DNA of 64,000 nt from an uncultured Rhizobiaceae group bacterium. Lineage in GTDB: Bacteria; Pseudomonadota; Alphaproteobacteria; Rhizobiales; Rhizobiaceae. Both the position numbers and the translations under genes were made by a program. The notes beneath the pieces were generated by a model. That model was not told the DNA's origin, did not search any database, and saw only the letters and a program-made list of their open reading frames with translations. Shown here piece after piece: positions 1 through 64,000 of the stretch. Every line of letters begins with the position of its first letter. Within the stretch, counting starts at the first letter, position 1. Location of the stretch: assembly GCA_947501445.1 (NCBI GenBank), contig CANMVS010000004.1, positions 1 to 64,000 of the forward strand, read 5' to 3'.

Positions 1-96
1 CATCTCAAAAAGGGCGAAAAACAGACGCAAACACCCCGCAGGACCGGGCTTAAAACAACAAAACCTTTTTACATCAAAAGCATAGACAGATGGGCG

Positions 97-828
97 TTAT
101 GAAACAGGATTGTAGTCTCTACGCCATTCCTCCATTTTTGAGCGGGCGTCGTCAAGGCTCATGAACCAATGTGTATTCAGGCACTCGGCCCGGAATTTGC
201 CGTTGAACGATTCAATATACGCATTATCCGTTGGCTTACCGGGCCGCGAGAAGTCCAATTCGACGTCCTTCTGATAGGCCCACAGATCAAGGTCCCTGGA
301 GATGAATTCAAAACCTTGATCAACGCGGATCGTCTTTGGATAGCCTGTCTGCCTGCAGATCCGCTCCAGGGTTTGAACCACGTCTTCTCCGCGGTAGCTG
401 AACCGAGGGTCAACGGCGGGAGAATATCGGCTGAAGGTGTCAACGATGGTCAGCACTCGCAGCTTCCGCCCCGTCGCCAGTTGGTCATGAACGAAGTCCA
501 TGGCCCATGTCTCGTTGGCCTGACAGGCCTCAACCCGACCTTCCCGCAGCTTGGCCTTGACCCTGCGTTTGGGAGCTTTGTTCCTCAATTGCAGGCCCAT
601 TTCCGTGTAAAGACGGTAGACCCGCTTCGGATTGATGGCCCAGCCCTCGCGTCTGAGAAGAATGTGGATCCGACGGTACCCATACCGCACCCGTGTCTGG
701 GAAATCTCCTTAATACGTTGTTTGAGTTCGGCCTGGTCGTTGCTGCGAGAATTGTATTGGTAGGTCGATCGCGTTGCCAGAATCACCCGACATGCGCGAC
801 GGATCGAAATACCCCATACCGATCTCAT
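97..828 (-). CDS. IS3-family transposase OrfB (DDE integrase core), C-terminally truncated
   Basis: This is the catalytic half of the transposase. An HTH_21-like region (about residues 30-85) precedes an rve integrase core with Asp111, Asp170 and Glu206 as the likely DDE triad; the second Asp is followed by Gln-Gly rather than the common Asn-Gly. The reading frame is open beyond the first ATG to about 870 and carries a Lys-Ala-Leu-Arg-Pro block, so the real product is an OrfAB frameshift fusion. The protein ends Asp-Tyr-Asn-Pro-Val-Ser, about 30-35 residues short of family length. All three catalytic acids remain, but the missing end and inverted repeat argue against mobility. Confidence 0.8.
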   Translation of the reverse strand: MRSVWGISIRRACRVILATRSTYQYNSRSNDQAELKQRIKEISQTRVRYGYRRIHILLRREGWAINPKRVYRLYTEMGLQLRNKAPKRRVKAKLREGRVEACQANETWAMDFVHDQLATGRKLRVLTIVDTFSRYSPAVDPRFSYRGEDVVQTLERICRQTGYPKTIRVDQGFEFISRDLDLWAYQKDVELDFSRPGKPTDNAYIESFNGKFRAECLNTHWFMSLDDARSKMEEWRRDYNPVS

Positions 829-860
829 GTCATCGACAATCTCACGGCGACGAGCAGGCC

Positions 861-1127
861 TTAGAGCTTTCGTTTGATGACGTCCTGCAGCATCGCCTTG
901 TCCAGTGAAAGATCGGCAACAAGCCGCTTGAGCTTATTGTTCTCTTCCTCAAGTTGCTTAAGCCGTTTCATCTCAGAGGGCATTAGGCCAGCGTATTTCT
1001 TCCGCCACGTATAAAACGTTGCATCTGATATGCCCGCCTTGCGGCAAATCTCCGAAACCGGCGTACCTTCCTCCGCTTGTTGTAGAATGAACGCTTTCTG
1101 CGCGTCTGTGAACTTCGATCTCTTCAT
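861..1127 (-). CDS. IS3-family transposase OrfA (helix-turn-helix protein)
   Basis: This 88-residue protein has the standard OrfA layout: an N-terminal HTH (about residues 8-45, with Ser-Asp-Ala-Thr-Phe-Tyr-Thr-Trp in the recognition helix) and a C-terminal leucine-rich coiled coil (about 55-85). OrfA binds the IS ends and is the N-terminal part of the OrfAB transposase made by -1 frameshifting. The orfB frame is open upstream into the end of orfA, and an A-AAG run at about 867-871 (minus strand) is the likely slip site. Length is normal. Confidence 0.85.
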   Translation of the reverse strand: MKRSKFTDAQKAFILQQAEEGTPVSEICRKAGISDATFYTWRKKYAGLMPSEMKRLKQLEEENNKLKRLVADLSLDKAMLQDVIKRKL

Positions 1128-1274
1128 GAAACTCTCCTCCTCCCTTACCAGGGATTATAATTGGAAAATTCCAGCTCTAAATGGTCCGATTTATTGGAAG
1201 CAGGTCAAAATCGTAAACGAACGAGTAGGCAGGCGCGAGGTCACTCAGGTCGGACACGTACTTCTGGTTTCGAA

Positions 1275-1802
1275 CTATTTACGCTTTGCTGCTGCCTTTT
1301 CCGCAATCTTAAGCGTAGATTTAGCAAAGTATGGGAAGGAAAAACGTACGAAAAGAATATGCACCAAGGCTGCAAATACAAATGCGATCAACCAAATCCA
1401 AACGGGAGCTTTAGGTAAATCGGTAAACAACGATTCAGGGCCCATTGAACGCAACACTATTTCCAGAGCACCGAATACAATAAGCGAAATTGCGAACGCA
1501 ATAGGTAAGCTCAGAATTGCAAAACGCCAACTTTCTGCCTTTTCCGGAACTCTTTTTTCGTCGCGTCCGACCGCCTGCGCAACCCAACTTGTTGCTCCAA
1601 TCAAAATACCAATTGACCAAGATGAACCTGGTTCAAAGTCGATAAATCGCATTGCAACGTTGACTAATGCGATACCCAAAATGGTCATGAGCAGATAGGC
1701 CTTCGCAAATTTCGTGAGATATTGGTGCACAGAGCTTGTTCCACATATTTTAAAGGTGAACCGACGGTTTTCCCCGACGTGTCCGTCCTGCTTAATCATC
1801 AT
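1275..1802 (-). CDS. Small multi-pass membrane protein, resembling the ABZJ_00895 family
   Basis: A 175-residue protein with about four hydrophobic segments (roughly residues 35-52, 63-80, 92-113 and 130-152) and a Lys/Arg-rich C-terminus, suggesting an inner-membrane protein. Spacing of the segments and the Gly-Arg-Asp-Glu loop followed by a Glu-Ser-Trp motif recall the uncharacterised ABZJ_00895 family; this is recognition by eye only. The first ~30 residues are polar, so translation may begin at the internal Met39. No function can be given. It lies just beyond the IS end. Confidence 0.5.
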   Translation of the reverse strand: MMIKQDGHVGENRRFTFKICGTSSVHQYLTKFAKAYLLMTILGIALVNVAMRFIDFEPGSSWSIGILIGATSWVAQAVGRDEKRVPEKAESWRFAILSLPIAFAISLIVFGALEIVLRSMGPESLFTDLPKAPVWIWLIAFVFAALVHILFVRFSFPYFAKSTLKIAEKAAAKRK

Positions 1803-2332
1803 TAGACTTGGACCACATCTCCTAGCAAGAGATAACTCGCACCCGTTTCACTCCAGTGTAATGGGATTAGTGAAATTTGCCTCCTTGGCCCGCAGGTTCG
1901 CGAACACCGTTGGTGATGGGGCTTATACAGCGCCGTTTCTGTTTTCAGGTGTATGGGCTGGAATTTGCCTCAAATCGATTCTCAGAGGCAATTGGGTTGT
2001 TTTCGAGCATATTTGAAACGATTGAGTGCTGTATACGGGTCACGTTTGTAATTTCCGGTCAGTAGAGTGCATATTCAGGTCATTGGGTGGCAATTGTCGT
2101 GCCGGTATGGTGATACGGGCTTTGGATCGACATTCGCAATATTTACGCCTGTACGAGGTTCTTTGATCTCGAAACCGTTCCTCATCGCATGGTTGTGGAA
2201 TGTCGGTTGATCGGACAGAGCCGTCTTTCGACTTCAGTCCTCAAACAGCTGCTTTTCTACCGCTAGACCCGAAAAGTTCAGCACCATATACTAACATAGA
2301 TTGAATTTTGTTTATGTAGAGCTTGTTTTCAA
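1803..2332. other. Intergenic region without a recognisable gene
   Basis: About 530 bp between the membrane protein and the zinc-ribbon gene. It contains short open frames of up to 100 codons on the plus strand with no recognisable domain and no convincing ribosome-binding site. No RNA gene or repeat was seen. The 3' part is AT-rich and probably holds the promoter of the 2333 gene. Confidence 0.4.
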
Positions 2333-3079
2333 ATGGCGAATGACATTTACCTCTGCTTTGAATGCGGAACTAAGAACAGGGTCCCGGCAACTGCAAACAG
2401 AATCCGCGCCAAATGTGCGAAATGCAAGACGGATCTTTTTCCGGAAGAGGAATCTGAAAAATCCTCGGTAACACCGCGAGCGCCAAAAGGAGGCACGCCT
2501 CCCACGTCCGCCCGAACCCCTCCTTCGCACGAAGGTGCAGGAAAAGCCAAGTTAATCATAGGTCTAGTAGTGGCAGGGATCATTGTCGCCGTTATTGTTT
2601 CAAACAACGAAAGTGATCGCCGGTCACCGTCACAAACAGCAACATCTCCAGCTACACAGCAGGTGCCTGCCGCGCCTCTTCCGCCGGCGGTTTTTCAGAC
2701 CGCAGGCGTCATTTTCAACAGAACCGGGGCTAGCGGTAATCACCCCTTTGTAATCGTGACTTCTGCCGGCAACGATTATTTCGTTAAGTTGGTTGACAGT
2801 TCCACTGGTGCTGAGAGGATTGGCATTTTTGTCAAAGGCGGACAGCGACTCAAGGTTGAAGTACCCGCTGGCCAATACCGTATGCGCTACGCAAGCGGCG
2901 ACATTTGGCGCGGCATGCAACATTTGTTTGGCCCTGGAAACATGACCAACTATCAGACTTCTTCCAACATTTTCAACTTCAATATTAGCGGCGGCAGTTA
3001 CAGAGGATACACCGTCGAATTGATCCGTCAGGCGGGCGGCAATATGGACACCCGCTCAATTTCAGCTTCATCATTTTAA
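2333..3079 (+). CDS. Zinc-ribbon, single-pass membrane protein of unknown function
   Basis: The 248-residue product starts with a zinc ribbon (Cys8, Cys11, Cys28, Cys31), followed by a Pro/Ser/Thr-rich linker, one transmembrane helix at about 73-90 and a second Pro/Thr/Gln-rich linker. A compact C-terminal domain (about 122-245) is probably outside the cytoplasm; it looks beta-rich and ends in Gly/Ser/Tyr-rich sequence. The layout suggests a sensor or scaffold, but I do not recognise the outer domain. The stop codon is only 4 bp from the stop of the convergent TerB/J-domain gene, so the two may be inherited as a unit. Confidence 0.6.
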   Translation: MANDIYLCFECGTKNRVPATANRIRAKCAKCKTDLFPEEESEKSSVTPRAPKGGTPPTSARTPPSHEGAGKAKLIIGLVVAGIIVAVIVSNNESDRRSPSQTATSPATQQVPAAPLPPAVFQTAGVIFNRTGASGNHPFVIVTSAGNDYFVKLVDSSTGAERIGIFVKGGQRLKVEVPAGQYRMRYASGDIWRGMQHLFGPGNMTNYQTSSNIFNFNISGGSYRGYTVELIRQAGGNMDTRSISASSF

Positions 3080-3083
3080 TTGG

Positions 3084-4370
3084 TTACGCCGTGCTGGCAT
3101 TCGACCGCGTAAGATGTTCGTAGGCTGCATTTATCCTCTTAAGGATTGCTTCTGCTTTCGCTATTTCATTTTCTGGCAGACCCTGACCGCGTAAAATGTC
3201 GGGATGGTATCGCTTCGCCAATTCGAGATAAGCCATGCGGACTTGGTCTCGCGTAGCGCCTGGTTTGAGACCAAGAATTTTCAGTTCGAGAGAAATCCGG
3301 CCGGATTTGCTGGTTGATCCGGCTCCTGATCGGTTGTCGCGCATGAAAGTTTCAAAATCAAAACCCGCCGCGAGGAATGCACGTACAAGGGAACCCTCTC
3401 CTAACCGAAGTACTGAAGCCGCAAGTCGCAGTTTCCGAAGTTCGCTATCGTCGAGATGCCCGTCCGCCAGTGCGACAGTGCACATTCCAACCAAGAACGT
3501 CTCACGCAGTTGAACTGCATCTGCGAAGATCTGGGCGAATTCAGACAAGATGTCTTCCACCGAAGACCGGATGCGAAGCTCTTCGTTGAAAAGGCGAGCA
3601 GCGTCGGGCAGCGTTTCTGTATCAATCTCGAAGAAGCGCCTGAGTTGCGCAAGTTCTCTGGCATCTGCAGTACCGTCAGCAATCGCAAGACTTGCTCCAA
3701 ATCTCACAACTGTTTGGTAGTACAATGCCTTGCGATTGATTGGCTTCTCCGGTGGTGGCGAGTCCTGCCAAGAATATCCGGTGGCCAGTTTGAGCATGTA
3801 GAGAAAGCAATCCTGATCCCATTCCAGAGATACACGGATGTCATCGTTGAACATCGTTCCAATCAGTTTTGCTCCAAGTCCTTTCTTTTTACGACTGATC
3901 ACCACCGAAAAAGATTCTTTGAAAAACGATACGTCAGGATTATCCAGCTTCGCTACCAGCTGCCCCCCTCTAAAGACCTCGCGAGACTTGTTGAATTGAT
4001 GGCCGGAAAATGAGAAGAAACCCTTTGTTGCAAGTTCATTCTCCATTGGCTTTAGCCGCTGTACTAGCGAGACATGCGATAGGATAGCATTTGCCTGCAG
4101 CAAGCCTTCGAAGGTTTCCTTCTTAAGCCCGCTCCTAATCGCGCGACCAGGCCCGGTGAGTGAGATCGTGGTGCCTGAATGAAGCTTCACCGAAAGCAAT
4201 GCCTGGTAAGTCTTCCCAGTTGGAATGCCGTTGATCGAGTTTTGCGTGACTGTGGCAGTGAATCGGATCGATGTGATGTCAACGTGCTGATGATGACTGC
4301 CCCTCCAACTGAAGCCATCGTCGTTGATCCAAAGTTCTGGAAGGGGTTGAATGTCTTTAGAGTTTTCCAA
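3084..4370 (-). CDS. TerB-like and J-domain protein (DjlA-related co-chaperone)
   Basis: Three parts are visible in 428 residues. The N-terminal ~200 residues form an unrecognised beta-rich domain. A helical TerB-like region (about 210-345) carries repeated Ala-Asp-Gly acidic motifs of the kind that bind metal in TerB. A C-terminal J domain (about 366-428) has its HPD at 389-391, the signature needed to stimulate DnaK ATPase. TerB plus J domain is the DjlA arrangement, but the membrane anchor of DjlA is absent and replaced by the novel N-domain. The start is TTG at 4370; an in-frame stop lies just upstream and the next Met is about 109 residues in. Confidence 0.7.
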   Translation of the reverse strand: MENSKDIQPLPELWINDDGFSWRGSHHQHVDITSIRFTATVTQNSINGIPTGKTYQALLSVKLHSGTTISLTGPGRAIRSGLKKETFEGLLQANAILSHVSLVQRLKPMENELATKGFFSFSGHQFNKSREVFRGGQLVAKLDNPDVSFFKESFSVVISRKKKGLGAKLIGTMFNDDIRVSLEWDQDCFLYMLKLATGYSWQDSPPPEKPINRKALYYQTVVRFGASLAIADGTADARELAQLRRFFEIDTETLPDAARLFNEELRIRSSVEDILSEFAQIFADAVQLRETFLVGMCTVALADGHLDDSELRKLRLAASVLRLGEGSLVRAFLAAGFDFETFMRDNRSGAGSTSKSGRISLELKILGLKPGATRDQVRMAYLELAKRYHPDILRGQGLPENEIAKAEAILKRINAAYEHLTRSNASTA

Positions 4371-4859
4371 TGGGTCAACTCAGGATCGAGTTAGATTTGA
4401 GGAAGTTTTCAATGAGGTATCGTACTCTTCCGGACACACACTTGGTTCACTTTCTTTTGGTTTACTATGAAGCGATGCACTAATATTACGCAGCGCCGTA
4501 AGTATAGCAATCGTCCCACTGCGAACCTAACCTTCAAACCAGACGTCAGCTGCACTACAAAAAACTTGCAGAATGGGCTCGGAACTGCCATTGCCGCACA
4601 CCACAATATTGTAAAATTACGTCTGGTTCAGGCTTCTTCGGCACCAATGGCTTGGCCTATTTGGCTCGTCCCGAGGCACGTCAAGCAGGATTTTAAGAAA
4701 GTTGCCGAGGCGAAACATTGTCAGAGTTCCAAAAGCAAAAACCGCTTTGGGCAATGTATGCGCGCCGATAGCTCCTGTGAATTGTGATCTATCTAGACAC
4801 TCTCAAGCATTGCTACCGCGAAGCCGAAGCGGCGTCCAAAACAACAACCGTATTTTCGG
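4371..4859. other. Intergenic region without a supported gene
   Basis: About 490 bp between the TerB/J-domain gene and the small secreted protein. A 106-codon plus-strand frame (4467-4787) has no recognisable domain, biased composition and no ribosome-binding site, so I do not call it. No hairpin followed by a T-run was seen. Confidence 0.4.
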
Positions 4860-5234
4860 TCACGGAGCCTCTACCTGGTATTCCACTTTTTCGCCCTGCC
4901 CGTCATGACGCACCACAGTGGCCATGTTGCCGTCAACCGCCCAGATCTGGCAGTCCTTGAAATCCCGATCATTAAGGCGCGCGTCGCGGCACAATTCGCC
5001 GTCTTTCCAGTACCACGTCCCTGTCAGTTTTTTGCCCTCAAACATTCCGTCGATGGTTCCGTCGGCCTTGATCATTGCCCAATCTCCCCGGTGGTTCACC
5101 AGCCGTTTGTCGATCAGCTTTGAGCGAAACTCCTGTTCTGTCTCAATTTTCTTTTCCGAGGCTTGCGTTGACTGTGCGACCCTCTCCCCGGCAATCAGAC
5201 CTACTGCAACCGCCAACATGAGAATAAACTTCAT
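4860..5234 (-). CDS. Small secreted protein of unknown function
   Basis: A 124-residue protein with a clear signal peptide (Met-Lys, then hydrophobic residues 3-16). The mature part contains a Lys-Lys-Leu-Thr-Gly-Thr-Trp-Tyr-Trp-Lys-Asp-Gly block followed by Cys-Arg and Asp-Cys-Gln, a pattern I associate with small periplasmic proteins of alphaproteobacteria that are often mislabelled as dihydrodipicolinate reductase. The two cysteines could form a disulfide. A strong ribosome-binding site (GGAGGA) precedes the ATG on the minus strand. The real role is unknown. Confidence 0.65.
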   Translation of the reverse strand: MKFILMLAVAVGLIAGERVAQSTQASEKKIETEQEFRSKLIDKRLVNHRGDWAMIKADGTIDGMFEGKKLTGTWYWKDGELCRDARLNDRDFKDCQIWAVDGNMATVVRHDGQGEKVEYQVEAP

Positions 5235-5579
5235 GGTTTAGATCCTCCACCGAGTTGATATTTCAGACTAACAAAAACCGTCGATTTTGGAAAGTCGAAC
5301 ACTGCAGTATTAGTTGAGATGAATCGCAATAGGATTTTATTGACGAGCCTTCCAACGACGAAAGCCGAACACCCCAATACCCCAAACGCACCATTTGTCT
5401 TTCTCAGTAGATATCAGATAGTCTCATGCAACATCACAGAACACTGTGATCTTTGTGCTATGCTAATATCCTGACACCCGAAGATCGATCCGGTTCCGAT
5501 CCCCGACCTACCAAGGGTAAATATTCAATAGAGTAATAATCGGATGCAATTGGATGTAAATGGGTATATAATTGGATGC
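5235..5579. other. Intergenic region upstream of the Fic gene
   Basis: About 345 bp between two divergent genes, so it should hold promoters in both directions. It contains one perfect 18-bp inverted repeat and a repeat array, listed separately. No open frame or RNA gene is supported here. Confidence 0.5.
5433..5450. promoter_or_regulatory. Perfect inverted repeat, candidate operator
   Basis: ATCACAG, a 4-nt AACA spacer, then CTGTGAT: a perfect 7-bp inverted repeat about 130 bp upstream of the Fic start and 200 bp upstream of the divergent secreted-protein gene. Size and symmetry suit a dimeric repressor or activator site. The binding protein is unknown. Confidence 0.4.
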
Positions 5580-5582
5580 ATG
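5541..5582 (+). promoter_or_regulatory. Phased short repeats with a TATAAT box at the Fic start
   Basis: The octamer [CT]GGATG[CT]A occurs at 5541, 5551 and 5573, with a degenerate copy (TGGGTATA) at 5561, so the copies are spaced by about one helical turn. A TATAAT hexamer at 5567-5572 sits 7 nt before the preferred ATG at 5580, which would give a nearly leaderless transcript. No good -35 hexamer lies at 17 bp spacing. The array could be an autoregulatory operator for the wHTH of the Fic protein. Confidence 0.35.
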
Positions 5583-6629
5583 ATCCAAACGGAATCCATT
5601 TCAATCACACCTGAAATCCTTAAACTCATCTCTGAAATTGATGAGTTCAAGGGCGCATGGCGGGCTCTGGGTACTTTGGCACCAGAACGTTTATCGGCAT
5701 TGCGCCGGGTCGCAACCATTGAAAGTATCGGCTCGTCTACCCGTATTGAGGGCAGCAAACTTTCAGATCGTGATATTGATGCACTTTTGCGCAATCTCGA
5801 TATTAAACAATTTGATACCCGTGATGAACAGGAGGTGGCCGGTTATGCCGATGTCATGGAGACAATCTTTGTATCTTCGGCAGAAATACCAATAACCGAA
5901 AACTTCATCCGCCAGCTCCATCGCGACCTTCTGATCCACAGTGCAAAAGATGAACGCCACCGAGGTCATTACAAGACTTCGTCAAACAACATTACGGCTT
6001 TTGATGCCGACGGTAATCAGGTCGGAATCGTTTTTGAAACTGCGACACCATTTGACACACCGCGATTGATGGCTGAGCTCACCGCTTGGGTGAATGAAGC
6101 TCGCGATCAGGACAAACTGCACCCGCTGATTATCATTGCGGTCTTCGTGGTTGTTTTCCTGGAGATCCATCCTTTTCAGGACGGTAATGGACGACTTAGT
6201 CGGGTGATGACAACGTTACTGCTGTTACAAGAAGGATATGCCTACGTACCCTATTCATCTTTGGAGAGTGTTATTGAGCAAAGTAAAGAAGGTTATTATC
6301 TGGCCTTGCGACAGACACAGGGCACAATTCGTACGCATAAGCCGGATTGGCAGTCTTGGCTGGTCTTTTTTCTAAAAGCGCTTCGCCTCCAGGTGAAGCG
6401 GTTGTCAGCCAAGGTTGAGCGCGAAAAACTGTTATTCACCTCGATGTCAGCGATTGATCTGCATATCCTTGACCACCTGAAAGACCATGGGCGTGTTTCC
6501 GTTGGAGAAATGGCTGCGTTAACACACGTAAGCCGAAACACGCTCAAGCCTCATTTCAAGGCACTTGTCAAAGCCGGGAAAATCACTCTCAATGGTAAAG
6601 GCCGCGGTGCGTTTTATTCTTTGAGATAA
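5580..6629 (+). CDS. Fic-family protein (predicted AMP transferase) with C-terminal wHTH
   Basis: Fic proteins usually move AMP from ATP onto Ser/Thr/Tyr of a target. The core motif HPFQDGNGR is at residues 197-205, with His197 as catalytic base. An inhibitory helix motif (Ser53-x-x-x-Glu57-Gly58) lies N-terminal to the Fic fold, making this a class II, self-inhibited enzyme that needs no separate antitoxin. The last ~60 residues resemble a winged helix, suggesting DNA binding and autoregulation. I chose ATG 5580 because family members begin near this Met-Ile-Gln-Thr; an in-frame ATG at 5544 would add 12 residues encoded within the repeat array. The target is unknown. Confidence 0.85.
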   Translation: MIQTESISITPEILKLISEIDEFKGAWRALGTLAPERLSALRRVATIESIGSSTRIEGSKLSDRDIDALLRNLDIKQFDTRDEQEVAGYADVMETIFVSSAEIPITENFIRQLHRDLLIHSAKDERHRGHYKTSSNNITAFDADGNQVGIVFETATPFDTPRLMAELTAWVNEARDQDKLHPLIIIAVFVVVFLEIHPFQDGNGRLSRVMTTLLLLQEGYAYVPYSSLESVIEQSKEGYYLALRQTQGTIRTHKPDWQSWLVFFLKALRLQVKRLSAKVEREKLLFTSMSAIDLHILDHLKDHGRVSVGEMAALTHVSRNTLKPHFKALVKAGKITLNGKGRGAFYSLR

Positions 6630-6781
6630 GCCTTGGTGTAATCGATAATATCCAAATTCACCCACAAACCGCCACGCCCCATCATTGACAATTCCACCGC
6701 CCAATCCATCTCTTGTGTTACTGGTCTAATCGACAATTTATCGCGGCGGATCATGCCGCATTGCCAATCAGGAGTTCTGCC

Positions 6782-7270
6782 ATGCAATCACCCGTTCCAG
6801 CGCTGTCTCACTCACTGGGAGTCTTGGCCAAAATTCTGGACAAGGCCGATGCCCATTGTGCCGAGCGCAAAATTGATCCGTCAGCGTTTCTCAATGCGCG
6901 GCTTTATCCTGATATGTTGAATTTTACCCGCAATGTGCTGGCGGCCTGTGATACGGCAAAGGGTGCAGCGGCGCGGCTTTCGCAGACGGAAAATCCGGTC
7001 TATGAGGATACGGAGGCTTCCTTTTCCGAGCTGCAGGCGCGTATTCAAAAAACGCTGGAATTTATGAAAAGCGTCCCTGAAAGTACCTTCGAAGGCGCGG
7101 AAGACCGCACGATCAACATGAAAGCCGGTCAGCGGGAACTGACATTCACGGGCACGATATATCTGTCGGTTTTTGCGATACCCAATTTTTATTTCCACAT
7201 GACCACGGCCTACGATATTCTGCGCCACAACGGGGTCGAAATTGGCAAGGCCGATTTTCTGGGTGGCTGA
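6782..7270 (+). CDS. DUF1993 family protein
   Basis: A 162-residue, probably cytoplasmic helical protein matching DUF1993, a family related to DinB-like four-helix bundles: an N-terminal Leu-rich helix, a Leu-Tyr-Pro-Asp-Met motif near residue 40 and a Pro-Asn-Phe-Tyr-Phe-His-Met stretch near 137 that contains a conserved His. The biochemical role of the family is not established. ATG 6782 is preferred, since the frame upstream (open from 6713) encodes residues unlike the family N-terminus. It appears to be a single gene. Confidence 0.7.
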   Translation: MQSPVPALSHSLGVLAKILDKADAHCAERKIDPSAFLNARLYPDMLNFTRNVLAACDTAKGAAARLSQTENPVYEDTEASFSELQARIQKTLEFMKSVPESTFEGAEDRTINMKAGQRELTFTGTIYLSVFAIPNFYFHMTTAYDILRHNGVEIGKADFLGG

Positions 7271-7307
7271 TTTGGGCACAGATGATTAATTCGTACACGG
7301 GCGGGTG

Positions 7308-8395
7308 ATGGCTTCCGGATTGAAACTGAAAAACCTTTGTCTGTGCGTGGCCATGCTCACCTGTGTCGGTTTGACCAGCGCTTGGGGAATGATCCGGTGT
7401 TGAACAAAAAGCTTCAACAGGCTTTTGAAGCCGGTGAACTTTCGGGTTTGCACGCCGTCGTGATCATTCACGATGGTGAGGTGCTGGCGCAAAGCTATTT
7501 TGAAGGCGCCGATGAACGCTGGGGCGCACCACTTGGTAATGTTGCGCACGGGCCGGATACATTGCATGACCTGCGGTCCGTCACCAAATCGGTGGTTGGG
7601 CTACTCTATGGAATTGCGCTGGCCGAGGGCAAGGTACCAGGACTTGATGAGAGCCTGGTCGCACAATTTCCCCAATATGGTGATCTTGCCAATGATCCCA
7701 AACGCAATGCCATGCGTGTGCGGGACGCCCTGTCGATGAAGATGGGGATCCAATGGAATGAGGACCTGCCCTATTCCAATCCGCAAAATTCGGAAATTGC
7801 CATGGAGAATGCACCGGATCGCTATAGATTCGTGCTTGAACAACCATTGGTCAATGAACCGGGCGACCAGTGGACCTATAATGGCGGTGCGGTTGCACTG
7901 ATTGCAAAACTGATCGCGGACGGCACCGGCATGCCGATCGACCAATATGCCGGCGAAAAACTGTTCAAACCACTTGGCATCACCCGATATGACTGGATCG
8001 TTGGCCGCGATGGTGTCCCATCCGCAGCCTCTGGCCTGCGGCTCAGCATCAGCGATCTGGTCAAAATCGGCCAGCTGGTTCTTCAAAAAGGCGCATTCAA
8101 CGGCCAGCAAATTGTGCCTGCTGAATGGCTGGATGTTTCATTTACAGCCCATTCAAATCTTAAAACCGGACTTCGCTACGGCTATTTATGGTGGCTGGCG
8201 CCATGGGGCGAGCCACCTTCATGGGTTGCCGGATTTGGTAATGGCGGGCAACGCCTGACGGTACAGGCCGAATATGATCTCATCATCGCGGTGCTGGCCG
8301 GCAATTACAATCAGCCGGATGCCTGGCAATTGCCGGTCAGGATTATTGATGAATTCATGGTTCCGGCGCTGAAAGAAAAACTCCGGAAAGACTGA
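7308..8395 (+). pseudogene. Serine beta-lactamase-fold hydrolase with a frameshift after the signal peptide
   Basis: The long frame (7337-8395, 352 codons from a TTG) is a class C beta-lactamase/penicillin-binding-protein-like hydrolase: Ser-Val-Thr-Lys at residues 81-84 (SxxK nucleophile and base), a Trp-Thr-Tyr-Asn-Gly-Gly second motif and a Gly-Asn-Gly-Gly near the end. Such secreted hydrolases need an export signal, but this frame has none. The ATG at 7308 in another frame encodes a typical signal peptide ending Thr-Ser-Ala-Trp-Gly and then stops at 7401. Adding one G to the GGGG run at 7384-7387 would join the two exactly (Ala-Trp-Gly-Asn-Asp-Pro-Val-Leu). So this is a one-base frameshift or a sequencing error; the enzymatic part is intact. 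Confidence 0.75.
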
Positions 8396-8463
8396 CTATT
8401 GCGGACCGTCGCAAATGCTATCGTACACAGCCCTGTGGTGACATGAGGTTCACAACAGAAAAA

Positions 8464-8485
8464 GGGCAGCCCAATTGAGCTGCCC
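8464..8485 (-). terminator. Rho-independent terminator of the lipoprotein gene
   Basis: On the minus strand a perfect 7-bp stem (GGGCAGC / GCTGCCC, 8-nt loop) is followed by five T (8459-8463). It lies about 25 bp after the stop of the 8510-8758 gene and closes that transcript. It is also between convergent genes and may work for both. Confidence 0.8.
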
Positions 8486-8509
8486 CACAGAATTAATAAG
8501 CCGTGGCGA

Positions 8510-8758
8510 CTACAGCCAGTGACATCTTGTGGTATAGATCTGGCCCTTGGAATTACGGTATTGGCAATTGCCATTTCCAGCTGTGGCAAGATAAGTACCA
8601 AATCCACCAATCAATGCGCCAACAACAGCGCCACCGGCACTACCTGTGGCCACTGCGCCAACGGCGGCGCCTACACCCGCGCCTGACGCGGTCTTTTCTG
8701 CCGTTGTACATGCCGACAAAGATGCGGCCGCTACCAGTACAATTACTAAAGCCCTCAT
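8510..8758 (-). CDS. Small glycine-zipper lipoprotein
   Basis: An 82-residue precursor with a lipoprotein signal: Met-Arg, hydrophobic residues 3-14, lipobox Leu-Ser-Ala-Cys with Cys at about 17. The mature part begins Thr-Thr-Ala-Glu-Lys and is a glycine/alanine-rich zipper (alternating Gly-Ala-Val), as in small OsmB/17 kDa antigen-like outer-membrane lipoproteins. The last ~20 residues contain two Cys (Asn-Cys-Gln-Tyr and Arg-Cys-His-Trp) that could pair. The frame is open to 8842, but the upstream residues are charged and would mask the signal, so ATG 8758 is chosen. Confidence 0.7.
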   Translation of the reverse strand: MRALVIVLVAAASLSACTTAEKTASGAGVGAAVGAVATGSAGGAVVGALIGGFGTYLATAGNGNCQYRNSKGQIYTTRCHWL

Positions 8759-9136
8759 CAATTCACTCCTGTTTTGGCCGTCCCGTATACACCCAGTGTT
8801 ACCACGAACAGCGTGTCTTAATATTATGCGACATGTCTCCAACCCCGCGAAAGCATGCTGGGCGCAGTATCGAAACTCCGGTTGATCAGGTCAAGCCATG
8901 ATGGTGTCAGAAAGTGCCATGCCACCAAAAGAGGTGCACGATTGTTGCATAATCACCCGTTCCGAGCGCGTGATTGGTGTTGGTCGCAACAAGACTGCAT
9001 TAGCCAATCCGCCGTTTTGGAGACTCTTTTTCGACGCAGGCTATCAGCGAACCGGATGGAAAAGATCAGCAATCATCATTATAATCAACGGACATTCATT
9101 CGTATGTTGCCGACAGTTCAAACACTCGAGGCCGCA
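8759..9136. other. Divergent intergenic region
   Basis: About 380 bp between the lipoprotein and monooxygenase genes, so it must carry two outward promoters. An inverted repeat AATCAC (8951-8956) / GTGATT (8970-8975) with a 13-nt spacer could be an operator. The monooxygenase frame is open through most of the region, but the encoded residues do not look like a protein N-terminus. Confidence 0.4.
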
Positions 9137-10243
9137 ATGGATCTTTCGTTTTTCACCATGCCAATTCATCCGGTTGGCAAATCGATTTCCAAATGTATGC
9201 GCGAGGATCGCGATGCCTTCATTCTGGCAGACGAGCTGGGGTTTCGTGAGGGCTATTGCGGCGAACATACGACCGACCTGGCCGAAATCATCACCTCCAC
9301 CGTCGCCTTCATGGCAAGCCTTGCCTATAATACGAAGACCATTCGTCTGGGCACCGGCACAGTTAATCTGCCCAACTCCCACCCGGCCCGGGTTGCTGCA
9401 GAAGTGGCGATGCTTGATCACATGCTTGAAGGGCGCTTCATCTTCGGAATATCACCGGGTGGGCTGATGTCCGATGCGGAAGTCTTTGGCAATCTGGACC
9501 GGGACCGTAACGCCATGTTCGTGGAATGTATCGATATGGTCCTGGATATCTGGAAGGGACAGGCACCCTATAACCTCAAGGGTGATTTTTACGAGGTAAC
9601 CACGGCCAAAACGATGATGCCCGAGATTGGTCAGGGAACCATTATCAGCCCCTATCAAACTCCGCATCCGCCGATAGTCGGAACCGTGGTGGCACCGTTT
9701 TCAAAGGGTGTCACAGCGATGGCTGCCAGAGGGTGGGAACCACTTTCAGCCAATTTTCTACTGCCCAGATGGGTCAAAACCCACTGGCCGAACTATGTTG
9801 AGGGCTGCGAGCAGGGCGGGCGTACTGCCAGCCCGGCAAACTGGCGCATCGCAAAAAATATCTGCGTTCATGACGATGCAGCGACGGCACGGCGCTATGC
9901 CCGTGATCCGGGCAGCCCCTATGTCCTCTACTACAGTCAGTTATTGACCAAGCTCAAGAATGGCGGGCGGGCCAATCTCTTCAAGGAAGATCAAAATATG
10001 CCTGATGATGATGTGACACTCGACTATGTCATGGACCGTCTTGTCATCCATGGAGAACCGGACAGCGTTGCTGATCAGATTTTGGCTTTTCGCGAAGAGG
10101 TTGGCGATTTTGGACAGCTGGTCTACGCCGGCCATGACTGGAGCGACATTGAGTTGAGCAGAAAATCGATGATCCTGATGGCCGAAAAAGTCATGCCAAA
10201 GGTCAATGATGCCATAGCAGCCAAGACTGCTGCAGCACAATGA
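9137..10243 (+). CDS. LLM-class flavin-dependent monooxygenase
   Basis: A bacterial-luciferase-like TIM-barrel enzyme (368 residues) that would use reduced flavin and O2. Visible family features are the Gly-Glu-His-Thr-Thr motif near residue 45, an Ile-Arg-Leu-Gly-Thr-Gly-Thr strand, the His-Pro-Ala-Arg-Val-Ala-Glu helix and Gly-Arg-Phe-Ile-Phe-Gly-Ile-Ser-Pro-Gly-Gly. The ATG at 9137 has a CGAGG ribosome-binding site 5-6 nt upstream; the frame is open to 8855 but the start of the conserved sequence fits 9137. It overlaps the next gene (alpha/beta hydrolase) by ATGA, so the two are translationally coupled. A monooxygenase/lactonase pair acting on a cyclic ketone is a reasonable but unproven reading. 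Confidence 0.85.
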   Translation: MDLSFFTMPIHPVGKSISKCMREDRDAFILADELGFREGYCGEHTTDLAEIITSTVAFMASLAYNTKTIRLGTGTVNLPNSHPARVAAEVAMLDHMLEGRFIFGISPGGLMSDAEVFGNLDRDRNAMFVECIDMVLDIWKGQAPYNLKGDFYEVTTAKTMMPEIGQGTIISPYQTPHPPIVGTVVAPFSKGVTAMAARGWEPLSANFLLPRWVKTHWPNYVEGCEQGGRTASPANWRIAKNICVHDDAATARRYARDPGSPYVLYYSQLLTKLKNGGRANLFKEDQNMPDDDVTLDYVMDRLVIHGEPDSVADQILAFREEVGDFGQLVYAGHDWSDIELSRKSMILMAEKVMPKVNDAIAAKTAAAQ

Positions 10244-11064
10244 GCGACATAATCCATATGGATATGGGGTCTGTTCAGCTGGCCTACACAATTGACGGGC
10301 CGCAGCATGCGCCGTGGCTGGTCCTGTCAAATTCACTGGCAACACATAGGGATATGTGGGACCTGCAAATGGCGGACCTCACAAAAACCCACCGGGTGCT
10401 GCGCTATGATACGCGTGGCCACGGGCAAAGCAGCGCACCACCGGCACCCTATACATTTGACCTGCTCGCCGGCGATGTTCTGGGGCTTATGGATGGGTTG
10501 GACATCGGTTCTGCCGACTTTGTCGGGTTGTCACTGGGCGGCATGACCGGGCTGGCGCTGGCGCTCAAACATCCTGACCGGATCAAAAGTCTTGCCTGCT
10601 GTGATGCCCGCGCCGATGCGCCGGAAATCTACCAGCAGATCTGGCCTGCCAATATAGCCAAAGCCCAAAAGGACGGCATGGAGGCGGTCGCCTCACCAAC
10701 GCTGGAGCGCTGGTTCACCGGGGCTTACCGTGATGACCCGCTAAACGCGGAACACCTGAAGCGTGTACGCGACATGATTGTGACAACTGCGGTTGACGGT
10801 TATGTGGGCGCTGCAGCCTGCCTGTTGAACCTTGACATGCTTGAAGACCTTGGCACCATCACAGTCCCGACCATCTACATAGGCGGCACACACGACCCGG
10901 CCGCACCTGCCGATGTCATGCGTCATATGGCCGAAGTGACCAAGGGTGCGCGCTTTGAGGAAATTGCTGACGCCGCACATTTGTCCAATATTGAAAACCC
11001 GGCCGCTTTCAACCGCGTGCTGACAAGATGGCTGGGCGAGCGAACCCTGGTCGCATCTCAATAG
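10240..11064 (+). CDS. Alpha/beta hydrolase, 3-oxoadipate enol-lactonase-like
   Basis: A 274-residue cytoplasmic alpha/beta hydrolase. The nucleophile elbow Gly-Leu-Ser98-Leu-Gly-Gly is intact, an acid (Thr-His-Asp-Pro) follows near residue 215 and the catalytic His is in Asp-Ala-Ala-His-Leu-Ser near 245. Tyr-Asp-Thr-Arg-Gly-His-Gly before the elbow is typical of the PcaD/haloperoxidase branch. It overlaps the monooxygenase by 4 bp, so it probably opens the lactone or ester that enzyme makes. No other aromatic-pathway gene is near, so true PcaD function is unlikely. Confidence 0.8.
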   Translation: MSDIIHMDMGSVQLAYTIDGPQHAPWLVLSNSLATHRDMWDLQMADLTKTHRVLRYDTRGHGQSSAPPAPYTFDLLAGDVLGLMDGLDIGSADFVGLSLGGMTGLALALKHPDRIKSLACCDARADAPEIYQQIWPANIAKAQKDGMEAVASPTLERWFTGAYRDDPLNAEHLKRVRDMIVTTAVDGYVGAAACLLNLDMLEDLGTITVPTIYIGGTHDPAAPADVMRHMAEVTKGARFEEIADAAHLSNIENPAAFNRVLTRWLGERTLVASQ

Positions 11065-11137
11065 GAAAGTCTGGTTGTGGGCGCTGGAATTTACGACTAT
11101 TTTTGCATTTACCAACCGGATTGAAGTGGAATGCAGA

Positions 11138-11755
11138 ATGGATTTTAACACGGCGCTGGCGCTGACGGGTGCAACCGCGATACTGGTGACAATACCCGGT
11201 CCGAATGTAGCCCTATTTATTGCCAATACCATTGCATACGGAGCGCGTTTTGGTGTTGCCACGGTTCTGGGAACAACCCTGGGTGTGGCACTGCAGCTGC
11301 TCATTGTCGTTTTGGGCCTTGCCGCACTGCTTGAGTTTGCGTCATCCGCCTTTGGCTGGTTGAAATGGGCGGGCGTAGTCTATCTGATCTATCTGGGAAT
11401 TGTTTCGTGGCGCCAGGGTGTCGATACCATCGAAGCGCCTGTCGCGCGCTGCAAACCCATGCGCGTGCTGTTTCAACAGGGCCTGCTGTTGGCCATGATC
11501 AACCCGAAGACGCTGCTTTTCACTGCTGCCTTTCTTCCCCAATTCGTCAATACTCAGGCAGCCGGACCCTTTTCGCTGATGGTACCGGCGATCATCTATC
11601 TGAGTGTTGTCCTGCTGGGCGATCTATGCTGGGTGGCTTGTGCGCAGATCGCCAGACCGGCAATCATGAAACTCGGGCGGTTGCGCCACAGGCTGACCGG
11701 ATGCCTGTTTATCGGCTCAGGTGTTGGTCTTGCTCTTGCACGCGTTGACCGCTAG
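11138..11755 (+). CDS. LysE/RhtB-family amino-acid exporter
   Basis: A 205-residue inner-membrane protein with about six transmembrane segments and the family hallmark Pro-Gly-Pro-Asn at the end of the first helix (about 19-22), plus a Gln-Gly-Leu-Leu-Leu-Ala-Met-Ile-Asn-Pro-Lys motif in the middle. LysE/RhtB proteins export amino acids by proton antiport; the substrate cannot be told. ATG 11138 gives the normal N-terminus; upstream residues in frame are not family-like. It follows the hydrolase by about 73 bp and lies tail-to-tail with the Lrp-type regulator. Confidence 0.85.
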   Translation: MDFNTALALTGATAILVTIPGPNVALFIANTIAYGARFGVATVLGTTLGVALQLLIVVLGLAALLEFASSAFGWLKWAGVVYLIYLGIVSWRQGVDTIEAPVARCKPMRVLFQQGLLLAMINPKTLLFTAAFLPQFVNTQAAGPFSLMVPAIIYLSVVLLGDLCWVACAQIARPAIMKLGRLRHRLTGCLFIGSGVGLALARVDR

Positions 11756-11763
11756 GGCCTGCA

Positions 11764-12225
11764 TCACGCCCGCTCATCCTTTGGCGATGCCATGACAATA
11801 TAGGATGTGATGGCGTTCACCTGCGGCAGCGTGCCCAACACCTCGGTGTGAAAATGTTTGTAGGCTGCAAGATCCGACACTTCCACACGCAGCATATACT
11901 CGACCGAACCGGTTGTATTGTGGCATTCGCGTACCGCAGGTGAGAGCGAGATCGAGCGCTCAAATGCTTCCTGTGATGCCTTGGAATGATCAGACAGGCC
12001 AACGGTGACATAGGCAGCAAAGCCGGCGCCCATTGCCTCGCGATCCAGAACAGCGCGATAGCCCTTTATGACACCGCTCTTTTCCAATTCCTGAACCCGG
12101 CGCAGGCAGGTTGAAGGTGACATGCCGACACGCTCTGCCAATTCTGCATTGCTGATGCGACCATCGCGCTTCAATTCCTGCAATATCCTGTCACTTTTTC
12201 GATTATCCATACTCATAGTCTTCAT
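11764..12225 (-). CDS. Lrp/AsnC-family transcriptional regulator
   Basis: A 153-residue regulator: N-terminal HTH (about 8-50, Asn-Ala-Glu-Leu-Ala-Glu-Arg-Val-Gly-Met-Ser-Pro-Ser-Thr) and C-terminal RAM ligand-binding domain with the Gly-Ser-Val-Glu-Tyr-Met-Leu-Arg-Val strand. It is divergent from the LysE exporter at 12289, a common arrangement in which the regulator senses an amino acid and controls its export. The ATG at 12225 is preferred to TTG 12237 because a GGGG lies 8 nt upstream. Confidence 0.9.
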   Translation of the reverse strand: MKTMSMDNRKSDRILQELKRDGRISNAELAERVGMSPSTCLRRVQELEKSGVIKGYRAVLDREAMGAGFAAYVTVGLSDHSKASQEAFERSISLSPAVRECHNTTGSVEYMLRVEVSDLAAYKHFHTEVLGTLPQVNAITSYIVMASPKDERA

Positions 12226-12260
12226 GATTAACCCCAAACTGATCCATTTCGCAACAATAT

Positions 12261-12275
12261 GCCATGATAAATGGC
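12261..12275. promoter_or_regulatory. Candidate Lrp/AsnC operator
   Basis: GCCAT-gataa-ATGGC, a perfect 5-bp inverted repeat with AT-rich centre, lies between the divergent regulator and LysE genes, 14 bp before the LysE ATG. Length and position fit an AsnC-type dimer site that would repress or activate the exporter and autoregulate the regulator. Confidence 0.45.
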
Positions 12276-12288
12276 CTAATCTTGCGCC

Positions 12289-12885
12289 ATGACCATCGAA
12301 TTATTAATCGCCTTTGCAACGTTTTGTTTTGTCTCCTCGGCCACCCCGGGGCCAAATAACCTCATGCTGATGACATCAGGTGCCAATTTTGGTGTACGCA
12401 GAACCGTTCCCCATTGGCTGGGTATTGGTGCCGGTTTTACCACAATGATTGTGCTGGTCGGCCTTGGCCTCATCCGTGTCTTCGATGCCTATCCGATAAC
12501 CTATGTAATCCTCAAGGTTCTTTGTGTGGTGTTTCTGCTTTATCTTGCCTGGAAAATTGCCAATGCCAGCGCACCGAACAAGGCGAGTGCCAGTGGCACA
12601 CCGATGACATTCTTGCAGGCTGCAGCCTTTCAATGGGTCAACCCGAAAGCCTGGGCCATGGCGCTGACGGCGGTTACAGTTTATACGCCATCACAAAATT
12701 TTTCCGCCGTTATGACAAGTGCCCTGATCTTCGGCCTCATCAACCTGCCTTCATGCAGCCTGTGGATTTTTATCGGACGGCAGATCAGACGATTGCTGAC
12801 CAATGCCTTGCGTCTGCGTGTGTTCAATATAAGCATGTCTTTGCTGCTTTTGATGTCGCTCTACCCGCTTTTGTTACTATCCTGA
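12289..12885 (+). CDS. LysE/RhtB-family amino-acid exporter, regulator-linked
   Basis: A 198-residue LysE-family protein with the Ala-Thr-Pro-Gly-Pro-Asn-Asn motif (about 18-24), a Gln-Trp-Val-Asn-Pro-Lys-Ala-Trp motif near 115 and about six membrane helices. It is divergent from the Lrp/AsnC regulator with the palindrome between, so it is the probable regulatory target. It is clearly different in sequence from the LysE protein at 11138, so the two are not a recent duplication. Confidence 0.85.
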   Translation: MTIELLIAFATFCFVSSATPGPNNLMLMTSGANFGVRRTVPHWLGIGAGFTTMIVLVGLGLIRVFDAYPITYVILKVLCVVFLLYLAWKIANASAPNKASASGTPMTFLQAAAFQWVNPKAWAMALTAVTVYTPSQNFSAVMTSALIFGLINLPSCSLWIFIGRQIRRLLTNALRLRVFNISMSLLLLMSLYPLLLLS

Positions 12886-13099
12886 CGATTGATGGATTCA
12901 TCTTGAGAGCCGCTGTTCATTCCATAGATTTTTCGAATGAGTTGCAGACTTAATTCGATTGGAGATCAGAAAAAATTTCGACTTAGGATGGCGCACTCAA
13001 AACGGCAACCATCGCGAAATTCTTTCCAATCAGCACGGTGTGTATATAGCGTGGACATGGCGGCCAGGTTTGGTGGTTGATCCAAGGTAAGGAAGCCTA

Positions 13100-14212
13100 A
13101 TGTCCGACGGTCTGAACATGTCCCGCCGAATACGCCGAACCCCCTATACGGACCGGGTCGAAAAATGCGGCGTGCGCGTATTTTCCGTTGTCAATCACAT
13201 GCTGCTGCCAAAGGCGTTCCAATCGAGCGTTGAAGAAGACTATTGGCACCTGCGCAAGCACGTGCAGCTCTGGGATGTTTCCTGCCAGCGACAGGTGCAA
13301 ATTACCGGGCCGGATGCGGAACGTCTGGTGCAATGGATGACACCGCGCAGCATCAGGCGGGCGAAAGTCGGAGACTGCATGTATGTTCCCATCGTCGATC
13401 ACAATGGCGGTCTGGTAAATGACCCGGTATTACTGAAGATCGCTGCAGACCGGTTTTGGCTTTCGATTGCAGACAGCGACGTCCTTTTATATGCGACCGG
13501 TCTGGCAATCGGTGCCGGTCTGGATGTTCAGATCGATGAACCGGATGTATCGCCCCTTGCCGTACAGGGGCCCAAGGCAGAGGACCTGCTGGTCTCGCTG
13601 TTTGGGGAAGATATTCGCACCGTCGGTTTTTTCAAATACAAGCGTTTCGAATTTCAAGGCACGCAGCAGATAATCGCCCGATCCGGTTACTCCCGGCAGG
13701 GCGGTTTTGAGATCTACCTCGACGATACCGCCCTGGGGCATGATCTTTGGGATAGGGTCTGGGAAGCCGGTCAGGCCTACAATATTGCACCGGGCTACCC
13801 CAATCTGATTGAACGCGTTGAGGGCGGCCTGTTTTCCTATGGAAACGAGATGACGCGCGCCAACAACCCCTTGGAACTGGGATTTGGAAAATTCTGCAAA
13901 CTGGATGGATCAATTGATTTTGTCGGGCGCAAGGCGCTGCAGGAAATAGCCGCCCGGGGCGTTTCGCGTGAAATCCGCGGTGTTGTTTTTTCCGGTGATT
14001 CGGTGCCACCCTGTTCGAAACCATGGCCTGTCATGGTTGGAGACCGTCAGGTCGGAGACATTACCAGTGGAACCTGGTCGCCACGATTGAAAGCCAATAT
14101 CGGCCTGTCGATGATTGATCGCGCATTCTGGACCATTGGGCAGGGCGTTGAAGTGCAAACGCCGGACGGAAATTTGCATACCGGCAAGATTGTTGAGCTT
14201 CCGATGACCTGA
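13100..14212 (+). CDS. dmdA: DMSP demethylase (DmdA-type, GcvT fold)
   Basis: DmdA moves a methyl group from dimethylsulfoniopropionate to tetrahydrofolate, giving 3-methylmercaptopropionate, the first step of DMSP demethylation in marine bacteria. The 370-residue protein has the GcvT fold and several stretches I associate with DmdA rather than glycine cleavage T-protein: Arg-Arg-Thr-Pro-Tyr near the start, Trp-Asp-Val-Ser-Cys-Gln-Arg-Gln-Val, Glu-Pro-Asp-Val-Ser-Pro-Leu-Ala-Val-Gln-Gly-Pro, Ala-Arg-Ser-Gly-Tyr-Ser-Arg-Gln-Gly-Gly-Phe-Glu-Ile-Tyr and Pro-Asn-Leu-Ile-Glu-Arg-Val-Glu. A ribosome-binding site AAGGAAG precedes the ATG. No dmdB/C/D or acuI neighbour is present, so a related DmdA-clade activity remains possible. 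Confidence 0.75.
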   Translation: MSDGLNMSRRIRRTPYTDRVEKCGVRVFSVVNHMLLPKAFQSSVEEDYWHLRKHVQLWDVSCQRQVQITGPDAERLVQWMTPRSIRRAKVGDCMYVPIVDHNGGLVNDPVLLKIAADRFWLSIADSDVLLYATGLAIGAGLDVQIDEPDVSPLAVQGPKAEDLLVSLFGEDIRTVGFFKYKRFEFQGTQQIIARSGYSRQGGFEIYLDDTALGHDLWDRVWEAGQAYNIAPGYPNLIERVEGGLFSYGNEMTRANNPLELGFGKFCKLDGSIDFVGRKALQEIAARGVSREIRGVVFSGDSVPPCSKPWPVMVGDRQVGDITSGTWSPRLKANIGLSMIDRAFWTIGQGVEVQTPDGNLHTGKIVELPMT

Positions 14213-14247
14213 TGCTGGCTTGCAGCCCATGGTCAGACTTGCCGATC

Positions 14248-15201
14248 TCACCGGCGCAACACCAACAGGCCAGCGCCCATGATGAGTATTATTCCCAGCG
14301 CGGTTGTTGCGGTTGGAACTGTTGAAAAAATCAGCAGGTCCCACAGGGCGGCGAAAACCAGGTAGCTGTAGTCAAAGGTCGCAATAAGCGATGACGGTGC
14401 AGACTGATAGGCCCCGGCCAGACCCATACCGATGACAACCACAAATACCGCCAATAGTGCCAATACCAGCCACTGCAATGGACCCAGTGTTGTCCATCCG
14501 TCAAACAGATAGGGAAACGCACTGGCAAGACCCCCGACCGGTTGCCAGATCAACAGGCAAAGGCTCAGCACAACGCCAGCCAAAAGCATCATCAGGTTCA
14601 GCGACAACGACATCTCCGGCAATGGCACGTGCTGGCATCTGGTACGGGTCACTATATTGGCCAGCGCGTAGGAGAAGCCACCAAACAAAGGCAGCATCGC
14701 CCAAAGAGAAAATGCGTCTGTTCCCGGCTGCAGAATAACGAGAACACCGAGGAAACCTATTGCGATCGCAACCCATCCACGCGCACCCACCGGTTCCCCG
14801 ACGACAAAGGCTGAAAGCAGGGTGACAAAAATGGGTGCGGTGTAAATACCGGTGGCAACGGTCGACAGGTTCAAAAACGGCATCGCGGCATAAAATGCCA
14901 TAAACATCACTGTCATCAGCAATGAGCGGACCAATGGCCATTTGCGCAAGGCACCGATCAGAATATTGCGTTTCGGGCGCAGGACCAAAGCCAACAGAAA
15001 AAACAGCGGCAGCGCAAGCAGGCCGCGCAGGGTGAAAATTTGCCAAAGAGACATATCTGCACTGAAAAGCTTGAAGAGCGCATCCTGAACCGACATGCCG
15101 AAAACAGCCGCAATAATCAGCGTAACACCAAATGCCACCCGTTGAGGCCTTGCTTGTGCGGCGGCTGCATCCATTTTCTGATCCCCAACAAATGCCCTCA
15201 T
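14248..15201 (-). CDS. EamA/DMT-family transporter
   Basis: A 317-residue protein with ten predicted membrane helices formed by two EamA repeats (about 25-160 and 170-310), the drug/metabolite transporter layout. These proteins export metabolites or amino acids; the substrate is unknown. It is divergent from the LysR gene at 15284, which probably controls it, and convergent with dmdA. An alternative ATG at 15174 has a better GGGGA ribosome-binding site and would remove nine polar residues. Confidence 0.85.
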   Translation of the reverse strand: MRAFVGDQKMDAAAAQARPQRVAFGVTLIIAAVFGMSVQDALFKLFSADMSLWQIFTLRGLLALPLFFLLALVLRPKRNILIGALRKWPLVRSLLMTVMFMAFYAAMPFLNLSTVATGIYTAPIFVTLLSAFVVGEPVGARGWVAIAIGFLGVLVILQPGTDAFSLWAMLPLFGGFSYALANIVTRTRCQHVPLPEMSLSLNLMMLLAGVVLSLCLLIWQPVGGLASAFPYLFDGWTTLGPLQWLVLALLAVFVVVIGMGLAGAYQSAPSSLIATFDYSYLVFAALWDLLIFSTVPTATTALGIILIMGAGLLVLRR

Positions 15202-15271
15202 CTGCCCGTCGATCCGTTATACCGGCTGTCCATAATTTGAATAGGCATTGAATTTTCATGTAATTGATGAA

Positions 15272-15285
15272 ATTATTCGAATAAT
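15272..15285. promoter_or_regulatory. Palindrome overlapping the LysR start codon
   Basis: ATTATTCGAATAAT is a perfect 14-bp palindrome whose last two bases are the first two of the LysR ATG (15284). A bound regulator here would block translation start or transcription, fitting autoregulation; a related TTTGAATA half-site lies about 35 bp upstream, towards the EamA promoter. Confidence 0.45.
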
Positions 15286-16192
15286 GATACGTCCACCCAT
15301 CCACGGCATTGAGGTGTTTTTAGCCATTGTTCGGGAAGGCTCGCTTCGCGCGGCGGCCAAATCGCTTGGTGTTGGCGCACCGGCGGTCAGCCACCAGTTG
15401 AAAGCGCTGGAAGAGAACATGGGTGTCGACCTGCTGTTTCGCACCACCCGCAGCATTGAACTTACCGAAGCAGGCCAGGTATTGCTTGACTCTGCGGCAC
15501 CTGCCTATCGCGACATCATTTATGCTGTCAAAAAAACCCGGGAACTCAGCAAATCCACCAAGGGTACATTGCGACTGACACTACCACGCAGCGCCTATAC
15601 AACCGTTGTCGCGCCGGTTCTTGAGAGATTTCAATCCGCTTATCCTGACATCACGCTCGACATTTCACTGCATGAAGGCCTGGTGGATATTGTCCGGGAA
15701 GGGTTTCATGCCGGCATTCGCCTGGGTGATCTGTTGGCACCAAACATGATTGCCGTGCGTCTGACAGAACCTTTAATCCCGGCATTTTCCGCCGCACCTT
15801 CCTATCTGGCAAAACACGGGCGGCCAAATCATCCGCGCGATCTGCTGAACCACAAATGCATCCGCTATAAACGCACAACAGCCAATAGGGTCGCCGAATG
15901 GCATTTCACCGAAGATGGACATGCAAAGACAATCGATCCACCGTCAAGACTGATCTTTGATACGATACAAGGTGTCGTGGAAGCGGCTATCGACGGCCAT
16001 GGCATTGGCTGGTCGATGCGATCCACTGTTGAAGAACCTTTGCGAGCGGGCGCATTGGAATCGGTTCTGGATATGTACGGTAAAGAACTCCCGCCATTTT
16101 ATCTTTACTATCCCGAGCAAAATCGCCGTGTTGAATGTTTACGCCTGTTTATCGATTGCCTGGTGGCGAAACGCAATGAACGGGCAAACTGA
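15284..16192 (+). CDS. LysR-family regulator, probably of the EamA exporter
   Basis: A 302-residue LysR protein: N-terminal HTH (about 8-65, Ser-Leu-Arg-Ala-Ala-Ala-Lys-Ser-Leu-Gly-Val-Gly-Ala-Pro-Ala-Val-Ser) and a periplasmic-binding-like effector domain (about 90-295) with Gly-Ile-Arg-Leu-Gly-Asp, a motif of the GcvA/CrgA-like subgroup. ATG 15284 gives the usual N-terminus; the frame is open to a TTG at 15248. It is divergent from the transporter at 14248-15201. Confidence 0.85.
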   Translation: MIRPPIHGIEVFLAIVREGSLRAAAKSLGVGAPAVSHQLKALEENMGVDLLFRTTRSIELTEAGQVLLDSAAPAYRDIIYAVKKTRELSKSTKGTLRLTLPRSAYTTVVAPVLERFQSAYPDITLDISLHEGLVDIVREGFHAGIRLGDLLAPNMIAVRLTEPLIPAFSAAPSYLAKHGRPNHPRDLLNHKCIRYKRTTANRVAEWHFTEDGHAKTIDPPSRLIFDTIQGVVEAAIDGHGIGWSMRSTVEEPLRAGALESVLDMYGKELPPFYLYYPEQNRRVECLRLFIDCLVAKRNERAN

Positions 16193-16231
16193 TCTCCTAC
16201 GAACCGGAGCGTACCCGAATGTTCATATCAT

Positions 16232-17197
16232 TCAGGATTGGCGTCCAGCCAGGACACACAAAAGCTCAAACATGATGGACACGCCGACCCATGCGGTTCC
16301 ACCTGTTGGATCAAAAGGCGGAGAGACCTCAACCAGATCGGCGCCAACGAGGTTCAATCCGTCCAACTGACGCACCATTTTCTGGGCTTCAAATGTGGTG
16401 AAACCACCTATTTCAGGAGTGCCTGTCCCGGGGGCATAGGCGGGGTCAATACTGTCGATATCAAAGGTCACATATGTCGGCCCCTGCCCGACAATTGCGC
16501 GCGCCTCATGCATAATGGCATCAATACCGGTCTCGTAAACCTCTTCGATCGGAATAATCCGGATACCCTGCTGGCGACCCCAGATGAGATCTGAGTCATC
16601 ATAGGTTGTTCCGCGGATGCCGATTTGCACGACGCGTTTCGGATCCAGCAGTCCTTCCTCGATGGCGCGGCGAAACGGCGTGCCATGGGTAAATTTGCAG
16701 CCGTCAAAATAGCTATCAAAGAGATCCGTATGGGCATCGAAATGTATCATGCCCAAAGGCCCGCCTTGGGCAAGGCCTCGCAGAACCGGCAGCGAAATCA
16801 TATGATCGCCACCAGCGGTCAGCGGCGTAACACCTGCATTGTGAAGCGCTTTATAATAGTCTGTCACCCGCGCCAGCGTGTCCATTGTGTCCGCCGGGTT
16901 CACCGGGCAATCGCCAAGATCGGCGCAGTTACGCAATTCAAAGGGCATCATGCCTGACACCGGATGACGGGCCCGGATCATGGTTGAATAGTCACGCAAT
17001 TGGCGCGGACCGTGACGCGCACCAGGCCGGTTGGTGGTCCCTCCATCCCAGGGGACACCAATAATGCCGATATCCACCTGTGAGATATGCGCATCCTCCA
17101 GTGCCACATGCGGCAAACGCATGAAAGTGGGTATGCCCGCGAAACGGGGAACCTGCATTCCCGAGACAGGCTGAAAAGATAGTGTTTTGCTGTTCAT
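16232..17197 (-). CDS. Agmatinase/guanidinobutyrase-type ureohydrolase
   Basis: A 321-residue member of the arginase/agmatinase family, which hydrolyses a guanidino group to urea and an amine using two Mn ions. The metal ligands are visible: Gly-Gly-Asp-His132, Asp154-Ala-His156-Thr-Asp158 and Asp246-Ile-Asp248. The Phe-Asp-Ser-Tyr-Phe...Thr-His-Gly-Thr-Pro-Phe-Arg-Arg stretch resembles guanidinobutyrases as much as SpeB, so agmatine, 4-guanidinobutyrate or a similar compound could be the substrate. It lies downstream of an ABC importer on the same strand, which suggests that the imported solute is a guanidino compound or arginine derivative. Confidence 0.85.
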   Translation of the reverse strand: MNSKTLSFQPVSGMQVPRFAGIPTFMRLPHVALEDAHISQVDIGIIGVPWDGGTTNRPGARHGPRQLRDYSTMIRARHPVSGMMPFELRNCADLGDCPVNPADTMDTLARVTDYYKALHNAGVTPLTAGGDHMISLPVLRGLAQGGPLGMIHFDAHTDLFDSYFDGCKFTHGTPFRRAIEEGLLDPKRVVQIGIRGTTYDDSDLIWGRQQGIRIIPIEEVYETGIDAIMHEARAIVGQGPTYVTFDIDSIDPAYAPGTGTPEIGGFTTFEAQKMVRQLDGLNLVGADLVEVSPPFDPTGGTAWVGVSIMFELLCVLAGRQS

Positions 17198-17254
17198 CTT
17201 GTAACCGTATTGTGGGTTGGATTTTATGGTTGTGTGCAGCTGTAAACCGGTGCT

Positions 17255-18079
17255 TTAGCCATCACCGCTGGAACGCTCGTTCCAGGTTTCGAGAAATTGC
17301 CTGAGCCGGTTGCTTCTTGGGGTTTCAAACAGATCTGCCGGTGCGCCCTGCTCCACCACGACACCCTGATCCATGAAGATAACGCGATCGGCAACCCTTG
17401 CCGCAAACCCCATCTCATGGGTGACAATGACCATGGTCATGCCTTCCTTTGCCAGCGTTTGCATCACGTTCAGCACTTCGCCTACCAGCTCCGGGTCCAG
17501 CGCTGATGTCGGCTCGTCAAAGAACATGATCCTTGGTTGCTTGGCCAACGCCCTGGCAATTGCAACACGTTGTTGCTGTCCGCCCGATAATTGTCCGGGA
17601 TACTCATGCGCCTTGGATCGCATCCCGACTTTTTCCAGGTTTTCCATGGCCCGTTTTTCGGCGCTGGCCCTGTCCATCTTTTGTACCACCCGCAAGGCTT
17701 CAGTGACGTTACTGAGGGTTGTTTTGTGGGGCCAAAGATTGAACTGTTGAAACACCATGCCAATGCAATTGCGAACGGCATCAATATTGCGGTCCGTATC
17801 ACGGCGGCGGCCCGAGGGGGTCTGGCGATACCCAAGCAGCCTGCCCTCTATCAACACTTCCCCGTCTTCATATTCCTCAAGAAACGCCATGCTGCGCAGC
17901 AGGGTGCTTTTACCGGATCCCGATGGACCGATAATGCAAACGACCTCCGAAGGTCTGACTTCAAGCTCAATCCCCTTTAATACCTCAAGTGAGCCGAAAC
18001 GCTTATGCAGATCACGAACTTCGATAATCGGGGCCCCGTTCGGGGCCGCATTCAGGGCCAATTTTTCAGCGTCCGCCAT
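17255..18079 (-). CDS. Polar amino-acid ABC transporter ATPase
   Basis: A 274-residue cytoplasmic ATPase of the HisP/GlnQ type. Walker A Gly-Pro-Ser-Gly-Ser-Gly-Lys-Ser (about 51-58), Q-loop Phe-Gln-Gln-Phe-Asn-Leu-Trp-Pro-His, signature Leu-Ser-Gly-Gly-Gln-Gln-Gln-Arg, Walker B Ile-Met-Phe-Phe-Asp-Glu-Pro and switch His in Val-Thr-His-Glu-Met are all intact. It shares one base with the stop of the upstream permease (TGATG), so the two are translationally coupled. It powers the importer made with the two permeases and the binding protein upstream. Confidence 0.93.
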
Positions 18080-18729
18080 CAGTGTTTCACCCTCTTTTCA
18101 ATGGTTGCGCCCAGCAGCGCGATCCCTTCGATCAAAATCCAGTAGAGGATTGCCGCTGCCAGATAAGGTTCGAGCGTGGCAAATGTTTCATTGACCATCT
18201 GGGTTGTATTCTTGGTAAGCTCGGCGACCGTAATGATGGATAAAACAGCAGACTCCTTGACCAGCAGGATCATCTGATTGGTGAGCGGTGGCAGGATCAG
18301 CGTTAACATCTGAGGAATACGGATGCGCCAGATGATTGCCGATTTTCCTATGCCCAGCATGCGCGCTGCCTCTATCTGGCCAATTGGAATGGATTGAAAT
18401 CCGGAACGAAAGATTTCGGCGAAATAACCGCCGCCATAAAGGCCCATGCCGAAGATGCCGACCGTTTCGGCAGACAGCGTCAGGCCGAATGAGGGGCCGC
18501 CATAGTACATCAAAAACAGAACAATCAGGATGGGGGTGCCGCGCATGACCTCAACATAGATACGGCACAGCCAGCGCAGGAGAGCGAACTTTGAAAGCAG
18601 GCCGAGCGATACGATCAGCCCGACGATCATCGCGACAATTCCGGCGAAAAAGCAGATTACAACAGTTATCAAAAATCCTGACAGCAAAAGCGGTGCGAAG
18701 CGGACAAGAAGATCAAAGTCAAAGGACAT
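18079..18729 (-). CDS. Polar amino-acid ABC transporter permease 2
   Basis: A 216-residue HisM/GlnP-type permease with about five membrane helices and the cytoplasmic EAA loop ([10 protein letters not shown]). ATG 18729 is chosen over 18765: it has an AAGGG site about 8 nt upstream and gives the normal start; it overlaps the end of the previous permease by 11 bp. The pair of different permeases forms the channel. Confidence 0.9.
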
Positions 18730-19393
18730 GTGCTGCCCTTTGTCCTTTGCCAAGACGGCGTTCAAAATACCGGCCGATTGCCGCCAGACTGATGGTCATC
18801 GCCAGATAGGCCAGCGCCGCCAGAATATAGACCTCGAAGGGGCGGTATGTCGTTGCGACGATCTGTTGGCTGGTACGCAAAAGCTCCGTCACCCCGATCA
18901 CCGAAATCAGTGATGAATTTTTGAGGATAGAAATCGTCTCATTTATCAGCGACGGCAACACAACCCTGAACATTTGCGGTGTGAGAATGTTTTTGCGGAT
19001 CGCAAATGTGCTGATGCCCAACATGCGTGCAGCCTCAATTTGCCCATTGGGAATAGTCATTAATCCGCCGCGATAAATTTCCGCCTGGAAAGCAGCAGTG
19101 TTCATTGTCAGCGCGATCACGGCAGCACCCAGCGGTGGGAGATTTATACCGGCGTGCGGAAGGAAGTAGAAGATGATCAGCAACTGGACCAACAAAGGTG
19201 TTCCACGCCACACGCTGCGATAGACCTTGCTGGCAAAACGCAAGCTCTTGTTTTTGGACATTAATCCAAAGCACAGCAACAGGCCAAAAAACACACCCAG
19301 GACAATGGCACAGAGCGAGAGTGAAGCCGTGAAAACGGCGCCCTCAGCGAGCACAGCCCAATTCCCGGATAAAATGTTCAAAAAGGCGTTCAT
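18719..19393 (-). CDS. Polar amino-acid ABC transporter permease 1
   Basis: A 224-residue HisQ/GlnP-type permease with about five membrane helices, a Trp-Arg-Gly-Thr-Pro-Leu-Leu-Val-Gln motif near 63 and the EAA loop [10 protein letters not shown]. It is homologous to the next permease and overlaps it, giving a heterodimeric channel. Confidence 0.9.
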   Translation of the reverse strand: MNAFLNILSGNWAVLAEGAVFTASLSLCAIVLGVFFGLLLCFGLMSKNKSLRFASKVYRSVWRGTPLLVQLLIIFYFLPHAGINLPPLGAAVIALTMNTAAFQAEIYRGGLMTIPNGQIEAARMLGISTFAIRKNILTPQMFRVVLPSLINETISILKNSSLISVIGVTELLRTSQQIVATTYRPFEVYILAALAYLAMTISLAAIGRYFERRLGKGQRAAHVL

Positions 19394-19448
19394 TCAAATA
19401 TACCCAATTGCTGCAGACAGGGCTGATACGAGCCGTATTCGGTTTGTC

Positions 19449-20294
19449 TCAGAAATCCGGGCGTGCCAGTGGTTCCGTTGGCAATTCCATGGGTGCGCCG
19501 AACCATTTGGTCTGGAGTTTTGCCAAAGTGCCATCGGCCTGAAGGCGGGCCAGGCTTTCATCCATGAATGCAGCAAGCGACGCGCTTTCCGGATCCTTGC
19601 GTGCCACCCAGGCGTAAAACTTTTTTGGCCCAAAAGTTCCGTCTACAACCGAGAACAATTCGGGCCGGGTCCGTTGGGCTTCCAGTAGATTTGGAAGGCT
19701 GTTTGCAACCGCTGAAATTCTGCCCGCCGCGAGATCCGCATAGGCCTCATTGTAATCAACATAGGTCTTGATCTCGACGGGTGCATGCAACGTACCGGAA
19801 AAGGCCTCAAGTGCGCTCAGATGAACACTGCCGGCCTGCGTTCCCACTGCCATTCCGGCAATATCTGCCGGTGCGTTGATGCCGTCAGTTGACGTCAGGG
19901 TCATCACAGCCATTGTTGCATCAGCAATCGGACGCGACATGGCATAACGATCAAAGCGCTCTGCATTGACAGTAACCGAGGTCACAACATAGTCGAACTG
20001 GCCGGCTTCAAGCCCGGATAAAATCCCCTGCCATGGCAGATCAAGACGGTTGAAAGTCACATCCGGCAGTTCTTTCATTATCTCTGCCATAATATCGGCG
20101 GAATACCCGACGATCTCGCCGTTTTCGACAAATTCAAATGGCGGAAAGCGCGATTCCGTCCCCGCATTGAAAACACCGCGTGCCTTTATGTCATCCAGCA
20201 AATCAGCGCTCGCCATTTCAGGCGCTGCCAAAAATGGCACCATCACTGCTGCAGTAATCAGTGCATATTTCGTCCGGCAAATTCCCAATTTCAT
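19449..20294 (-). CDS. Polar amino-acid ABC transporter substrate-binding protein
   Basis: A 281-residue SBP_bac_3 protein with a Sec signal peptide (about 1-31, ending Met-Ala-Ser-Ala) and the family motif Pro-Pro-Phe-Glu-Phe near 52, then Gly-Tyr-Ser-Ala-Asp-Ile-Met. It captures the ligand in the periplasm for the permeases downstream. ATG 20294 has a GGGAG site upstream; the frame is open to 20333 but that extension is not signal-like. The ligand is likely a cationic or guanidino amino acid given the ureohydrolase in the operon. Confidence 0.9.
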   Translation of the reverse strand: MKLGICRTKYALITAAVMVPFLAAPEMASADLLDDIKARGVFNAGTESRFPPFEFVENGEIVGYSADIMAEIMKELPDVTFNRLDLPWQGILSGLEAGQFDYVVTSVTVNAERFDRYAMSRPIADATMAVMTLTSTDGINAPADIAGMAVGTQAGSVHLSALEAFSGTLHAPVEIKTYVDYNEAYADLAAGRISAVANSLPNLLEAQRTRPELFSVVDGTFGPKKFYAWVARKDPESASLAAFMDESLARLQADGTLAKLQTKWFGAPMELPTEPLARPDF

Positions 20295-20452
20295 CCAATC
20301 TCTCCCTTGTTTTAAACCTGCATCACTTGTCATGACGGCGTTAGTTTTGAGGCACTATCCAATGATTTTAGAAACCAATAAATTCATTATTACCTATGTT
20401 CGTATTAGAAATTGTGGTTCAATCACTTCGTTTGGAAGATGGGATTGCACGG

Positions 20453-21376
20453 ATGCGATTGGGAAGTTCTGATATCAACAGCCTCAATGTTTTTCGCAAA
20501 GTTGTCGAGCAAGGCAGTTTTGTCAGGGCTCAACATTCTTTGAACATAAGCCAGTCTTCGGTGAGCCAACACATTGTAAAGCTTGAAGAACGTTTGGGAT
20601 TTCGGCTGTGCAAACGCGGTCGGTCCGGGTTTTCCCTGACGGAGAAAGGGATGACGGTTTACAATCAGGCACGTCAGATTTTTCAGTTGATTGATGATGT
20701 TTCAGACGAACTGGGCGAGATGCGCAATCAGATCACCGGACATTTGAAGATCGGGATCGTCGATAACACAGTCACCGAGCGAAACCTGCCGGTTCACCGG
20801 GCACTTGATCAATTCCTCGCACAATCCAAATTCGTGGAGGTTGATATTACCATTGGCACCGCACCCGAACTTGAATCCAAACTGTTAAATGGCGATATCA
20901 ATCTCGCCCTGACGCCAGCCGCCGCCCAAAATGAGAACCTGATTTACAATGAAGTCTACCGCGAACGGCAGTCGGTATTTTGCGGCGCTTCGCATCCATT
21001 GTTTACCGAAGAAAAAATCACGCGTGCCATAGTGGAGCAGCACAAATTTGTGGTGCGTCCCTACGGAGACCTTCAGGAAATGCGATATTTCAAGAAAGCG
21101 CATGCCGCTGCCAGTGCCTCGAATATGGAGGCATTGGCAATTTTCATATTAAGCGGGCGATTTGTCGGCTATCTGCCTGATCATTACGCCGAACATTGGA
21201 TCGCAGCCGGGGAAATGCGCATGCTGATCATGGATGAAGCTTCATTTCTGTCACCATTTTATATCGTCACGCGGAAGGAAGCGCGGGCATCACGAATTCT
21301 CAGTGCATTTTCGACACAGATATCAAGGTGCATTGAGGATGCAACCCGCAAACAGCACCCTGCAGCATCTGAATGA
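20453..21376 (+). CDS. LysR-family regulator of the amino-acid/ureohydrolase operon
   Basis: A 307-residue LysR protein: HTH at about 8-66 (Gln-Ser-Ser-Val-Ser-Gln-His-Ile-Val-Lys-Leu-Glu) and an effector-binding domain beyond 90. It is divergent from the binding-protein gene with about 160 bp between, so it most likely regulates that operon. ATG 20453 places the HTH at the normal distance; the longer frame from 20396 would add 19 residues. Confidence 0.85.
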   Translation: MRLGSSDINSLNVFRKVVEQGSFVRAQHSLNISQSSVSQHIVKLEERLGFRLCKRGRSGFSLTEKGMTVYNQARQIFQLIDDVSDELGEMRNQITGHLKIGIVDNTVTERNLPVHRALDQFLAQSKFVEVDITIGTAPELESKLLNGDINLALTPAAAQNENLIYNEVYRERQSVFCGASHPLFTEEKITRAIVEQHKFVVRPYGDLQEMRYFKKAHAAASASNMEALAIFILSGRFVGYLPDHYAEHWIAAGEMRMLIMDEASFLSPFYIVTRKEARASRILSAFSTQISRCIEDATRKQHPAASE

Positions 21377-21527
21377 AAACAGCAGATGATACGCGTCTAT
21401 AGTGGCATCAACACAATGGCGATAATTGCCCTTCACACAAGATTTTCATCTTCGCAGGTCAATATGGTATTGGTGCTTATCGCGGGGTTTTTACGCAAAA
21501 TAACAGGTTCCAGGCAGAAGATTTATA

Positions 21528-22727
21528 GTGGCAAAAACGGCACAGAATTCATTGGCATCACCCAATATCATTCAATCGAAACGGGTTCTTCGAGTCCTTG
21601 GTACTTCTGTCACTCATTTCGAAGAATTGCGCGTGGCGGCAGAAGCTGATCTGGGACTTAAAATCGAATTCACCACGTTGAACGGAACCGAGGCTCAACG
21701 TCGGGGGGCACTTTCGCCTGCCAGCTTTGATCTGTACGACCAATGGTTCCATGATATTGATCTGATTTGGCCGACAGGGTCTCTCCAACCCATCAACGTA
21801 GAGCGGATTGACAGCTGGAGTGATATTGGTGATCTGCCGAAAACCGGTTGCCTGTCTTCCGGACAGGTCACTGCGCCCGGCGGAGATCCCAGTCAAAAAC
21901 TGTTTGTGCAAAGAAACGGGTCACTGAGCAACATTCCCACCCATCAGATATCCATGATGCCGACAGTGCATAATGCCGATAGTTTCGGTACGATTGGCAC
22001 CGGGTCAGTCGATATTCAAAGTTGGGCGGCTTTTATTGACCCCCGATGGACGGGAAAGATAATTCTGCAAAGCGACGCTGCCATCGGCAGTCTTGATATG
22101 CTCATGGCGCTTGGTGCGTCCAGGAATATCAACATTCAGGACATCGGAAACCTGTCGCTGAGCGAGATCGACCTGCTCACCAAAAAACTGACTGAATACA
22201 ATGGGTTGGGTCAATTCAAGGCTTTCTGGGCTGATGAATCTGAAGCCATCAGCGCCTTTCAGTCAGATGAGCCTGTTATCGGCAGTCTTTGGTGGTCCGG
22301 CGCGGTTAAACTGCGCGCCCTTGGTATTCCGGTATCGATGGCGACACCGGTTGAAGGCTACCGTGGCTGGTTCGGTGGCATAGCCCTTTCGAGACATTCA
22401 AAGGGCGCCGTTCTGGATATGAGCTACGATTACATGAATTGGTGGCTTTCAGGATTGCCGGGTGCCCTGATGGCCAGAAATGGCGCCTATATGACGAACT
22501 CAAAGGCTGTCAAATTGCATCTAAGTCCTGCCGAATGGGAATTCTGGTACGAAGGCAAAGCGGCAAAAACGCCAATCACCGACCCCAGGGGAGTAAAAAT
22601 TTACGATGTTGGAGAGTGTCGTGGTGGCGGCTCCTATTATGAAAGAATGTCCCGTGTCGCGGTCTGGGATTCGGTTATGCAGGAGCACAATTATCTGGTC
22701 CGGTGCTGGGATAATGCGATTGCGTGA
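21528..22727 (+). CDS. PotD-like solute-binding protein without an export signal
   Basis: This 399-residue protein is a paralogue of the Tat-exported binding protein at 28378: both have Glu-Gly-Tyr-Arg-Gly-Trp, Tyr-Trp/Trp-Trp-Leu-Ser-Gly, Phe-Trp-Tyr-Glu-Gly-Lys and a Gly-Gly-Ser...Glu-Arg...Val C-terminal block. It begins at GTG 21528 with polar sequence and no Sec, Tat or lipoprotein signal, and an in-frame stop at 21501 rules out an upstream one. It may be cytoplasmic, for example a ligand sensor, or it may have lost its signal. It is convergent with the GntR gene. Confidence 0.75.
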   Translation: MAKTAQNSLASPNIIQSKRVLRVLGTSVTHFEELRVAAEADLGLKIEFTTLNGTEAQRRGALSPASFDLYDQWFHDIDLIWPTGSLQPINVERIDSWSDIGDLPKTGCLSSGQVTAPGGDPSQKLFVQRNGSLSNIPTHQISMMPTVHNADSFGTIGTGSVDIQSWAAFIDPRWTGKIILQSDAAIGSLDMLMALGASRNINIQDIGNLSLSEIDLLTKKLTEYNGLGQFKAFWADESEAISAFQSDEPVIGSLWWSGAVKLRALGIPVSMATPVEGYRGWFGGIALSRHSKGAVLDMSYDYMNWWLSGLPGALMARNGAYMTNSKAVKLHLSPAEWEFWYEGKAAKTPITDPRGVKIYDVGECRGGGSYYERMSRVAVWDSVMQEHNYLVRCWDNAIA

Positions 22728-22738
22728 CCAGTTTTTTG

Positions 22739-23770
22739 TCAGGTATCCATTCTGACCAGATAGGGTTTGGTTTCGGAGGTGGGAAAGACCGATATCGCCA
22801 TGAGCCGCTTCGACGTGCGTTCAGCAGCACGATTTAAATGTTCCTCAAGCGCCTGGGCGGCCAATTTGTAACTCCCGCGCTTTACAAAATTGAATATCAG
22901 TGCGTGTTCCTGCCAGGAATCCTCGAAAGGTTGTGTCCCGACGAAGGATGCAAACACATGGTTCACCACCAGGGCGAGTTGGCTTTGATTGACCATGCGC
23001 AACAGGTGTGGATTTGGTGATTTTGACAGCAGCGTAGTGTGTAAATCACGCTCGAGTTCACCAAGAAGGCTCACCGATATCTCGTCGGGTTCATGCTGAG
23101 CCTGATTCAACCGGTTCATCATCTCATCGAGCAGGTCCTCATTGATCAAAGGAACACTTTCCTCCAGCGCCAAAGGCTCCAACCTGGCTCTGATTGAATA
23201 ATAATGGGCCACCTCGGCAGCCGTCAGTGGCCCCATGACCCAATGGGAACGGGGGTCTTTTCGAACGATGCCGCGCACCAGCAGGCGCGATAGAATATCG
23301 CGTATAACGGTTCGGCTGACCTGAAAGTAATCGGCTGCGGCCTGCTCATTGATCCTGAACTTTCCAAATGGAAGGGCATGGACCAGGGCGTTTTCAAATT
23401 CCCTGAAGACGCGCTCTGACGTCAGCAGTGCCGCATCGCTTGCCGTGACCTCCGAAAGGCCCAGCATGTCGTAGGTTATATTGACCCGCAAAGGGTGGTC
23501 GTCATTGTCACCGGCAACAACAAATCCCCGACCGTCGAACCGTTTCAACAGGCCCTGCTCATTAAGAAACCCAAGTGCCGTTCGAACGGGCGTTCGACTG
23601 GACCTGAATAATTTGGCAATCGGGTCTTCCGTAAGCACTGCACCTGAGGGCAGCAGCCCATCTTTTATGGCGCGCTCAATCTTCGTGGCAATGACCTGAT
23701 ATCGAGGTCTTGCGACATCCAGATCAGCAGCTTCGAGCTGTTTTGCAGTGTTGTTAACAGTCATCATCAC
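22739..23770 (-). CDS. GntR-family regulator with two winged-helix domains
   Basis: A 343-residue regulator with an unusual layout: one GntR winged helix at about 22-86 (Arg-Ser-Ser-Arg-Thr-Pro-Val-Arg-Thr-Ala-Leu), a second at about 118-180 (Gln-Val-Ser-Arg-Thr-Val-Ile-Arg-Asp-Ile-Leu) and a FadR/FCD-like helical ligand domain (about 185-325). Normal GntR proteins have a single wHTH and about 230-250 residues. It is divergent from the ABC/dehydrogenase operon at 23963 and is its likely regulator. Three Met codons open the frame, so the exact start is uncertain. Confidence 0.85.
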   Translation of the reverse strand: MMMTVNNTAKQLEAADLDVARPRYQVIATKIERAIKDGLLPSGAVLTEDPIAKLFRSSRTPVRTALGFLNEQGLLKRFDGRGFVVAGDNDDHPLRVNITYDMLGLSEVTASDAALLTSERVFREFENALVHALPFGKFRINEQAAADYFQVSRTVIRDILSRLLVRGIVRKDPRSHWVMGPLTAAEVAHYYSIRARLEPLALEESVPLINEDLLDEMMNRLNQAQHEPDEISVSLLGELERDLHTTLLSKSPNPHLLRMVNQSQLALVVNHVFASFVGTQPFEDSWQEHALIFNFVKRGSYKLAAQALEEHLNRAAERTSKRLMAISVFPTSETKPYLVRMDT

Positions 23771-23922
23771 AATTCTCTATACCGATTTTTGTGTTCAATG
23801 TACGTTTTTTTATGTCTTTTTCCCTCTGTGCAATGCCATATTCCTTAAGTTTGGCGGCTCTTTTAAGACAATAATGTACTTTTTCGGTGTTCATAATTGA
23901 CTTTTGAACACAAAGTGCATTA

Positions 23923-23944
23923 TGTGTACAAAAAATTGCACACA
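23923..23944. promoter_or_regulatory. Candidate GntR operator upstream of the ABC operon
   Basis: TGTGT (23923-23927) and CACACA (23939-23944) form an imperfect inverted repeat just before the ribosome-binding site of the 23963 gene. The AT-rich 190-bp divergent region also has ATGTAC-type half sites near 23796 and 23875. These are plausible sites for the double-wHTH regulator. Confidence 0.35.
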
Positions 23945-23962
23945 AGGGAGGTTTAAACCAAT

Positions 23963-25069
23963 ATGCTGGAATTGGTTGACTTGGGGAAGTCATTTGACGG
24001 TGTAAGCGCAATAAATGGCGTATCGTTCGACGTTGGTGAAGATGAATACCTGACACTGCTGGGCCCCTCAGGTTCAGGAAAAACGGTGCTCCTGCGCCTG
24101 ATTGCAGGACTTGATCGACCCGATGCCGGTCGGATTGTTCTCAACGGACAAAATATCACCAATAAGCCAACGCACCTGCGCGGGCTTGGATTTGTGCAGC
24201 AAAAATACGCGCTTTTTCCCCATTTGTCCGTGCGTCAGAACATCAGCTTTGGCCTGACCAACCATCACTCAACACCAATCTCGGACGCCAATGAGGTCAA
24301 TCGCCTGTGTGACGAAATGCTGGAAATCGTTGGCCTTAGCGGCCTGGCGGATCGCGGCGTCGGCCAGATTTCCGGTGGCCAGAAACAACGGGTCTCGCTG
24401 GCAAGAACATTGGTCACAAAACCAAAACTGTGCCTGTTGGATGAACCTCTTGGGGCGCTCGATGCAAATCTGCGCGAGCGCATGACTGTCGAACTTCGCG
24501 ATATCAGAGCAAGGCTTGGTGTCAGCTTCATGCATGTGACCGGCAATGAAGATGAGGCTTTGGGCATGGGCGATCGCATGATTGTCCTGGATAAGGGCTC
24601 GGTTATCCAGATTGAAAAACCGGCCGATGTTTTCTCCAGACCCGCAACCGTCAGCGTTGCGCGCCATATGAACAATTATAACATTCTGCCCGGTTCAACC
24701 CGGAACAACCATTTTGTCTTTGCCGGTTCCAGACTTTCAATACCGGCAAATGTGGAGAATGCCGCTTTTTACGTTGTGGGCATAGACAAGGTTGCGGTCG
24801 AGCCTGTCGAGGCGCCCGAACGAAAGGATGCTGCCTCGATTGATGCAACTTATGTGGCCAGTGAATTTATGGGGTCCAGGGTTGTCTATCTGTTCGAACG
24901 CCAGGACGGACAGGTGTTCGAAGTCGAGCGTCACCTCAGTCGGGAAACACCGGTTAACTACATTCCAGGTGAAACAAGGCGCTTGAGCTGGGACGTGAAT
25001 GACGTTCTGACCTACGCGCCTGACGGCTCCCTTGTGAATAACAGCGCGCAATTGCGGGGAGCAGCATGA
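23963..25069 (+). CDS. PotA-like ABC ATPase lacking the switch histidine
   Basis: A 368-residue ATPase with TOBE-like C-terminus, the polyamine/iron/2-aminoethylphosphonate importer type. Walker A Gly-Pro-Ser-Gly-Ser-Gly-Lys-Thr (34-41), Q-loop Val-Gln-Gln-Lys-Tyr-Ala-Leu-Phe-Pro-His, signature Ile-Ser-Gly-Gly-Gln (Ile replacing Leu) and Walker B Cys-Leu-Leu-Asp-Glu-Pro are present. At the H-loop, where relatives have Val-Thr-His-Asp, it has Val-Thr-Gly194-Asn, so the residue that normally drives hydrolysis is missing. Ribosome-binding site AGGGAGG is strong. It overlaps the permease gene by 4 bp. A second, canonical ATPase at 29676 may pair with it. Confidence 0.88.
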   Translation: MLELVDLGKSFDGVSAINGVSFDVGEDEYLTLLGPSGSGKTVLLRLIAGLDRPDAGRIVLNGQNITNKPTHLRGLGFVQQKYALFPHLSVRQNISFGLTNHHSTPISDANEVNRLCDEMLEIVGLSGLADRGVGQISGGQKQRVSLARTLVTKPKLCLLDEPLGALDANLRERMTVELRDIRARLGVSFMHVTGNEDEALGMGDRMIVLDKGSVIQIEKPADVFSRPATVSVARHMNNYNILPGSTRNNHFVFAGSRLSIPANVENAAFYVVGIDKVAVEPVEAPERKDAASIDATYVASEFMGSRVVYLFERQDGQVFEVERHLSRETPVNYIPGETRRLSWDVNDVLTYAPDGSLVNNSAQLRGAA

Positions 25070-25956
25070 CACATATTTCCGATAGTCAGAACACGGATCA
25101 ACGACGCTTTTTTCAAAGGTATGCTCCCTATTTTCTGCTCGCGCCGGGTGTGACATGGATGGCCCTGTTCCTCGTCATACCGCTCGTGATGATGGTCTAT
25201 GTCAGTTTCTGGACACAAACCACATTTGCAATCAGCTCAGATTTGACAACAAAATCCTGGGTCACATTTTTCTCATCAGAAACCTATTTTGGTGCGCTCC
25301 TGCGCACCATACGAATCTGGCTGACAGTTTTGTTTTTCACATTTCTGCTGGGCTATCCAATAGCATTGTTCATCGGACTTTTCGTTCGAAGCAAAACCGT
25401 TCAAACGCTCCTGCTGGTCGCCTGTGTTATCCCGTTCTGGACTTCATTCCTGATCCGCGTTCTGGCCTGGCGTCCCATGCTGGGCAAGGAAGGTGCGGTT
25501 AATCTGGTCCTCCAAAAGATAGGCGTCATCAGCCAACCGATTGAGGTTTTGCTCTTCACAGAACTCTCTGTGGTCATTGGCATGGTCCAAATTTATGTCG
25601 TGTTCATGGTTGGTCCGATTGCTTTCATGCTCTCACGAATCGATGGCAGTCTGCTGGAGGCGGCGCGCGACATAGGCGCAACACCGCTGATGACATTCCG
25701 CAGAGTTATCTTCCCTCTCAGCCTGCCCGGTGTAACCGTTGGCGCCATTTTTGTCTCGGTGATGGTGTTGGGTGAATTCGCCACGGCTTCCGCCTTGTCA
25801 GGACGCAAGGTGAACCTGCTTGGCAATATCATCGTTACGCAAGTTGGGTCACTCAAATGGGCGTTCGCCGCCGTAATCGGTGTGGTCCTCACCATCGTCA
25901 TGGCCATTGTCATCACAGCGCTGCTGCGCCTCGTAAACCTTCGCGAAGAATTGTGA
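25066..25956 (+). CDS. PotB-like ABC transporter permease
   Basis: A 296-residue permease with six membrane helices and the EAA loop Glu-Ala-Ala-Arg-Asp-Ile-Gly-Ala near residue 200. It overlaps the ATPase gene by 4 bp and is followed 10 bp later by the second permease, a PotB/PotC pair. It forms the channel of an importer for an organic cation or similar solute. Confidence 0.9.
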   Translation: MTHISDSQNTDQRRFFQRYAPYFLLAPGVTWMALFLVIPLVMMVYVSFWTQTTFAISSDLTTKSWVTFFSSETYFGALLRTIRIWLTVLFFTFLLGYPIALFIGLFVRSKTVQTLLLVACVIPFWTSFLIRVLAWRPMLGKEGAVNLVLQKIGVISQPIEVLLFTELSVVIGMVQIYVVFMVGPIAFMLSRIDGSLLEAARDIGATPLMTFRRVIFPLSLPGVTVGAIFVSVMVLGEFATASALSGRKVNLLGNIIVTQVGSLKWAFAAVIGVVLTIVMAIVITALLRLVNLREEL

Positions 25957-25966
25957 GGAACTGACC

Positions 25967-26824
25967 ATGCATCATCTCACAAAAACCCGCTGGGCTCTGG
26001 CCGTCTACGCCGCTCTGTTTTTGGTCTTTCTATACGGGCCCTTTGTCGTCATGGGGATCCTGAGTTTCCAGCAGGGGCCTGAGGGCGGGCCTCAGTTCCC
26101 GATTATCGAGTGGTCCACATACTGGTATCAGCACGTCATCGGCATAGCGCCCGCATCCAGGGTCGCACCACTGCCGGTTGGCGACGCACTCATCAGGTCC
26201 CTGTCGCTTGCCTTTGCAACCATGGTCGTATCGACAATCCTTGGAACGCTGACGGCACAGGCATTCCGCACAAAATTCAAGGGCTCCGGCTTTGTATTCT
26301 ACCTCGTTGTTCTGGGCATGATGGTTCCTGGTGTATTGCTTGGACTGGGCATGTCGCTGGTGGCCGCCCAATTTGGAATTGACCGAAACTGGTGGTCAAC
26401 AGCATTTGTATTGCACGTGGTTTATACCTTCCCGTTTGCCTTCCTCGTCATGCTCGCCATTTTCAATCGCTTCGATGCATCCGTTGAGGAGGCTTCGCTT
26501 GCCCTTGGCGTTTCGCCGCGGCGAACCTTTCAGAAAGTGACCTTCCCGATCATTTTTCCGGGCATTTTGTCGGCGATGCTGTTTGCCTTCACGCTCAGCT
26601 ACGACGAGTTCCCCAGAACCCTGTTTACCGGCGGCTCACAGGTGACGATGCCTTTGGCAATCTACGGCACATTCTCGGTTGAAATTCACCCCAACCTGTT
26701 TGCGTTCGGTGTCCTGACAACATTGTTTTCTTTCGCTCTGCTGTCTGTTTACGCCATTTTGATGGGGCTATCTGCGAGACGATTATCAGTCCGTTCCACT
26801 GGAATTCAGGAGGACGTGACATGA
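25967..26824 (+). CDS. PotC-like ABC transporter permease
   Basis: A 285-residue permease with about six membrane helices and an EAA loop (Val-Glu-Glu-Ala-Ser-Leu-Ala-Leu-Gly-Val). An AGGAACTG ribosome-binding site precedes the ATG. Its stop overlaps the ATG of the first SDR gene (ATGA), so transport and oxidation genes are translationally coupled. Confidence 0.9.
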   Translation: MHHLTKTRWALAVYAALFLVFLYGPFVVMGILSFQQGPEGGPQFPIIEWSTYWYQHVIGIAPASRVAPLPVGDALIRSLSLAFATMVVSTILGTLTAQAFRTKFKGSGFVFYLVVLGMMVPGVLLGLGMSLVAAQFGIDRNWWSTAFVLHVVYTFPFAFLVMLAIFNRFDASVEEASLALGVSPRRTFQKVTFPIIFPGILSAMLFAFTLSYDEFPRTLFTGGSQVTMPLAIYGTFSVEIHPNLFAFGVLTTLFSFALLSVYAILMGLSARRLSVRSTGIQEDVT

Positions 26825-27567
26825 GCAGGTTCAAGGGTCAAAACGCTATCGTGACCGGAGCAGGCTCGGGCATTGGGCGGGCCATTGCCAACCGTCTTGC
26901 AGTTGAAGGCGCAAAAGTTGTCATCAATGACATCAATCTGCAGCGTGCCCAACAAACCGTCTCATCGATTGCAGACCTTGGATATGTGGCTATTGCCTGT
27001 GCTGGTGACATCAGCAATGAGCAGGATATCAATGCGACTTTTGATCTTTGTGAACAGGCCTTCGGACCTTGCGACATTCTGGTCAATAATGCCGGAATCG
27101 TTCAACAAAAACCCTTCGTCGACCTGAGCGTCGAGGACTGGGATCGAATGGTTGCGGTCCATCTGCGCGGCTGTTTTCTGGGCTGCAAACGGGCCGTTCC
27201 GAGCATGTTGGCACGCAAGTCCGGCTCGATCATCAACATTGCTTCCCAATTGGGACAAATAGGCGGCGTTGAGCTTTGCCATTACTCGTCAGCCAAGGCC
27301 GGGATCATTGGTCTCACCAAGGCCCTGGCGCGTGAACTGAGCAAACAGGGCATTCGGGTCAACGCCGTGGCACCCGGTCCCATCAACACAGAACTGGTGA
27401 TGGACCTTTCGCAGGAATGGCGAACCGCCAAAGCCGCCACGTTGCCGCAGGGCAAATTTGGATCACCCGAAGATGTGGCTGGCACGGTGGCCTTCCTCGC
27501 TTCAAGCGATGCCCGGATCTATGTGGGCCAAACGTTGGGGCCCAATTCCGGCGATGTGATGTTGTGA
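26821..27567 (+). CDS. SDR-family NAD(P)-dependent dehydrogenase (first of two)
   Basis: A 248-residue short-chain dehydrogenase with Thr-Gly-x3-Gly-x-Gly nucleotide motif (about 12-19), Asn-Asn-Ala-Gly (about 89-92), catalytic Ser in Ile-Ala-Ser-Gln near 142 and Tyr-Ser-Ser-Ala-Lys (about 156-160). The catalytic triad is intact. It would oxidise or reduce an alcohol/ketone of the imported substrate. Ten bp separate it from the second SDR, which shares only family-level similarity. Confidence 0.88.
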   Translation: MSRFKGQNAIVTGAGSGIGRAIANRLAVEGAKVVINDINLQRAQQTVSSIADLGYVAIACAGDISNEQDINATFDLCEQAFGPCDILVNNAGIVQQKPFVDLSVEDWDRMVAVHLRGCFLGCKRAVPSMLARKSGSIINIASQLGQIGGVELCHYSSAKAGIIGLTKALARELSKQGIRVNAVAPGPINTELVMDLSQEWRTAKAATLPQGKFGSPEDVAGTVAFLASSDARIYVGQTLGPNSGDVML

Positions 27568-27577
27568 GGAAAGATCC

Positions 27578-28330
27578 ATGAAAACCGTTTTAATTACAGG
27601 CGCCGCAATTGGCATTGGCAGGGCAACTGCACATGCATTCTCAAAGGCAGGCTATCGCGTGATCGTGACAGATGTATTGGAGCATGAGGGCCAGGAGGTT
27701 GCCAATGCAATTCAGGCATCAGGTGGCAAGGCCGAGTTCTATCCATTGGACGTTACATCAACACAGGCCACCAACGCGCTTGTAGAAAAAATCGAGGCGT
27801 CCCACGGCGCGATTGACTGCCTGGTGCCCAATGCCGGTATTGCCCATAAAATTCCTCTTGATGAGCTGACCGATGAAAAATGGGATCACACATTTGATAT
27901 TGATCTGAAGGGAATGATGCGGCTGGTGCGCGCTGCATCTGCCAAAATGAAACAGGCGGGTCGCGGCAGCGTCGTCTGTCTGTCTTCGATTATGGGCGTT
28001 GCCTATGGGTGGGACGAGCATGTTCATTATTCTGCGGCAAAATCCGGTGTCGTGGGTCTGGTCCGTGGTCTGGCGGTTGAGCTGGCCCGACACGGCATTC
28101 GGGTCAATGGTATCGCGCCCGGCTACATTCGCACCGCACAGGCACTTTCCGAAAAACATTCACTGGGCCCTGAGCGCCTGGAACAAGCTGCGTCTTTTAT
28201 CCCCATCGGCCGCGTAGGCGAGCCGGAGGATATTGCAGACGTCATCGTATTTCTCGCGTCGGATTCTGCCCGGTATCTCACCGGACAAGTTGTGACCGTC
28301 GATGGGGGATTGCTGGTTGGCCGTTACTGA
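27578..28330 (+). CDS. SDR-family NAD(P)-dependent dehydrogenase (second of two)
   Basis: A 250-residue short-chain dehydrogenase: Thr-Gly-Ala-Ala-Ile-Gly-Ile-Gly nucleotide motif near the N-terminus, Pro-Asn-Ala-Gly in place of Asn-Asn-Ala-Gly, catalytic Ser in Leu-Ser-Ser-Ile near 140, and Tyr-Ser-Ala-Ala-Lys near 154. Ribosome-binding site GAGGAAAG. Two adjacent SDRs suggest a two-step oxidation or opposite stereochemistry on one substrate. Confidence 0.88.
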   Translation: MKTVLITGAAIGIGRATAHAFSKAGYRVIVTDVLEHEGQEVANAIQASGGKAEFYPLDVTSTQATNALVEKIEASHGAIDCLVPNAGIAHKIPLDELTDEKWDHTFDIDLKGMMRLVRAASAKMKQAGRGSVVCLSSIMGVAYGWDEHVHYSAAKSGVVGLVRGLAVELARHGIRVNGIAPGYIRTAQALSEKHSLGPERLEQAASFIPIGRVGEPEDIADVIVFLASDSARYLTGQVVTVDGGLLVGRY

Positions 28331-28377
28331 CCAACCAGTTTGCCAAAACAAGCACGAACAATTCAATGGAGGAACGA

Positions 28378-29601
28378 ATGAACAACTTTATAATGAACCG
28401 GAGGCGCTTCCTTGCCAATTCCGGAACAGCAGCAGCCGTTGCAGCCGCATCGCCCCTGCTGATGAATTCGCAGATGGCCTGGGCAGCTGGTATTGCAGAT
28501 CAGGAGCTGCGCACCGTCGGCCTTTCGGTCACCGTTCAGGAACGCATTCTCAACGACTTCAAAAACAAGTCTGGTGTTGGTTCAGTCAATGGCAAGGCCG
28601 CTATCTTCCCTGATACGCAAACAGAACTTTTATCCGGTTCGAAATCGTATGACAGCTGGGAAATAATTGGCGAACGTTTGCCGGCGATGACCCAGACAAA
28701 CACGATCGCCGCGATCGATACCAAGAACCTGTCCAACTGGGCCAATATTCGCTCAATCTTTGTTGACACAGATCCACGCATGGAACCGCGCGCGCAGATA
28801 TCCGGTCAGATCTGGGCCGATGCAGCCAAAACCGAATTGTGGATGGTGCCGTCTGTCTTCAACTTCGATTCCATTGGATACCGCCCCGACCTGGTCAGTG
28901 CCGAAGAGGCCAATACATGGACAGCTCTGTTTGATCCAAAGTTCAGAGGAAAAACCGGTTTGAACGTTGATCCGCTTATTGCGATCGGACAGGCCATTCT
29001 CGCCATGAACTCACTGGGCCTGCTCAATGTTGCCAACCCGGGCAACCCGAACAGGCAAGAGATTGATGAAGCCGCGAAGTTCCTGATTTCCAAGAAGAAG
29101 GAAGGTCAGTTCCGCGCATTGTGGGGTGACTTCGGGGAGTTGGTCAATCTGCTGGCCTCTGGGGAAATGATCCTTGCAGATGCCTGGCAGCCAGCCGTCA
29201 TGGCCGTCAAGGCACAGGGTATTCCCTGTTCATATGCGGTGCCAAAAGAAGGCTATCGCGGATGGTCAATTGGCGTGTCGCAGGTGGCAGGCACACCCAA
29301 TGCGCAGGCCGTTGAAGCCTATGCCGATTACTGGCTGTCCGGACCTCCCGGCGTTCTTGTTTCCGAGCAGGGTTACTACTCACCGACAACGAACATCAAG
29401 GATGTCATGCAGAAAGACAAATACGACTTCTGGTATGAGGGCAAACCCTGGGTCGGTGCTGAGGAACGCGGCATCAAGGAGGGCGACCTTCGCGATGGTG
29501 GTTCATTGCAGGAGCGCGCAAGCAAGGTCTCCTACTGGCACCAGTGGCCTGATGAATACGATCACCTCATTCAACGTTGGGATGAATTCCTGAGCGCATA
29601 A
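28378..29601 (+). CDS. Tat-exported PotD-like substrate-binding protein
   Basis: A 407-residue solute-binding protein with a twin-arginine signal (Met-Asn-Arg-Arg-Arg-Phe-Leu, then an Ala-rich stretch ending Ala-Trp-Ala near residue 37), so it is exported folded. The ATG at 28378 is chosen because the in-frame ATG at 28366 is part of the GGAGGAACGA ribosome-binding site. It is the periplasmic receptor for the PotABC-like importer upstream and a paralogue of the signal-less protein at 21528. A stable hairpin follows the stop. Confidence 0.88.
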   Translation: MNNFIMNRRRFLANSGTAAAVAAASPLLMNSQMAWAAGIADQELRTVGLSVTVQERILNDFKNKSGVGSVNGKAAIFPDTQTELLSGSKSYDSWEIIGERLPAMTQTNTIAAIDTKNLSNWANIRSIFVDTDPRMEPRAQISGQIWADAAKTELWMVPSVFNFDSIGYRPDLVSAEEANTWTALFDPKFRGKTGLNVDPLIAIGQAILAMNSLGLLNVANPGNPNRQEIDEAAKFLISKKKEGQFRALWGDFGELVNLLASGEMILADAWQPAVMAVKAQGIPCSYAVPKEGYRGWSIGVSQVAGTPNAQAVEAYADYWLSGPPGVLVSEQGYYSPTTNIKDVMQKDKYDFWYEGKPWVGAEERGIKEGDLRDGGSLQERASKVSYWHQWPDEYDHLIQRWDEFLSA

Positions 29602-29612
29602 CGGACCAACCG

Positions 29613-29641
29613 GGCTGTGGGCATATGCAGTGCCCACAGCC
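29613..29641 (+). promoter_or_regulatory. Intercistronic hairpin after the binding-protein gene
   Basis: A perfect 11-bp stem (GGCTGTGGGCA / TGCCCACAGCC, 7-nt loop) begins 12 bp after the stop of the binding-protein gene, with no T-run and the same operon continuing. Such hairpins often protect the upstream message, so more binding protein is made than ATPase. A similar hairpin follows the TctC gene at 54919. Confidence 0.65.
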
Positions 29642-29675
29642 ATTGAATGAAGCAATTCACAGGCATCACACAGCA

Positions 29676-30791
29676 ATGAAAACATTCGATCTTGAACTCA
29701 AAAAACTGCGTAAAGTCTATCCGGGCGACACGCTTGCCGTGGAAGCATTTGACCTGCAGGTCGAACGCGGTGAATTCATTTCGTTTGTTGGGCCATCAGG
29801 CTGCGGCAAGACAACGACGTTGCGCATGATTGCGGGGCTGGAAAGCATTACATCCGGCGATCTGATCATCCGCGGCAAGAATTTCACCAATGTTGCGACC
29901 GAGCAACGTCCGACCGCAACGATATTTCAAAATTACGCGATTTTTCCGCATATGACCGTACGAGAGAACATCGAATTTGGTCTTCATGTTCGAAAGGTAG
30001 CCAGCAATGAACTGACCAAAAGGGTCGATTCAATCATTGAAAAACTGGAGCTTGGCGACATCCAGCACGCCCGGGAAAACGCATTGTCCGGCGGTCAGAA
30101 ACAGCGCCTTGCTCTGGCAAGGGGATTGGTCACCGAACCCGATATACTGCTGCTTGATGAGCCATTGGGAGCATTGGATGCCAATCTGCGCAAATCCATT
30201 CAGGAAGAACTCAAACTGCTTCAGCGCTCACTGAATATTACCTTTGTGTTCGTGACCCACGCACAGTCCGAGGCGCTTTCCATGGGCGACAGGGTCGTCG
30301 TTATGAACGCTGGCAGGGTCGAGCAGATTTCAGCTCCCTACGAATTGTATACCCGGCCAAAATCTTCGTTCGTGGCCAATTTTATCGGTAGAAATATCCT
30401 GATTGAAGGCAAACTTGCCGGCTCTGACGGCAAATTGGCCACCGCGGGCACGGCTTTTGGAACGCTGTCCGGCATTCCAAGTTTTGATCGCAGTGCCGCC
30501 CGGACCGGAAGCGACGTTCAGGTCGTCGTGCCCTCTGAACTGGTCAGCGTCAACAAACCGGGTTCCGAACCAGATCCCGGCGAGCATGGCATATCGGGAA
30601 CCGTCAAAGGCCTGAACCGGGTCGGGCGCGTCATCCATACAATTCTTGAACTGTCCGATGGCAACGACCTTCAGATCGAAACCTATGCTGAAAATATTGC
30701 CGCCCTCGACCTGACCCCGGGCTCTTCTGTCGATCTTCGATGGGCCTGTGAAATGGCGACGGTTGTCTGGGATGCGCAGACCACCAATTAG
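29676..30791 (+). CDS. PotA-like ABC ATPase, canonical
   Basis: A 371-residue ATPase with TOBE C-terminus. Walker A Gly-Pro-Ser-Gly-Cys-Gly-Lys-Thr, Q-loop Phe-Gln-Asn-Tyr-Ala-Ile-Phe-Pro-His, signature Leu-Ser-Gly-Gly-Gln, Walker B Leu-Leu-Leu-Asp-Glu-Pro and the switch His195 (Val-Thr-His-Ala-Gln) are all intact, in contrast to the ATPase at 23963. ATG 29676 gives the normal N-terminus. There are no extra permeases beside it, so it probably joins the permeases at 25066-26824, perhaps as a heterodimer with the degenerate ATPase. Confidence 0.88.
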   Translation: MKTFDLELKKLRKVYPGDTLAVEAFDLQVERGEFISFVGPSGCGKTTTLRMIAGLESITSGDLIIRGKNFTNVATEQRPTATIFQNYAIFPHMTVRENIEFGLHVRKVASNELTKRVDSIIEKLELGDIQHARENALSGGQKQRLALARGLVTEPDILLLDEPLGALDANLRKSIQEELKLLQRSLNITFVFVTHAQSEALSMGDRVVVMNAGRVEQISAPYELYTRPKSSFVANFIGRNILIEGKLAGSDGKLATAGTAFGTLSGIPSFDRSAARTGSDVQVVVPSELVSVNKPGSEPDPGEHGISGTVKGLNRVGRVIHTILELSDGNDLQIETYAENIAALDLTPGSSVDLRWACEMATVVWDAQTTN

Positions 30792-30834
30792 CCGAACCTC
30801 TTAATGTCGAACAACCAAACAGGAAGATTTTTAA

Positions 30835-31716
30835 ATGGCAAAAGATATCAAATGTGCATTCGGTGTTGATGTGGACGCCGTCGGTGGCTGGCTTGGATCA
30901 TATGGCGGCGAAGACAGCCCCTGTGATATTTCACGCGGGCTCTTTTCGGGTGAAGTTGGTTCTGTACGACTGTTGAAGATGTTTGAACGTTTTGGCATCA
31001 AAACAACCTGGTTCATTCCCGGTCATTCCATCGAAACATTTCCTGAACAGATGCAGGCCGTTGCCGACGCTGGCCATGAAATCGGCATGCACGGCTATAG
31101 TCACGAAAACCCGATTGCCATGACACCGCAGCAGGAAGAAGCCGTGATGGACAAGTCCATCACGCTGATTGAAAACCTGTGCGGTCGCAGACCAACCGGC
31201 TATGTGGCGCCGTGGTGGGAGTTTTCTCCCGTTTCCAATGAACTGCTGTTGAAAAAAGGCATCAAATACGACCACTCGCTGATGCACAATGATTTTGAAC
31301 CCTATTATGTGCGTGTTGGTGATCGCTGGACCAAGATTGATTATACCAAGAAAGCAGAAGAGTGGATGAAGCCACTGGTTCGGGGCCAGGAAAGCGAGCT
31401 TGTCGAAATTCCCGCCTCCTGGACGCTCGACGATCTTCCGCCGATGATGTTCATGAAGGCTGCTCCGAACAGTCATGGATTTGTCGATCCACACGTCGTT
31501 GAGCGCATGTGGCGTGATCAGTTTGACTGGGTCTACCGTGAGATGGATTACGGTGTTGTGACATTTACAATTCACCCGGATGTATCTGGCAAGCCGCATG
31601 TTCTGATGATGCTGGAACGCCTTTACAACCATATCATCCGTCATCCCGGTGTGTCTTTTGTGACTTTTGATGAAATCGCCAATGACTTCAAGAAACGCAA
31701 TCCTCCCAAGGCCTGA
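30835..31716 (+). CDS. Polysaccharide-deacetylase-family (NodB fold) hydrolase
   Basis: A 293-residue cytoplasmic-looking (no signal) member of the carbohydrate esterase 4 fold, nearest by eye to the Helicobacter HP0310/PgdA and PuuE allantoinase-like branch. Metal ligands are likely Asp12/Asp14 (Gly-Val-Asp-Val-Asp) and His86 and His90 (Met-His86-Gly-Tyr-Ser-His90-Glu). A Tyr-Val-Ala-Pro-Trp-Trp-Glu block and a late Thr-Ile-His-Pro-Asp complete the site. These enzymes cleave C-N bonds of amides or N-acetyl groups with one divalent metal. Given the operon (amidase, CobW metallochaperone, ABC importer) a small amide or ureide substrate fits better than a polymer. Confidence 0.8.
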
Positions 31717-31728
31717 CCTGAAGTCAAA

Positions 31729-31756
31729 GGGGTGGAGCAGACCCTTGCTTCACCCC
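31729..31756 (+). terminator. Hairpin after the deacetylase gene
   Basis: An 11-bp stem (GGGGTGGAGCA / TGCTTCACCCC, one G-T pair, 6-nt loop) starts 12 bp after the stop of the deacetylase-family gene. The following ATTTCGATT is only weakly T-rich, so it may be a partial terminator or an RNA-stability hairpin; the genes downstream continue on the same strand. Confidence 0.5.
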
Positions 31757-31777
31757 ATTTCGATTGGATGATTATAC

Positions 31778-32101
31778 ATGTGCGGACTATGCGGCCTTTT
31801 GGGCATTACACATTGGACAGAGACGTCGGCTCACACGGATGCTTTTACCGGTAACACGCGTAACACCCTTCGGGCCGAGCGCCTCCATCGCACCAGGATC
31901 GTCAATGCTGCGCTTTGCCCGAAACGGGTTCGTATTTCCGACTTTCAGGCAACCAGCTATCTCCTGTCATCCCCCACAGGCAAGAGCGTTATTGTTGATG
32001 ACATTCAGGCCGTTTGGGGCGCATTCGAGACGCTGACAGGCAGTATTCTGGATCCTCTTGATGCCAATTATCTGGAAACATTGAAACAGGTATCGCAATG
32101 A
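31778..32101 (+). CDS. Small MCGLCG-start protein, upstream partner of CobW
   Basis: A 107-residue protein starting Met-Cys-Gly-Leu-Cys-Gly-Leu-Leu-Gly. The N-terminus recalls class II glutamine amidotransferases, but it is far too short and has no other sign of that fold. Two Cys near the start and Cys46 could bind metal or a cofactor. It overlaps the CobW gene by 4 bp (ATGA), and I recall similar small proteins beside CobW GTPases in other alphaproteobacteria. Function unknown; a partner or metal-related role is an inference from position. Confidence 0.65.
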   Translation: MCGLCGLLGITHWTETSAHTDAFTGNTRNTLRAERLHRTRIVNAALCPKRVRISDFQATSYLLSSPTGKSVIVDDIQAVWGAFETLTGSILDPLDANYLETLKQVSQ

Positions 32102-33162
32102 TACCTGTCAATGTTGTCACCGGTTTTCTCGGATCAGGAAAGACCACACTGCTTAAGGAAATTCTGCAAAAACCAGAGTTCAATGACACCGCTGTCATCG
32201 TCAACGAGTTTGGTGAAGTGGGCCTGGATCATATCCTGCTGGAGGAAGTTGAAGAGGGCATTCTGTTGCTTGAAAGCGGATGCATTTGCTGCACCATCCG
32301 ATCTGACCTTCAAGAGACAATCAGATCCCTGCAGGCGAAAGCCGCAGCAAGCGAAATACCCGCCTTCAGCCGCCTTGTAATCGAGACAACCGGGCTGGCT
32401 GACCCGGCACCTATTGTATCCACGATTGCCGCCGAGCCTATCATTCGCAATCATTTTCGTATCGGCAATATAATATGCACGCTGGATGGCATTGCCGGAA
32501 TGCGCACCTTGAGAAATCATGAAGAGGGCATAAAGCAAATAGCCGTTGCCGATCGCATTCTCATCACCAAAACAGATATGGCTGAACCGGCGCTGGTATC
32601 ACAACTCGAATTGGAAGCGCATGGCGTAAATCCGCTTGCCCTGATCGGTCATTCAACCGGGTCCGGATTTGATGCATCACTGCTCATTGATGAGGACATC
32701 AATGATCCCGCAATGCGGGCCGCGGAGATTGGGCGTTGGTTTGACGCGAACCAGCTAGCGCAGATGAAAAATCACAAACATGCGCATGGGCACAGTCATC
32801 ACAGCCACGAGAACACAGCTGGTCTGAATTCATTCGTTGTCGAATATGAAAACCCGATAGACTGGACTGCATTTGGAATATGGCTGACGTCTTTGCTTCA
32901 TGCCCACGGCGAGCGCATCTTGCGGGTCAAAGGTCTTTTGAACGTTGCAGAAAGCACAACGCCGGTCATTCTGCATGGTGTGCAGCATGTGGTTCATGCG
33001 CCCATGCACCTTGAAAAATGGCCCGGTGATGATCGTAATTCCCGTATAATTTTCATAACCAAAGGTATTTCTGAAGCGGCAATCAAGACATCATTGACAG
33101 GTTTTTTGAGCCTGGCCGGGCGCGTATCTTCATTTTCTGATGAGGCTGTCGGCGTTGATTGA
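32098..33162 (+). CDS. CobW/COG0523-family GTPase (metallochaperone)
   Basis: A 354-residue P-loop GTPase: Walker A Gly-Phe-Leu-Gly-Ser-Gly-Lys-Thr-Thr (9-17), the family metal motif Cys62-Ile-Cys64-Cys65, and a His-rich stretch (about 226-239) before the CobW C-terminal domain (about 240-345). COG0523 proteins insert or allocate metals such as Zn, Co or Fe, including P47K activators of nitrile hydratases. It overlaps the MCGLCG gene by 4 bp and the transporter by 23 bp. The neighbour deacetylase-fold enzyme is the obvious possible metal client. Confidence 0.88.
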   Translation: MIPVNVVTGFLGSGKTTLLKEILQKPEFNDTAVIVNEFGEVGLDHILLEEVEEGILLLESGCICCTIRSDLQETIRSLQAKAAASEIPAFSRLVIETTGLADPAPIVSTIAAEPIIRNHFRIGNIICTLDGIAGMRTLRNHEEGIKQIAVADRILITKTDMAEPALVSQLELEAHGVNPLALIGHSTGSGFDASLLIDEDINDPAMRAAEIGRWFDANQLAQMKNHKHAHGHSHHSHENTAGLNSFVVEYENPIDWTAFGIWLTSLLHAHGERILRVKGLLNVAESTTPVILHGVQHVVHAPMHLEKWPGDDRNSRIIFITKGISEAAIKTSLTGFLSLAGRVSSFSDEAVGVD

Positions 33163-34063
33163 CAATTTCGTCAACACGATTGCTCCCTTTGCTGCCATAG
33201 GCTTTATCGGATGGGGATTTGCCAGATTTGAGGTATTTTCCCGCCAGGATGCCCAGTCGATAAATCGCTTTGTTTTTTACATCGCCTTGCCGGCTTTGAT
33301 GTTCCAGCTCATCGCCCTGGCGCCACGGGACGCATTCAATCTGACATTGGCAGGTGGTTATCTGCTGAGCGAATTGGTGATCTATTTCACCGGGTTTGCA
33401 ATTGCCTATTTTGGGTTCAGGCGCGACCGGCTGGAAGCAATTCTGATTGGCATGGTGTCAGCCTTTGTCAATCACGTGTTCTTTGTATTGCCCGTCGCTA
33501 TCGCTGCCCATGGCAGTTCGGCAATTGCGCCGGTCATGTCCATTGTCGTGATTGATTCCATTTTTTTATATGCAGGCACCATTCTGGTTCTCGATATTCT
33601 GACAACAAAGAGGCTCTCGCCGTTTCAGGTACTGCGCCAAACGTTTCGAAATCCTCACATCGTCGGCATTGTCGCCGGGCTCGTGTTCAATGTCAGTGAT
33701 CTGGCAATGCCAATTGGCGTTGCCAATTTCACTGCATTTGTGAGCGCAGCCGCCTCACCGGCAGCCATTTTCACTCTGGGTCTGATATTGGGTCTTCGCA
33801 ATGATCACGGCGACTGGCCATTGCCAATCTCGATCGCGCTTTTAAAGAGCGCTGTTCATCCGGTTTTGTTGCTGCTCATTTTCGTGGCTGGGATGGTACC
33901 GGGACCAAAAGCGCTCAACATGGCGATACTGGTGGCCGCCGGCCCCTGTGGTGCTCTTCCATTTGTATTGGCGCTTCACTACAAAATTAATGAGCGGGCC
34001 ATCGCCCAGACCATACTCGTTTCTTCAATCATCTCGCTGGCCGGTTTGAGTATTCTGATCTGA
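33140..34063 (+). CDS. AEC (auxin efflux carrier) family transporter
   Basis: A 307-residue membrane protein with about ten helices and an Ala-Leu-Pro-Ala-Leu-Met-Phe motif near residue 50, like malonate/auxin-efflux-type carriers. It overlaps the CobW gene by 23 bp. The ATG at 33140 is the listed start; TTG 33155, with a GAGG site about 9 nt upstream, is a credible alternative. It probably moves an organic acid released or used by the operon. Confidence 0.82.
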   Translation: MRLSALIDNFVNTIAPFAAIGFIGWGFARFEVFSRQDAQSINRFVFYIALPALMFQLIALAPRDAFNLTLAGGYLLSELVIYFTGFAIAYFGFRRDRLEAILIGMVSAFVNHVFFVLPVAIAAHGSSAIAPVMSIVVIDSIFLYAGTILVLDILTTKRLSPFQVLRQTFRNPHIVGIVAGLVFNVSDLAMPIGVANFTAFVSAAASPAAIFTLGLILGLRNDHGDWPLPISIALLKSAVHPVLLLLIFVAGMVPGPKALNMAILVAAGPCGALPFVLALHYKINERAIAQTILVSSIISLAGLSILI

Positions 34064-34087
34064 CTTTTGACATATGGAGACCACCAC

Positions 34088-35455
34088 ATGGATTATGGCA
34101 AGGCCCTGGACACACTGACAGCATCGCAAATCGGACGTGCTTTGGTCGATGGTACGTTACATGCTGTTGGCCTGACGCAAGTGGCATTGGAACGCGCTGA
34201 GAAAAGCACTCAGGCAAATATATTCATCAGCATTTCGCGCGAACGGGCTTTGAATGAGGCATCTGAAAGTTCGAAGAGGCACGCACGCGGCCAACCATTG
34301 TCAGCTTTGGATGGTGTGCCAATTGCGCTCAAGGACCTGATCGACAGAAAGGGTGAAATTACCACAGCGGGCTCGCAAATCTACCGCAACGCGCCTGCTG
34401 CATCTTCGGACTGCCCTGTCGCGTGCAACCTTTCTGCAGCCGGCATCATTTCAATTGGCAAAGTCAACCTCACCGAATTCGCTTATTCCGGCCTGGGTCT
34501 GAACCCCCACTTTGGAACACCTCACAATCCATTCAGTCCCGACGTTCCCAAAGTACCTGGCGGTTCTTCCTCAGGCACAGCCGTGGCAATTTCGGCCAAT
34601 ATTGTGCCCTGTGGCATTGGCACTGACACCGGCGGTTCCGTTCGCATACCATCTTCCTTTAATGGTCTGGTGGGTTACAAAAGCAGTTCCGGTCGAATTG
34701 ACACGACGGGTGTGTTTCCGCTTTCGCGTATTATGGACACGGTCGGACCTCTTGGCCGATCAGTAGAGGATTGCATCCACCTTGATCGTGCCCTTCGCGG
34801 ATTGAAATCCAAAACCATTGCCGCACGCGCCATAACAGGGCTTTTGATCCATGTTCCACAATCTGTTGTCATGAAGGATATTGAACCGGCCGTTGCACGA
34901 AATTTTCAATCCAGCCTGCGCTCACTGGAGGCGGCGGGCGCTATCATCAGGGAAGTGCCTTGTGTTGAATTCGAAGAGGTTATCAGACTTGGCAAAACAT
35001 ACGGTTCATTGACTGCTGCCGATGCCTATGTCGAACATCTGAACTTGTTTGAAAACTCAAAGATCAACCAGGTTGACCAGCGGGTCGTCGATCGCATTCT
35101 GGGCGGAAAATCCATGACCGCAGCCGATGTCATCTGCCTGCAAAGAGCCCGTGCTGACCTTATCGCCCGGATGAAGGCGAATTATTCTGATGGGCTGATC
35201 GCAATGCCCACAACCGCTATCACCGCGCCTGAGATTGACAGGCTTGAGCGCGACAAGGCCTATTTTCATCAAATCAACACGCTGGTTCTGCGCAATACAT
35301 CGCTGGGTAATTTTCTGGATTTGCCAGGTCTTGCCCTGCCCAATGGTGTGAATGAACAGGGAATGCCTACAAGCCTGTTGTTGAGTTCAGTCAGTGGAAC
35401 TGATGATGATCTTCAGGGCTATGGATTGGAGATCGAGCGTGTGATCTGCAAATAG
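34088..35455 (+). CDS. Amidase-signature family hydrolase
   Basis: A 455-residue amidase-signature enzyme. The Ser-cisSer-Lys triad is visible as Lys82 (Ile-Ala-Leu-Lys-Asp), Ser160 (Pro-Gly-Gly-Ser-Ser-Ser) and the nucleophile Ser184 (Gly-Thr-Asp-Thr-Gly-Gly-Ser-Val-Arg). It hydrolyses an amide to acid and ammonia. ATG 34088 has a GGAG site about 9 nt upstream; a TTG at 34067 would add a short polar tail. Last gene of the run; repeat copy A starts at its stop codon. Confidence 0.88.
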   Translation: MDYGKALDTLTASQIGRALVDGTLHAVGLTQVALERAEKSTQANIFISISRERALNEASESSKRHARGQPLSALDGVPIALKDLIDRKGEITTAGSQIYRNAPAASSDCPVACNLSAAGIISIGKVNLTEFAYSGLGLNPHFGTPHNPFSPDVPKVPGGSSSGTAVAISANIVPCGIGTDTGGSVRIPSSFNGLVGYKSSSGRIDTTGVFPLSRIMDTVGPLGRSVEDCIHLDRALRGLKSKTIAARAITGLLIHVPQSVVMKDIEPAVARNFQSSLRSLEAAGAIIREVPCVEFEEVIRLGKTYGSLTAADAYVEHLNLFENSKINQVDQRVVDRILGGKSMTAADVICLQRARADLIARMKANYSDGLIAMPTTAITAPEIDRLERDKAYFHQINTLVLRNTSLGNFLDLPGLALPNGVNEQGMPTSLLLSSVSGTDDDLQGYGLEIERVICK

Positions 35456-35557
35456 AGCAATTCAGGTTTTGACGGAATCGACAAAACCTGAACGCATCAA
35501 CAAAATCAAAGGCCGACAGCGTTGTCCCGTTTCTGACAAAACGTGAAACGGTCTAGA
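35453..35557 (+). repeat. Dispersed two-hairpin repeat, copy A
   Basis: The best-preserved of four copies. It begins at the amidase stop codon (TAG-AGCAATTC) and ends GGTCTAGA. Hairpin 1 is perfect: TTCAGGTTTTG (35461-35471) / CAAAACCTGAA (35482-35492). Hairpin 2 is CCGTTTC (35527-35533) / GAAACGG (35545-35551). The linker reads cGCATCAACAAAATC, shared by all copies apart from one or two bases. It supplies the stop codon of the amidase and may act as a terminator. Confidence 0.8.
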
Positions 35558-35618
35558 ACACCCAGCCACCTACGGCATAAACCTGGCGATCTGGCCATTT
35601 GCAGGACCGGTGTGTCAT

Positions 35619-37130
35619 TCAATCAGATACCGGCACTTTGTCCGCTGCCTTCGATTTTTTCCTGACTGCAAACCAGATGGACCCGGCTATCAGCAGAAGG
35701 TTGACGATAATCAGGATCAGCGATACGGGCCGCTCAACAAATATCCAGTAGCCATCCTGTGAGATTAACAGGGAGCGGCGCAGATTGTTTTCCAGCAATG
35801 GTCCGAGAATGATCCCAATGACGATGGGTGAAAGCGGGTATGATGCGGCGCGCAGCAGGATACCGACGAGACCAAAACCGAACATGACCAAAAGATCAAA
35901 GACGGAGGCTTGCAGCGCAAAAGTGCCGATGGTGCATAACAGCAAAACAATGGGAATGAGATAGGATTTGGGCACACGCAGCACATAGACAAAAAGCGGC
36001 GTTGCCAGAATGCCGGCAATCAGAAGAAAGACATTGGATGTCAGATAAACAAGAAAAATACCGCCGACAATTTCGGGCTGTTGCTCAAACAGTGTCGGTC
36101 CTGGAAAATAACCCAATATAAGCAGCGCACCTATGAGCATTGCCGATGAGGCATCGCCCGGAATACCCAAAGCCAGCGACGGCACGAGCGTGCCACCAAC
36201 CGTGGCATTATTGGCACTTTCCGTCGCCACAACACCGCCCTCTTCGCCTTCACCGTATTTTTCGTCCGGACCGGCAGCAGCCTTGGCGACGGCGTAGGAT
36301 GTAAAGGAACTGATGACCCCGCCAGCACCCGGCAATGCGCCAAAAAACGCCCCTATTGTTGAAGAGCGCAGGAGGTTCTTCCAATGTTTGAGTGTCAATA
36401 GTACCGAGCCGAAACCCGGGCGGGCAATGTCTATTTTCGGCTTCTTTAAAAGGTCATTCCCCATCGTCTGATGGGCCATCTCTGATATGGCAAAGAGCCC
36501 GACAACCACTGCTACAATGTGAAAACCGTTCAACATGTGATGGGTGTCAAAGGTGAAACGGTAACCGGTTGAGAATTCATCCGTGCCGATGGTTGCGAGC
36601 AATAGGCCAAAACAGCCGGCAATCAGACCTTTCAGCAGGGAACCCTCGGAAATAACGGCGATGGCGATCAGCCCGGTGACGGCCAGGGCCGCATATTCGG
36701 GCGGCGCGAAATTGCTGGCAAATTGCGCCAGTGCCGGTGCCAACAGGATCAATACGCCGCCGCCGAACAATCCGCCCAGGGCTGAAGCTGATATGGCAAT
36801 GCCGATGGCATCCGACGCCCGGCCTTTTTGGGCCATAGGGTAGCCATCAAAAAGCGTGGCAGCAGCCAGTGGGGTTCCGGGAATGCGCAACAGGATGGCT
36901 GAGATTGAACCACCGCAGGATCCACCGACGAATATGGCAATCAAAAAACCCATTGCCGCGACCGGCGGCAGGCCAATCGCTACCGGCAACAATAATATGA
37001 TGCCCATGAGCGGCCCGAGACCGGGCAGTGCGCCGACAACCAGACCGAAGAGCACACCAAGCAGGGTCAGCCCAATGGCAGCCGGGGTCATGAAAAGGGC
37101 GTAGCCAGCAAGGATTGAATCAACAAGCAT
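35619..37130 (-). CDS. tctA: Tripartite tricarboxylate transporter large permease (TctA)
   Basis: A 503-residue membrane protein with about eleven helices. The TctA signature Leu-Pro-Gly-Leu-Gly-Pro-Leu-Met-Gly-Ile near 35-45 is clear, and a second conserved block Gly-Ala-Leu-Pro-Gly-Ala-Gly-Gly is near 265. It forms the channel of a sodium-driven solute importer with TctB and the periplasmic TctC. Gene order on the minus strand is TctC, TctB, TctA. Confidence 0.92.
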   Translation of the reverse strand: MLVDSILAGYALFMTPAAIGLTLLGVLFGLVVGALPGLGPLMGIILLLPVAIGLPPVAAMGFLIAIFVGGSCGGSISAILLRIPGTPLAAATLFDGYPMAQKGRASDAIGIAISASALGGLFGGGVLILLAPALAQFASNFAPPEYAALAVTGLIAIAVISEGSLLKGLIAGCFGLLLATIGTDEFSTGYRFTFDTHHMLNGFHIVAVVVGLFAISEMAHQTMGNDLLKKPKIDIARPGFGSVLLTLKHWKNLLRSSTIGAFFGALPGAGGVISSFTSYAVAKAAAGPDEKYGEGEEGGVVATESANNATVGGTLVPSLALGIPGDASSAMLIGALLILGYFPGPTLFEQQPEIVGGIFLVYLTSNVFLLIAGILATPLFVYVLRVPKSYLIPIVLLLCTIGTFALQASVFDLLVMFGFGLVGILLRAASYPLSPIVIGIILGPLLENNLRRSLLISQDGYWIFVERPVSLILIIVNLLLIAGSIWFAVRKKSKAADKVPVSD

Positions 37131-37136
37131 GCCGGG

Positions 37137-37637
37137 TCACCAGGGTATGTTGAGTGCAAAGATGCCGCCCGGCAATACGACCTTGAGGAAGACCTCAAAG
37201 GCAAAGGCAAGCACAAAGGCAATCACGACAGACACCGCAATTGTGACCAGCGCGATGCGCATTCCGCACAAAACCATCACCGCGAAAATCATTGGAGCCG
37301 TTGTAAGGTGATAGCCAAGCGGGCCCAGCAGAGCCAGATAAATACCGAAGATCAGCAACAACCCGGCGGGTCGTTTCAATCTGGCCAATGAAATGGCCTC
37401 ATTTTCTTCATCAGATGGCGGAAGGGCGCGCAGCAGACCAAGACCCGCCTGCAGCAGCACTAAAATACCAATCAGGATCGCAACGGCCGCCGGATAGGCC
37501 GCCGCATTGTCATAGGGTCCGCCAGAGGCGATGCCCTGTTCGGTCATGGACGTATAAATCTGCTGAAAGACAACCGCGATAATCGCGACAAAAAATGCGA
37601 CAACCATCCAGCCTATGTGTTTTTTGCGCATTGTCAC
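37137..37637 (-). CDS. tctB: Tripartite tricarboxylate transporter small permease (TctB)
   Basis: A 166-residue membrane protein with about four helices, the small subunit of the TTT family. It starts with GTG at 37637, with GGAGAG about 7 nt upstream; ATG 37631 in the same frame is also possible. Its stop is 6 bp from the TctA start. Confidence 0.85.
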   Translation of the reverse strand: MTMRKKHIGWMVVAFFVAIIAVVFQQIYTSMTEQGIASGGPYDNAAAYPAAVAILIGILVLLQAGLGLLRALPPSDEENEAISLARLKRPAGLLLIFGIYLALLGPLGYHLTTAPMIFAVMVLCGMRIALVTIAVSVVIAFVLAFAFEVFLKVVLPGGIFALNIPW

Positions 37638-37670
37638 GGTTGCACTCTCCTTTTTTGGAACTTCGGTTTC

Positions 37671-38663
37671 TTACTTCAGCTTCTTGAGCTCGTCCTCTTC
37701 CCATTTCAGTGCATTGCCCATGGCACCCAACTGGCCTGCGACCGGACCAACAATTTCCTCATACTGGGTGTGGTCCCATTCAAGTGGTACAAATCCCACA
37801 CGGGAAATCTGCTCTTTGACATCTTCACGCGCCATGGCCGTCTTCATGGCCGCGCGCAATACATCAGCGACATCATCGGGTGTGTCCTTGTGCACAAGCC
37901 ACCATGTCCAGCCCATGGGCGCAAGCCCGGACAGACCGAGTTCGATATCGAGGTCCGTGATGCTCGGTGCACCATCATAGGACGCTTTTGCACCCGGCAA
38001 TTCAGACAGCACAAGAAGAATTTCAAATCCATCCTTGTCCTGCAGATACGCGCCAACATTGATAAAGGAAAAATCCAGAACACCGGCCTTCAGGTCCTTT
38101 CTTGCATCGCCATCTGTCTTGTAGGGAATGTTTTGAGCAACCACACCGTAGGACTGCAACACTTTGGCAATTACCATATGGGGCAGATTGTTGCGTGACC
38201 CGGAGGAATAGCGCAGCTTGCCGGGATTGGCCTTGCCATATTCCATGAGCTCTTCAAATGTGCTCCAGCGGGTTTCACCCTTTTTGACGCCAATGGAAAA
38301 TGCGTTTGATACTGCAGCGTGCAATGGCTTGAAATCCTTGAAACTCCAATCCGCATTGCCCAGAACCGGTTGCAGAACCAACGGTGCCACATAACCGTCA
38401 ATGATCGTGTAGCCGTCAGCCGGGCGGTTCATTGAGGTTATGAATGCCTTTGTCCCGGCAGCACCCGGCGTTGAAACAACGGGCACAGAAACACCTAGCT
38501 CTTCTCCAAGTGCCTTGGCTATGATCTGGCTGACGGACATCGCCGTTCCAGCCGACCACGGGAAAACATTTTCTACCGTTCTTTCAGGAAAATCGGCAAA
38601 GGCGGTTGATGTCATCATCACCACGGCGGCGATGGATGCTGAAAATATGCGTCTCAGTCTCAT
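37671..38663 (-). CDS. tctC: TTT-type substrate-binding protein (TctC/Bug)
   Basis: A 330-residue periplasmic protein with a Sec signal (about 1-23) and the Bug/TctC fold. The Phe-Pro-Glu-Arg-Thr-Val motif follows the cleavage site and Gly-Ala-Ala-Gly-Thr-Lys-Ala near 70 fits a ligand-binding loop. GGAGGA lies just upstream of the ATG. Ligands of this class are usually carboxylates; here the sulfatase upstream suggests a sulfated or sulfonated acid, which is inference. Confidence 0.88.
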   Translation of the reverse strand: MRLRRIFSASIAAVVMMTSTAFADFPERTVENVFPWSAGTAMSVSQIIAKALGEELGVSVPVVSTPGAAGTKAFITSMNRPADGYTIIDGYVAPLVLQPVLGNADWSFKDFKPLHAAVSNAFSIGVKKGETRWSTFEELMEYGKANPGKLRYSSGSRNNLPHMVIAKVLQSYGVVAQNIPYKTDGDARKDLKAGVLDFSFINVGAYLQDKDGFEILLVLSELPGAKASYDGAPSITDLDIELGLSGLAPMGWTWWLVHKDTPDDVADVLRAAMKTAMAREDVKEQISRVGFVPLEWDHTQYEEIVGPVAGQLGAMGNALKWEEDELKKLK

Positions 38664-38687
38664 ATCAGTACTCCTCCGGTTTATTGA

Positions 38688-40277
38688 TTATGTATGCAAA
38701 GCGATTGGCTGCTGTCGAACTGGAGCCTCCAGCCCGTAGTGGGCATAGATTTCGGGCGGCGCGTCGTGCCTGCTGAGCTCTATTGCCATTAAGTCAGTTA
38801 ACCGACTGATTATCATCACATCCTCGATCGGGTTTTCCTGACCAGGATCGGTTGCGAGATCATACAGGCCGGTGCTGCCGTTCCAGTTTTCAACGCAGTG
38901 AACCCCGGTTTCGGCAATTTTCGCGGAAAGGCGCATGCGCATCAAAGGTGCGCCCTTGGTAAAATCGAAGGGCGCCGCCATTTGCGCCGACTGCAGTTCC
39001 TCAATGGAAAACTGGTCCTCCAGATGTGAAGGCATGAGCGTATAGAGCGGAAGCGCATCGCTCTGCAGATTGACCGGAAAGCGAAAGTAGGTGTAGCGAC
39101 CATCCGTGATACAAAGCGGACCCGCAAACATGCCCAGCAGTGCACAGGTGCGTGTGCCAGCCTCACCACTCAAAAGACTTTCAAGTGAATGGGCCGTCAC
39201 CTCTGCTGGTATTTGAATGCCGTGAAAATCGAGCAGCGTTGGCATCAGATCGGTTGTTTGTGTCAGTGCCGAGACACGTCCACCGGCGTTTTTACGGTTG
39301 TCCGGATGGGCAATCATCAGCGGAATATGAGAAATCTCCGCGTAGTAGGGCATCTTGTTCTTGCCCCACCATTCGTGTTCTCCAAGCAGAAAACCGTGAT
39401 CTGTGGTGAGCACCACCGCAGTGTTGTCCCATGCACCGGTCGTGTCCATCCAATCAAGCAGCCGGCCAAAATACTCGTCACACATGGCAACAAGCGCAGC
39501 ATAATTTCCGCGAATTTCTGCAATCTCTTCAGCAGAGCCGGTCACTTTTTCATAAATCGGCCAATCAAGAATTTTGCCATTGCGACCGGTTGTATAGGCC
39601 TGTCTGAAACGCTCCGGTGCAGTGAATGGTTCATGCGGATCAAAACATTCTATTTGCAGGAACCAGTCATCTGCCTCACCATTGTGCTCCAGAAACTTGA
39701 AAGCCCGATTGAAACATTTGGCTGTCGGAAAATCATCTTCCTCATTCATGAACTGCGTATTGATGGCATGGCGGGAACGGCGCCACGGGTCCTTGGAGGT
39801 GGTACCGCGTGTCGCCGTCCTGCCTTCCACCAGACCATCCATCGGATAGTGGTGGGAATCAAATTTTTCCCTAATACGTTCCACCGGCGGACGCACCATA
39901 ACCTCGATGGGGTCATATTCCTGGCCACGGATGAAGTCCCAGCTGTCAAACGCTGAGACATAGCCTGCACCGCCATTTTCAAAATAGTGCAGGTGATCTG
40001 AAACAATATGGGCGTAGACGCCGTTGTCACTCATCAGTTTTGCATAGGAATTGTCAAAGGGCTCCAGCGGCCCCCACGGGCGATGCATGAAGTTGAGGCG
40101 ACCGGTATGCATGTCTCTGCGGGCTGGCATGCAGGGCAGGCTACCGACATAATGATTGTCAAACGTCACAGCGCGTTGTGCAAATCGATCGAAATTCGGC
40201 GTCGCAATCGCGTCGCCACCATAGGCACCCAAAGCCAACCGGTTGAGTGAATCGAACAACACAAAAATTGTGCGCAT
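38688..40277 (-). CDS. Cysteine-type sulfatase
   Basis: A 529-residue sulfatase (alkaline phosphatase superfamily). The Cys49-Met-Pro-Ala-Arg53 motif followed by Asp-Met-His-Thr-Gly-Arg is the formylglycine-dependent signature, so an FGE/AtsB maturase is needed from elsewhere. Metal ligands near Asp9 and a Thr-Thr-Asp-His-Gly motif near 290 are visible. No signal peptide is present, so it acts in the cytoplasm, consistent with uptake of the sulfate ester by the TTT system downstream. GGGAGGG ribosome-binding site. Confidence 0.88.
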   Translation of the reverse strand: MRTIFVLFDSLNRLALGAYGGDAIATPNFDRFAQRAVTFDNHYVGSLPCMPARRDMHTGRLNFMHRPWGPLEPFDNSYAKLMSDNGVYAHIVSDHLHYFENGGAGYVSAFDSWDFIRGQEYDPIEVMVRPPVERIREKFDSHHYPMDGLVEGRTATRGTTSKDPWRRSRHAINTQFMNEEDDFPTAKCFNRAFKFLEHNGEADDWFLQIECFDPHEPFTAPERFRQAYTTGRNGKILDWPIYEKVTGSAEEIAEIRGNYAALVAMCDEYFGRLLDWMDTTGAWDNTAVVLTTDHGFLLGEHEWWGKNKMPYYAEISHIPLMIAHPDNRKNAGGRVSALTQTTDLMPTLLDFHGIQIPAEVTAHSLESLLSGEAGTRTCALLGMFAGPLCITDGRYTYFRFPVNLQSDALPLYTLMPSHLEDQFSIEELQSAQMAAPFDFTKGAPLMRMRLSAKIAETGVHCVENWNGSTGLYDLATDPGQENPIEDVMIISRLTDLMAIELSRHDAPPEIYAHYGLEAPVRQQPIALHT

Positions 40278-40392
40278 TGACAGCCCTCCCTGCCCACAGC
40301 CTGATGCCGGGGAACATTGGCAATTTATTATTCTTCTATAATTCTGTAAAATCGCTTTTAGATTGCCTTATGATAGAAAATTGGAATACCAG

Positions 40393-41295
40393 ATGGACAA
40401 AGGTCTAAGCGCATTTCTCGCCATTGCCGAACATGGCAATCTGACCACAGCCGCCGAGAAGATCGGCCTGACGCAGCCTTCACTGACAAAGAGGTTGGCC
40501 AATCTTGAGCATGAGCTGAAATGCCAGTTGTTCACCCGACACCGGCGCGGCATGTCACTCACACCGGCAGGCAAGAGCTTTTTTCGTCGTGCGCAACGCG
40601 TTGAACAGGAAATGCTGCAGGCCCATGAGGAACTGCGCAGTCTGGAAGATGCCGGGCTGGACGTCCTGCGTATTGGCTCAGGACCGCTGTTTCATCAACA
40701 ACATGTCGCACCTGTATTTTCAAAATTACTGCTTGAATTCCCGGCGTTGCGCCTGGATCTCACGGTGAACCCCAATGAAATCAGCCTGCCAATGCTCATC
40801 AGGGGTGATCTTGATATTGTGCTTGGCGTCATCCAGCCTACCGGTCCGGACGGCGCTTTGCGTTCCATGCCGATGACAATGCTTGAACACGGCATTATCG
40901 TTTCACCGCAAAGCGGTCTGGCTGATCAACCGGGTGTCCTGCCTGAACAGATGCGTGACATGCGCTGGGTGCTTTACGGAGATGATGAGGACACCGGCAC
41001 CTGGTTGAACAATTATTTTCAGCGCAACAGTCTCGGTCTTCCGCATATTGCGGTGCGCACCGCCTCGTTTGCAACAGGTCTTGGACTGGTACGCGGCTCA
41101 GGCTTTGTGATGATGTCGCCGATCCAGCTGGCACCGGTAATCGAAAAGGCCGGGCTGCACGTTTTACCGGCGATCCCGTCTATCACCAGTTTCACATCCG
41201 GGGCCTATGTACGGCCAAGCTCCATGGGGTTCCCGGCCATAAGGCGATTTCTGGAACTGCTTGAAGAGGCCTTTGCAGCGGAACAGCTGGAATAG
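40393..41295 (+). CDS. LysR-family regulator of the sulfatase/TTT operon
   Basis: A 300-residue LysR protein with an HTH at about 6-62 (Thr-Gln-Pro-Ser-Leu-Thr-Lys-Arg-Leu-Ala-Asn-Leu-Glu) and an effector domain beyond 85. It is divergent from the sulfatase, separated by about 115 bp, the normal layout for a LysR and its target operon. ATG 40393 places the HTH correctly; an upstream TTG at 40363 would add ten residues. Confidence 0.88.
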   Translation: MDKGLSAFLAIAEHGNLTTAAEKIGLTQPSLTKRLANLEHELKCQLFTRHRRGMSLTPAGKSFFRRAQRVEQEMLQAHEELRSLEDAGLDVLRIGSGPLFHQQHVAPVFSKLLLEFPALRLDLTVNPNEISLPMLIRGDLDIVLGVIQPTGPDGALRSMPMTMLEHGIIVSPQSGLADQPGVLPEQMRDMRWVLYGDDEDTGTWLNNYFQRNSLGLPHIAVRTASFATGLGLVRGSGFVMMSPIQLAPVIEKAGLHVLPAIPSITSFTSGAYVRPSSMGFPAIRRFLELLEEAFAAEQLE

Positions 41296-41379
41296 AGAAT
41301 TGCTGGTTATTGCAAACCGGCGCTCTATCTCAGATGATGAAATCAGGCTCGCAACCCTGTTAACAGGAACACCCATGAC

Positions 41380-41910
41380 ATGAGTACCGCCAAATTGCCG
41401 GAGATCGGATTTGGTGGTGGATGCCACTGGTGCACCGAAGCCGTGTTCCAGTCTTTACGCGGCGTCGATACGGTCAGACAGGGGTTCATCAGTTCCGACC
41501 CGCCAAATGATGCTTTTTCAGAGGCTGCACTTGTCACCTTCGATGCCGAGCGTATCGGGTTGGAGCAGCTGATTGCTGTTCACATCAGCACCCACGCGGC
41601 AACCTCAAATCATTCAATGCGCGGCAAATATCGAAGCGCCATCTATACGTTTGACGATGCACAGGCCGCCAGCGCCCGCACAATCCTTGACAGTTTGCAG
41701 GACGACATGGAGCAAACCGTCGTTACCCAGGTTCTGCCATACCGTTCTTTCAAATATTCTGACGAACGGTTTCACAATTATTACCGTCAGGACAGCCAGC
41801 GCCCGTTCTGCAGGACCTATATTGATCCAAAGCTGACAAAGATCCGGCAACGCTTTGCAGAATATGTAAAGGACCCTGGGGATGAAAATACGACGAAAAA
41901 CGTCCGATAA
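41380..41910 (+). CDS. msrA: Peptide methionine sulfoxide reductase MsrA
   Basis: A 176-residue MsrA: it reduces methionine-S-sulfoxide in proteins. The active-site block is Gly-Gly-Gly-Cys15-His-Trp-Cys18-Thr-Glu; most relatives have Gly-Cys-Phe-Trp, so a His replaces Phe in the aromatic substrate pocket. Other family parts are the Ser-Asn-His-Ser-Met-Arg-Gly-Lys-Tyr-Arg-Ser-Ala-Ile-Tyr stretch and a Phe...His-Asn-Tyr-Tyr C-terminal block. Single gene, with an AGGAA site upstream. The Thr-Lys-Asn-Val-Arg tail is short. Confidence 0.85.
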   Translation: MSTAKLPEIGFGGGCHWCTEAVFQSLRGVDTVRQGFISSDPPNDAFSEAALVTFDAERIGLEQLIAVHISTHAATSNHSMRGKYRSAIYTFDDAQAASARTILDSLQDDMEQTVVTQVLPYRSFKYSDERFHNYYRQDSQRPFCRTYIDPKLTKIRQRFAEYVKDPGDENTTKNVR

Positions 41911-42070
41911 TCGCTTCATTCTTGTCTATTCGTTCAAAATTTCCTACTATTAGTACGAGAAACTAGCATAAATATTGATCATTCATTCAGAAACAGCACA
42001 TGCTTCAGCGTTGGCGCAAAAAATCGCCGCTGACTGAACCTGAATTGAACATCAATATGAGGACTTTCCA

Positions 42071-42553
42071 ATGTTTCGTACGCTTACCATCGCCGCCATC
42101 ATGCTTGCCGGCACGTCCATCGCCCTTCCTGCATTTGCAGTCGATGAAAACAACATCTCAATCGGTATTACCGCTGCCGGTGCTCCACTGGGCCTGCACG
42201 GTGTTGATCCCGTCGCATTCATTCAGACCGGCAATCCGGTGGAAGGCACTGCAACCCATACATCAGTGCATGATGGCGTTGCCTACTATTTTGCCTCTGA
42301 TGCCAATAAGACAGCCTTTGAAAGTGACATAGCGGCCTATCTTCCGCAAAATGGAGGCTTTTGCACATTCGGTGTTTCCGTCGGGAAAAAATTTGACGGG
42401 GATCCTTCCTATGCAGCCGTTATCGATGACAAGCTCTATGTTTTCCTCAACCAGGCCGTCTTCGACGCTTTCAACAAGGATCGCTCCGGTACCATTTCCA
42501 AAGCGGCCACCAACTGGAAAGACATTCGCAGCACCGCTGTAGCTGATTTATAA
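42071..42553 (+). CDS. Secreted YHS-domain protein
   Basis: A 160-residue protein with a Sec signal (about 1-23, Ala-Phe-Ala cleavage) and a YHS domain: Gly-Val-Asp-Pro-Val-Ala-Phe near 48, a central Asp-Gly-Val-Ala-Tyr-Tyr-Phe-Ala-Ser-Asp, and an Asn-Gly-Gly-Phe-Cys at about 93-97. YHS domains bind metals in some proteins; here the role is unknown. An independently transcribed single gene; repeat copy B lies between it and the convergent IMPACT gene. Confidence 0.8.
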   Translation: MFRTLTIAAIMLAGTSIALPAFAVDENNISIGITAAGAPLGLHGVDPVAFIQTGNPVEGTATHTSVHDGVAYYFASDANKTAFESDIAAYLPQNGGFCTFGVSVGKKFDGDPSYAAVIDDKLYVFLNQAVFDAFNKDRSGTISKAATNWKDIRSTAVADL

Positions 42554-42627
42554 TTCACTGCGTTATCAAAATTTCCATTTGCATGATCTGGACACGGCGT
42601 GGACAAAATCCACGTCGCGTTTTCCAT

Positions 42628-42696
42628 TAGACCGTTGAACGTTTTGTCAGAAACGGGACAACGGTGTCGGCCTTTGATTTTGTTGATGCATTCAGG
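42628..42696 (-). repeat. Dispersed two-hairpin repeat, copy B (partial)
   Basis: Read on the minus strand, the copy runs from CCTGAATGCATCAAC to GGTCTA. It has the linker, the GTTGTCCCGTTTCTGACAAAACG block and a mutated hairpin 2 (CCGTTTC against CAACGG), but hairpin 1 has lost its left arm. The TGA in CCTGAATG is the stop codon of the IMPACT-family gene at 42692, so the repeat sits at the 3' end of an ORF as copies A and D do. Confidence 0.7.
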
Positions 42697-43069
42697 ATTC
42701 TGATCGTCCCTGTTCACCACTTTGCAGCGTCTCCAAATAGGTTCGAACCGCCGTTTGAACATGGCGGAAGCGGTCACCGCCAAGATGCTTGCCGCCATAC
42801 CATCTGGTAACCACGATAATATGGTCGCGCAGGCCCTCGCGTTCGAGCATGCGCAGGATAATCATCCCGGCTCCGCTTTCCCCGTCATCGTTCTTCAGCA
42901 ATCCATCGGTACATACAACACCCCATGTATTGTGGGTTGCCCTGGCAAACTTTTTGCTGCGTTTGAGTTCCTTGAGAAAGGCCTTTGCCTCATCCGACGA
43001 GCGGCAGGGTCCACCCGATACGGCATATTTCGAACCACGGTCAGTGATGATGTTGTCGAGTGTGCGCAT
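42692..43069 (-). CDS. IMPACT/YigZ-family protein
   Basis: A 125-residue protein consisting of only the N-terminal UPF0029/IMPACT domain: Ser-Lys-Lys-Phe-Ala-Arg-Ala-Thr-His-Asn-Thr-Trp near 40-50, Asp-Asp-Gly-Glu-Ser-Gly-Ala-Gly near 62-69, and Val-Val-Thr-Arg-Trp-Tyr-Gly-Gly-Lys-His-Leu-Gly-Gly-Asp-Arg-Phe near 85-100, all typical. The second domain of E. coli YigZ (about 200 residues) is absent, as in many alphaproteobacteria. The last codons overlap repeat copy B, which supplies the stop. Confidence 0.85.
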   Translation of the reverse strand: MRTLDNIITDRGSKYAVSGGPCRSSDEAKAFLKELKRSKKFARATHNTWGVVCTDGLLKNDDGESGAGMIILRMLEREGLRDHIIVVTRWYGGKHLGGDRFRHVQTAVRTYLETLQSGEQGRSES

Positions 43070-43165
43070 GGTCCAGATTGATAGGCTTTGGCCCGCTGGG
43101 GATCAAGCAAGGATTGCCGGGCAACGCGGTTCTATGGGCTGCCAATCTGCAGTCCTGGCGGAAAA

Positions 43166-44197
43166 CTACGGTTGAGAGAAAAACTCAACAACTGCATCAA
43201 TGATCATCTTGTGCTTTGCCGCGCGCGGCGCACCACCGTTCTCACAGATAATCTGATCTGCGGGTTCTTCTCTTGCCAGAAGCTCGAGCCCACCGGCCTT
43301 ACATCTGCCCAGAAAGTCAAAATGCGCCAGCGTTGCGGGTTCAATATATGTTGTTTTTTCAGGTGGCAAAGCATCAACGAGGGTACGGGATTCAATATCG
43401 AGGGTCAGGCCCGAGTTCATGATAGGGGCACCGAATACCAGCATCGGGCGGTCGACCCGGCGCAGACTGGCGTTGGAAAAGCTTTGTGTTCCCCCGAGGT
43501 CGAAAACTGCGAAGGCCTTGATCCGTGTATCGGAAAGATCCGCCTCCATTTGTGTGCGGTCCGCCGGTGTTTGTGCGATTTTCCAGTCATTGAGAATACC
43601 GCAGGCCAGTTCTCCGGGTGTGGCGTCACAAAATTGTTTCAGCTTTGCCGCGTCATAACGGCCGCCGGCCAGCGCCACGGCGGTAAAACCGCCGAGCGAA
43701 TGCCCTGCCATGAAGATCCTGTCCGGATCGACATGTTCTGAAAGCCCGGATGATGAGATTGTGTAGTCTATCAGCCGCGAGATGTCCCTTGGACGTTCCC
43801 AAAGCTGGCGACGTTGGTCGGGGTCACGCGACCAGGTGGATGTGCCGGGATGACTGATCGCGGCAACGATATATCCCTTTTTTGCCAATGCTCCCGCGAG
43901 CCATGCCTGATTAAAGGCATTGCCGAACATCCCATGGGACAGAACCACCAGTGGAAACCGGCCCGGTACGGGATCTGCATCTTTTATGACAGGGGTGCCG
44001 ACCCAGACTTTGCTTTCGAAATCGAGCGTCAGCGGGCCAACTGCTTCTGTCGGGTACCAGAAGAAGCCCTCAAGATCACGGTTAGCGGCGGGGTCAGTAA
44101 TTTCAAGGTCGGTCATGGCGCTCTGGTAGACCCGGGCTTGCGCCGAAACGGTGCAGACTGCAAATACCGCAGTTAGAATAAACAGGATGGTTTTCAT
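43166..44197 (-). CDS. Secreted alpha/beta hydrolase (dienelactone-hydrolase-like)
   Basis: A 343-residue exported hydrolase with a Sec signal (about 1-21, ending Ser-Ala-Gln-Ala). The fold is that of dienelactone/PAF-acetylhydrolase-like esterases: Ser-His-Gly-Met-Phe-Gly-Asn oxyanion region, Met-Ala-Gly-His-Ser-Leu-Gly-Gly nucleophile elbow near 165, and a late His (Leu-Ala-His-Phe-Asp-Phe-Leu). ATG 44197 has GGAG about 7 nt upstream; TTG 44200 precedes it directly. It is divergent from the AraC-type regulator. Confidence 0.82.
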   Translation of the reverse strand: MKTILFILTAVFAVCTVSAQARVYQSAMTDLEITDPAANRDLEGFFWYPTEAVGPLTLDFESKVWVGTPVIKDADPVPGRFPLVVLSHGMFGNAFNQAWLAGALAKKGYIVAAISHPGTSTWSRDPDQRRQLWERPRDISRLIDYTISSSGLSEHVDPDRIFMAGHSLGGFTAVALAGGRYDAAKLKQFCDATPGELACGILNDWKIAQTPADRTQMEADLSDTRIKAFAVFDLGGTQSFSNASLRRVDRPMLVFGAPIMNSGLTLDIESRTLVDALPPEKTTYIEPATLAHFDFLGRCKAGGLELLAREEPADQIICENGGAPRAAKHKMIIDAVVEFFSQP

Positions 44198-44328
44198 CAA
44201 AGGCTCCGATTGTTGTTGATATCAGCTGGCTTGAAACTGGGCGGCAGACCAAATTGAAACAACCGGGTTCGCCGTCTATACCTGTCCTTGATCCTGATGC
44301 AGGACAGTTCCACACAGAAAGAGGACGG

Positions 44329-45369
44329 ATGGACGCCCCGACACTGCTCAACTTTCCACTGCCGATGATGACCGCACTCCTTTGCGCCATGATCGCCGTG
44401 CTGGTCTGGCGGCTGGAAATCGGGGTCACCCGAGCAAACCTGTTGTTCTCGGCACTCTTCGGATTTTGCGCCGTCGAATCGCTTCTGGTGGGATTACGGT
44501 TTGGATACGGCGTCGATACGGTGATCCCGCTGCAACGGGCGCTGCCATTTTTTCTCGGGCCAACGATGTATCTGGGCTTTGCCTCGATGTCGGTCGGGAA
44601 ACGCCAATTCCCAAAACACCTGATGATTCACCTTGGAGCCCCGGTCATCGCCATTTGTCTGTTCTGGCTGCTGGCTGATAACCTGCGTAATCTCGATTGG
44701 GCGATCAGTGCCAGCTATCTGTTTTATATCGCGGCCCTATACCTGTTGTGGCGAAAGGGTCCGGACGCGCTGACCCACGCCAGGATTGACGTTACAAGCA
44801 GCATATCCAACTGGATCGTGCGGGGGATGGGTCTGCTCATCTTCATCTTGCTTCTGGACACGGCGATTGCACTTGATTTTGCAACGAACCAGGGCGCCAA
44901 CGCATCAACATTGATCTCCTATGGCACAATTCCGTTGATCATCCTTCTGCTGGCGATGGTCATTACCCTCCCGTCATTGCTTGCCCGCTCAGTAAAGGGC
45001 GCGCAGCCGGCTGGCGCGCCGGACTTCAGGATCGAGACAAGCGTGCGAGCACTGATGGAGAAGGATCAGTTGTTTCTGGATCCGGACCTCACGGTTCAGC
45101 GGCTCGCCCGACGTCTTCACATCCCGGCGCGCAATCTGTCAGGTGCAATCAACAGAATACGGCAAATGAACGTCTCACAATATGTCAACGAATTTCGCCT
45201 CTCGCACGCGGCACAATTGCTTGTCGGCAGTGATGAAAGTGTCACCAGGATCGCCGAGCAATCCGGGTTCATGTCGCGTTCAAACTTCTATCGTGAATTT
45301 CAGCGGGTCTATGGTCAGTCGCCCACCGGGTACCGGAAATCTGCAAAAAGTTCAGACAGGCCCGGATAG
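44329..45369 (+). CDS. Membrane-bound AraC-family transcriptional regulator
   Basis: A 346-residue protein with six or seven membrane helices in the N-terminal ~220 residues and an AraC DNA-binding domain (about 245-340) at the C-terminus, including Glu-Phe-Arg-Leu-Ser-His-Ala and Gly-Phe-Met-Ser-Arg-Ser-Asn-Phe-Tyr-Arg-Glu-Phe. This design couples a membrane sensor to DNA binding without a phosphorelay. ATG 44329 has GAGGA just upstream; the frame is open to 44254. The divergent secreted hydrolase is the likely target. Confidence 0.85.
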   Translation: MDAPTLLNFPLPMMTALLCAMIAVLVWRLEIGVTRANLLFSALFGFCAVESLLVGLRFGYGVDTVIPLQRALPFFLGPTMYLGFASMSVGKRQFPKHLMIHLGAPVIAICLFWLLADNLRNLDWAISASYLFYIAALYLLWRKGPDALTHARIDVTSSISNWIVRGMGLLIFILLLDTAIALDFATNQGANASTLISYGTIPLIILLLAMVITLPSLLARSVKGAQPAGAPDFRIETSVRALMEKDQLFLDPDLTVQRLARRLHIPARNLSGAINRIRQMNVSQYVNEFRLSHAAQLLVGSDESVTRIAEQSGFMSRSNFYREFQRVYGQSPTGYRKSAKSSDRPG

Positions 45370-45553
45370 CGCGCTGCGCTGACAGCGACACTGTTTTATG
45401 GTAGGCCGATGCGTGTGCCCATGGGGTCGTCACGCCCTTGATATGCCGCGCAAACGACAATGAAACCCAGGCTGTTTGCGCCAGCAGTTAAGCCAGCGAC
45501 GCGTCCGATTTAAGACGACTGCCGCCCTTGCAAATAATTGGAGGAGCCGTTCG

Positions 45554-47071
45554 TTGCCCAATACAGCCAGGCAAAACCGGTTTGACGCATTGACGGCGCA
45601 ACAGGTCAGCAATCTTGGCTCAATTGGTGCCGTCAGACATCAGCTTGCCAGCGCTTTTCAAAGCGCCAGGCAAAGGGGCTCGAAACGGGGTCCGTTGATC
45701 GGCCATTCAATTATACAGAACCGGCTGTCGCAAATTCCCGATTGCCTGAACGCGGATTTCGAACGTGCACCTGTTAAACTGGGCCTGTCACAGCCTGTTG
45801 GCCGCTCCATGTGGATGCAGGCTGCCAGCCACGGTGGTCGTCACGCACGCTATGAATTGCCGGATGGAGATCTGATTGTTCTCGATTGCGATGTGTTGAT
45901 CCGCTCGGCCCTGTATTTGTATTTTGGAGCACTGGGCAAGGGTGAACTGGATGGACGTGTCGCCCAGGCATTTACGCTCACCTATGCCGCAATTTTGCCG
46001 GGCTCGGCGATACCCTTTCAGGATCAGATCCTGATTCAGATATTGAACCATACAAACAGCCGCGCACTGTTTCTGGAGTGCCTCAATACACTCCTGGATT
46101 TTGTGGCCCTGCATGAAGCAGGCCATGTCTATTGTGACCGAAGTGGCCGTTCACATGCATTTTTTCGGGTTGAAATGAGTGATCATGATGATAGCGCGGA
46201 TCGTTCCAATGGCGTGCGTTATCACGCATTTTATCGTGATCCGTGGCAAGCCGGAGAAACGATCAAACTCGGCAGCGCCATAAGCCGGGCGCAATGTGAC
46301 GAGTTGTTTTGCGATGCTTTTGCGCTGGTCTCGCGGTCTATCATGGATGCATCGGGCACCTTCACATTGCCTGTCCTGGATGCATTGACACTGCGCCTGT
46401 TGGCGCTGTCCGGTTTCTTCCTGCTGGAGGATATGTCGAACGTCCATGGCCCGGGACCAACGGCTTCTGTCAATATTGGCCGGTTGAAAATGGCAAACCG
46501 CAATGTTCCACCCAATCAGCCGCTGGAGCAGCAACCCGGCTACAATAAAACCCACCCCTCGCCACTGGAGCGATTTACCTCATCCTACATACATGCCGGT
46601 TGGATCTGTAAAGATGCAGGCGTTGACCGGGACCCGCTGTGCCCTGACGGTGATGACACATTATTTGCACAGGTCCAGGCCAGTTGGAGGAACGAAACAA
46701 GGCTGTTCATGGACATCACAATAGATGGCATACGAAACACTTCATCACAGCCCTATGCCCATCTGGCGGAACAGGTTGATACATTGTGCGATCATCTGGA
46801 GATTGAAAAACCGCACACGTCCGGTGCCTTGAAAGCCCTGGCGCTGGTGGCGCTTGTGCCACACTTTCGCCAGATGCTAAGGCAGGACGATCACCTTGAT
46901 AAACAGACCGCCATGGTACTTGACCGGCTTGCCGAAAAAAATGCTTTTGACCGCCTGCCCGACAATTGTGCGCTCGGTGTCCTGATACAGCGCCTTTGTC
47001 TGGTTTTGAGTGATCCGTTGAAGACAATGGACATGCTTCAGGCATCGCAGGGAAATTCAGCAGAGGTTTGA
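45554..47071 (+). CDS. Predicted zinc metallopeptidase (HEAGH protein) of unknown family
   Basis: A 505-residue soluble protein with no signal peptide. It has a zincin motif, His187-Glu-Ala-Gly-His191, in a helix (Leu-Asp-Phe-Val-Ala-Leu before it), and about 58 residues later a Cys-Asp-Glu250-Leu-Phe-Cys-Asp-Ala-Phe-Ala helix that can give the third ligand, the gluzincin arrangement also seen in ImmA/IrrE and Lit-type proteases. I do not recognise the rest. The TTG start at 45554 is decided by the GGAGGAG at 45540-45546; an earlier TTG (45476) lacks one. The next gene, a small wHTH-like protein, starts 3 bp after its stop, so they act together. Confidence 0.75.
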   Translation: MPNTARQNRFDALTAQQVSNLGSIGAVRHQLASAFQSARQRGSKRGPLIGHSIIQNRLSQIPDCLNADFERAPVKLGLSQPVGRSMWMQAASHGGRHARYELPDGDLIVLDCDVLIRSALYLYFGALGKGELDGRVAQAFTLTYAAILPGSAIPFQDQILIQILNHTNSRALFLECLNTLLDFVALHEAGHVYCDRSGRSHAFFRVEMSDHDDSADRSNGVRYHAFYRDPWQAGETIKLGSAISRAQCDELFCDAFALVSRSIMDASGTFTLPVLDALTLRLLALSGFFLLEDMSNVHGPGPTASVNIGRLKMANRNVPPNQPLEQQPGYNKTHPSPLERFTSSYIHAGWICKDAGVDRDPLCPDGDDTLFAQVQASWRNETRLFMDITIDGIRNTSSQPYAHLAEQVDTLCDHLEIEKPHTSGALKALALVALVPHFRQMLRQDDHLDKQTAMVLDRLAEKNAFDRLPDNCALGVLIQRLCLVLSDPLKTMDMLQASQGNSAEV

Positions 47072-47073
47072 TA

Positions 47074-47523
47074 ATGATCGATTTTGAAACTGAACAAGAC
47101 ATTCGCGCCATCGCAGGCACACGCATCATGCAATTCGAGGATTGGGCAACCGCCTCCAATGAAGCTGACAGTTTCGCCGAAATTCCATGGCTGGATATTG
47201 TTACCGCTGCCTCGCTCGCACTGATGGCCGTGAGCAAGCACCTGGAAGCAGCCGATGATGTCGTTGATCGGCTTTCGCGGCTTTACAACTGGCTGGTAAA
47301 GAAACAGCCGGAAGAAAAACCCCCGCAAACCACTTTGTCTGAGCGGGTGATTGTGCTGTTGGCTGACCAGCTCGCCCGCCACAAGACCGGATTAACGCTT
47401 GAAGAATTGGCTGAGCGAACGCTGGAGCCCGTCCCAGCATTGGCAGAAGAACTCAACCGTCTGCAAAAATTGTCCATAGCGGTTGAGGAACGTTCAATCT
47501 GGATACTGAAAACAAGACAATAG
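47074..47523 (+). CDS. Small helical protein with predicted C-terminal wHTH, zincin partner
   Basis: A 149-residue acidic protein. The first ~85 residues are helical; the last ~60 (from Ser-Glu-Arg-Val-Ile-Val-Leu-Leu) look like a winged helix: a three-helix Leu/Glu pattern with Gly-Leu-Thr-Leu-Glu-Glu-Leu-Ala-Glu-Arg-Thr-Leu-Glu-Pro-Val-Pro and an Ile-Ala-Val-Glu-Glu-Arg-Ser-Ile-Trp-Ile-Leu wing. ATG 47074 has AGAGG 7 nt upstream and lies inside the end of the peptidase gene region, so they are co-translated. A regulator, adaptor or substrate of the peptidase is possible; none is shown. Confidence 0.65.
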   Translation: MIDFETEQDIRAIAGTRIMQFEDWATASNEADSFAEIPWLDIVTAASLALMAVSKHLEAADDVVDRLSRLYNWLVKKQPEEKPPQTTLSERVIVLLADQLARHKTGLTLEELAERTLEPVPALAEELNRLQKLSIAVEERSIWILKTRQ

Positions 47524-47579
47524 AAACGTCCTGACCAAAATTGTGCGTCTTTCCGCATTCGGCCTTCCGAATATGCGCC

Positions 47580-48578
47580 TCAGCTCCCATCACGCATTTC
47601 GGTCAAAATATCTGCGGCAATTTCAAATGATCGAACCCTTACCGCATGATCATGGATCATGCCGGTAACCATCAGCTCATCGGGCTGGTATTCATCAACA
47701 AGCGCACGCAGTTGCTGGCGAACCGTATCCGGCGCGCCAGACGCTGAGCAGGACAGCGCCTGTTTTACCCGCGCCATGACAGGTGCTGGAATTTCCGCAT
47801 CCACATCTTTCACCGGAAGTGGAAGCAGGCCCGGATTGCCGGTCTGCAATCGGGCAAAGGCAAGCAATTGCGACGAACGCAGATAGGCTGCCTGCGCATC
47901 ACTTTCAGCGGCGCAGACCCCTGCCGCAATCATCACATGTGGCTTGTCGAGGGTTTGCGAGGGACGAAAGGTGCTGCGATAGACCGATAGTGCCTCACGC
48001 AGCATGGCCGGGGCAAAATGCGAAGCAAACGCATAGGGCAACCCAAGAAAGGCCGCGAGCTGTGCACCATAAAGGCTCGATCCAAGGATCCAGACCGGCA
48101 CATGGGTGCCAACACCCGGTATGGCCCGCACGGCAGCCCCTTCGGGCATATCGCCAAAATATCCGATCAATTCCTGAACATCCTGCGGAAAACTGTCTTC
48201 CGGCGCCATGTGACGACGCAGCGCACGGGCGGTGGCCATGTCTGTTCCGGGTGCCCGGCCAAGCCCCAGATCAATGCGTCCGGGGTAAAGCGTTGCAAGC
48301 GTGCCAAATGCCTCAGCCACCATCAGCGGCGCATGATTGGGCAACATGATCCCGCCTGCGCCTATGCGCATGGTGGCTGTGCTTGCCGCCACATGACCAA
48401 TCACCACTGCCGTCGCGGCACTGGCTATGCCAGGCATATTGTGATGTTCGGCCAACCAGTAGCGATGATAACCGGCCTTTTCGGCAGCGCGCGCCAGATC
48501 AACCGTATTGGCCAAAGCATCAGCTGGTGTCTTGCCTTGCGGTACGGGCGATAAATCAAGGAGGGAGAATTGCTGCAT
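47580..48578 (-). CDS. Luciferase-like (LLM) monooxygenase, YhbW-like
   Basis: A 332-residue flavin-dependent monooxygenase of the bacterial-luciferase type: Ser-Leu-Leu-Asp-Leu-Ser-Pro-Val at the N-terminus, Tyr-Trp-Leu-Ala-Glu-His-His-Asn-Met near 45, [14 protein letters not shown] near 78, and [13 protein letters not shown]. It belongs to the MsnO8/YhbW group. Substrate unknown. Single gene, convergent with the zincin pair; AGGATC site before the ATG. Confidence 0.88.
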
Positions 48579-48730
48579 GGTCGATCCTGTTTGGTGAGCG
48601 ATGCGCCAGAGCGGAACCGTTCAGAGCCTACCGTAGTAACAGTTGATCGCACGGATTTGCCTGCCAATACAAGCATGCAATTTCGGAGTCCCTCATACTG
48701 CGGAACCCATTTCCCAAAACCAATCATTAT

Positions 48731-49915
48731 TTATTTTTGATATGCTGGGCCACAAATCGCATCCATATTGATAAAATCACAGGGCTTTTCGTGAACCGGT
48801 GTAATATTTTCGGGTATCGGCTTTTTCAATTGTTTTTCGATAAACTCAAGAACTACGTTTTCCGACGCTATATAGTTGGCAAATTCGCGGCTTCGGTGGG
48901 ATTGTGTATGCTGGTTCATGCCGCAAATTTTTTCCAATCCCGGAGGACAATTCAATATTACTCCGTATTTGGGGGCCTCGTCGCCAGGGCCACATTCCAT
49001 TTTGCGCGATGGTTTCCACTCGATGAGTGGCTTGCATCGCTTGTCAAAACGAGTCATCTGCTTATCAAGCGACTCGCAGCGAGAAACAGCTGGATTGCCT
49101 TTTTCTTCTGCACGATATCTGTAATACGGACAAGAAACAGCACATCCTATTCTTTGGGAAGCCAATGCGGCGGGGAAAACCTGCATTTGGACATCGTCAT
49201 TCCCCGAGAAAGGGTACTCGTCGGGGTGCCCAAAGGGATCACATTGAAAGGCAAAGACCAATGCCCTCAAACTTGGGTTTTTGCCAGGATCCAAACCAAG
49301 TTGCTTGTCATGCTGCCGTCGCATTTGGCTGTTCCATTTTCGCTGCATCTCACGATGTTTTCGCTCACCACCCCATTGCGGTTTCAATTTACATCCAGAA
49401 GATTTGCAGAGACGGGTCCTGCGTCTGCCATTGAAAGCAGGAGCAGTCGCGATAACACCATTGAACAGACCAGGGTTCCATTTCTTGATCAACAGTGATG
49501 CCCAACCACCTGCAGATTGACCACCAACAAAGATGTTCTGGGGTTGGTATCCATCTTCGACTGCATTTGTGATCGCATAGATTATTTCATTGGTACGCTC
49601 ACAGACCCACACGTTACCCACACACTTGTTTGTTGCGAATGTGCCCCTTGAGGTTTTTGAACAAGGCGTTTCAACTCTGATTCTTTTGCCAATTACTTCT
49701 TTGCCGTTGATATCCCTCAGCCAACGCGGCCATCGCGGCCACAAATTGAACCACCGCCCGTAACAATCATTTCCTTCACCATCGGCTGATCCATGGTTAA
49801 AGATTATCAGGATATCGTCTTTGGGCTCAGCATTCACCCGTGAATTGGGCACTAAAATACAGACAATCAGCGCCAAATAAATGAATGAAAGACGTTTAAT
49901 GACAACGCAAAGCAT
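48731..49915 (-). CDS. Secreted, cysteine-rich alpha/beta hydrolase
   Basis: A 394-residue protein with a Sec signal (about 1-29, Arg-Val-Asn-Ala) and about 16 cysteines in the mature part, unusual for a bacterial protein and implying several disulfides. A nucleophile elbow Gly-Gly-Gln-Ser-Ala-Gly-Gly lies near residue 135, after an Ile-Phe-Asn-His-Gly-Ser oxyanion region, so an esterase or lipase is likely. A His-Thr-Gln-Ser-His-Arg-Ser stretch near 340 could hold the catalytic His. I do not recognise the family. Third gene of a minus-strand set with the exported protein and lipoprotein upstream. Confidence 0.7.
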   Translation of the reverse strand: MLCVVIKRLSFIYLALIVCILVPNSRVNAEPKDDILIIFNHGSADGEGNDCYGRWFNLWPRWPRWLRDINGKEVIGKRIRVETPCSKTSRGTFATNKCVGNVWVCERTNEIIYAITNAVEDGYQPQNIFVGGQSAGGWASLLIKKWNPGLFNGVIATAPAFNGRRRTRLCKSSGCKLKPQWGGERKHREMQRKWNSQMRRQHDKQLGLDPGKNPSLRALVFAFQCDPFGHPDEYPFSGNDDVQMQVFPAALASQRIGCAVSCPYYRYRAEEKGNPAVSRCESLDKQMTRFDKRCKPLIEWKPSRKMECGPGDEAPKYGVILNCPPGLEKICGMNQHTQSHRSREFANYIASENVVLEFIEKQLKKPIPENITPVHEKPCDFINMDAICGPAYQK

Positions 49916-49975
49916 TGCTACACCCCCAATTTACCTAACAGGCCGGACTTCGTGGCATCGGACATATTTCAATCG

Positions 49976-50464
49976 CTATTGCTGTGGAAGTCCAATAATT
50001 TTGTATTCAAAGTTCTTTTCGGAATTGACGCCAATCTCAGACAGATCCCGAACTGACAGGTCAAATTTCAGCTCGCCGGCGTCAGTTTCTGTAGGCGATA
50101 TCTCGACTAAAAGTGGTGCTTGAAGCATCACACCACCACCGCCGGACCCACCTAGTTCAGGGCACCCCACTGGGAAAATACATTGTTGCCTCGGGGGATC
50201 ACCCCAACAAATTGGTGTACAAAGGGATCCTGCTCTCGCGCCTGCAATTGCGCCAGACAACCCCATAACAGCCCCTGAGCGGGACGTTAGAAAGTTAAGA
50301 TTGAGGTCTTCCGTTGAACCGGAATTTTCCAACGCATCCGGGAGACTGACTGCAACCGGATACTGCGGGTTGGCCAGGTCGATTGTAGCCTCCAACTCCT
50401 GCGATCCGGCAGAACCGGCATATACGTATGTTACAAGTATTGCATAATAGATTGCTCTCATCAT
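49976..50464 (-). CDS. Small exported protein of the secreted cassette
   Basis: A 162-residue protein with a signal-like N-terminus (Met-Met-Arg-Ala, hydrophobic to about residue 17), a middle Cys block (Cys-Thr-Pro-Ile-Cys-Trp-Gly ... Cys-Ile-Phe-Pro-Val-Gly-Cys) and a Gly-rich linker before a beta-like C-terminus. ATG 50464 is preferred because the upstream open residues hide the signal. It overlaps or abuts the upstream lipoprotein gene by 17 bp and lies 60 bp before the hydrolase. Function unknown. Confidence 0.6.
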   Translation of the reverse strand: MMRAIYYAILVTYVYAGSAGSQELEATIDLANPQYPVAVSLPDALENSGSTEDLNLNFLTSRSGAVMGLSGAIAGARAGSLCTPICWGDPPRQQCIFPVGCPELGGSGGGGVMLQAPLLVEISPTETDAGELKFDLSVRDLSEIGVNSEKNFEYKIIGLPQQ

Positions 50465-50480
50465 GTCATTCAGCTCCGTG

Positions 50481-51539
50481 CTATTGATTGTTGAAAGAAT
50501 ACTCCGGACCATCCCAACCTATCACCACCGGTCGTTGAAATTTGTTGGCATAAGTCAAGCCGGTTGCATCCCAAGCCTGGAACTGCACCGATTCACCACT
50601 AGTGCTGTCGGACAGCATTTTATTGACATCTGTTTGAAGTGTCGCAACCTGCTGTGCCAATGCTGCGCTGTCGTTATTTTGGTCTGATCCCACCGACACA
50701 ACAACACCGCTCAGTGATGGACCTGACGACTTTCCTCCGACCGGTGCCTGTGATGTGCGCTTAAGACCGGCTGAAATTATTTTTGCATTGCGATACGTGT
50801 AGTTGATTTGCCGTGTCAGGTAGACCCTAGTGACGACTGAAACTCCACACACACGTCCAGCACTACACGCTTTCACGTTCCGCCCACGTTTGAGTGCAAT
50901 TAGTCTGTTGAGCTCTATACGACCCAACTCGGTGTAGGTTGGCAAAATTTTGGGAAGCTCATCGAGATGTATTTTGTCCCGGACACTCACTTTCGGCACG
51001 TAGTAGGTACGAACGTCGTTGAAATTTAAAGTTACCGTTGTCCGCGAGCCGCCGGCGATCCCAATTGCTATTAGTGCTTTTGTCAATCCAAATGCACCTG
51101 TGAATCCAGCATCGGCAGAAACGGCGGGAAAGGCAGCAATCGGTAGTGATTTTGCAAGGTCACTTTCCCTCAGGTCGCCTCTTGTGGCCAAATTCGTCGT
51201 GCTACCTCTCGTGGGTGGTATATCGCTATTTGTCGCCACTTTACCGGCATCCACAGTCGTATTCGAAAAAACTATCCTACTCTTCATGAAGATATCAGCG
51301 TCATGCCGTAACCAGTCTATTGTTGTGAGATAAACGGTCTCGGTATCGTTTATATTTTTGTTCGATTGGGACCACATATATACATCACCAATTTGAAATT
51401 CTTCCCTCGGCGGATACACGGGAAAAATGCCGACTTTTCTGGCTGATTTCGCATATTGAAACGGCAGGTTGTTCTGCATGCCCTGCCCGCATCCGACCAA
51501 TATTGCCAGAAACACCACGATACAGATATATTTGTACAT
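50481..51539 (-). CDS. Lipoprotein of the secreted cassette
   Basis: A 352-residue lipoprotein: Met-Tyr-Lys-Tyr, hydrophobic segment, lipobox Leu-Val-Gly-Cys17. The mature part has no recognised domain; a Gly-rich hydrophobic patch (Ile-Ala-Ile-Gly-Ile-Ala-Gly-Gly) near 160 and a Gln/Asp/Ser-rich C-terminal coil near 310 are visible. GGGGGAGG precedes the ATG. It heads the cassette with the small exported protein and the disulfide-rich hydrolase, which share the envelope location. Confidence 0.65.
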   Translation of the reverse strand: MYKYICIVVFLAILVGCGQGMQNNLPFQYAKSARKVGIFPVYPPREEFQIGDVYMWSQSNKNINDTETVYLTTIDWLRHDADIFMKSRIVFSNTTVDAGKVATNSDIPPTRGSTTNLATRGDLRESDLAKSLPIAAFPAVSADAGFTGAFGLTKALIAIGIAGGSRTTVTLNFNDVRTYYVPKVSVRDKIHLDELPKILPTYTELGRIELNRLIALKRGRNVKACSAGRVCGVSVVTRVYLTRQINYTYRNAKIISAGLKRTSQAPVGGKSSGPSLSGVVVSVGSDQNNDSAALAQQVATLQTDVNKMLSDSTSGESVQFQAWDATGLTYANKFQRPVVIGWDGPEYSFNNQ

Positions 51540-51976
51540 GCCCTCCCCCTCAACAACGCAATAATTACCGCCCTCATTCCAAAACGATCCATATTATGTG
51601 TTGAAGTTAGACGGGAACGTTTTGCATGTATGTGAGTGACTTCACATATGGGCTCTCACACACGCAGTTGGATCAACCATACACTGAATATTCAGGCGCC
51701 AATTCAAAAGTCGAGGTGATTGTTTTTTCTGTTGGAGCAATTCAGGTTTTGACGGAATCGGCAAAACCTGAATGCATCAACAAAATCAATGGCCGACACC
51801 GTTGTCCTATTTCTGACAAAACGTGGAACTGTCTAGATGCAATGCTCGGAAGGTTTAAGCCATTGAATTCAATAATAGTTGCGGTTGATACCTTGGCTAC
51901 CCAGTAGGCTTTCACCGTAACTACCTCACCGGATTGGTTCGGTACCAGCATAACCTTGAGCAATCAGATTTATCCC
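51540..51976. other. Intergenic region with repeat copy C
   Basis: About 440 bp between the lipoprotein start and the LysR stop. It holds one copy of the dispersed repeat and otherwise no recognisable gene; the 93-codon frame at 51626-51907 is mostly repeat sequence. The promoter of the lipoprotein cassette should lie near 51550-51620. Confidence 0.5.
51735..51837 (+). repeat. Dispersed two-hairpin repeat, copy C
   Basis: Full-length copy: GGAGCAATTC start, perfect hairpin 1 (51741-51751 / 51762-51772), shared linker TGCATCAACAAAATC, and the second block with hairpin 2 damaged by substitutions (CCTATTTC / GGAACTG). It ends GTCTAGA. Unlike the other copies, it is not at the 3' end of a gene on its own strand. 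Confidence 0.8.
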
Positions 51977-52897
51977 TCACACCCCCAATTCATCCCTGCA
52001 CCGTTTGCATACTTTTGTCAGCTCCGAAAGCAGCTCATCACACAGCAGTTGCGCTGCCGGGGACAGTGGGGTCGAGGCTGGCTCGATCAGGACGTAGTCG
52101 ACGCCCATGGCGGGGTTTGCGATGGGGTGGAGGTTGCGTTGGCCTGAATCGATATCATCGATGACCAGGCAGCCGGGGAGGATCGTCGTCCAATCGCTGC
52201 GGGCGACGAGGTCAAGGGTGGCCATCATGGCGTCAAGTTCCATGATGGCTTTGGTGGGGATGTTGTAGGTCTTGATACAGGTGTCGATTTTTGCCCGTCG
52301 GGCATTGTCGGGACCGGGCAGCACCAGTTTCAATGGTTCGACCGTTGTAAGGTCAATGGGAGAGAGGTTTTCGCGCTGCAGATTGGGCGCGGTGACGAAG
52401 ACTTCGACGTCGCTGGCCAGGTGCGTTGTCTTCAGGCCGGGGTAGGATTGTGTTGGTGGCACCAGGGCGAAATCCAGCCGGCCGGCCGCAACACCGGCGC
52501 TGAGCTGAGCGCTATAGGCCTCTTCCATCCTGATATCAACATCGGGATAGCGGTCAGCGAAATTACGCAACACAGGCGCGATGACTGTGCGGGTTGTGGT
52601 GGGCATGAAACCGGCAGAGACAGAACCGGTAATGCGATCTTCAAGCATCGCCAGATCCGACTTGATACCACCCATTTCACGCAAGACCCGGGTGGCCCGC
52701 TGATAGGCCAGTTCACCGGCGCGGGTTGGCATGACACCCGAGGGTGAACGGTCAAACAGGCGAACCTGCAGACTTTCCTCAAGCGCCTTGATCTGCATGC
52801 TGATACCCGATTGGGTGGCGTGCACCCGCTGGGCGGCCGTGGTGAAGGAGCCTTCTTCATAGACGGCAACCAAAAATCTCAACTGGCGTAGGCGCAT
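51977..52897 (-). CDS. LysR-family regulator of the second TTT locus
   Basis: A 306-residue LysR protein of the CysB/CbbR-like group: Met-Arg-Leu-Arg-Gln-Leu-Arg-Phe start, HTH near 18-60 (Ala-Thr-Gln-Ser-Gly-Ile-Ser-Met-Gln-Ile-Lys-Ala-Leu-Glu) and an effector domain from 90. ATG 52897 with CAGGAAAT upstream gives the normal N-terminus; the frame is open to 52966. It is divergent from the AhpD-like gene and the TTT operon and probably controls them. Confidence 0.88.
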   Translation of the reverse strand: MRLRQLRFLVAVYEEGSFTTAAQRVHATQSGISMQIKALEESLQVRLFDRSPSGVMPTRAGELAYQRATRVLREMGGIKSDLAMLEDRITGSVSAGFMPTTTRTVIAPVLRNFADRYPDVDIRMEEAYSAQLSAGVAAGRLDFALVPPTQSYPGLKTTHLASDVEVFVTAPNLQRENLSPIDLTTVEPLKLVLPGPDNARRAKIDTCIKTYNIPTKAIMELDAMMATLDLVARSDWTTILPGCLVIDDIDSGQRNLHPIANPAMGVDYVLIEPASTPLSPAAQLLCDELLSELTKVCKRCRDELGV

Positions 52898-53170
52898 ATG
52901 ATTTCCTGATGGATAATTTAAAAACAGATCAGTCAGGATGATTGCCCTAGTGACGGTTGTTGTCAAGCAAAAGCACAGCCGCCCGACCGGTGGTTCGCGC
53001 CAAAAAAACGCTCAAAACACCACAAATCAAGGAGCAATCAGCTGTGTTGATGCGGACCATACCGACAAATGATTTGCGGACGGACAGCGCGGGTCTCATT
53101 CTTATCGATGATCGATAAATTCATAATGCAGACGGCGGACCGAAGCACCGGATTGGAGAACCATCTGACA

Positions 53171-53746
53171 ATGCCACATATTGAACCATTGACACTGGAT
53201 GAATCGGATGCCGCAAAAGCGGATATCGAGTGGCTCGCCTCCTCGACAGGCTTCACCGCCAATTCAATGCTGACGCTCGCCCGGCGACCGGAAATCGCCC
53301 GGGCCGCACTCGGCCTCATTCGGGCGGTGGTGCGTAATCCGGATGGCACGGTCGACCCGGCGCTGCGCTGGATGGTGGCCCATGTGACAAGCCGGGCCAA
53401 TGGCTGTGTCTATTGTTCAGCGCATACATTCAAAAATGGCGCCGACAACGGGGTTTCGGACGAAAAGCTCGAAGCCATCTGGCAATTTGAGGACAGCACG
53501 CTTTTTTCCGACGCCGAAAAAGCCGCCCTGCGCGTGGCGATTACCGGCGGCCAGTGCCCTGCCTATGCCACGCCGGAAGATATGCGGGAACTGAAAAAGC
53601 ACTTCAATGCGGAACAGATTGTCGAAATAGGGGCTGTCATTGCCCTTTTCGGCTTCAACAACCGATGGAATGCCTTCAACGCCACCGAGGTTGAGCCCAG
53701 CGTTACGGATTTTGTCAAAGACAAGCCGCATTGGGCACCGGAATAG
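53171..53746 (+). CDS. Carboxymuconolactone decarboxylase/AhpD-like protein
   Basis: A 191-residue all-helical protein of the AhpD/CMD superfamily. The redox motif Cys79-Val-Tyr-Cys82-Ser-Ala-His85 fits the AhpD-type thiol-disulfide site, so peroxidase or oxidoreductase activity is more likely than lactone decarboxylation. ATG 53171 is preferred; the frame is open to 53069 but the added residues are not family-like. First gene of the plus-strand set that leads into TctC, B and A. Confidence 0.78.
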   Translation: MPHIEPLTLDESDAAKADIEWLASSTGFTANSMLTLARRPEIARAALGLIRAVVRNPDGTVDPALRWMVAHVTSRANGCVYCSAHTFKNGADNGVSDEKLEAIWQFEDSTLFSDAEKAALRVAITGGQCPAYATPEDMRELKKHFNAEQIVEIGAVIALFGFNNRWNAFNATEVEPSVTDFVKDKPHWAPE

Positions 53747-53812
53747 CGCACATAAACATCAACGAACTGATAGGCAAAATATCAGCAAAACAGCCAATAG
53801 GGAGGAAGATCA

Positions 53813-54919
53813 ATGAGCAAAAAGACATTCAATCTCAATCGCCGCGACTTTCTGGCAGGAACAGCAGCAAGCCTTGGGGCTTTGCAGATCACCATGCCGG
53901 GATCCGCACTGGCAGCCGATTATCCTGAACGACCGATAACGGTCGTCGTCATGTATTCCGCCGGTGGTGGGACTGACACAGTGATGCGCAAACTGGCTGA
54001 GGAAATGGCCAATGCCAAGGGCTGGTCCATTGATGTGATCAACAAGCCTGGAGCCGTTGGCGGCGTCGCCACGCAATATGTGGCCGCTGCGCCGGCAGAC
54101 GGACATACGGTTCTTGGCGGCGCCAATTACAACCGTTTTGTCCGGGTGCTGGGTCATGTTGATCTTGTACCGTGGGAAAACTGGGTGCAGTTCAAGGCCG
54201 GCAATGCGCTGGCAAGCTGGTCCGTGCGCAAGGATTCGCCCTTCCAGTCCTTTCAGGATGTCATAGAGGCTGCCAAGGCCAATCCGGGTAAAGTGTCCAT
54301 ATCCACCTCCGGTACCGGTGGTGTGTGGCATGAACTGGCGCTTATTGTTGCCAATCTGGCCGGTGTTTCACTCAAATATGTACCCTATAAGGGCGGTAAA
54401 CCAGCGACTTTGGCAGGGCTGCAGGGCGAAACGGATATTGCTGGCGGCGGCGTGCATGAGCACATTGACCTGATACGGGCCGGCGATCTGCGTTGCCTGT
54501 GCCAGACAAGCGCTGATGATATTGTGCTGGATGATGGCACCGTGTTGCCAAGCATTGGTAATCTGTTGCCGGAATCACGCAAGTTCCTGCCGGTCGGTGC
54601 CACCTATAATTTCATCATGAAACGCGATGTGCCTGCTGATGTGATGCAACAGGTGGCAGACGCCTTTGTTGAGGCCGCCAACTCACCCGGATTCAAGGGG
54701 CTGCTGGAATCAAAATATCTGCAGCCGGAGGTTAAAATTGGCGCTGAAGCGGACCGTGAAGGTGCGTTGATGGAAACAATCACCGTGGATATTTTCAACA
54801 AGAACCAGGCGGCCATCGGTGCAAAGCTGAAGACAGCTGAAGAGCTCGGCCTGCCGTCGCCGGAAGGATTTGACGCCTGGTGGCCGCCAAAGGGCTATAA
54901 AAAGCCGCCCATTGGCTAG
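53813..54919 (+). CDS. tctC: TTT-type substrate-binding protein (TctC), Tat-exported
   Basis: A 368-residue TctC/Bug protein with a twin-arginine signal (Asn-Arg10-Arg11-Asp-Phe-Leu, then an Ala-rich stretch to about residue 34), so it is exported folded. The Tyr-Pro-Glu-Arg-Pro-Ile-Thr start of the mature domain and Lys-Pro-Gly-Ala-Val-Gly-Gly near 80 are the family landmarks. GGGAGGAAG ribosome-binding site. It shares family features only with the TctC at 37671, so the ligand may differ. A hairpin follows the stop. Confidence 0.9.
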   Translation: MSKKTFNLNRRDFLAGTAASLGALQITMPGSALAADYPERPITVVVMYSAGGGTDTVMRKLAEEMANAKGWSIDVINKPGAVGGVATQYVAAAPADGHTVLGGANYNRFVRVLGHVDLVPWENWVQFKAGNALASWSVRKDSPFQSFQDVIEAAKANPGKVSISTSGTGGVWHELALIVANLAGVSLKYVPYKGGKPATLAGLQGETDIAGGGVHEHIDLIRAGDLRCLCQTSADDIVLDDGTVLPSIGNLLPESRKFLPVGATYNFIMKRDVPADVMQQVADAFVEAANSPGFKGLLESKYLQPEVKIGAEADREGALMETITVDIFNKNQAAIGAKLKTAEELGLPSPEGFDAWWPPKGYKKPPIG

Positions 54920-54934
54920 ACCTTCCTGACGTGT

Positions 54935-54959
54935 ACAGCGGCGGCCCATCTGCCGCTGT
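54935..54959 (+). promoter_or_regulatory. Intercistronic hairpin after tctC
   Basis: ACAGCGGC / GCCGCTGT, a perfect 8-bp stem with 9-nt loop, begins 15 bp after the TctC stop, with no T-run and tctB continuing downstream. Position matches the hairpin after the binding-protein gene at 29613, so both may raise binding-protein levels over the membrane parts. Confidence 0.6.
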
Positions 54960-55013
54960 CATTTATTAGCCGGGATATAAATTGATCCGCAGACGTCAGG
55001 ACAACGACAAAGC

Positions 55014-55580
55014 ATGAGTAATTCAAATCAGGCGGGCGGACAGCCCATCTTCGAAGGTGAGGAAGCTGGGGCAGGCTATGCCAACCCGATGCTCGACATG
55101 ATTGCCTCCGCTGTGTTGCTGATCATCGCCGCAGCATTCATGGCCGGATCTTTGGCACTGCCGGTGCCGGGATCGGTGACAACAGCGCCGGGTCTTTTGC
55201 CGTTTTTGACCGCGGCCAGCATGGCTCTCATGGCCATTGGCCTGGCAGTATCGGCTTTCCAGCGTCAACGCCGTCTCGGCCACACAATGCCGATTGAACG
55301 TGACGTGCCGACTGAAAGGCGCACGCTGGCGCTTGCCGTCAGTGTGCTCATCTATATCTGCGCGTTGCAGTTTTTGAGCTTCAGGCAGGATTTTGTCATC
55401 GGCTCATTTCGCTTCGTTCTGAGCGCATTTGAACCGGTAACGATTTTGGTGCTGGTTGCACTCATGCAGATATTCTGGCGCGGTGCACTTTGGAAAAGCC
55501 TCGTCATCGCAGTGGTCTGGACGTTGTTTTTATCACTGGTCTTCCGCAATATTTTTCACGTTCCATTGCCGGGGTCCTGA
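55014..55580 (+). CDS. tctB: Tripartite tricarboxylate transporter small permease (TctB)
   Basis: A 188-residue membrane protein with about four or five hydrophobic helices after a polar ~25-residue N-terminus, the TctB layout. It lies between TctC and TctA with 6 bp to the latter. Confidence 0.82.
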   Translation: MSNSNQAGGQPIFEGEEAGAGYANPMLDMIASAVLLIIAAAFMAGSLALPVPGSVTTAPGLLPFLTAASMALMAIGLAVSAFQRQRRLGHTMPIERDVPTERRTLALAVSVLIYICALQFLSFRQDFVIGSFRFVLSAFEPVTILVLVALMQIFWRGALWKSLVIAVVWTLFLSLVFRNIFHVPLPGS

Positions 55581-55586
55581 ACAGCC

Positions 55587-57083
55587 ATGATTGTCGATTC
55601 GATCCTTCTAGCCTTGTCGCCCATGCTTTTGCTGATCACCCTCACCGGTGTATCACTGGGCATTATCTGGGGCGCCCTGCCGGGCCTTTCCACCACAATG
55701 GCCATGGGCCTGCTGATTGGTCTATCCGCAGGCATGGGGCAAAATTCTGCCATCTGTTTTATGCTGGGTGTCTATACGGGCAGCGTGTTTGGTGGTGCCA
55801 TATCGGCGGTACTGATCAATATTCCAGGCACGCCGGATGCTGTGCCAACCATGATCGAAGGCCACCAACTGGCGCAAAAAGGTGAAGGCGGACAGGCACT
55901 CGGCATGGCAATCGCCTCATCCTTCATCGGTGGGTGGGTTGGCATTATCCTGCTGATCGCGCTGATACCGCTGATCCTCACCTTTGCCCTTAACTTCAGA
56001 TCATGGGAAATGTTTTTGCTGGCACTCACCGGCATTCTTGTCGCCGGCACCATGTCCACCGGCGAGATGCCACTCAAGGGTTGGATATCGGGCTGGCTTG
56101 GCATGCTGGTTGCCTTTGTCGGGCTGGATTCCATTCATGCCACACCACGTTTTACCTTTGGAACTTTTGCGCTGTTTGACGGTATCTCCTATGTGCCGGT
56201 GCTGATTGGCCTGTTTGGCCTGGCGGAAATCCTGCGCACGCTGCCCTCACCCAGCGCCACCACGATCCCCGGCAGGGTGGACCGGGTGGTGCCGCCGCTC
56301 AAAATGATCCTGCGTTATTTCGGCTCCTCCGTGCGCTCAGGCATATTGGGAACCTTCATCGGTGCCATACCCGGCGCCGGCGCCAATGTTGCCTCGTTCC
56401 TTTCCTATGATATCGGCCGCCGCCGGGCAAAACCCGAAGAGAAGGCCAAATGGGGTAAAGGCAGCTATGAGGCCATTGTCTGTGCGGAAACGGCCAATAA
56501 CGCCAATATTGGTGGCTCGATGCTACCAACGCTGGCGCTTGGAATTCCTGGCAATGCCGCCGCCGCTGCGCTGTTGGCAGCGCTGACCCTCAAAAATGTT
56601 GTTGTCGGCCCCACCATCGAGATCGATCATCCGGGCCTGATCTATTTCATCTATGCGGCACTGGTCGTTGCCAATATGCTGATGTATGGCGCGGCTTTGA
56701 TGCTGATCCGCCCCTGTGTCAAATTATTCAGCCTGCCCAAGGGCATCCTGATGCCGCTTATCCTGCCGGTCTGTATTATTGGCGCCTATGCGGTAAAACT
56801 GTCGATTTTTGATGTCTGGATCATGTTTGCTGCGGGTCTCGTCGGCTGGCTTTTATCCGCATTCAAATTTCCGGTGGCCCCGGTTGTGCTGGGCGTTATC
56901 CTTGCCCCACTTGCAGATGAAAACCTGCGACGCTCGCTGCTCATTTTTGAGGACAAGACCTGGTCCTTTATTGCCACCCAATGGATTGGTACGGCGCTGA
57001 TCATCTTTATTGCCATCGTTATCATAGACGGCATCAGACGGCTGCTGCGCCCGGCTGCTGATCCTGCCAAGTCCAATATTTGA
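55587..57083 (+). CDS. tctA: Tripartite tricarboxylate transporter large permease (TctA)
   Basis: A 498-residue membrane protein with about eleven helices and the TctA signature (Gly-Ala-Leu-Pro-Gly-Leu-Ser-Thr-Thr-Met-Ala-Met-Gly-Leu-Leu-Ile, about 29-44) plus the second repeat Gly-Ala-Ile-Pro-Gly-Ala-Gly-Ala-Asn near 260. It pairs with TctB upstream. The oxidoreductase gene follows after 33 bp. Confidence 0.92.
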   Translation: MIVDSILLALSPMLLLITLTGVSLGIIWGALPGLSTTMAMGLLIGLSAGMGQNSAICFMLGVYTGSVFGGAISAVLINIPGTPDAVPTMIEGHQLAQKGEGGQALGMAIASSFIGGWVGIILLIALIPLILTFALNFRSWEMFLLALTGILVAGTMSTGEMPLKGWISGWLGMLVAFVGLDSIHATPRFTFGTFALFDGISYVPVLIGLFGLAEILRTLPSPSATTIPGRVDRVVPPLKMILRYFGSSVRSGILGTFIGAIPGAGANVASFLSYDIGRRRAKPEEKAKWGKGSYEAIVCAETANNANIGGSMLPTLALGIPGNAAAAALLAALTLKNVVVGPTIEIDHPGLIYFIYAALVVANMLMYGAALMLIRPCVKLFSLPKGILMPLILPVCIIGAYAVKLSIFDVWIMFAAGLVGWLLSAFKFPVAPVVLGVILAPLADENLRRSLLIFEDKTWSFIATQWIGTALIIFIAIVIIDGIRRLLRPAADPAKSNI

Positions 57084-57116
57084 ACAAAATGCTCTACCAC
57101 CAAAGGAGACTTATCC

Positions 57117-58247
57117 GTGACAAAGCAGAAGCGAGAGATCGGCCTGGCGATTATCGGCTGTGGCACTATCGGCAGAATTCGCGGCGAACTGGCACGCGAT
57201 TATCCCGGTGTCGGCTGGATCGGGCTGTGCGACCTCAAATCTGATCTCGGCTCTGCCCTTCTTGCCGATACGCAAGCCGACTTTTTCACCACCGATTACC
57301 GGGAACTGCTGGCGCGCCCGGAAGTCAATGCGGTGATCATTGCAACGGATGAGAATTTACACACCGATCCAACGCTCCTTGCCGTTGAGCACGGCCATGA
57401 TCTGTTTATCGAAAAACCGCTGGCCACCGATGCCCGTCAGTCCGCGCAGATACTGGCGGCAATCGAGGCGGCCGGTGTAGATGCTGTCGTTGGTTATACG
57501 CAGCGCTTTCGTCGCCGGTTTCTGGCCATCAAGGAACGGCTGGTCACCAATCAGATCGGTGACGTAACGACCGTTGTGACACGGGCCTTCATGAACCGAA
57601 TGGTGCCGATTGCCACCGTCAGCCGCACGCAGGATAGGGCCAACCTGACACCGATGGTGGTTTCAGGCACCCATAGTCTCGACATGTCAATGTGGCTGAT
57701 GGAAGGTAAACAACCGGTCTCGGTCTTTGCCCAATCCTGTGACAGGGTTCTGGGGAAACACGGCACCAAGGATGCGACCTTTGCCATTGTGACAATGGAT
57801 GATGGCACCATCTGGAGCATGAGCATCAGCTGGGCGCTGCCTGAAGTCTGGCCGGGGGCGGTTTACGGGCTGGAAATCGGCATTGTCGGCACAAAGGGTG
57901 TGATTGATGTCGAAGATACCCACCGTGATCTGGTGCTGGCATCCGATGTGGCGCAGGGTGCCGGATACAGTCCGGACGGATTTGCACCGGGCGCACCGCG
58001 CCATGTGGATTTTCTCACCAGCTACCCGCCCGGTGACATGCAGGGCGGCCAGCTTTGGGGGCCCATGCGAGAAGAAACCAATTCCTGGTTTCAGCGCCTG
58101 TATGCCGGTCAGGCCACCCCGCATGCAACGGCTGCCGAGGGCCACAGCAATCTGATGCTGACCATGGCAATGGACCTTTCGGCCCGTCGCAATGCGCCGG
58201 TCTCACTGCCGGTGTCGGCACAGGAACTGATGGATGAATTGCGCTAG
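57117..58247 (+). CDS. Gfo/Idh/MocA-family oxidoreductase (first)
   Basis: A 376-residue NAD(P)-dependent dehydrogenase: Ile-Gly-Cys-Gly-Thr-Ile-Gly Rossmann motif (about 13-19), Glu-Lys-Pro-Leu-Ala (about 101-105) with the catalytic Lys, and a C-terminal beta-sheet domain. Such enzymes oxidise sugars, inositols or related polyols. It starts at GTG with a strong GGAGAC site. Its stop codon TAG is the first base set of repeat copy D. Confidence 0.88.
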   Translation: MTKQKREIGLAIIGCGTIGRIRGELARDYPGVGWIGLCDLKSDLGSALLADTQADFFTTDYRELLARPEVNAVIIATDENLHTDPTLLAVEHGHDLFIEKPLATDARQSAQILAAIEAAGVDAVVGYTQRFRRRFLAIKERLVTNQIGDVTTVVTRAFMNRMVPIATVSRTQDRANLTPMVVSGTHSLDMSMWLMEGKQPVSVFAQSCDRVLGKHGTKDATFAIVTMDDGTIWSMSISWALPEVWPGAVYGLEIGIVGTKGVIDVEDTHRDLVLASDVAQGAGYSPDGFAPGAPRHVDFLTSYPPGDMQGGQLWGPMREETNSWFQRLYAGQATPHATAAEGHSNLMLTMAMDLSARRNAPVSLPVSAQELMDELR

Positions 58248-58327
58248 AATAATTCAGGTTTTGACGGAATCGGCAAAACCTGAATGCATCAACAAAATCT
58301 ACGGCCTGGTACCATCTGACAAAACAA
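58245..58327 (+). repeat. Dispersed two-hairpin repeat, copy D (deleted form)
   Basis: Begins at the TAG stop of the oxidoreductase (TAGAATAATTC). Hairpin 1 is perfect (58253-58263 / 58274-58284) and the linker TGCATCAACAAAATC is present, but the second block is mostly replaced; only a TCTGACAAAAC remnant (58315-58325) remains. The copy fills the gap to the next gene, ending about 14 bp before its TTG. Confidence 0.75.
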
Positions 58328-58340
58328 GGAAGATCGCCCA

Positions 58341-59282
58341 TTGACCAATCCGGTAAAAATTCGTTTCGGCGGCTATCAGGGTCCCAATTCCGTACATACA
58401 CGCGGCGGTCTCGCCTTTGGCGACTGTCTGAAACAGGAACTGGGCGATGCTGTTTCATTCGAATTTGATGATAATATCGTGGAGCGTGGACAAAAGGCAT
58501 CCGACCTCTTGAGTATGGTTGAGACAGGGGAGCTGGATGGCTGTTATTTCTCCTCCAGTTATCTGGCTGGCCGGGTTCCGGAACTGGGTGTCTTTGACCA
58601 GCATTTTGTCGTGCCTGACCGGACACGGGCCTATGCAATACTCGACGGGGCGCTGGGAAAACAACTGGCCCATTGCGTCGCCGAAAAAACCGGATATTGC
58701 GTGCTGGATTTTTGGGACAATGGCTTTCGCCATATCTCGAGCCGCGACACGATGATTGTCAGCCCGGCTGATTGTCAGCAGTTGAAAATCCGCACATTGG
58801 CCAATGAGGATCACAAGGACCTGTTTCGCACGCTGGGCTTTGAGCCTCTGGCGATTGATGTGCGCGACCTACCCGGCGCCGTGCGCGATGGCACGGTCGA
58901 TGCGCAGGAAAATCCACTCACCAATATCTACAATTTCAAACTGCATGAAACCCACCGTCATATCAGCCTGACAGGCCACCTTCTGGGTGTCGCACTGGCG
59001 CTGTTCAACCGGCACAATGTTGAAGCATGGCCTCCCCATATCCGCGAGGGTGTGATGCGGGCCATGCGCGCTGCTACCCTTCGTCAACGCCAGTTAGCCG
59101 ACGAAGATGACGCCATCTGCACGGAACGACTGCGCGCTGAAGGGGTTAACGTGCGGACCTTGAGTGCGGCCGAAAGAGCAGCTTTTGTCGCGGCCACAGC
59201 ACCACAGATCGAAAAACTGCGCAGCAAGTTTGATCCGGCGCTTGTGGCGATGTTTGACCGCAGTCTGCATCACAGCTCATAG
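58341..59282 (+). CDS. DctP-like TRAP-type solute-binding protein without export signal
   Basis: A 313-residue protein of the TRAP/DctP fold (Val-Arg-Asp-Leu-Pro-Gly-Ala-Val-Arg-Asp-Gly-Thr-Val-Asp-Ala-Gln-Glu-Asn-Pro near 175-195 is the classic ligand-site block). It begins Thr-Asn-Pro-Val-Lys-Ile-Arg-Phe, exactly where the mature form of such proteins starts, with no signal peptide. It starts at TTG with an AAGGAAG site just after repeat copy D. No TRAP membrane genes (DctQ/M) are in the window. It could be a cytoplasmic ligand-binding protein or a receptor whose signal was lost. Confidence 0.78.
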   Translation: MTNPVKIRFGGYQGPNSVHTRGGLAFGDCLKQELGDAVSFEFDDNIVERGQKASDLLSMVETGELDGCYFSSSYLAGRVPELGVFDQHFVVPDRTRAYAILDGALGKQLAHCVAEKTGYCVLDFWDNGFRHISSRDTMIVSPADCQQLKIRTLANEDHKDLFRTLGFEPLAIDVRDLPGAVRDGTVDAQENPLTNIYNFKLHETHRHISLTGHLLGVALALFNRHNVEAWPPHIREGVMRAMRAATLRQRQLADEDDAICTERLRAEGVNVRTLSAAERAAFVAATAPQIEKLRSKFDPALVAMFDRSLHHSS

Positions 59283-59290
59283 GGTCTGGA

Positions 59291-60358
59291 TTACAGGCGA
59301 TCAACACCCAGATCATCAGCAAGGCTATTGAGCTGTGCCATCAGTTCACGGCCAAGCGGGATACCATTGAGCCGTCGGTTCTTCTCAGTGCGTGCAAGGC
59401 GTTCACCGGGCAGGCGGATCTCATCGACACCTGGCAATTTGTCTGAACGCTTCATGACATCCCAAACCTCATCCACGGCGCTCTTGAATTCGCTCACATC
59501 GGTAAAGGCCGCAATATCGAGCGCAACGACAAGGTGTCCGGTATTGGTGGTGGTTTTTTCGTCCGTATTGAAATCGATCACGCTTTTGCCAAAGGCGGCA
59601 CCGTTCAACGTACCTGCAAGCAGGCCGAATACAAGTGACAGGCCATAGCCCTTCGGACCTCCAATGGGCAGCAGAAATCCCTCCGACGCGCGCTGCGGGT
59701 CGGTCAATGGTTGGCCTTGTTGGTCAATCATCCAGCCTTGCGGCATGGTCTGCCCTTTCTGGGCCGCCGTCTTGATTTTTCCATAGGCTGCCACCGTCGT
59801 TGCCATATCAAGAATGATTGGGGGCTGTTGCCCCGATGGAATGGCCACCGCAATGGGGTTGGTACTGAGCAACAGGTCAACACCACCCCAGGGCGGCAGA
59901 TGGTTGGCACTTCCGACAGCGATATAAAGACCGATCATGTCATGGGGCAGGGCCATGCGTGCATAAAGGGCCGCTGGTCCGGCGTGATTACTGTGGCGCG
60001 CGCCTACCCAGGCTATGCCGCTTTGACGGGCTTTTTTGACAGCGATCTCGGCGGCACGCTGCATGACAAGATGGCCAAACCCGTTGTCGCCATCAATCAG
60101 TGCCGTCGCGGTACGCTCCCTGATGATACGAATGTCCGGCCGCATATTCATGCCGCCGGCACCTATGCGTCTGACATATTGCGGCAGGCGAAAGACGCCA
60201 TGGGCATCCGCACCGCTCAGATCAGCCTGGGTCATCAGATCAGCCACGCGGGCAGCATCTGCCCGGGGGGCACCCACAGAACGCAAAATATCATCAATAA
60301 ACCGGCTAAGTCTGTCAGCCTGAACAGGTGCCGGCGGTTGTTGGACTGTATCCGTCAC
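59291..60358 (-). CDS. Malate/L-lactate dehydrogenase (Ldh2) family oxidoreductase
   Basis: A 355-residue NAD(P)-dependent oxidoreductase of the Ldh_2 family (malate, lactate, sulfolactate or diketogulonate reductases). Landmarks are Asp-Ala-His-Gly-Val near 52, Ser-Asn-His-Ala-Gly near 123, Ser-Thr-Asn-Pro-Ile-Ala-Val-Ala-Ile-Pro near 165 and Leu-Asp-Met-Ala-Thr-Thr. It is the last gene of a three-gene minus-strand operon, overlapping the preceding gene by 4 bp, and lies tail-to-tail with the DctP-like gene. The substrate is a 2-hydroxy acid. Confidence 0.88.
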   Translation of the reverse strand: MTDTVQQPPAPVQADRLSRFIDDILRSVGAPRADAARVADLMTQADLSGADAHGVFRLPQYVRRIGAGGMNMRPDIRIIRERTATALIDGDNGFGHLVMQRAAEIAVKKARQSGIAWVGARHSNHAGPAALYARMALPHDMIGLYIAVGSANHLPPWGGVDLLLSTNPIAVAIPSGQQPPIILDMATTVAAYGKIKTAAQKGQTMPQGWMIDQQGQPLTDPQRASEGFLLPIGGPKGYGLSLVFGLLAGTLNGAAFGKSVIDFNTDEKTTTNTGHLVVALDIAAFTDVSEFKSAVDEVWDVMKRSDKLPGVDEIRLPGERLARTEKNRRLNGIPLGRELMAQLNSLADDLGVDRL

Positions 60359-61284
60359 GACTGATCAGCCCCGCCCTTTGGTGGCAGGGTTGCTAAGACC
60401 CGCGACGCGGCGGCAGATGTTTCCATCACCTTGCACACAACAGCCGCATCGCGATTATCCAGCCCCTGCGCCGCGGCAGCGTAATAATGCTGCAAGGCCG
60501 CCTGATAAAGCGGCAACGGACACAATAGTTCGGCCGCATGCTCGGAGATAATACGTGCGTCCTTGAGCGGCACGGACATATTCATGCCCTCGCGCTGATA
60601 GTCCTCGTCCACCATCATGGCGCCGCGGGTTTCAAACATGCCGGAGCTGGATCCGCTGCCCGAAATCACTTCGTGAAACAACGCCGGCTCAATACCCGAT
60701 TTCATCGCCAGAACCATCGCTTCGGCTGCAACCGTATTATGCACAAGGTTGAGTATATTGCCGCAGATTTTGATCTTGCTGCCATTGCCAAATTCCCCGA
60801 CGTAATGCGCTTTACTGCAGGTTTGCTCCAGGACCGGCTTCAACCGGTCAAATACGGCCTCATTGCCGCTGCAAAAGGCCGTCAGCTTTTTCTTCAGTGC
60901 GAGAATTCGGTTGCCGCTCACCGGACAATCGATGGGTATGCGCCCTGCCGCCTCGCAGATCTTTGCAAAGGCGTGTTTGTGCGCCAGGGAGAGCGTTGAC
61001 AGGTCAACAATGATCTGGCCCGGCGCCGGTTGGCTCAGCAAACCATCCGGCCCTTCCATCACCTTTAACAACGCGTCATTGCCGGGCAGGCAGGTGAATA
61101 CGACTGGCGCTGCTTCACACAGATCTGCGGGCGTCCCGACCAGTTGCACACCGGATTTTTGTGCTGCTGCACGCGCCTGTGGTGCGATATCATATCCCAG
61201 AACCTTCGATCCACCCTGCACAAGATTTTGCGCGATTGCCGCGCCCAAAACACCAAGGCCGATAAATCCGATTGCCGCGCTCAT
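60355..61284 (-). CDS. 3-Hydroxyisobutyrate-dehydrogenase-family reductase
   Basis: A 309-residue beta-hydroxyacid dehydrogenase: Gly-Phe-Ile-Gly-Leu-Gly-Val-Leu-Gly (Rossmann motif, near 7-15), Asp-Cys-Pro-Val-Ser-Gly near 118, and Gly-Asn-Gly-Ser-Lys-Ile-Lys with the catalytic Lys near 172. These enzymes act on 3-hydroxyacids such as 3-hydroxyisobutyrate, tartronate semialdehyde or related compounds. Overlaps both neighbours by 4 bp. Confidence 0.88.
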   Translation of the reverse strand: MSAAIGFIGLGVLGAAIAQNLVQGGSKVLGYDIAPQARAAAQKSGVQLVGTPADLCEAAPVVFTCLPGNDALLKVMEGPDGLLSQPAPGQIIVDLSTLSLAHKHAFAKICEAAGRIPIDCPVSGNRILALKKKLTAFCSGNEAVFDRLKPVLEQTCSKAHYVGEFGNGSKIKICGNILNLVHNTVAAEAMVLAMKSGIEPALFHEVISGSGSSSGMFETRGAMMVDEDYQREGMNMSVPLKDARIISEHAAELLCPLPLYQAALQHYYAAAAQGLDNRDAAVVCKVMETSAAASRVLATLPPKGGADQS

Positions 61285-62306
61285 GGTGAAACCGATCCTT
61301 CCAGATGAACCGTTTCACCGGTTTGCGCCGATAGCGCGATCGCCTCCAGCACTTCAATATTGTGCACCATCTCGCGATGCGTATAGGGATAGGGGGCAAT
61401 GCCTGAAATGGCGTCGGCAAAGGCTTCCAGATTGGCAACAACCGTATCTGTCCAGTCAAACTGCTCCATCACGGGCGCACTTGCCGTGCGTGCCACTTCC
61501 ATCTGCGCAATGCCGCCGGGCGTATCGGGGTGGGTATCATTGAGCACCTGTGCCCAGGCTTCAGACCCAAAGACATGCAGCCGGATGAAATGCGGGGTAT
61601 AAAGAATTGCACTCAGCGTCGCGGTCATTCCGGCGTCAAACCTGAACTGGGCGGTCACCACATCACCGGTTTCCCAATCCAGAACTCTTTTTGCTGTCAG
61701 CGCCTGAACGGTTTTTATCGGCCCGAACAATGCAATGAACAGGTCCGTCAGATGTATGCCCATGCCCGTCATCGCTGCGGCGGGTGCGGTTTCTTTTCGG
61801 GTGCGCCAGTCACCCGGTTGAACGCCAATGAGCTTGTCGTGACTAAAGGCAGCCTCCGCATGCATGATCGTGCCCAAAGAACCATCATTGATCATTTCGC
61901 GCACGCGTACCAGGGCCGGTTCAAAGCGGCGCTCATGGCCGATACCCAGGACTACGCCCGCATCAATACATGCATTGACGGACCGCCGCGCACTTGATCC
62001 GCTCAAACCAAGTGGTTTTTCGCAAAAGACATGTTTGCCACTGGCAGCCGCAGCAACGACCTGCTCTTCATGCATCGTATTGGGGGTGGTCAAGACAATG
62101 GCATCAATGGCCGGATCGACAAGAACCTGGTCGAATTGCGTCAGATGTTGAAGCCCCAGGCCCGCGATATCCGCCGTTCTGGACATGTCCGGTTCGATGA
62201 TGGCGGCAACATTGATCCGACGATTGCCCACCAGCCGGCGGGCCATGTGCTGACCCCACCAGCCAAAACCCGCAATGGCAAAATTAAGACGCTGCGGCAT
62301 GCTCAT
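61281..62306 (-). CDS. Gfo/Idh/MocA-family oxidoreductase (second)
   Basis: A 341-residue NAD(P)-dependent dehydrogenase: Ala-Gly-Phe-Gly-Trp-Trp-Gly Rossmann motif (about 12-18) and Glu-Lys-Pro-Leu-Gly near 95. First gene of the operon with the 3-hydroxyacid and Ldh2-type enzymes, with 4-bp overlaps, suggesting consecutive oxidations of one polyol or sugar acid. ATG 62306 has GGAG upstream; an earlier in-frame ATG at 62333 adds nine residues. Confidence 0.87.
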   Translation of the reverse strand: MSMPQRLNFAIAGFGWWGQHMARRLVGNRRINVAAIIEPDMSRTADIAGLGLQHLTQFDQVLVDPAIDAIVLTTPNTMHEEQVVAAAASGKHVFCEKPLGLSGSSARRSVNACIDAGVVLGIGHERRFEPALVRVREMINDGSLGTIMHAEAAFSHDKLIGVQPGDWRTRKETAPAAAMTGMGIHLTDLFIALFGPIKTVQALTAKRVLDWETGDVVTAQFRFDAGMTATLSAILYTPHFIRLHVFGSEAWAQVLNDTHPDTPGGIAQMEVARTASAPVMEQFDWTDTVVANLEAFADAISGIAPYPYTHREMVHNIEVLEAIALSAQTGETVHLEGSVSP

Positions 62307-62364
62307 GAATGATCTCCAGACCGTTGTTGCCAAAAGGAATTGCGGGCGTGTTGGTCAGCAATGA

Positions 62365-62877
62365 TCAAGCCGCGCTGTCTGCCAGCTCAACAAATTGGCC
62401 GCGATGAAAAACCAGCGGCTTTCTGTCTGTTGAATCAATCTGAATTACTTCGCCGACGTAGATTTCGTGATCACCACCCTCATAGCGGCGGTAGACCTGG
62501 CATTCGAGTACAGCCAGTGCATTTTGAATAACCGGTGCGCCACCATGGCCGGGTCGCCAGTCGACGCCGGAAAACTTGTCCTCGGACGGTTTGGCAAATT
62601 GCATGCATAACGCCTGCTGTTCGCTCGACAGAATATTGATCGAGAAACTGTCATGGGCCCGAAATGCCGAAAGACTGGGTGCAGTCAAAGCCAGGCTCCA
62701 CAGGATCAGCGGCGGCTCAAGCGATACTGAATTGAAGGAACTGATCGTCAGGCCAACCGGCGCGCCACCATCGCCGCAGGTTGCCGCAACCACAACACCC
62801 GTTGGAAAATGGCTCAACGTTTCGCGCAGCGAACTGGCGTCGAAATTCATGCTGTTTTGTTTGTCAGGTTTTTCCAT
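62365..62877 (-). CDS. Flavin reductase-like protein (FMN-binding split barrel)
   Basis: A 170-residue DIM6/NTAB-type flavin reductase: Phe-Pro-Thr-Gly-Val-Val-Val-Ala near 24, Gly-Leu-Thr-Ile-Ser-Ser-Phe-Asn-Ser-Val-Ser-Leu-Glu-Pro-Pro-Leu near 45 and His-Asp-Ser-Phe-Ser-Ile-Asn-Ile-Leu. It would make reduced FMN for a monooxygenase, such as the LLM enzymes elsewhere in the window. ATG 62877 is preferred; the frame is open to 62979. It lies 59 bp upstream of the dehydrogenase operon, same strand. Confidence 0.85.
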   Translation of the reverse strand: MEKPDKQNSMNFDASSLRETLSHFPTGVVVAATCGDGGAPVGLTISSFNSVSLEPPLILWSLALTAPSLSAFRAHDSFSINILSSEQQALCMQFAKPSEDKFSGVDWRPGHGGAPVIQNALAVLECQVYRRYEGGDHEIYVGEVIQIDSTDRKPLVFHRGQFVELADSAA

Positions 62878-63098
62878 CGGTCCAGACTGTTGCCATTGTG
62901 GTATTGTGGCCCATCGGCCTGTTTGCGCATCTCTGCCCACTGATCTGTCCTGTGAGGGGACATCCCATACAAACAGCATTGTTGCCCATCATCAAAATTA
63001 TTGTTTTTGATATTCTCCAGAAGAGCGAATGATATGGTGAATTTCTGCGTGTAATTTCAAAGGCTTGAGAATAATTCTCGCGAAGGCAAAGACTGTTC

Positions 63099-64000
63099 TC
63101 AAAGGATAAAACCAAACATCGGATCACCATTGGCGATGTGGATGGCGATCCAGACGAGAACCGGCAGGGCCAAAAATGCCATTGCCGTTGACACAACAAT
63201 AACCCCGGCCACTTTTTCCGGCGAGCGGTTGAAATGCTCGGCAAAGACAAAATTGAATACGGCAATCGGCATGGTGGACATCAAAAAGACCACACCTGCC
63301 GGTGGGCCGCTCAGATCCAGCAGCCAGATCAGCGACAGACCGATGACAACACCCATCGTGGCCCGCACGATGGTCAGATAAAATGCAAGTTTCAGATCGC
63401 CAATTTTTAGCCGGGCAAGCGAAAATCCCAGCACCATCAATAGTGCGGGAATGACAATGCCACTGAGAAGTTTTGTTGTATTGCCAAGCCATGCCGGCAC
63501 TGGCAGGTCAAAAGCCATGACAATCAGACTGGCGATGACCGCATAGATGATCGGCTGTCTGACCAGCCGTGCGAGCGAAAAGGAACCGGCGGAGATGCCA
63601 TAACCGACGGTATATTGGGATATGGAAATCACAACGAAATAGGCAATGCCCAGCGCCAGCCCCTGATCGCCAAAGGCCATCAGGATAAGCGGCAGGCCTA
63701 TATTGCCGGAATTGGGATGCATCAGCGAGGGCATATAGGTATTGAGCGGCAACCGGGAAAGCTTCAACACGGTGGCCCCTGCCACGGCAGAGGCAACCAG
63801 CGCCAGAAATGCAGACAAGGCCATCTGCCAGATGAGCCCGAACTGGACATGAAAACTGGTCAGGGTCGTGAAAACCAGACAGGGTGTGCTGACCCTGACA
63901 ACGAGGTTGGACAGGGTTTCAGTGTCGAGTTTCTGTTTCCATAGTGACCAGAAATAACCCAGAATGACGATAATGAATACCGGCGCTGTAACCGTGAAAA
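63099..64000 (-). CDS. AEC-family (auxin efflux carrier) transporter, N-terminus outside the window
   Basis: A membrane protein whose frame is open from 63824 through the right edge, so the true start lies beyond 64000. The part seen (about 300 residues) has roughly nine helices; residues near the edge (Ala-Pro-Val-Phe-Ile-Ile-Val-Ile-Leu-Gly-Tyr, and Ser-Thr-Pro-Cys-Leu-Val-Phe) match the first helices of AEC carriers, with a His-Pro-Asn-Ser-Gly-Asn-Ile-Gly-Leu-Pro motif in the middle. It resembles the AEC protein at 33140 only at family level. It probably moves an organic acid. Confidence 0.85.
   Translation of the reverse strand, partial: FTVTAPVFIIVILGYFWSLWKQKLDTETLSNLVVRVSTPCLVFTTLTSFHVQFGLIWQMALSAFLALVASAVAGATVLKLSRLPLNTYMPSLMHPNSGNIGLPLILMAFGDQGLALGIAYFVVISISQYTVGYGISAGSFSLARLVRQPIIYAVIASLIVMAFDLPVPAWLGNTTKLLSGIVIPALLMVLGFSLARLKIGDLKLAFYLTIVRATMGVVIGLSLIWLLDLSGPPAGVVFLMSTMPIAVFNFVFAEHFNRSPEKVAGVIVVSTAMAFLALPVLVWIAIHIANGDPMFGFIL

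Follow-up and report, generated by a model that had tools for sequence, protein, structure and literature searches.

A conserved hydrolase-MCG-CobW gene core in a Rhizobiaceae locus that probably imports and dismantles a small ring-shaped nitrogen compound

The window analysed here is a 64,000-nucleotide stretch of DNA from an uncultured Rhizobiaceae group bacterium (GCA_947501445.1, contig CANMVS010000004.1, positions 1 to 64,000). An ORF list and a Pfam-type domain scan placed 12 plus-strand genes at 23963-35455, with a GntR/FCD regulator facing them, and the gene order, positions and families given by the first-pass annotation were all recovered. The intergenic distances between the 12 genes are, in order, -4, 10, -4, 10, 35, 23, 43, 61, -4, -23, and 3 nt. 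The regulator gene (22739-23770, minus strand; PF00392 and PF07729; found at 42 of the 55 fully flanked loci surveyed below) is separated from the first operon gene by a divergent gap of 192 nt (23771-23962), a putative control region containing imperfect inverted repeats, such as 23881-23904/23912-23935. The regulator would control the operon. It had been described as a double-winged-helix protein; one GntR helix-turn-helix (24-85) and the FCD domain scored above cut-off, and the second stretch reached 19.5 against the HTH_Crp_2 cut-off of 27. The gap between PDA and MCG contains a terminator-like hairpin of 12 pairs (31729-31756), so a single uninterrupted transcript is not certain; the region holds 23 terminator-like sites, compared with 15.0 +/- 4.4 in shuffles.

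The importer genes encode the ABC ATPase ATP1 (23963-25069; PF00005, TOBE_2), the permeases PermA (25066-25956) and PermB (25967-26824; both PF00528), the exported binding protein SBP2, with a twin-arginine signal (28366-29601; SBP_bac_8), and a second ATPase, ATP2 (29625-30791; PF00005). A paralogous binding protein, SBP1 (21528-22727, plus strand; SBP_bac_8, 3e-8), is encoded beyond the regulator. ATPase, permeases, and binding protein belong to the same superfamily as those of PotABCD importers, from which this importer differs in having two ATPases (one with VTG), a second, signal-less binding protein, and scores under the PotA cut-off. The two ATPases scored 255.1 and 303 bits with TIGR01187, for which 355.6 is required, so a polyamine importer was rejected as an established fact. 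The nearest solved chains to SBP2 are putrescine/spermidine binders, with a weak match. In related loci the importer is swapped for an NCS1-like permease (Leisingera) or an annotated MFS permease (Klebsiella).

Two dehydrogenases, SDR1 (26821-27567; TGAGSGIG, YSSAK) and SDR2 (27578-28330; TGAAIGIG, YSAAK), both matching PF13561/PF00106, follow the permease genes. The last gene encodes AMD (34067-35455; PF01425), an amidase-signature hydrolase and proposed half-amidase, which scored 522.9 bits with PRK06102 (cut-off, 559). The AEC-type permease gene before it (33140-34063; Mem_trans, PF03547) is present, as first annotated, and is a lineage-specific addition: it was found in 2 of the best 80 PDA loci listed (the nearest relative, L075, at 69%, and L079 at 28%) and in 1 of the 55 fully flanked loci, which rules it out as a core part.

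PDA (30835-31716; Polysacc_deac_1) is a CE4-fold hydrolase. Its best structural match was Helicobacter pylori HP0310/HpPgdA (PDB 3qbu), with 489 bits over 292 of 293 residues; the next best match had 106.9 bits. The five ligand or catalytic residues, D12, D14, H86, H90, and H247, were invariant in 11 sequences and also in 16 including distant relatives, and the pocket residues Y23, W127, W196, and L201 were invariant in the 11. HpPgdA is a full-length homologue with the same metal ligands and a closed pocket; in the excerpts of its structure paper (PMC3084791), the ion is held by D14/H86/H90, the small-molecule site is closed, and no signal peptide is present, and protein made in E. coli held the ion without co-expressed partners. 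HpPgdA is also the closest structural homologue of the fungal enzyme HxnM, which is assigned a cyclic-imide opening between SDR and amidase steps and is 64.2% identical to a Pseudomonas putida cyclic imide hydrolase homologue, AAY98498 (PMC9304392, in excerpt). Within the CE4 fold, PDA belongs to the same cyclic-imide-hydrolase group as HpPgdA and HxnM, and its metal ligands are intact. Its family and metal ligands suggest that PDA may open an imide ring. Identity as a PuuE allantoinase was rejected, since PDA scored 75.1 bits against a cut-off of 424.6 (NCBIfam TIGR03212).

MCG (31778-32101) is a small cysteine protein of 107 residues, unstudied, with an N-terminal MCxxCG...HW motif. It matched no Pfam family up to an E value of 10, 46 members gave no Pfam match beyond noise, and no relative turned up when viral contigs were scanned with MCG. 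The predicted structure has a low-confidence N-terminus followed by a helix, three strands, and two helices. In rows chosen by the pattern MC..CG, M1, C2, C5, and G6 are invariant by construction; among 113 unpicked profile matches, CxxC was found in 113, CxxCG in 112, and HW in 108. The MCG gene is overlapped by 4 nt by that of a CobW-family GTPase (32098-33162; PF02492, PF07683); among 75 such pairs, the overlap was 4 nt in 19 and 8 nt in 12. With its cobW and CobW_C domains, GxxGxGKT and CxCC motifs (here GCICC), and His-rich linker, this protein belongs to the COG0523/CobW superfamily and shares the G3E GTPase and both motifs with CobW, YciC/ZigA, and the nitrile hydratase activator. It scored under the cut-offs for GTPase PRK11537 (168.5/361), CobW (130.2/332.1), and ZigA (102.9/600). 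The CobWs linked to PDA cluster together (99/91, 40 rows), separate from the six other CobWs of the genome, and this group may be among the fifteen COG0523 subgroups that appear in the excerpted family survey (PMC2770081).

The first-pass annotation had proposed asking whether the deacetylase and the MCGLCG-CobW pair share conserved neighbourhoods in other genomes, and the result was strongly positive. We listed the best 80 named PDA loci, 55 of them fully flanked; the resulting counts are not independent, as the loci are related and some contigs occur twice (L026/L077, judged by their length). MCG was present at 76 of the best 80 listed loci by profile (72 by the pattern MC..CG), and the remaining four assemblies carry MCG beside CobW on other contigs. 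MCG and CobW were each present in 55/55 fully flanked loci, and no other labelled gene was found in all 55. In a sample of 337 genomes of the class, MCG occurred in 18/18 genomes with the PDA group and in 2/319 others; MCG was missing from six genomes of the class whose PDA relatives are weaker. Gene labels were best matches anywhere in each stretch, so some of the SDRs and amidases counted may be unrelated paralogues: SDR1 was absent from 9 of the 55 loci and the amidase from 11 (present in 44), and both SDR labels plus the amidase label were found near PDA in 42. Clusters consistently without the amidase or CobW were accordingly not seen. The SBP1 label was present in 45 of the 55, and PDA-MCG-CobW stood without the SBP2, SDR pair, amidase, and SBP1 labels in 8. 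The trio was also found in Actinomycetota, and in Rhizobium, Shinella, Pseudomonas, and others the operon is carried by plasmids as well as by chromosomes. In one genome (G318), MCG-CobW adjoins a CE4 protein just 30% identical to PDA, and a 10.5-kb contig (G462) carries MCG-CobW-amidase without PDA. PDA, MCG, and CobW make up the conserved core. The arrangement is far from chance, since these genes also keep company outside this genus, family, and phylum.

Of the earlier reading of the locus, the two C-N hydrolases, the importer, and the link between a GTPase of the metallochaperone type and the enzyme with the deacetylase fold are supported. Its proposed substrate, an imported amide, ureide, or N-acyl compound, can be narrowed by the HpPgdA-group enzyme and by the recurrent neighbours described below to ring compounds. 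The interpretation as a whole is partly supported. The widely conserved gene set probably imports and dismantles a small ring-shaped nitrogen compound. We lean, by a little more than an even chance, towards an operon that breaks down a small cyclic imide or a close cyclic amide or ureide, in which MCG and CobW load the ring-opening enzyme. The compound would be imported by SBP2 with PermA/PermB and ATP1/ATP2. One or both SDRs could then oxidise or reduce a ring substituent, by analogy with HxnW, which takes a hydroxylactam to an imide in Aspergillus. The metal-dependent PDA would open the ring to a half-amide, which would then be split to a dicarboxylate and ammonia by the amidase; some other lineages would use an asparaginase for this step. 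PDA would be matured by MCG and the cluster-specific CobW, the latter as metal carrier, and Cys2, Cys5, and His12 in the mobile N-terminus of MCG would dock or relay the metal. In the cytosol, SBP1 may bind the ligand and so buffer or sense it.

An imide is likewise opened to a half-amide that is passed to an amidase in the imidase/half-amidase route of Blastobacter A17p-4. The same order, imide to half-amide and then amidase, applies to the P. putida enzyme AAY98498, which was compared through HxnM and for which the excerpts mention neither MCG, CobW, nor an importer (PMC9304392). The HxnW-HxnM-HxnN steps of nicotinate breakdown in Aspergillus nidulans likewise run through an SDR, a cyclic imidase, and an amidase, and the window encodes an SDR, an imidase-group enzyme, and an amidase together. 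That system differs in being eukaryotic and in having a FAAH-like HxnN, and the excerpts of its description mention neither MCG nor CobW (PMC9304392). Among the open-licence PubMed Central matches listed, no description of this gene set, or of a CobW link to this enzyme group, was recognised.

The nature of the ring was considered further in light of the genes that recur nearby. Among 117 loci, the recurring neighbour clusters, each named from one representative, were PxpC-like (32), HyuA-like (15), HyuB-like (14), dihydropyrimidinase (12), N-carbamoyl-D-amino-acid hydrolase (9), and asparaginase-like (7). Related loci thus often add hydantoinase, N-carbamoyl-D-amino-acid hydrolase, 5-oxoprolinase-like, or asparaginase genes, and in some the asparaginase is at or near the place of the amidase. 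Such neighbours indicate ring compounds rather than amides in general as substrates. They would also suit a cyclic ureide, dihydropyrimidine, or lactam of the hydantoin or 5-oxoproline type, with PDA acting as an allantoinase-like ureide hydrolase and not as an imidase, and PuuE allantoinase is indeed a structural relative. However, PDA falls far under the PuuE cut-off, no hydantoinase or 5-oxoprolinase gene was found among the 40 window ORFs scanned, and HpPgdA did not hydrolyse allantoin (PMC3084791, in excerpt). We regard this reading as unlikely, if still worth keeping in view.

MCG and CobW could instead travel within a mobile catabolic cassette without acting on PDA, serving another protein or a general metal-shortage response. 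Many loci are on plasmids (60 plasmid records for MCG and 87 for PDA relatives), and the hairpin between PDA and MCG would fit such an arrangement. In relatives from Variovorax and three haloarchaea, 41-56% identical to PDA, every metal ligand is retained and neither MCG nor CobW is encoded within 7 kb, indicating that the fold as such does not require these partners. Against this stand the eight loci in which MCG and CobW persist when so many other labels are missing, the presence of these two alone among labelled genes at every fully flanked locus, and the way MCG follows the PDA group over the 337-genome sample. We therefore give this explanation a low probability, and metal delivery to PDA by CobW and MCG, to which the genetic linkage points, remains our preferred reading.

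An N-acyl substrate seems rather improbable. PDA would then either deacylate a compound such as an N-acetylpolyamine, brought in by a polyamine importer, with the amidase taking a second acyl group, or act on a wall-derived fragment. The importer parts are similar to PotABCD, and the excerpts of PMC3084791, where HP0312 served as the anchor for gene context, associate homologues of HpPgdA with importers of polyamines and with D-Ala-D-Ala peptidases and cite older work reporting that crude peptidoglycan was deacetylated. In the same source, however, HpPgdA was inactive on GlcNAc, chitotriose, N-acetyl dipeptides, and the three N-acetylpolyamines (of putrescine, spermidine, and cadaverine). Both ATPases of the window score under the PotA cut-off, NCS1-like or MFS permeases replace the importer at some loci, and ring-opening enzymes accompany many.

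Class II amidotransferases start with MCGIxG, which resembles MCGLCG. A role for MCG as a small catalytic subunit of this N-terminal-nucleophile type would account for the Cys right after the start residue and the Gly at position 6 in 112/113 profile matches, but is highly improbable and was rejected given the lack of Pfam matches, the length of 107 residues, a modelled N-terminus that is low-confidence helix or coil and not strand, and a Cys5 conserved like Cys2, which better fits metal or disulfide chemistry.

According to the excerpted family survey (PMC2770081), most COG0523 metallochaperones have no known client, with the nitrile hydratase activator as a precedent for one dedicated to a single enzyme; no MCxxCG partner is named there. 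For a COG0523 GTPase, gene linkage here names one likely client, PDA, and one likely partner, MCG, and both can be put to a direct test. It further suggests a physiological context for the HpPgdA group, for which the 2011 structure paper did not settle the substrate (PMC3084791, in excerpt), and ties an operon on Rhizobium, Shinella, and Pseudomonas replicons to ring-amide breakdown. More tentatively, and at somewhat less than an even chance, MCG and its own CobW clade may be a dedicated two-part metal-loading system for one cyclic-imide-hydrolase group, working like HypA-HypB or UreE-UreG. It would be accompanied by a second, cytosolic version of the binding protein that serves the importer and, within a single lineage, by a naturally asymmetric ATPase pair. 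If so, both the small partner and the client of this COG0523 subgroup would be fixed.

Two ATPases and two binding proteins are present, as originally noted, and neither pair consists of equivalent members. ATP2 is canonical, with LSGGQ and a VTH H-loop that was found in 46/46 orthologues, whereas ATP1 has VTG in its place, as do 45/46 of its orthologues (one not scored). The two look like one asymmetric pair of a single importer, with ATP1 lacking the switch histidine. SBP1 and SBP2 are 28% identical over 387 residues (E, 1e-41), with residue 21 of SBP1 aligning to residue 48 of SBP2, just beyond the Tat signal. Under the same rule, a twin-arginine motif before the first strand was found in 0/69 scored SBP1 orthologues and in 44/46 SBP2 orthologues; the SBP1 test took all 72 orthologues found, 69 of them scorable, whereas an earlier 21-row set had been chosen for plausible starts. 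Pseudomonas SBP1 orthologues begin at the first strand. A scan of N-terminal hydrophobicity did not separate SBP1 (0.68-1.96) from SBP2 (0.27-1.67). The alignment, the missing twin arginines, and the short Pseudomonas starts argue that SBP1 has no signal and, judged by sequence, is probably cytosolic, leaving SBP2 as the Tat-exported member of the pair. The signal-less SBP1 paralogue and the histidine-less ATP1 are separate oddities, each of which can be checked.

PDA, the CE4-fold "deacetylase" of the operon (30835-31716), is firmly linked to two genes that encode a 107-residue MCGLCG protein (MCG, 31778-32101) and a COG0523 GTPase (CobW, 32098-33162). A search of genome contigs with PDA as bait matched at least 594 stretches, of which 556 were confirmed, and the best 80 of these, close relatives at 76 to 98% identity, were used as named loci. 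Of these best 80 loci, 76 contain MCG and 75 contain CobW. Three of the four loci without MCG stop about 2 kb past PDA and have a Pseudomonas-type order, with MCG further along; in the fourth, L130, on a MAG contig, unrelated genes come next. In the assemblies of all four, MCG was found on another contig, adjoined each time by a CobW. Within the best 80, 55 loci were fully flanked (PDA frame start at least 8.5 kb in, with 6 kb beyond PDA), and their genes were labeled by the best BLAST match to window proteins at any place in the stretch. The first-pass annotation had suggested looking for a conserved neighborhood of the MCGLCG-CobW pair and the deacetylase, and this was borne out, with both partners in 55/55 fully flanked loci. 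The other genes were the dehydrogenase SDR1 (46 loci), the binding protein SBP1 (45), the amidase (44), the dehydrogenase SDR2 (43), the regulator (42), and the binding protein SBP2 (25). The AEC transporter (33140-34063), which had been counted as part of the locus, was found in only 1 and is dropped from the conserved core. A further 26 loci, fetched for holding MCG, all contained PDA and CobW, and the trio was also found in the actinobacterium Rubrobacter.

The same linkage was seen across genome samples. MCG was present in 20 of the 337 genomes of the class sample, and PDA passed a line of E 1e-100, set after a gap in scores was seen, in 18 of 337; from matching handles, the two draws were apparently the same genomes. 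All 18 PDA-group genomes have MCG (Fisher 6e-28, kinship ignored), and six other genomes with weaker PDA relatives only (E 1e-67 to 6e-61) lack it. Two genomes, G318 and G462, have MCG without a PDA-group enzyme. In G318 (locus L188), MCG-CobW is adjoined by a CE4 gene whose product has 30% identity to PDA and is possibly a second client group of MCG-CobW; in G462, on a 10.5-kb contig, an amidase adjoins the pair. When the source genome itself is counted, a single-sequence search found MCG in 22 of 151 relatives, and 6 of 299 phylum genomes also had it.

PDA relatives without the partners also exist. No MCG or CobW was found by annotation, profile, or BLAST within 7 kb of the PDA relatives of Variovorax and three haloarchaea (41 to 56% identity). 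These four enzymes keep every metal ligand, and thirteen positions distinguish them from eleven MCG-linked PDA enzymes; on this sequence comparison, the thirteen could form a contact surface. A second cluster type (L050, 18486-24303; L211, 1961-9210) combines a urea carboxylase-associated protein, a distant PDA (27% identity in L050, 56% in L211), an amidase, and a PotABCD-like importer. Neither MCG nor CobW was found at the L211 locus.

The gene order is likewise firmly established, and the first-pass annotation had the genes, their coordinates, and their families right. The twelve plus-strand genes (23963-35455) overlap or are separated by gaps of no more than 61 nt, and the GntR/FCD regulator gene (22739-23770, minus strand) is divergently oriented, 192 nt from the operon. 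The gap between PDA and MCG holds a twelve-pair terminator-like hairpin (31729-31756), which may set different levels of enzyme and chaperone. Upstream, the domain scan placed an arginase-family ureohydrolase gene with an amino-acid-type ABC importer (16232-20333, minus strand), a second nitrogen-compound block adjoining the operon. Directly downstream, on the opposite strand, are a tctABC-type tripartite tricarboxylate transporter (35619-38663, minus strand) and then a sulfatase (38688-40277, minus strand).

MCG matched no Pfam family and no solved chain. Among 113 profile hits in 113 loci, the CxxC motif was kept in 113, CxxCG in 112, and HW in 108, and W80, G68, and D92 were invariant in two alignments (24 and 46 sequences). 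The structural model (pLDDT 80.6) has a low-confidence stretch of 30 residues at the start, holding CxxC and a histidine, followed by a helix, three strands, and two helices. From this model we infer that MCG may pair a small folded body with a mobile tail that binds metal, an arrangement that would fit docking or relay between GTPase and enzyme; the metal and this mechanism are offered as proposals. A divergent MCG (L196, 6114-6461) has CxxCS in place of CxxCG, in a locus without a labeled CobW.

The source genome has nine CobW-domain matches. A 46-row tree combined 38 of 108 linked CobWs picked for spread with the window CobW, entered twice (the second time as the genome copy), and with six of the genome's remaining CobWs; two further matches were left out. 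The 38 linked CobWs and the window CobW formed one group (99/91), separate from the six others, in this unrooted tree, which has three flagged long branches. The window CobW scores below the cutoffs of cobalamin CobW and ZigA. Of 75 MCG-CobW pairs, 19 show a 4-nt overlap of the two genes and 12 an 8-nt overlap; the remaining spacings are widely scattered because ORF starts were assigned mechanically.

The family of PDA is firmly assigned. Its best solved chain is 3qbu, Helicobacter pylori HpPgdA (489 bits, 292 of 293 residues), and the second best reaches just 106.9 bits. The HpPgdA report (PMC3084791) gives D14, H86, and H90 as ion ligands and Y23, W127, W196, and L201 as obstructing access to the ion; all seven are invariant in the window PDA and ten homologues. 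The same paper describes HpPgdA as lacking a signal peptide, saw no activity with GlcNAc, chitotriose, N-acetylpolyamines, N-acetyl dipeptides, or allantoin, and cites an earlier result of deacetylase activity on crude peptidoglycan. HpPgdA is also the closest structural homologue of Aspergillus HxnM, according to PMC9304392, in which HxnM is 64.2% identical to a Pseudomonas putida cyclic imide hydrolase homologue and is given the role of opening a cyclic imide produced by the SDR HxnW, before the amidase HxnN. We propose an imide-type substrate for PDA, chiefly because the window holds the same three kinds of enzyme (SDR, imidase-group enzyme, and amidase, 34067-35455).

Neighboring genes were tallied in 117 loci (26, the best 80 of 556 confirmed, and 11; some contigs counted twice) and named from one representative of each neighbor cluster. 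Ring-opening systems near the trio were PxpC-like (32), HyuA-like (15), HyuB-like (14), dihydropyrimidinase (12), N-carbamoyl-D-amino-acid hydrolase (9), and asparaginase-like (7). The dihydropyrimidinase representative exceeded its NCBIfam cutoff (564.6 versus 393.25), and the N-carbamoyl hydrolase representative reached up to 432 bits against enzymes with solved structures. The HyuA/HyuB-like representatives best matched caprolactamase alpha/beta, under cutoff, and those of PxpC, asparaginase, and the Leisingera NCS1 permease were each under their NCBIfam cutoffs. On Skermanella and Paracoccus plasmids, dihydropyrimidinase, SDRs, asparaginase, PDA, MCG, and CobW occur in one locus. No hydantoinase or 5-oxoprolinase gene was found among the 40 scanned window ORFs. 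The neighbors tallied in the 117 loci all indicate small nitrogen rings, with none fixing the exact compound.

The first-pass annotation had also described paired ATPases and paired binding proteins. Both ATPases are present (ATP1, 23963-25069; ATP2, 29625-30791), and both occur with both permeases in 46/46 SBP2-bearing loci. Of 46 ATP1 orthologues, 45 have an H-loop that reads VTG and one could not be scored, whereas ATP2 keeps the switch histidine, VTH, in 46/46; among 15 other ATPases picked out in these loci by a fixed rule, the histidine was scored by rule in 13 and seen on inspection of the sequence in the other two. We read ATP1 and ATP2 as a putative, naturally asymmetric ATPase pair of one importer. 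SBP1 (21528-22727) and SBP2 (28366-29601) are indeed paralogous (28% identity over 387 residues), but SBP1 lacks an export signal. Residue 21 of SBP1 aligns to residue 48 of SBP2, past the Tat signal of SBP2, and by one common rule a twin-arginine motif precedes the first strand in 44 of 46 SBP2 orthologues but in none of the 69 SBP1 orthologues that could be scored, out of 72 found. In Pseudomonas, SBP1 frames start at the first strand. SBP1 is kept in loci without SBP2, such as those of Leisingera (NCS1-like permease) and Klebsiella (MFS permease), and is therefore unlikely to be an importer component. One such MFS-type cluster, on a Klebsiella pneumoniae plasmid (L210, 5262-14382), holds GntR, amidase, PDA, MFS, two SDRs, MCG, CobW, and a gene in the SBP1 place, and insertion sequences adjoin it on this enterobacterial plasmid.
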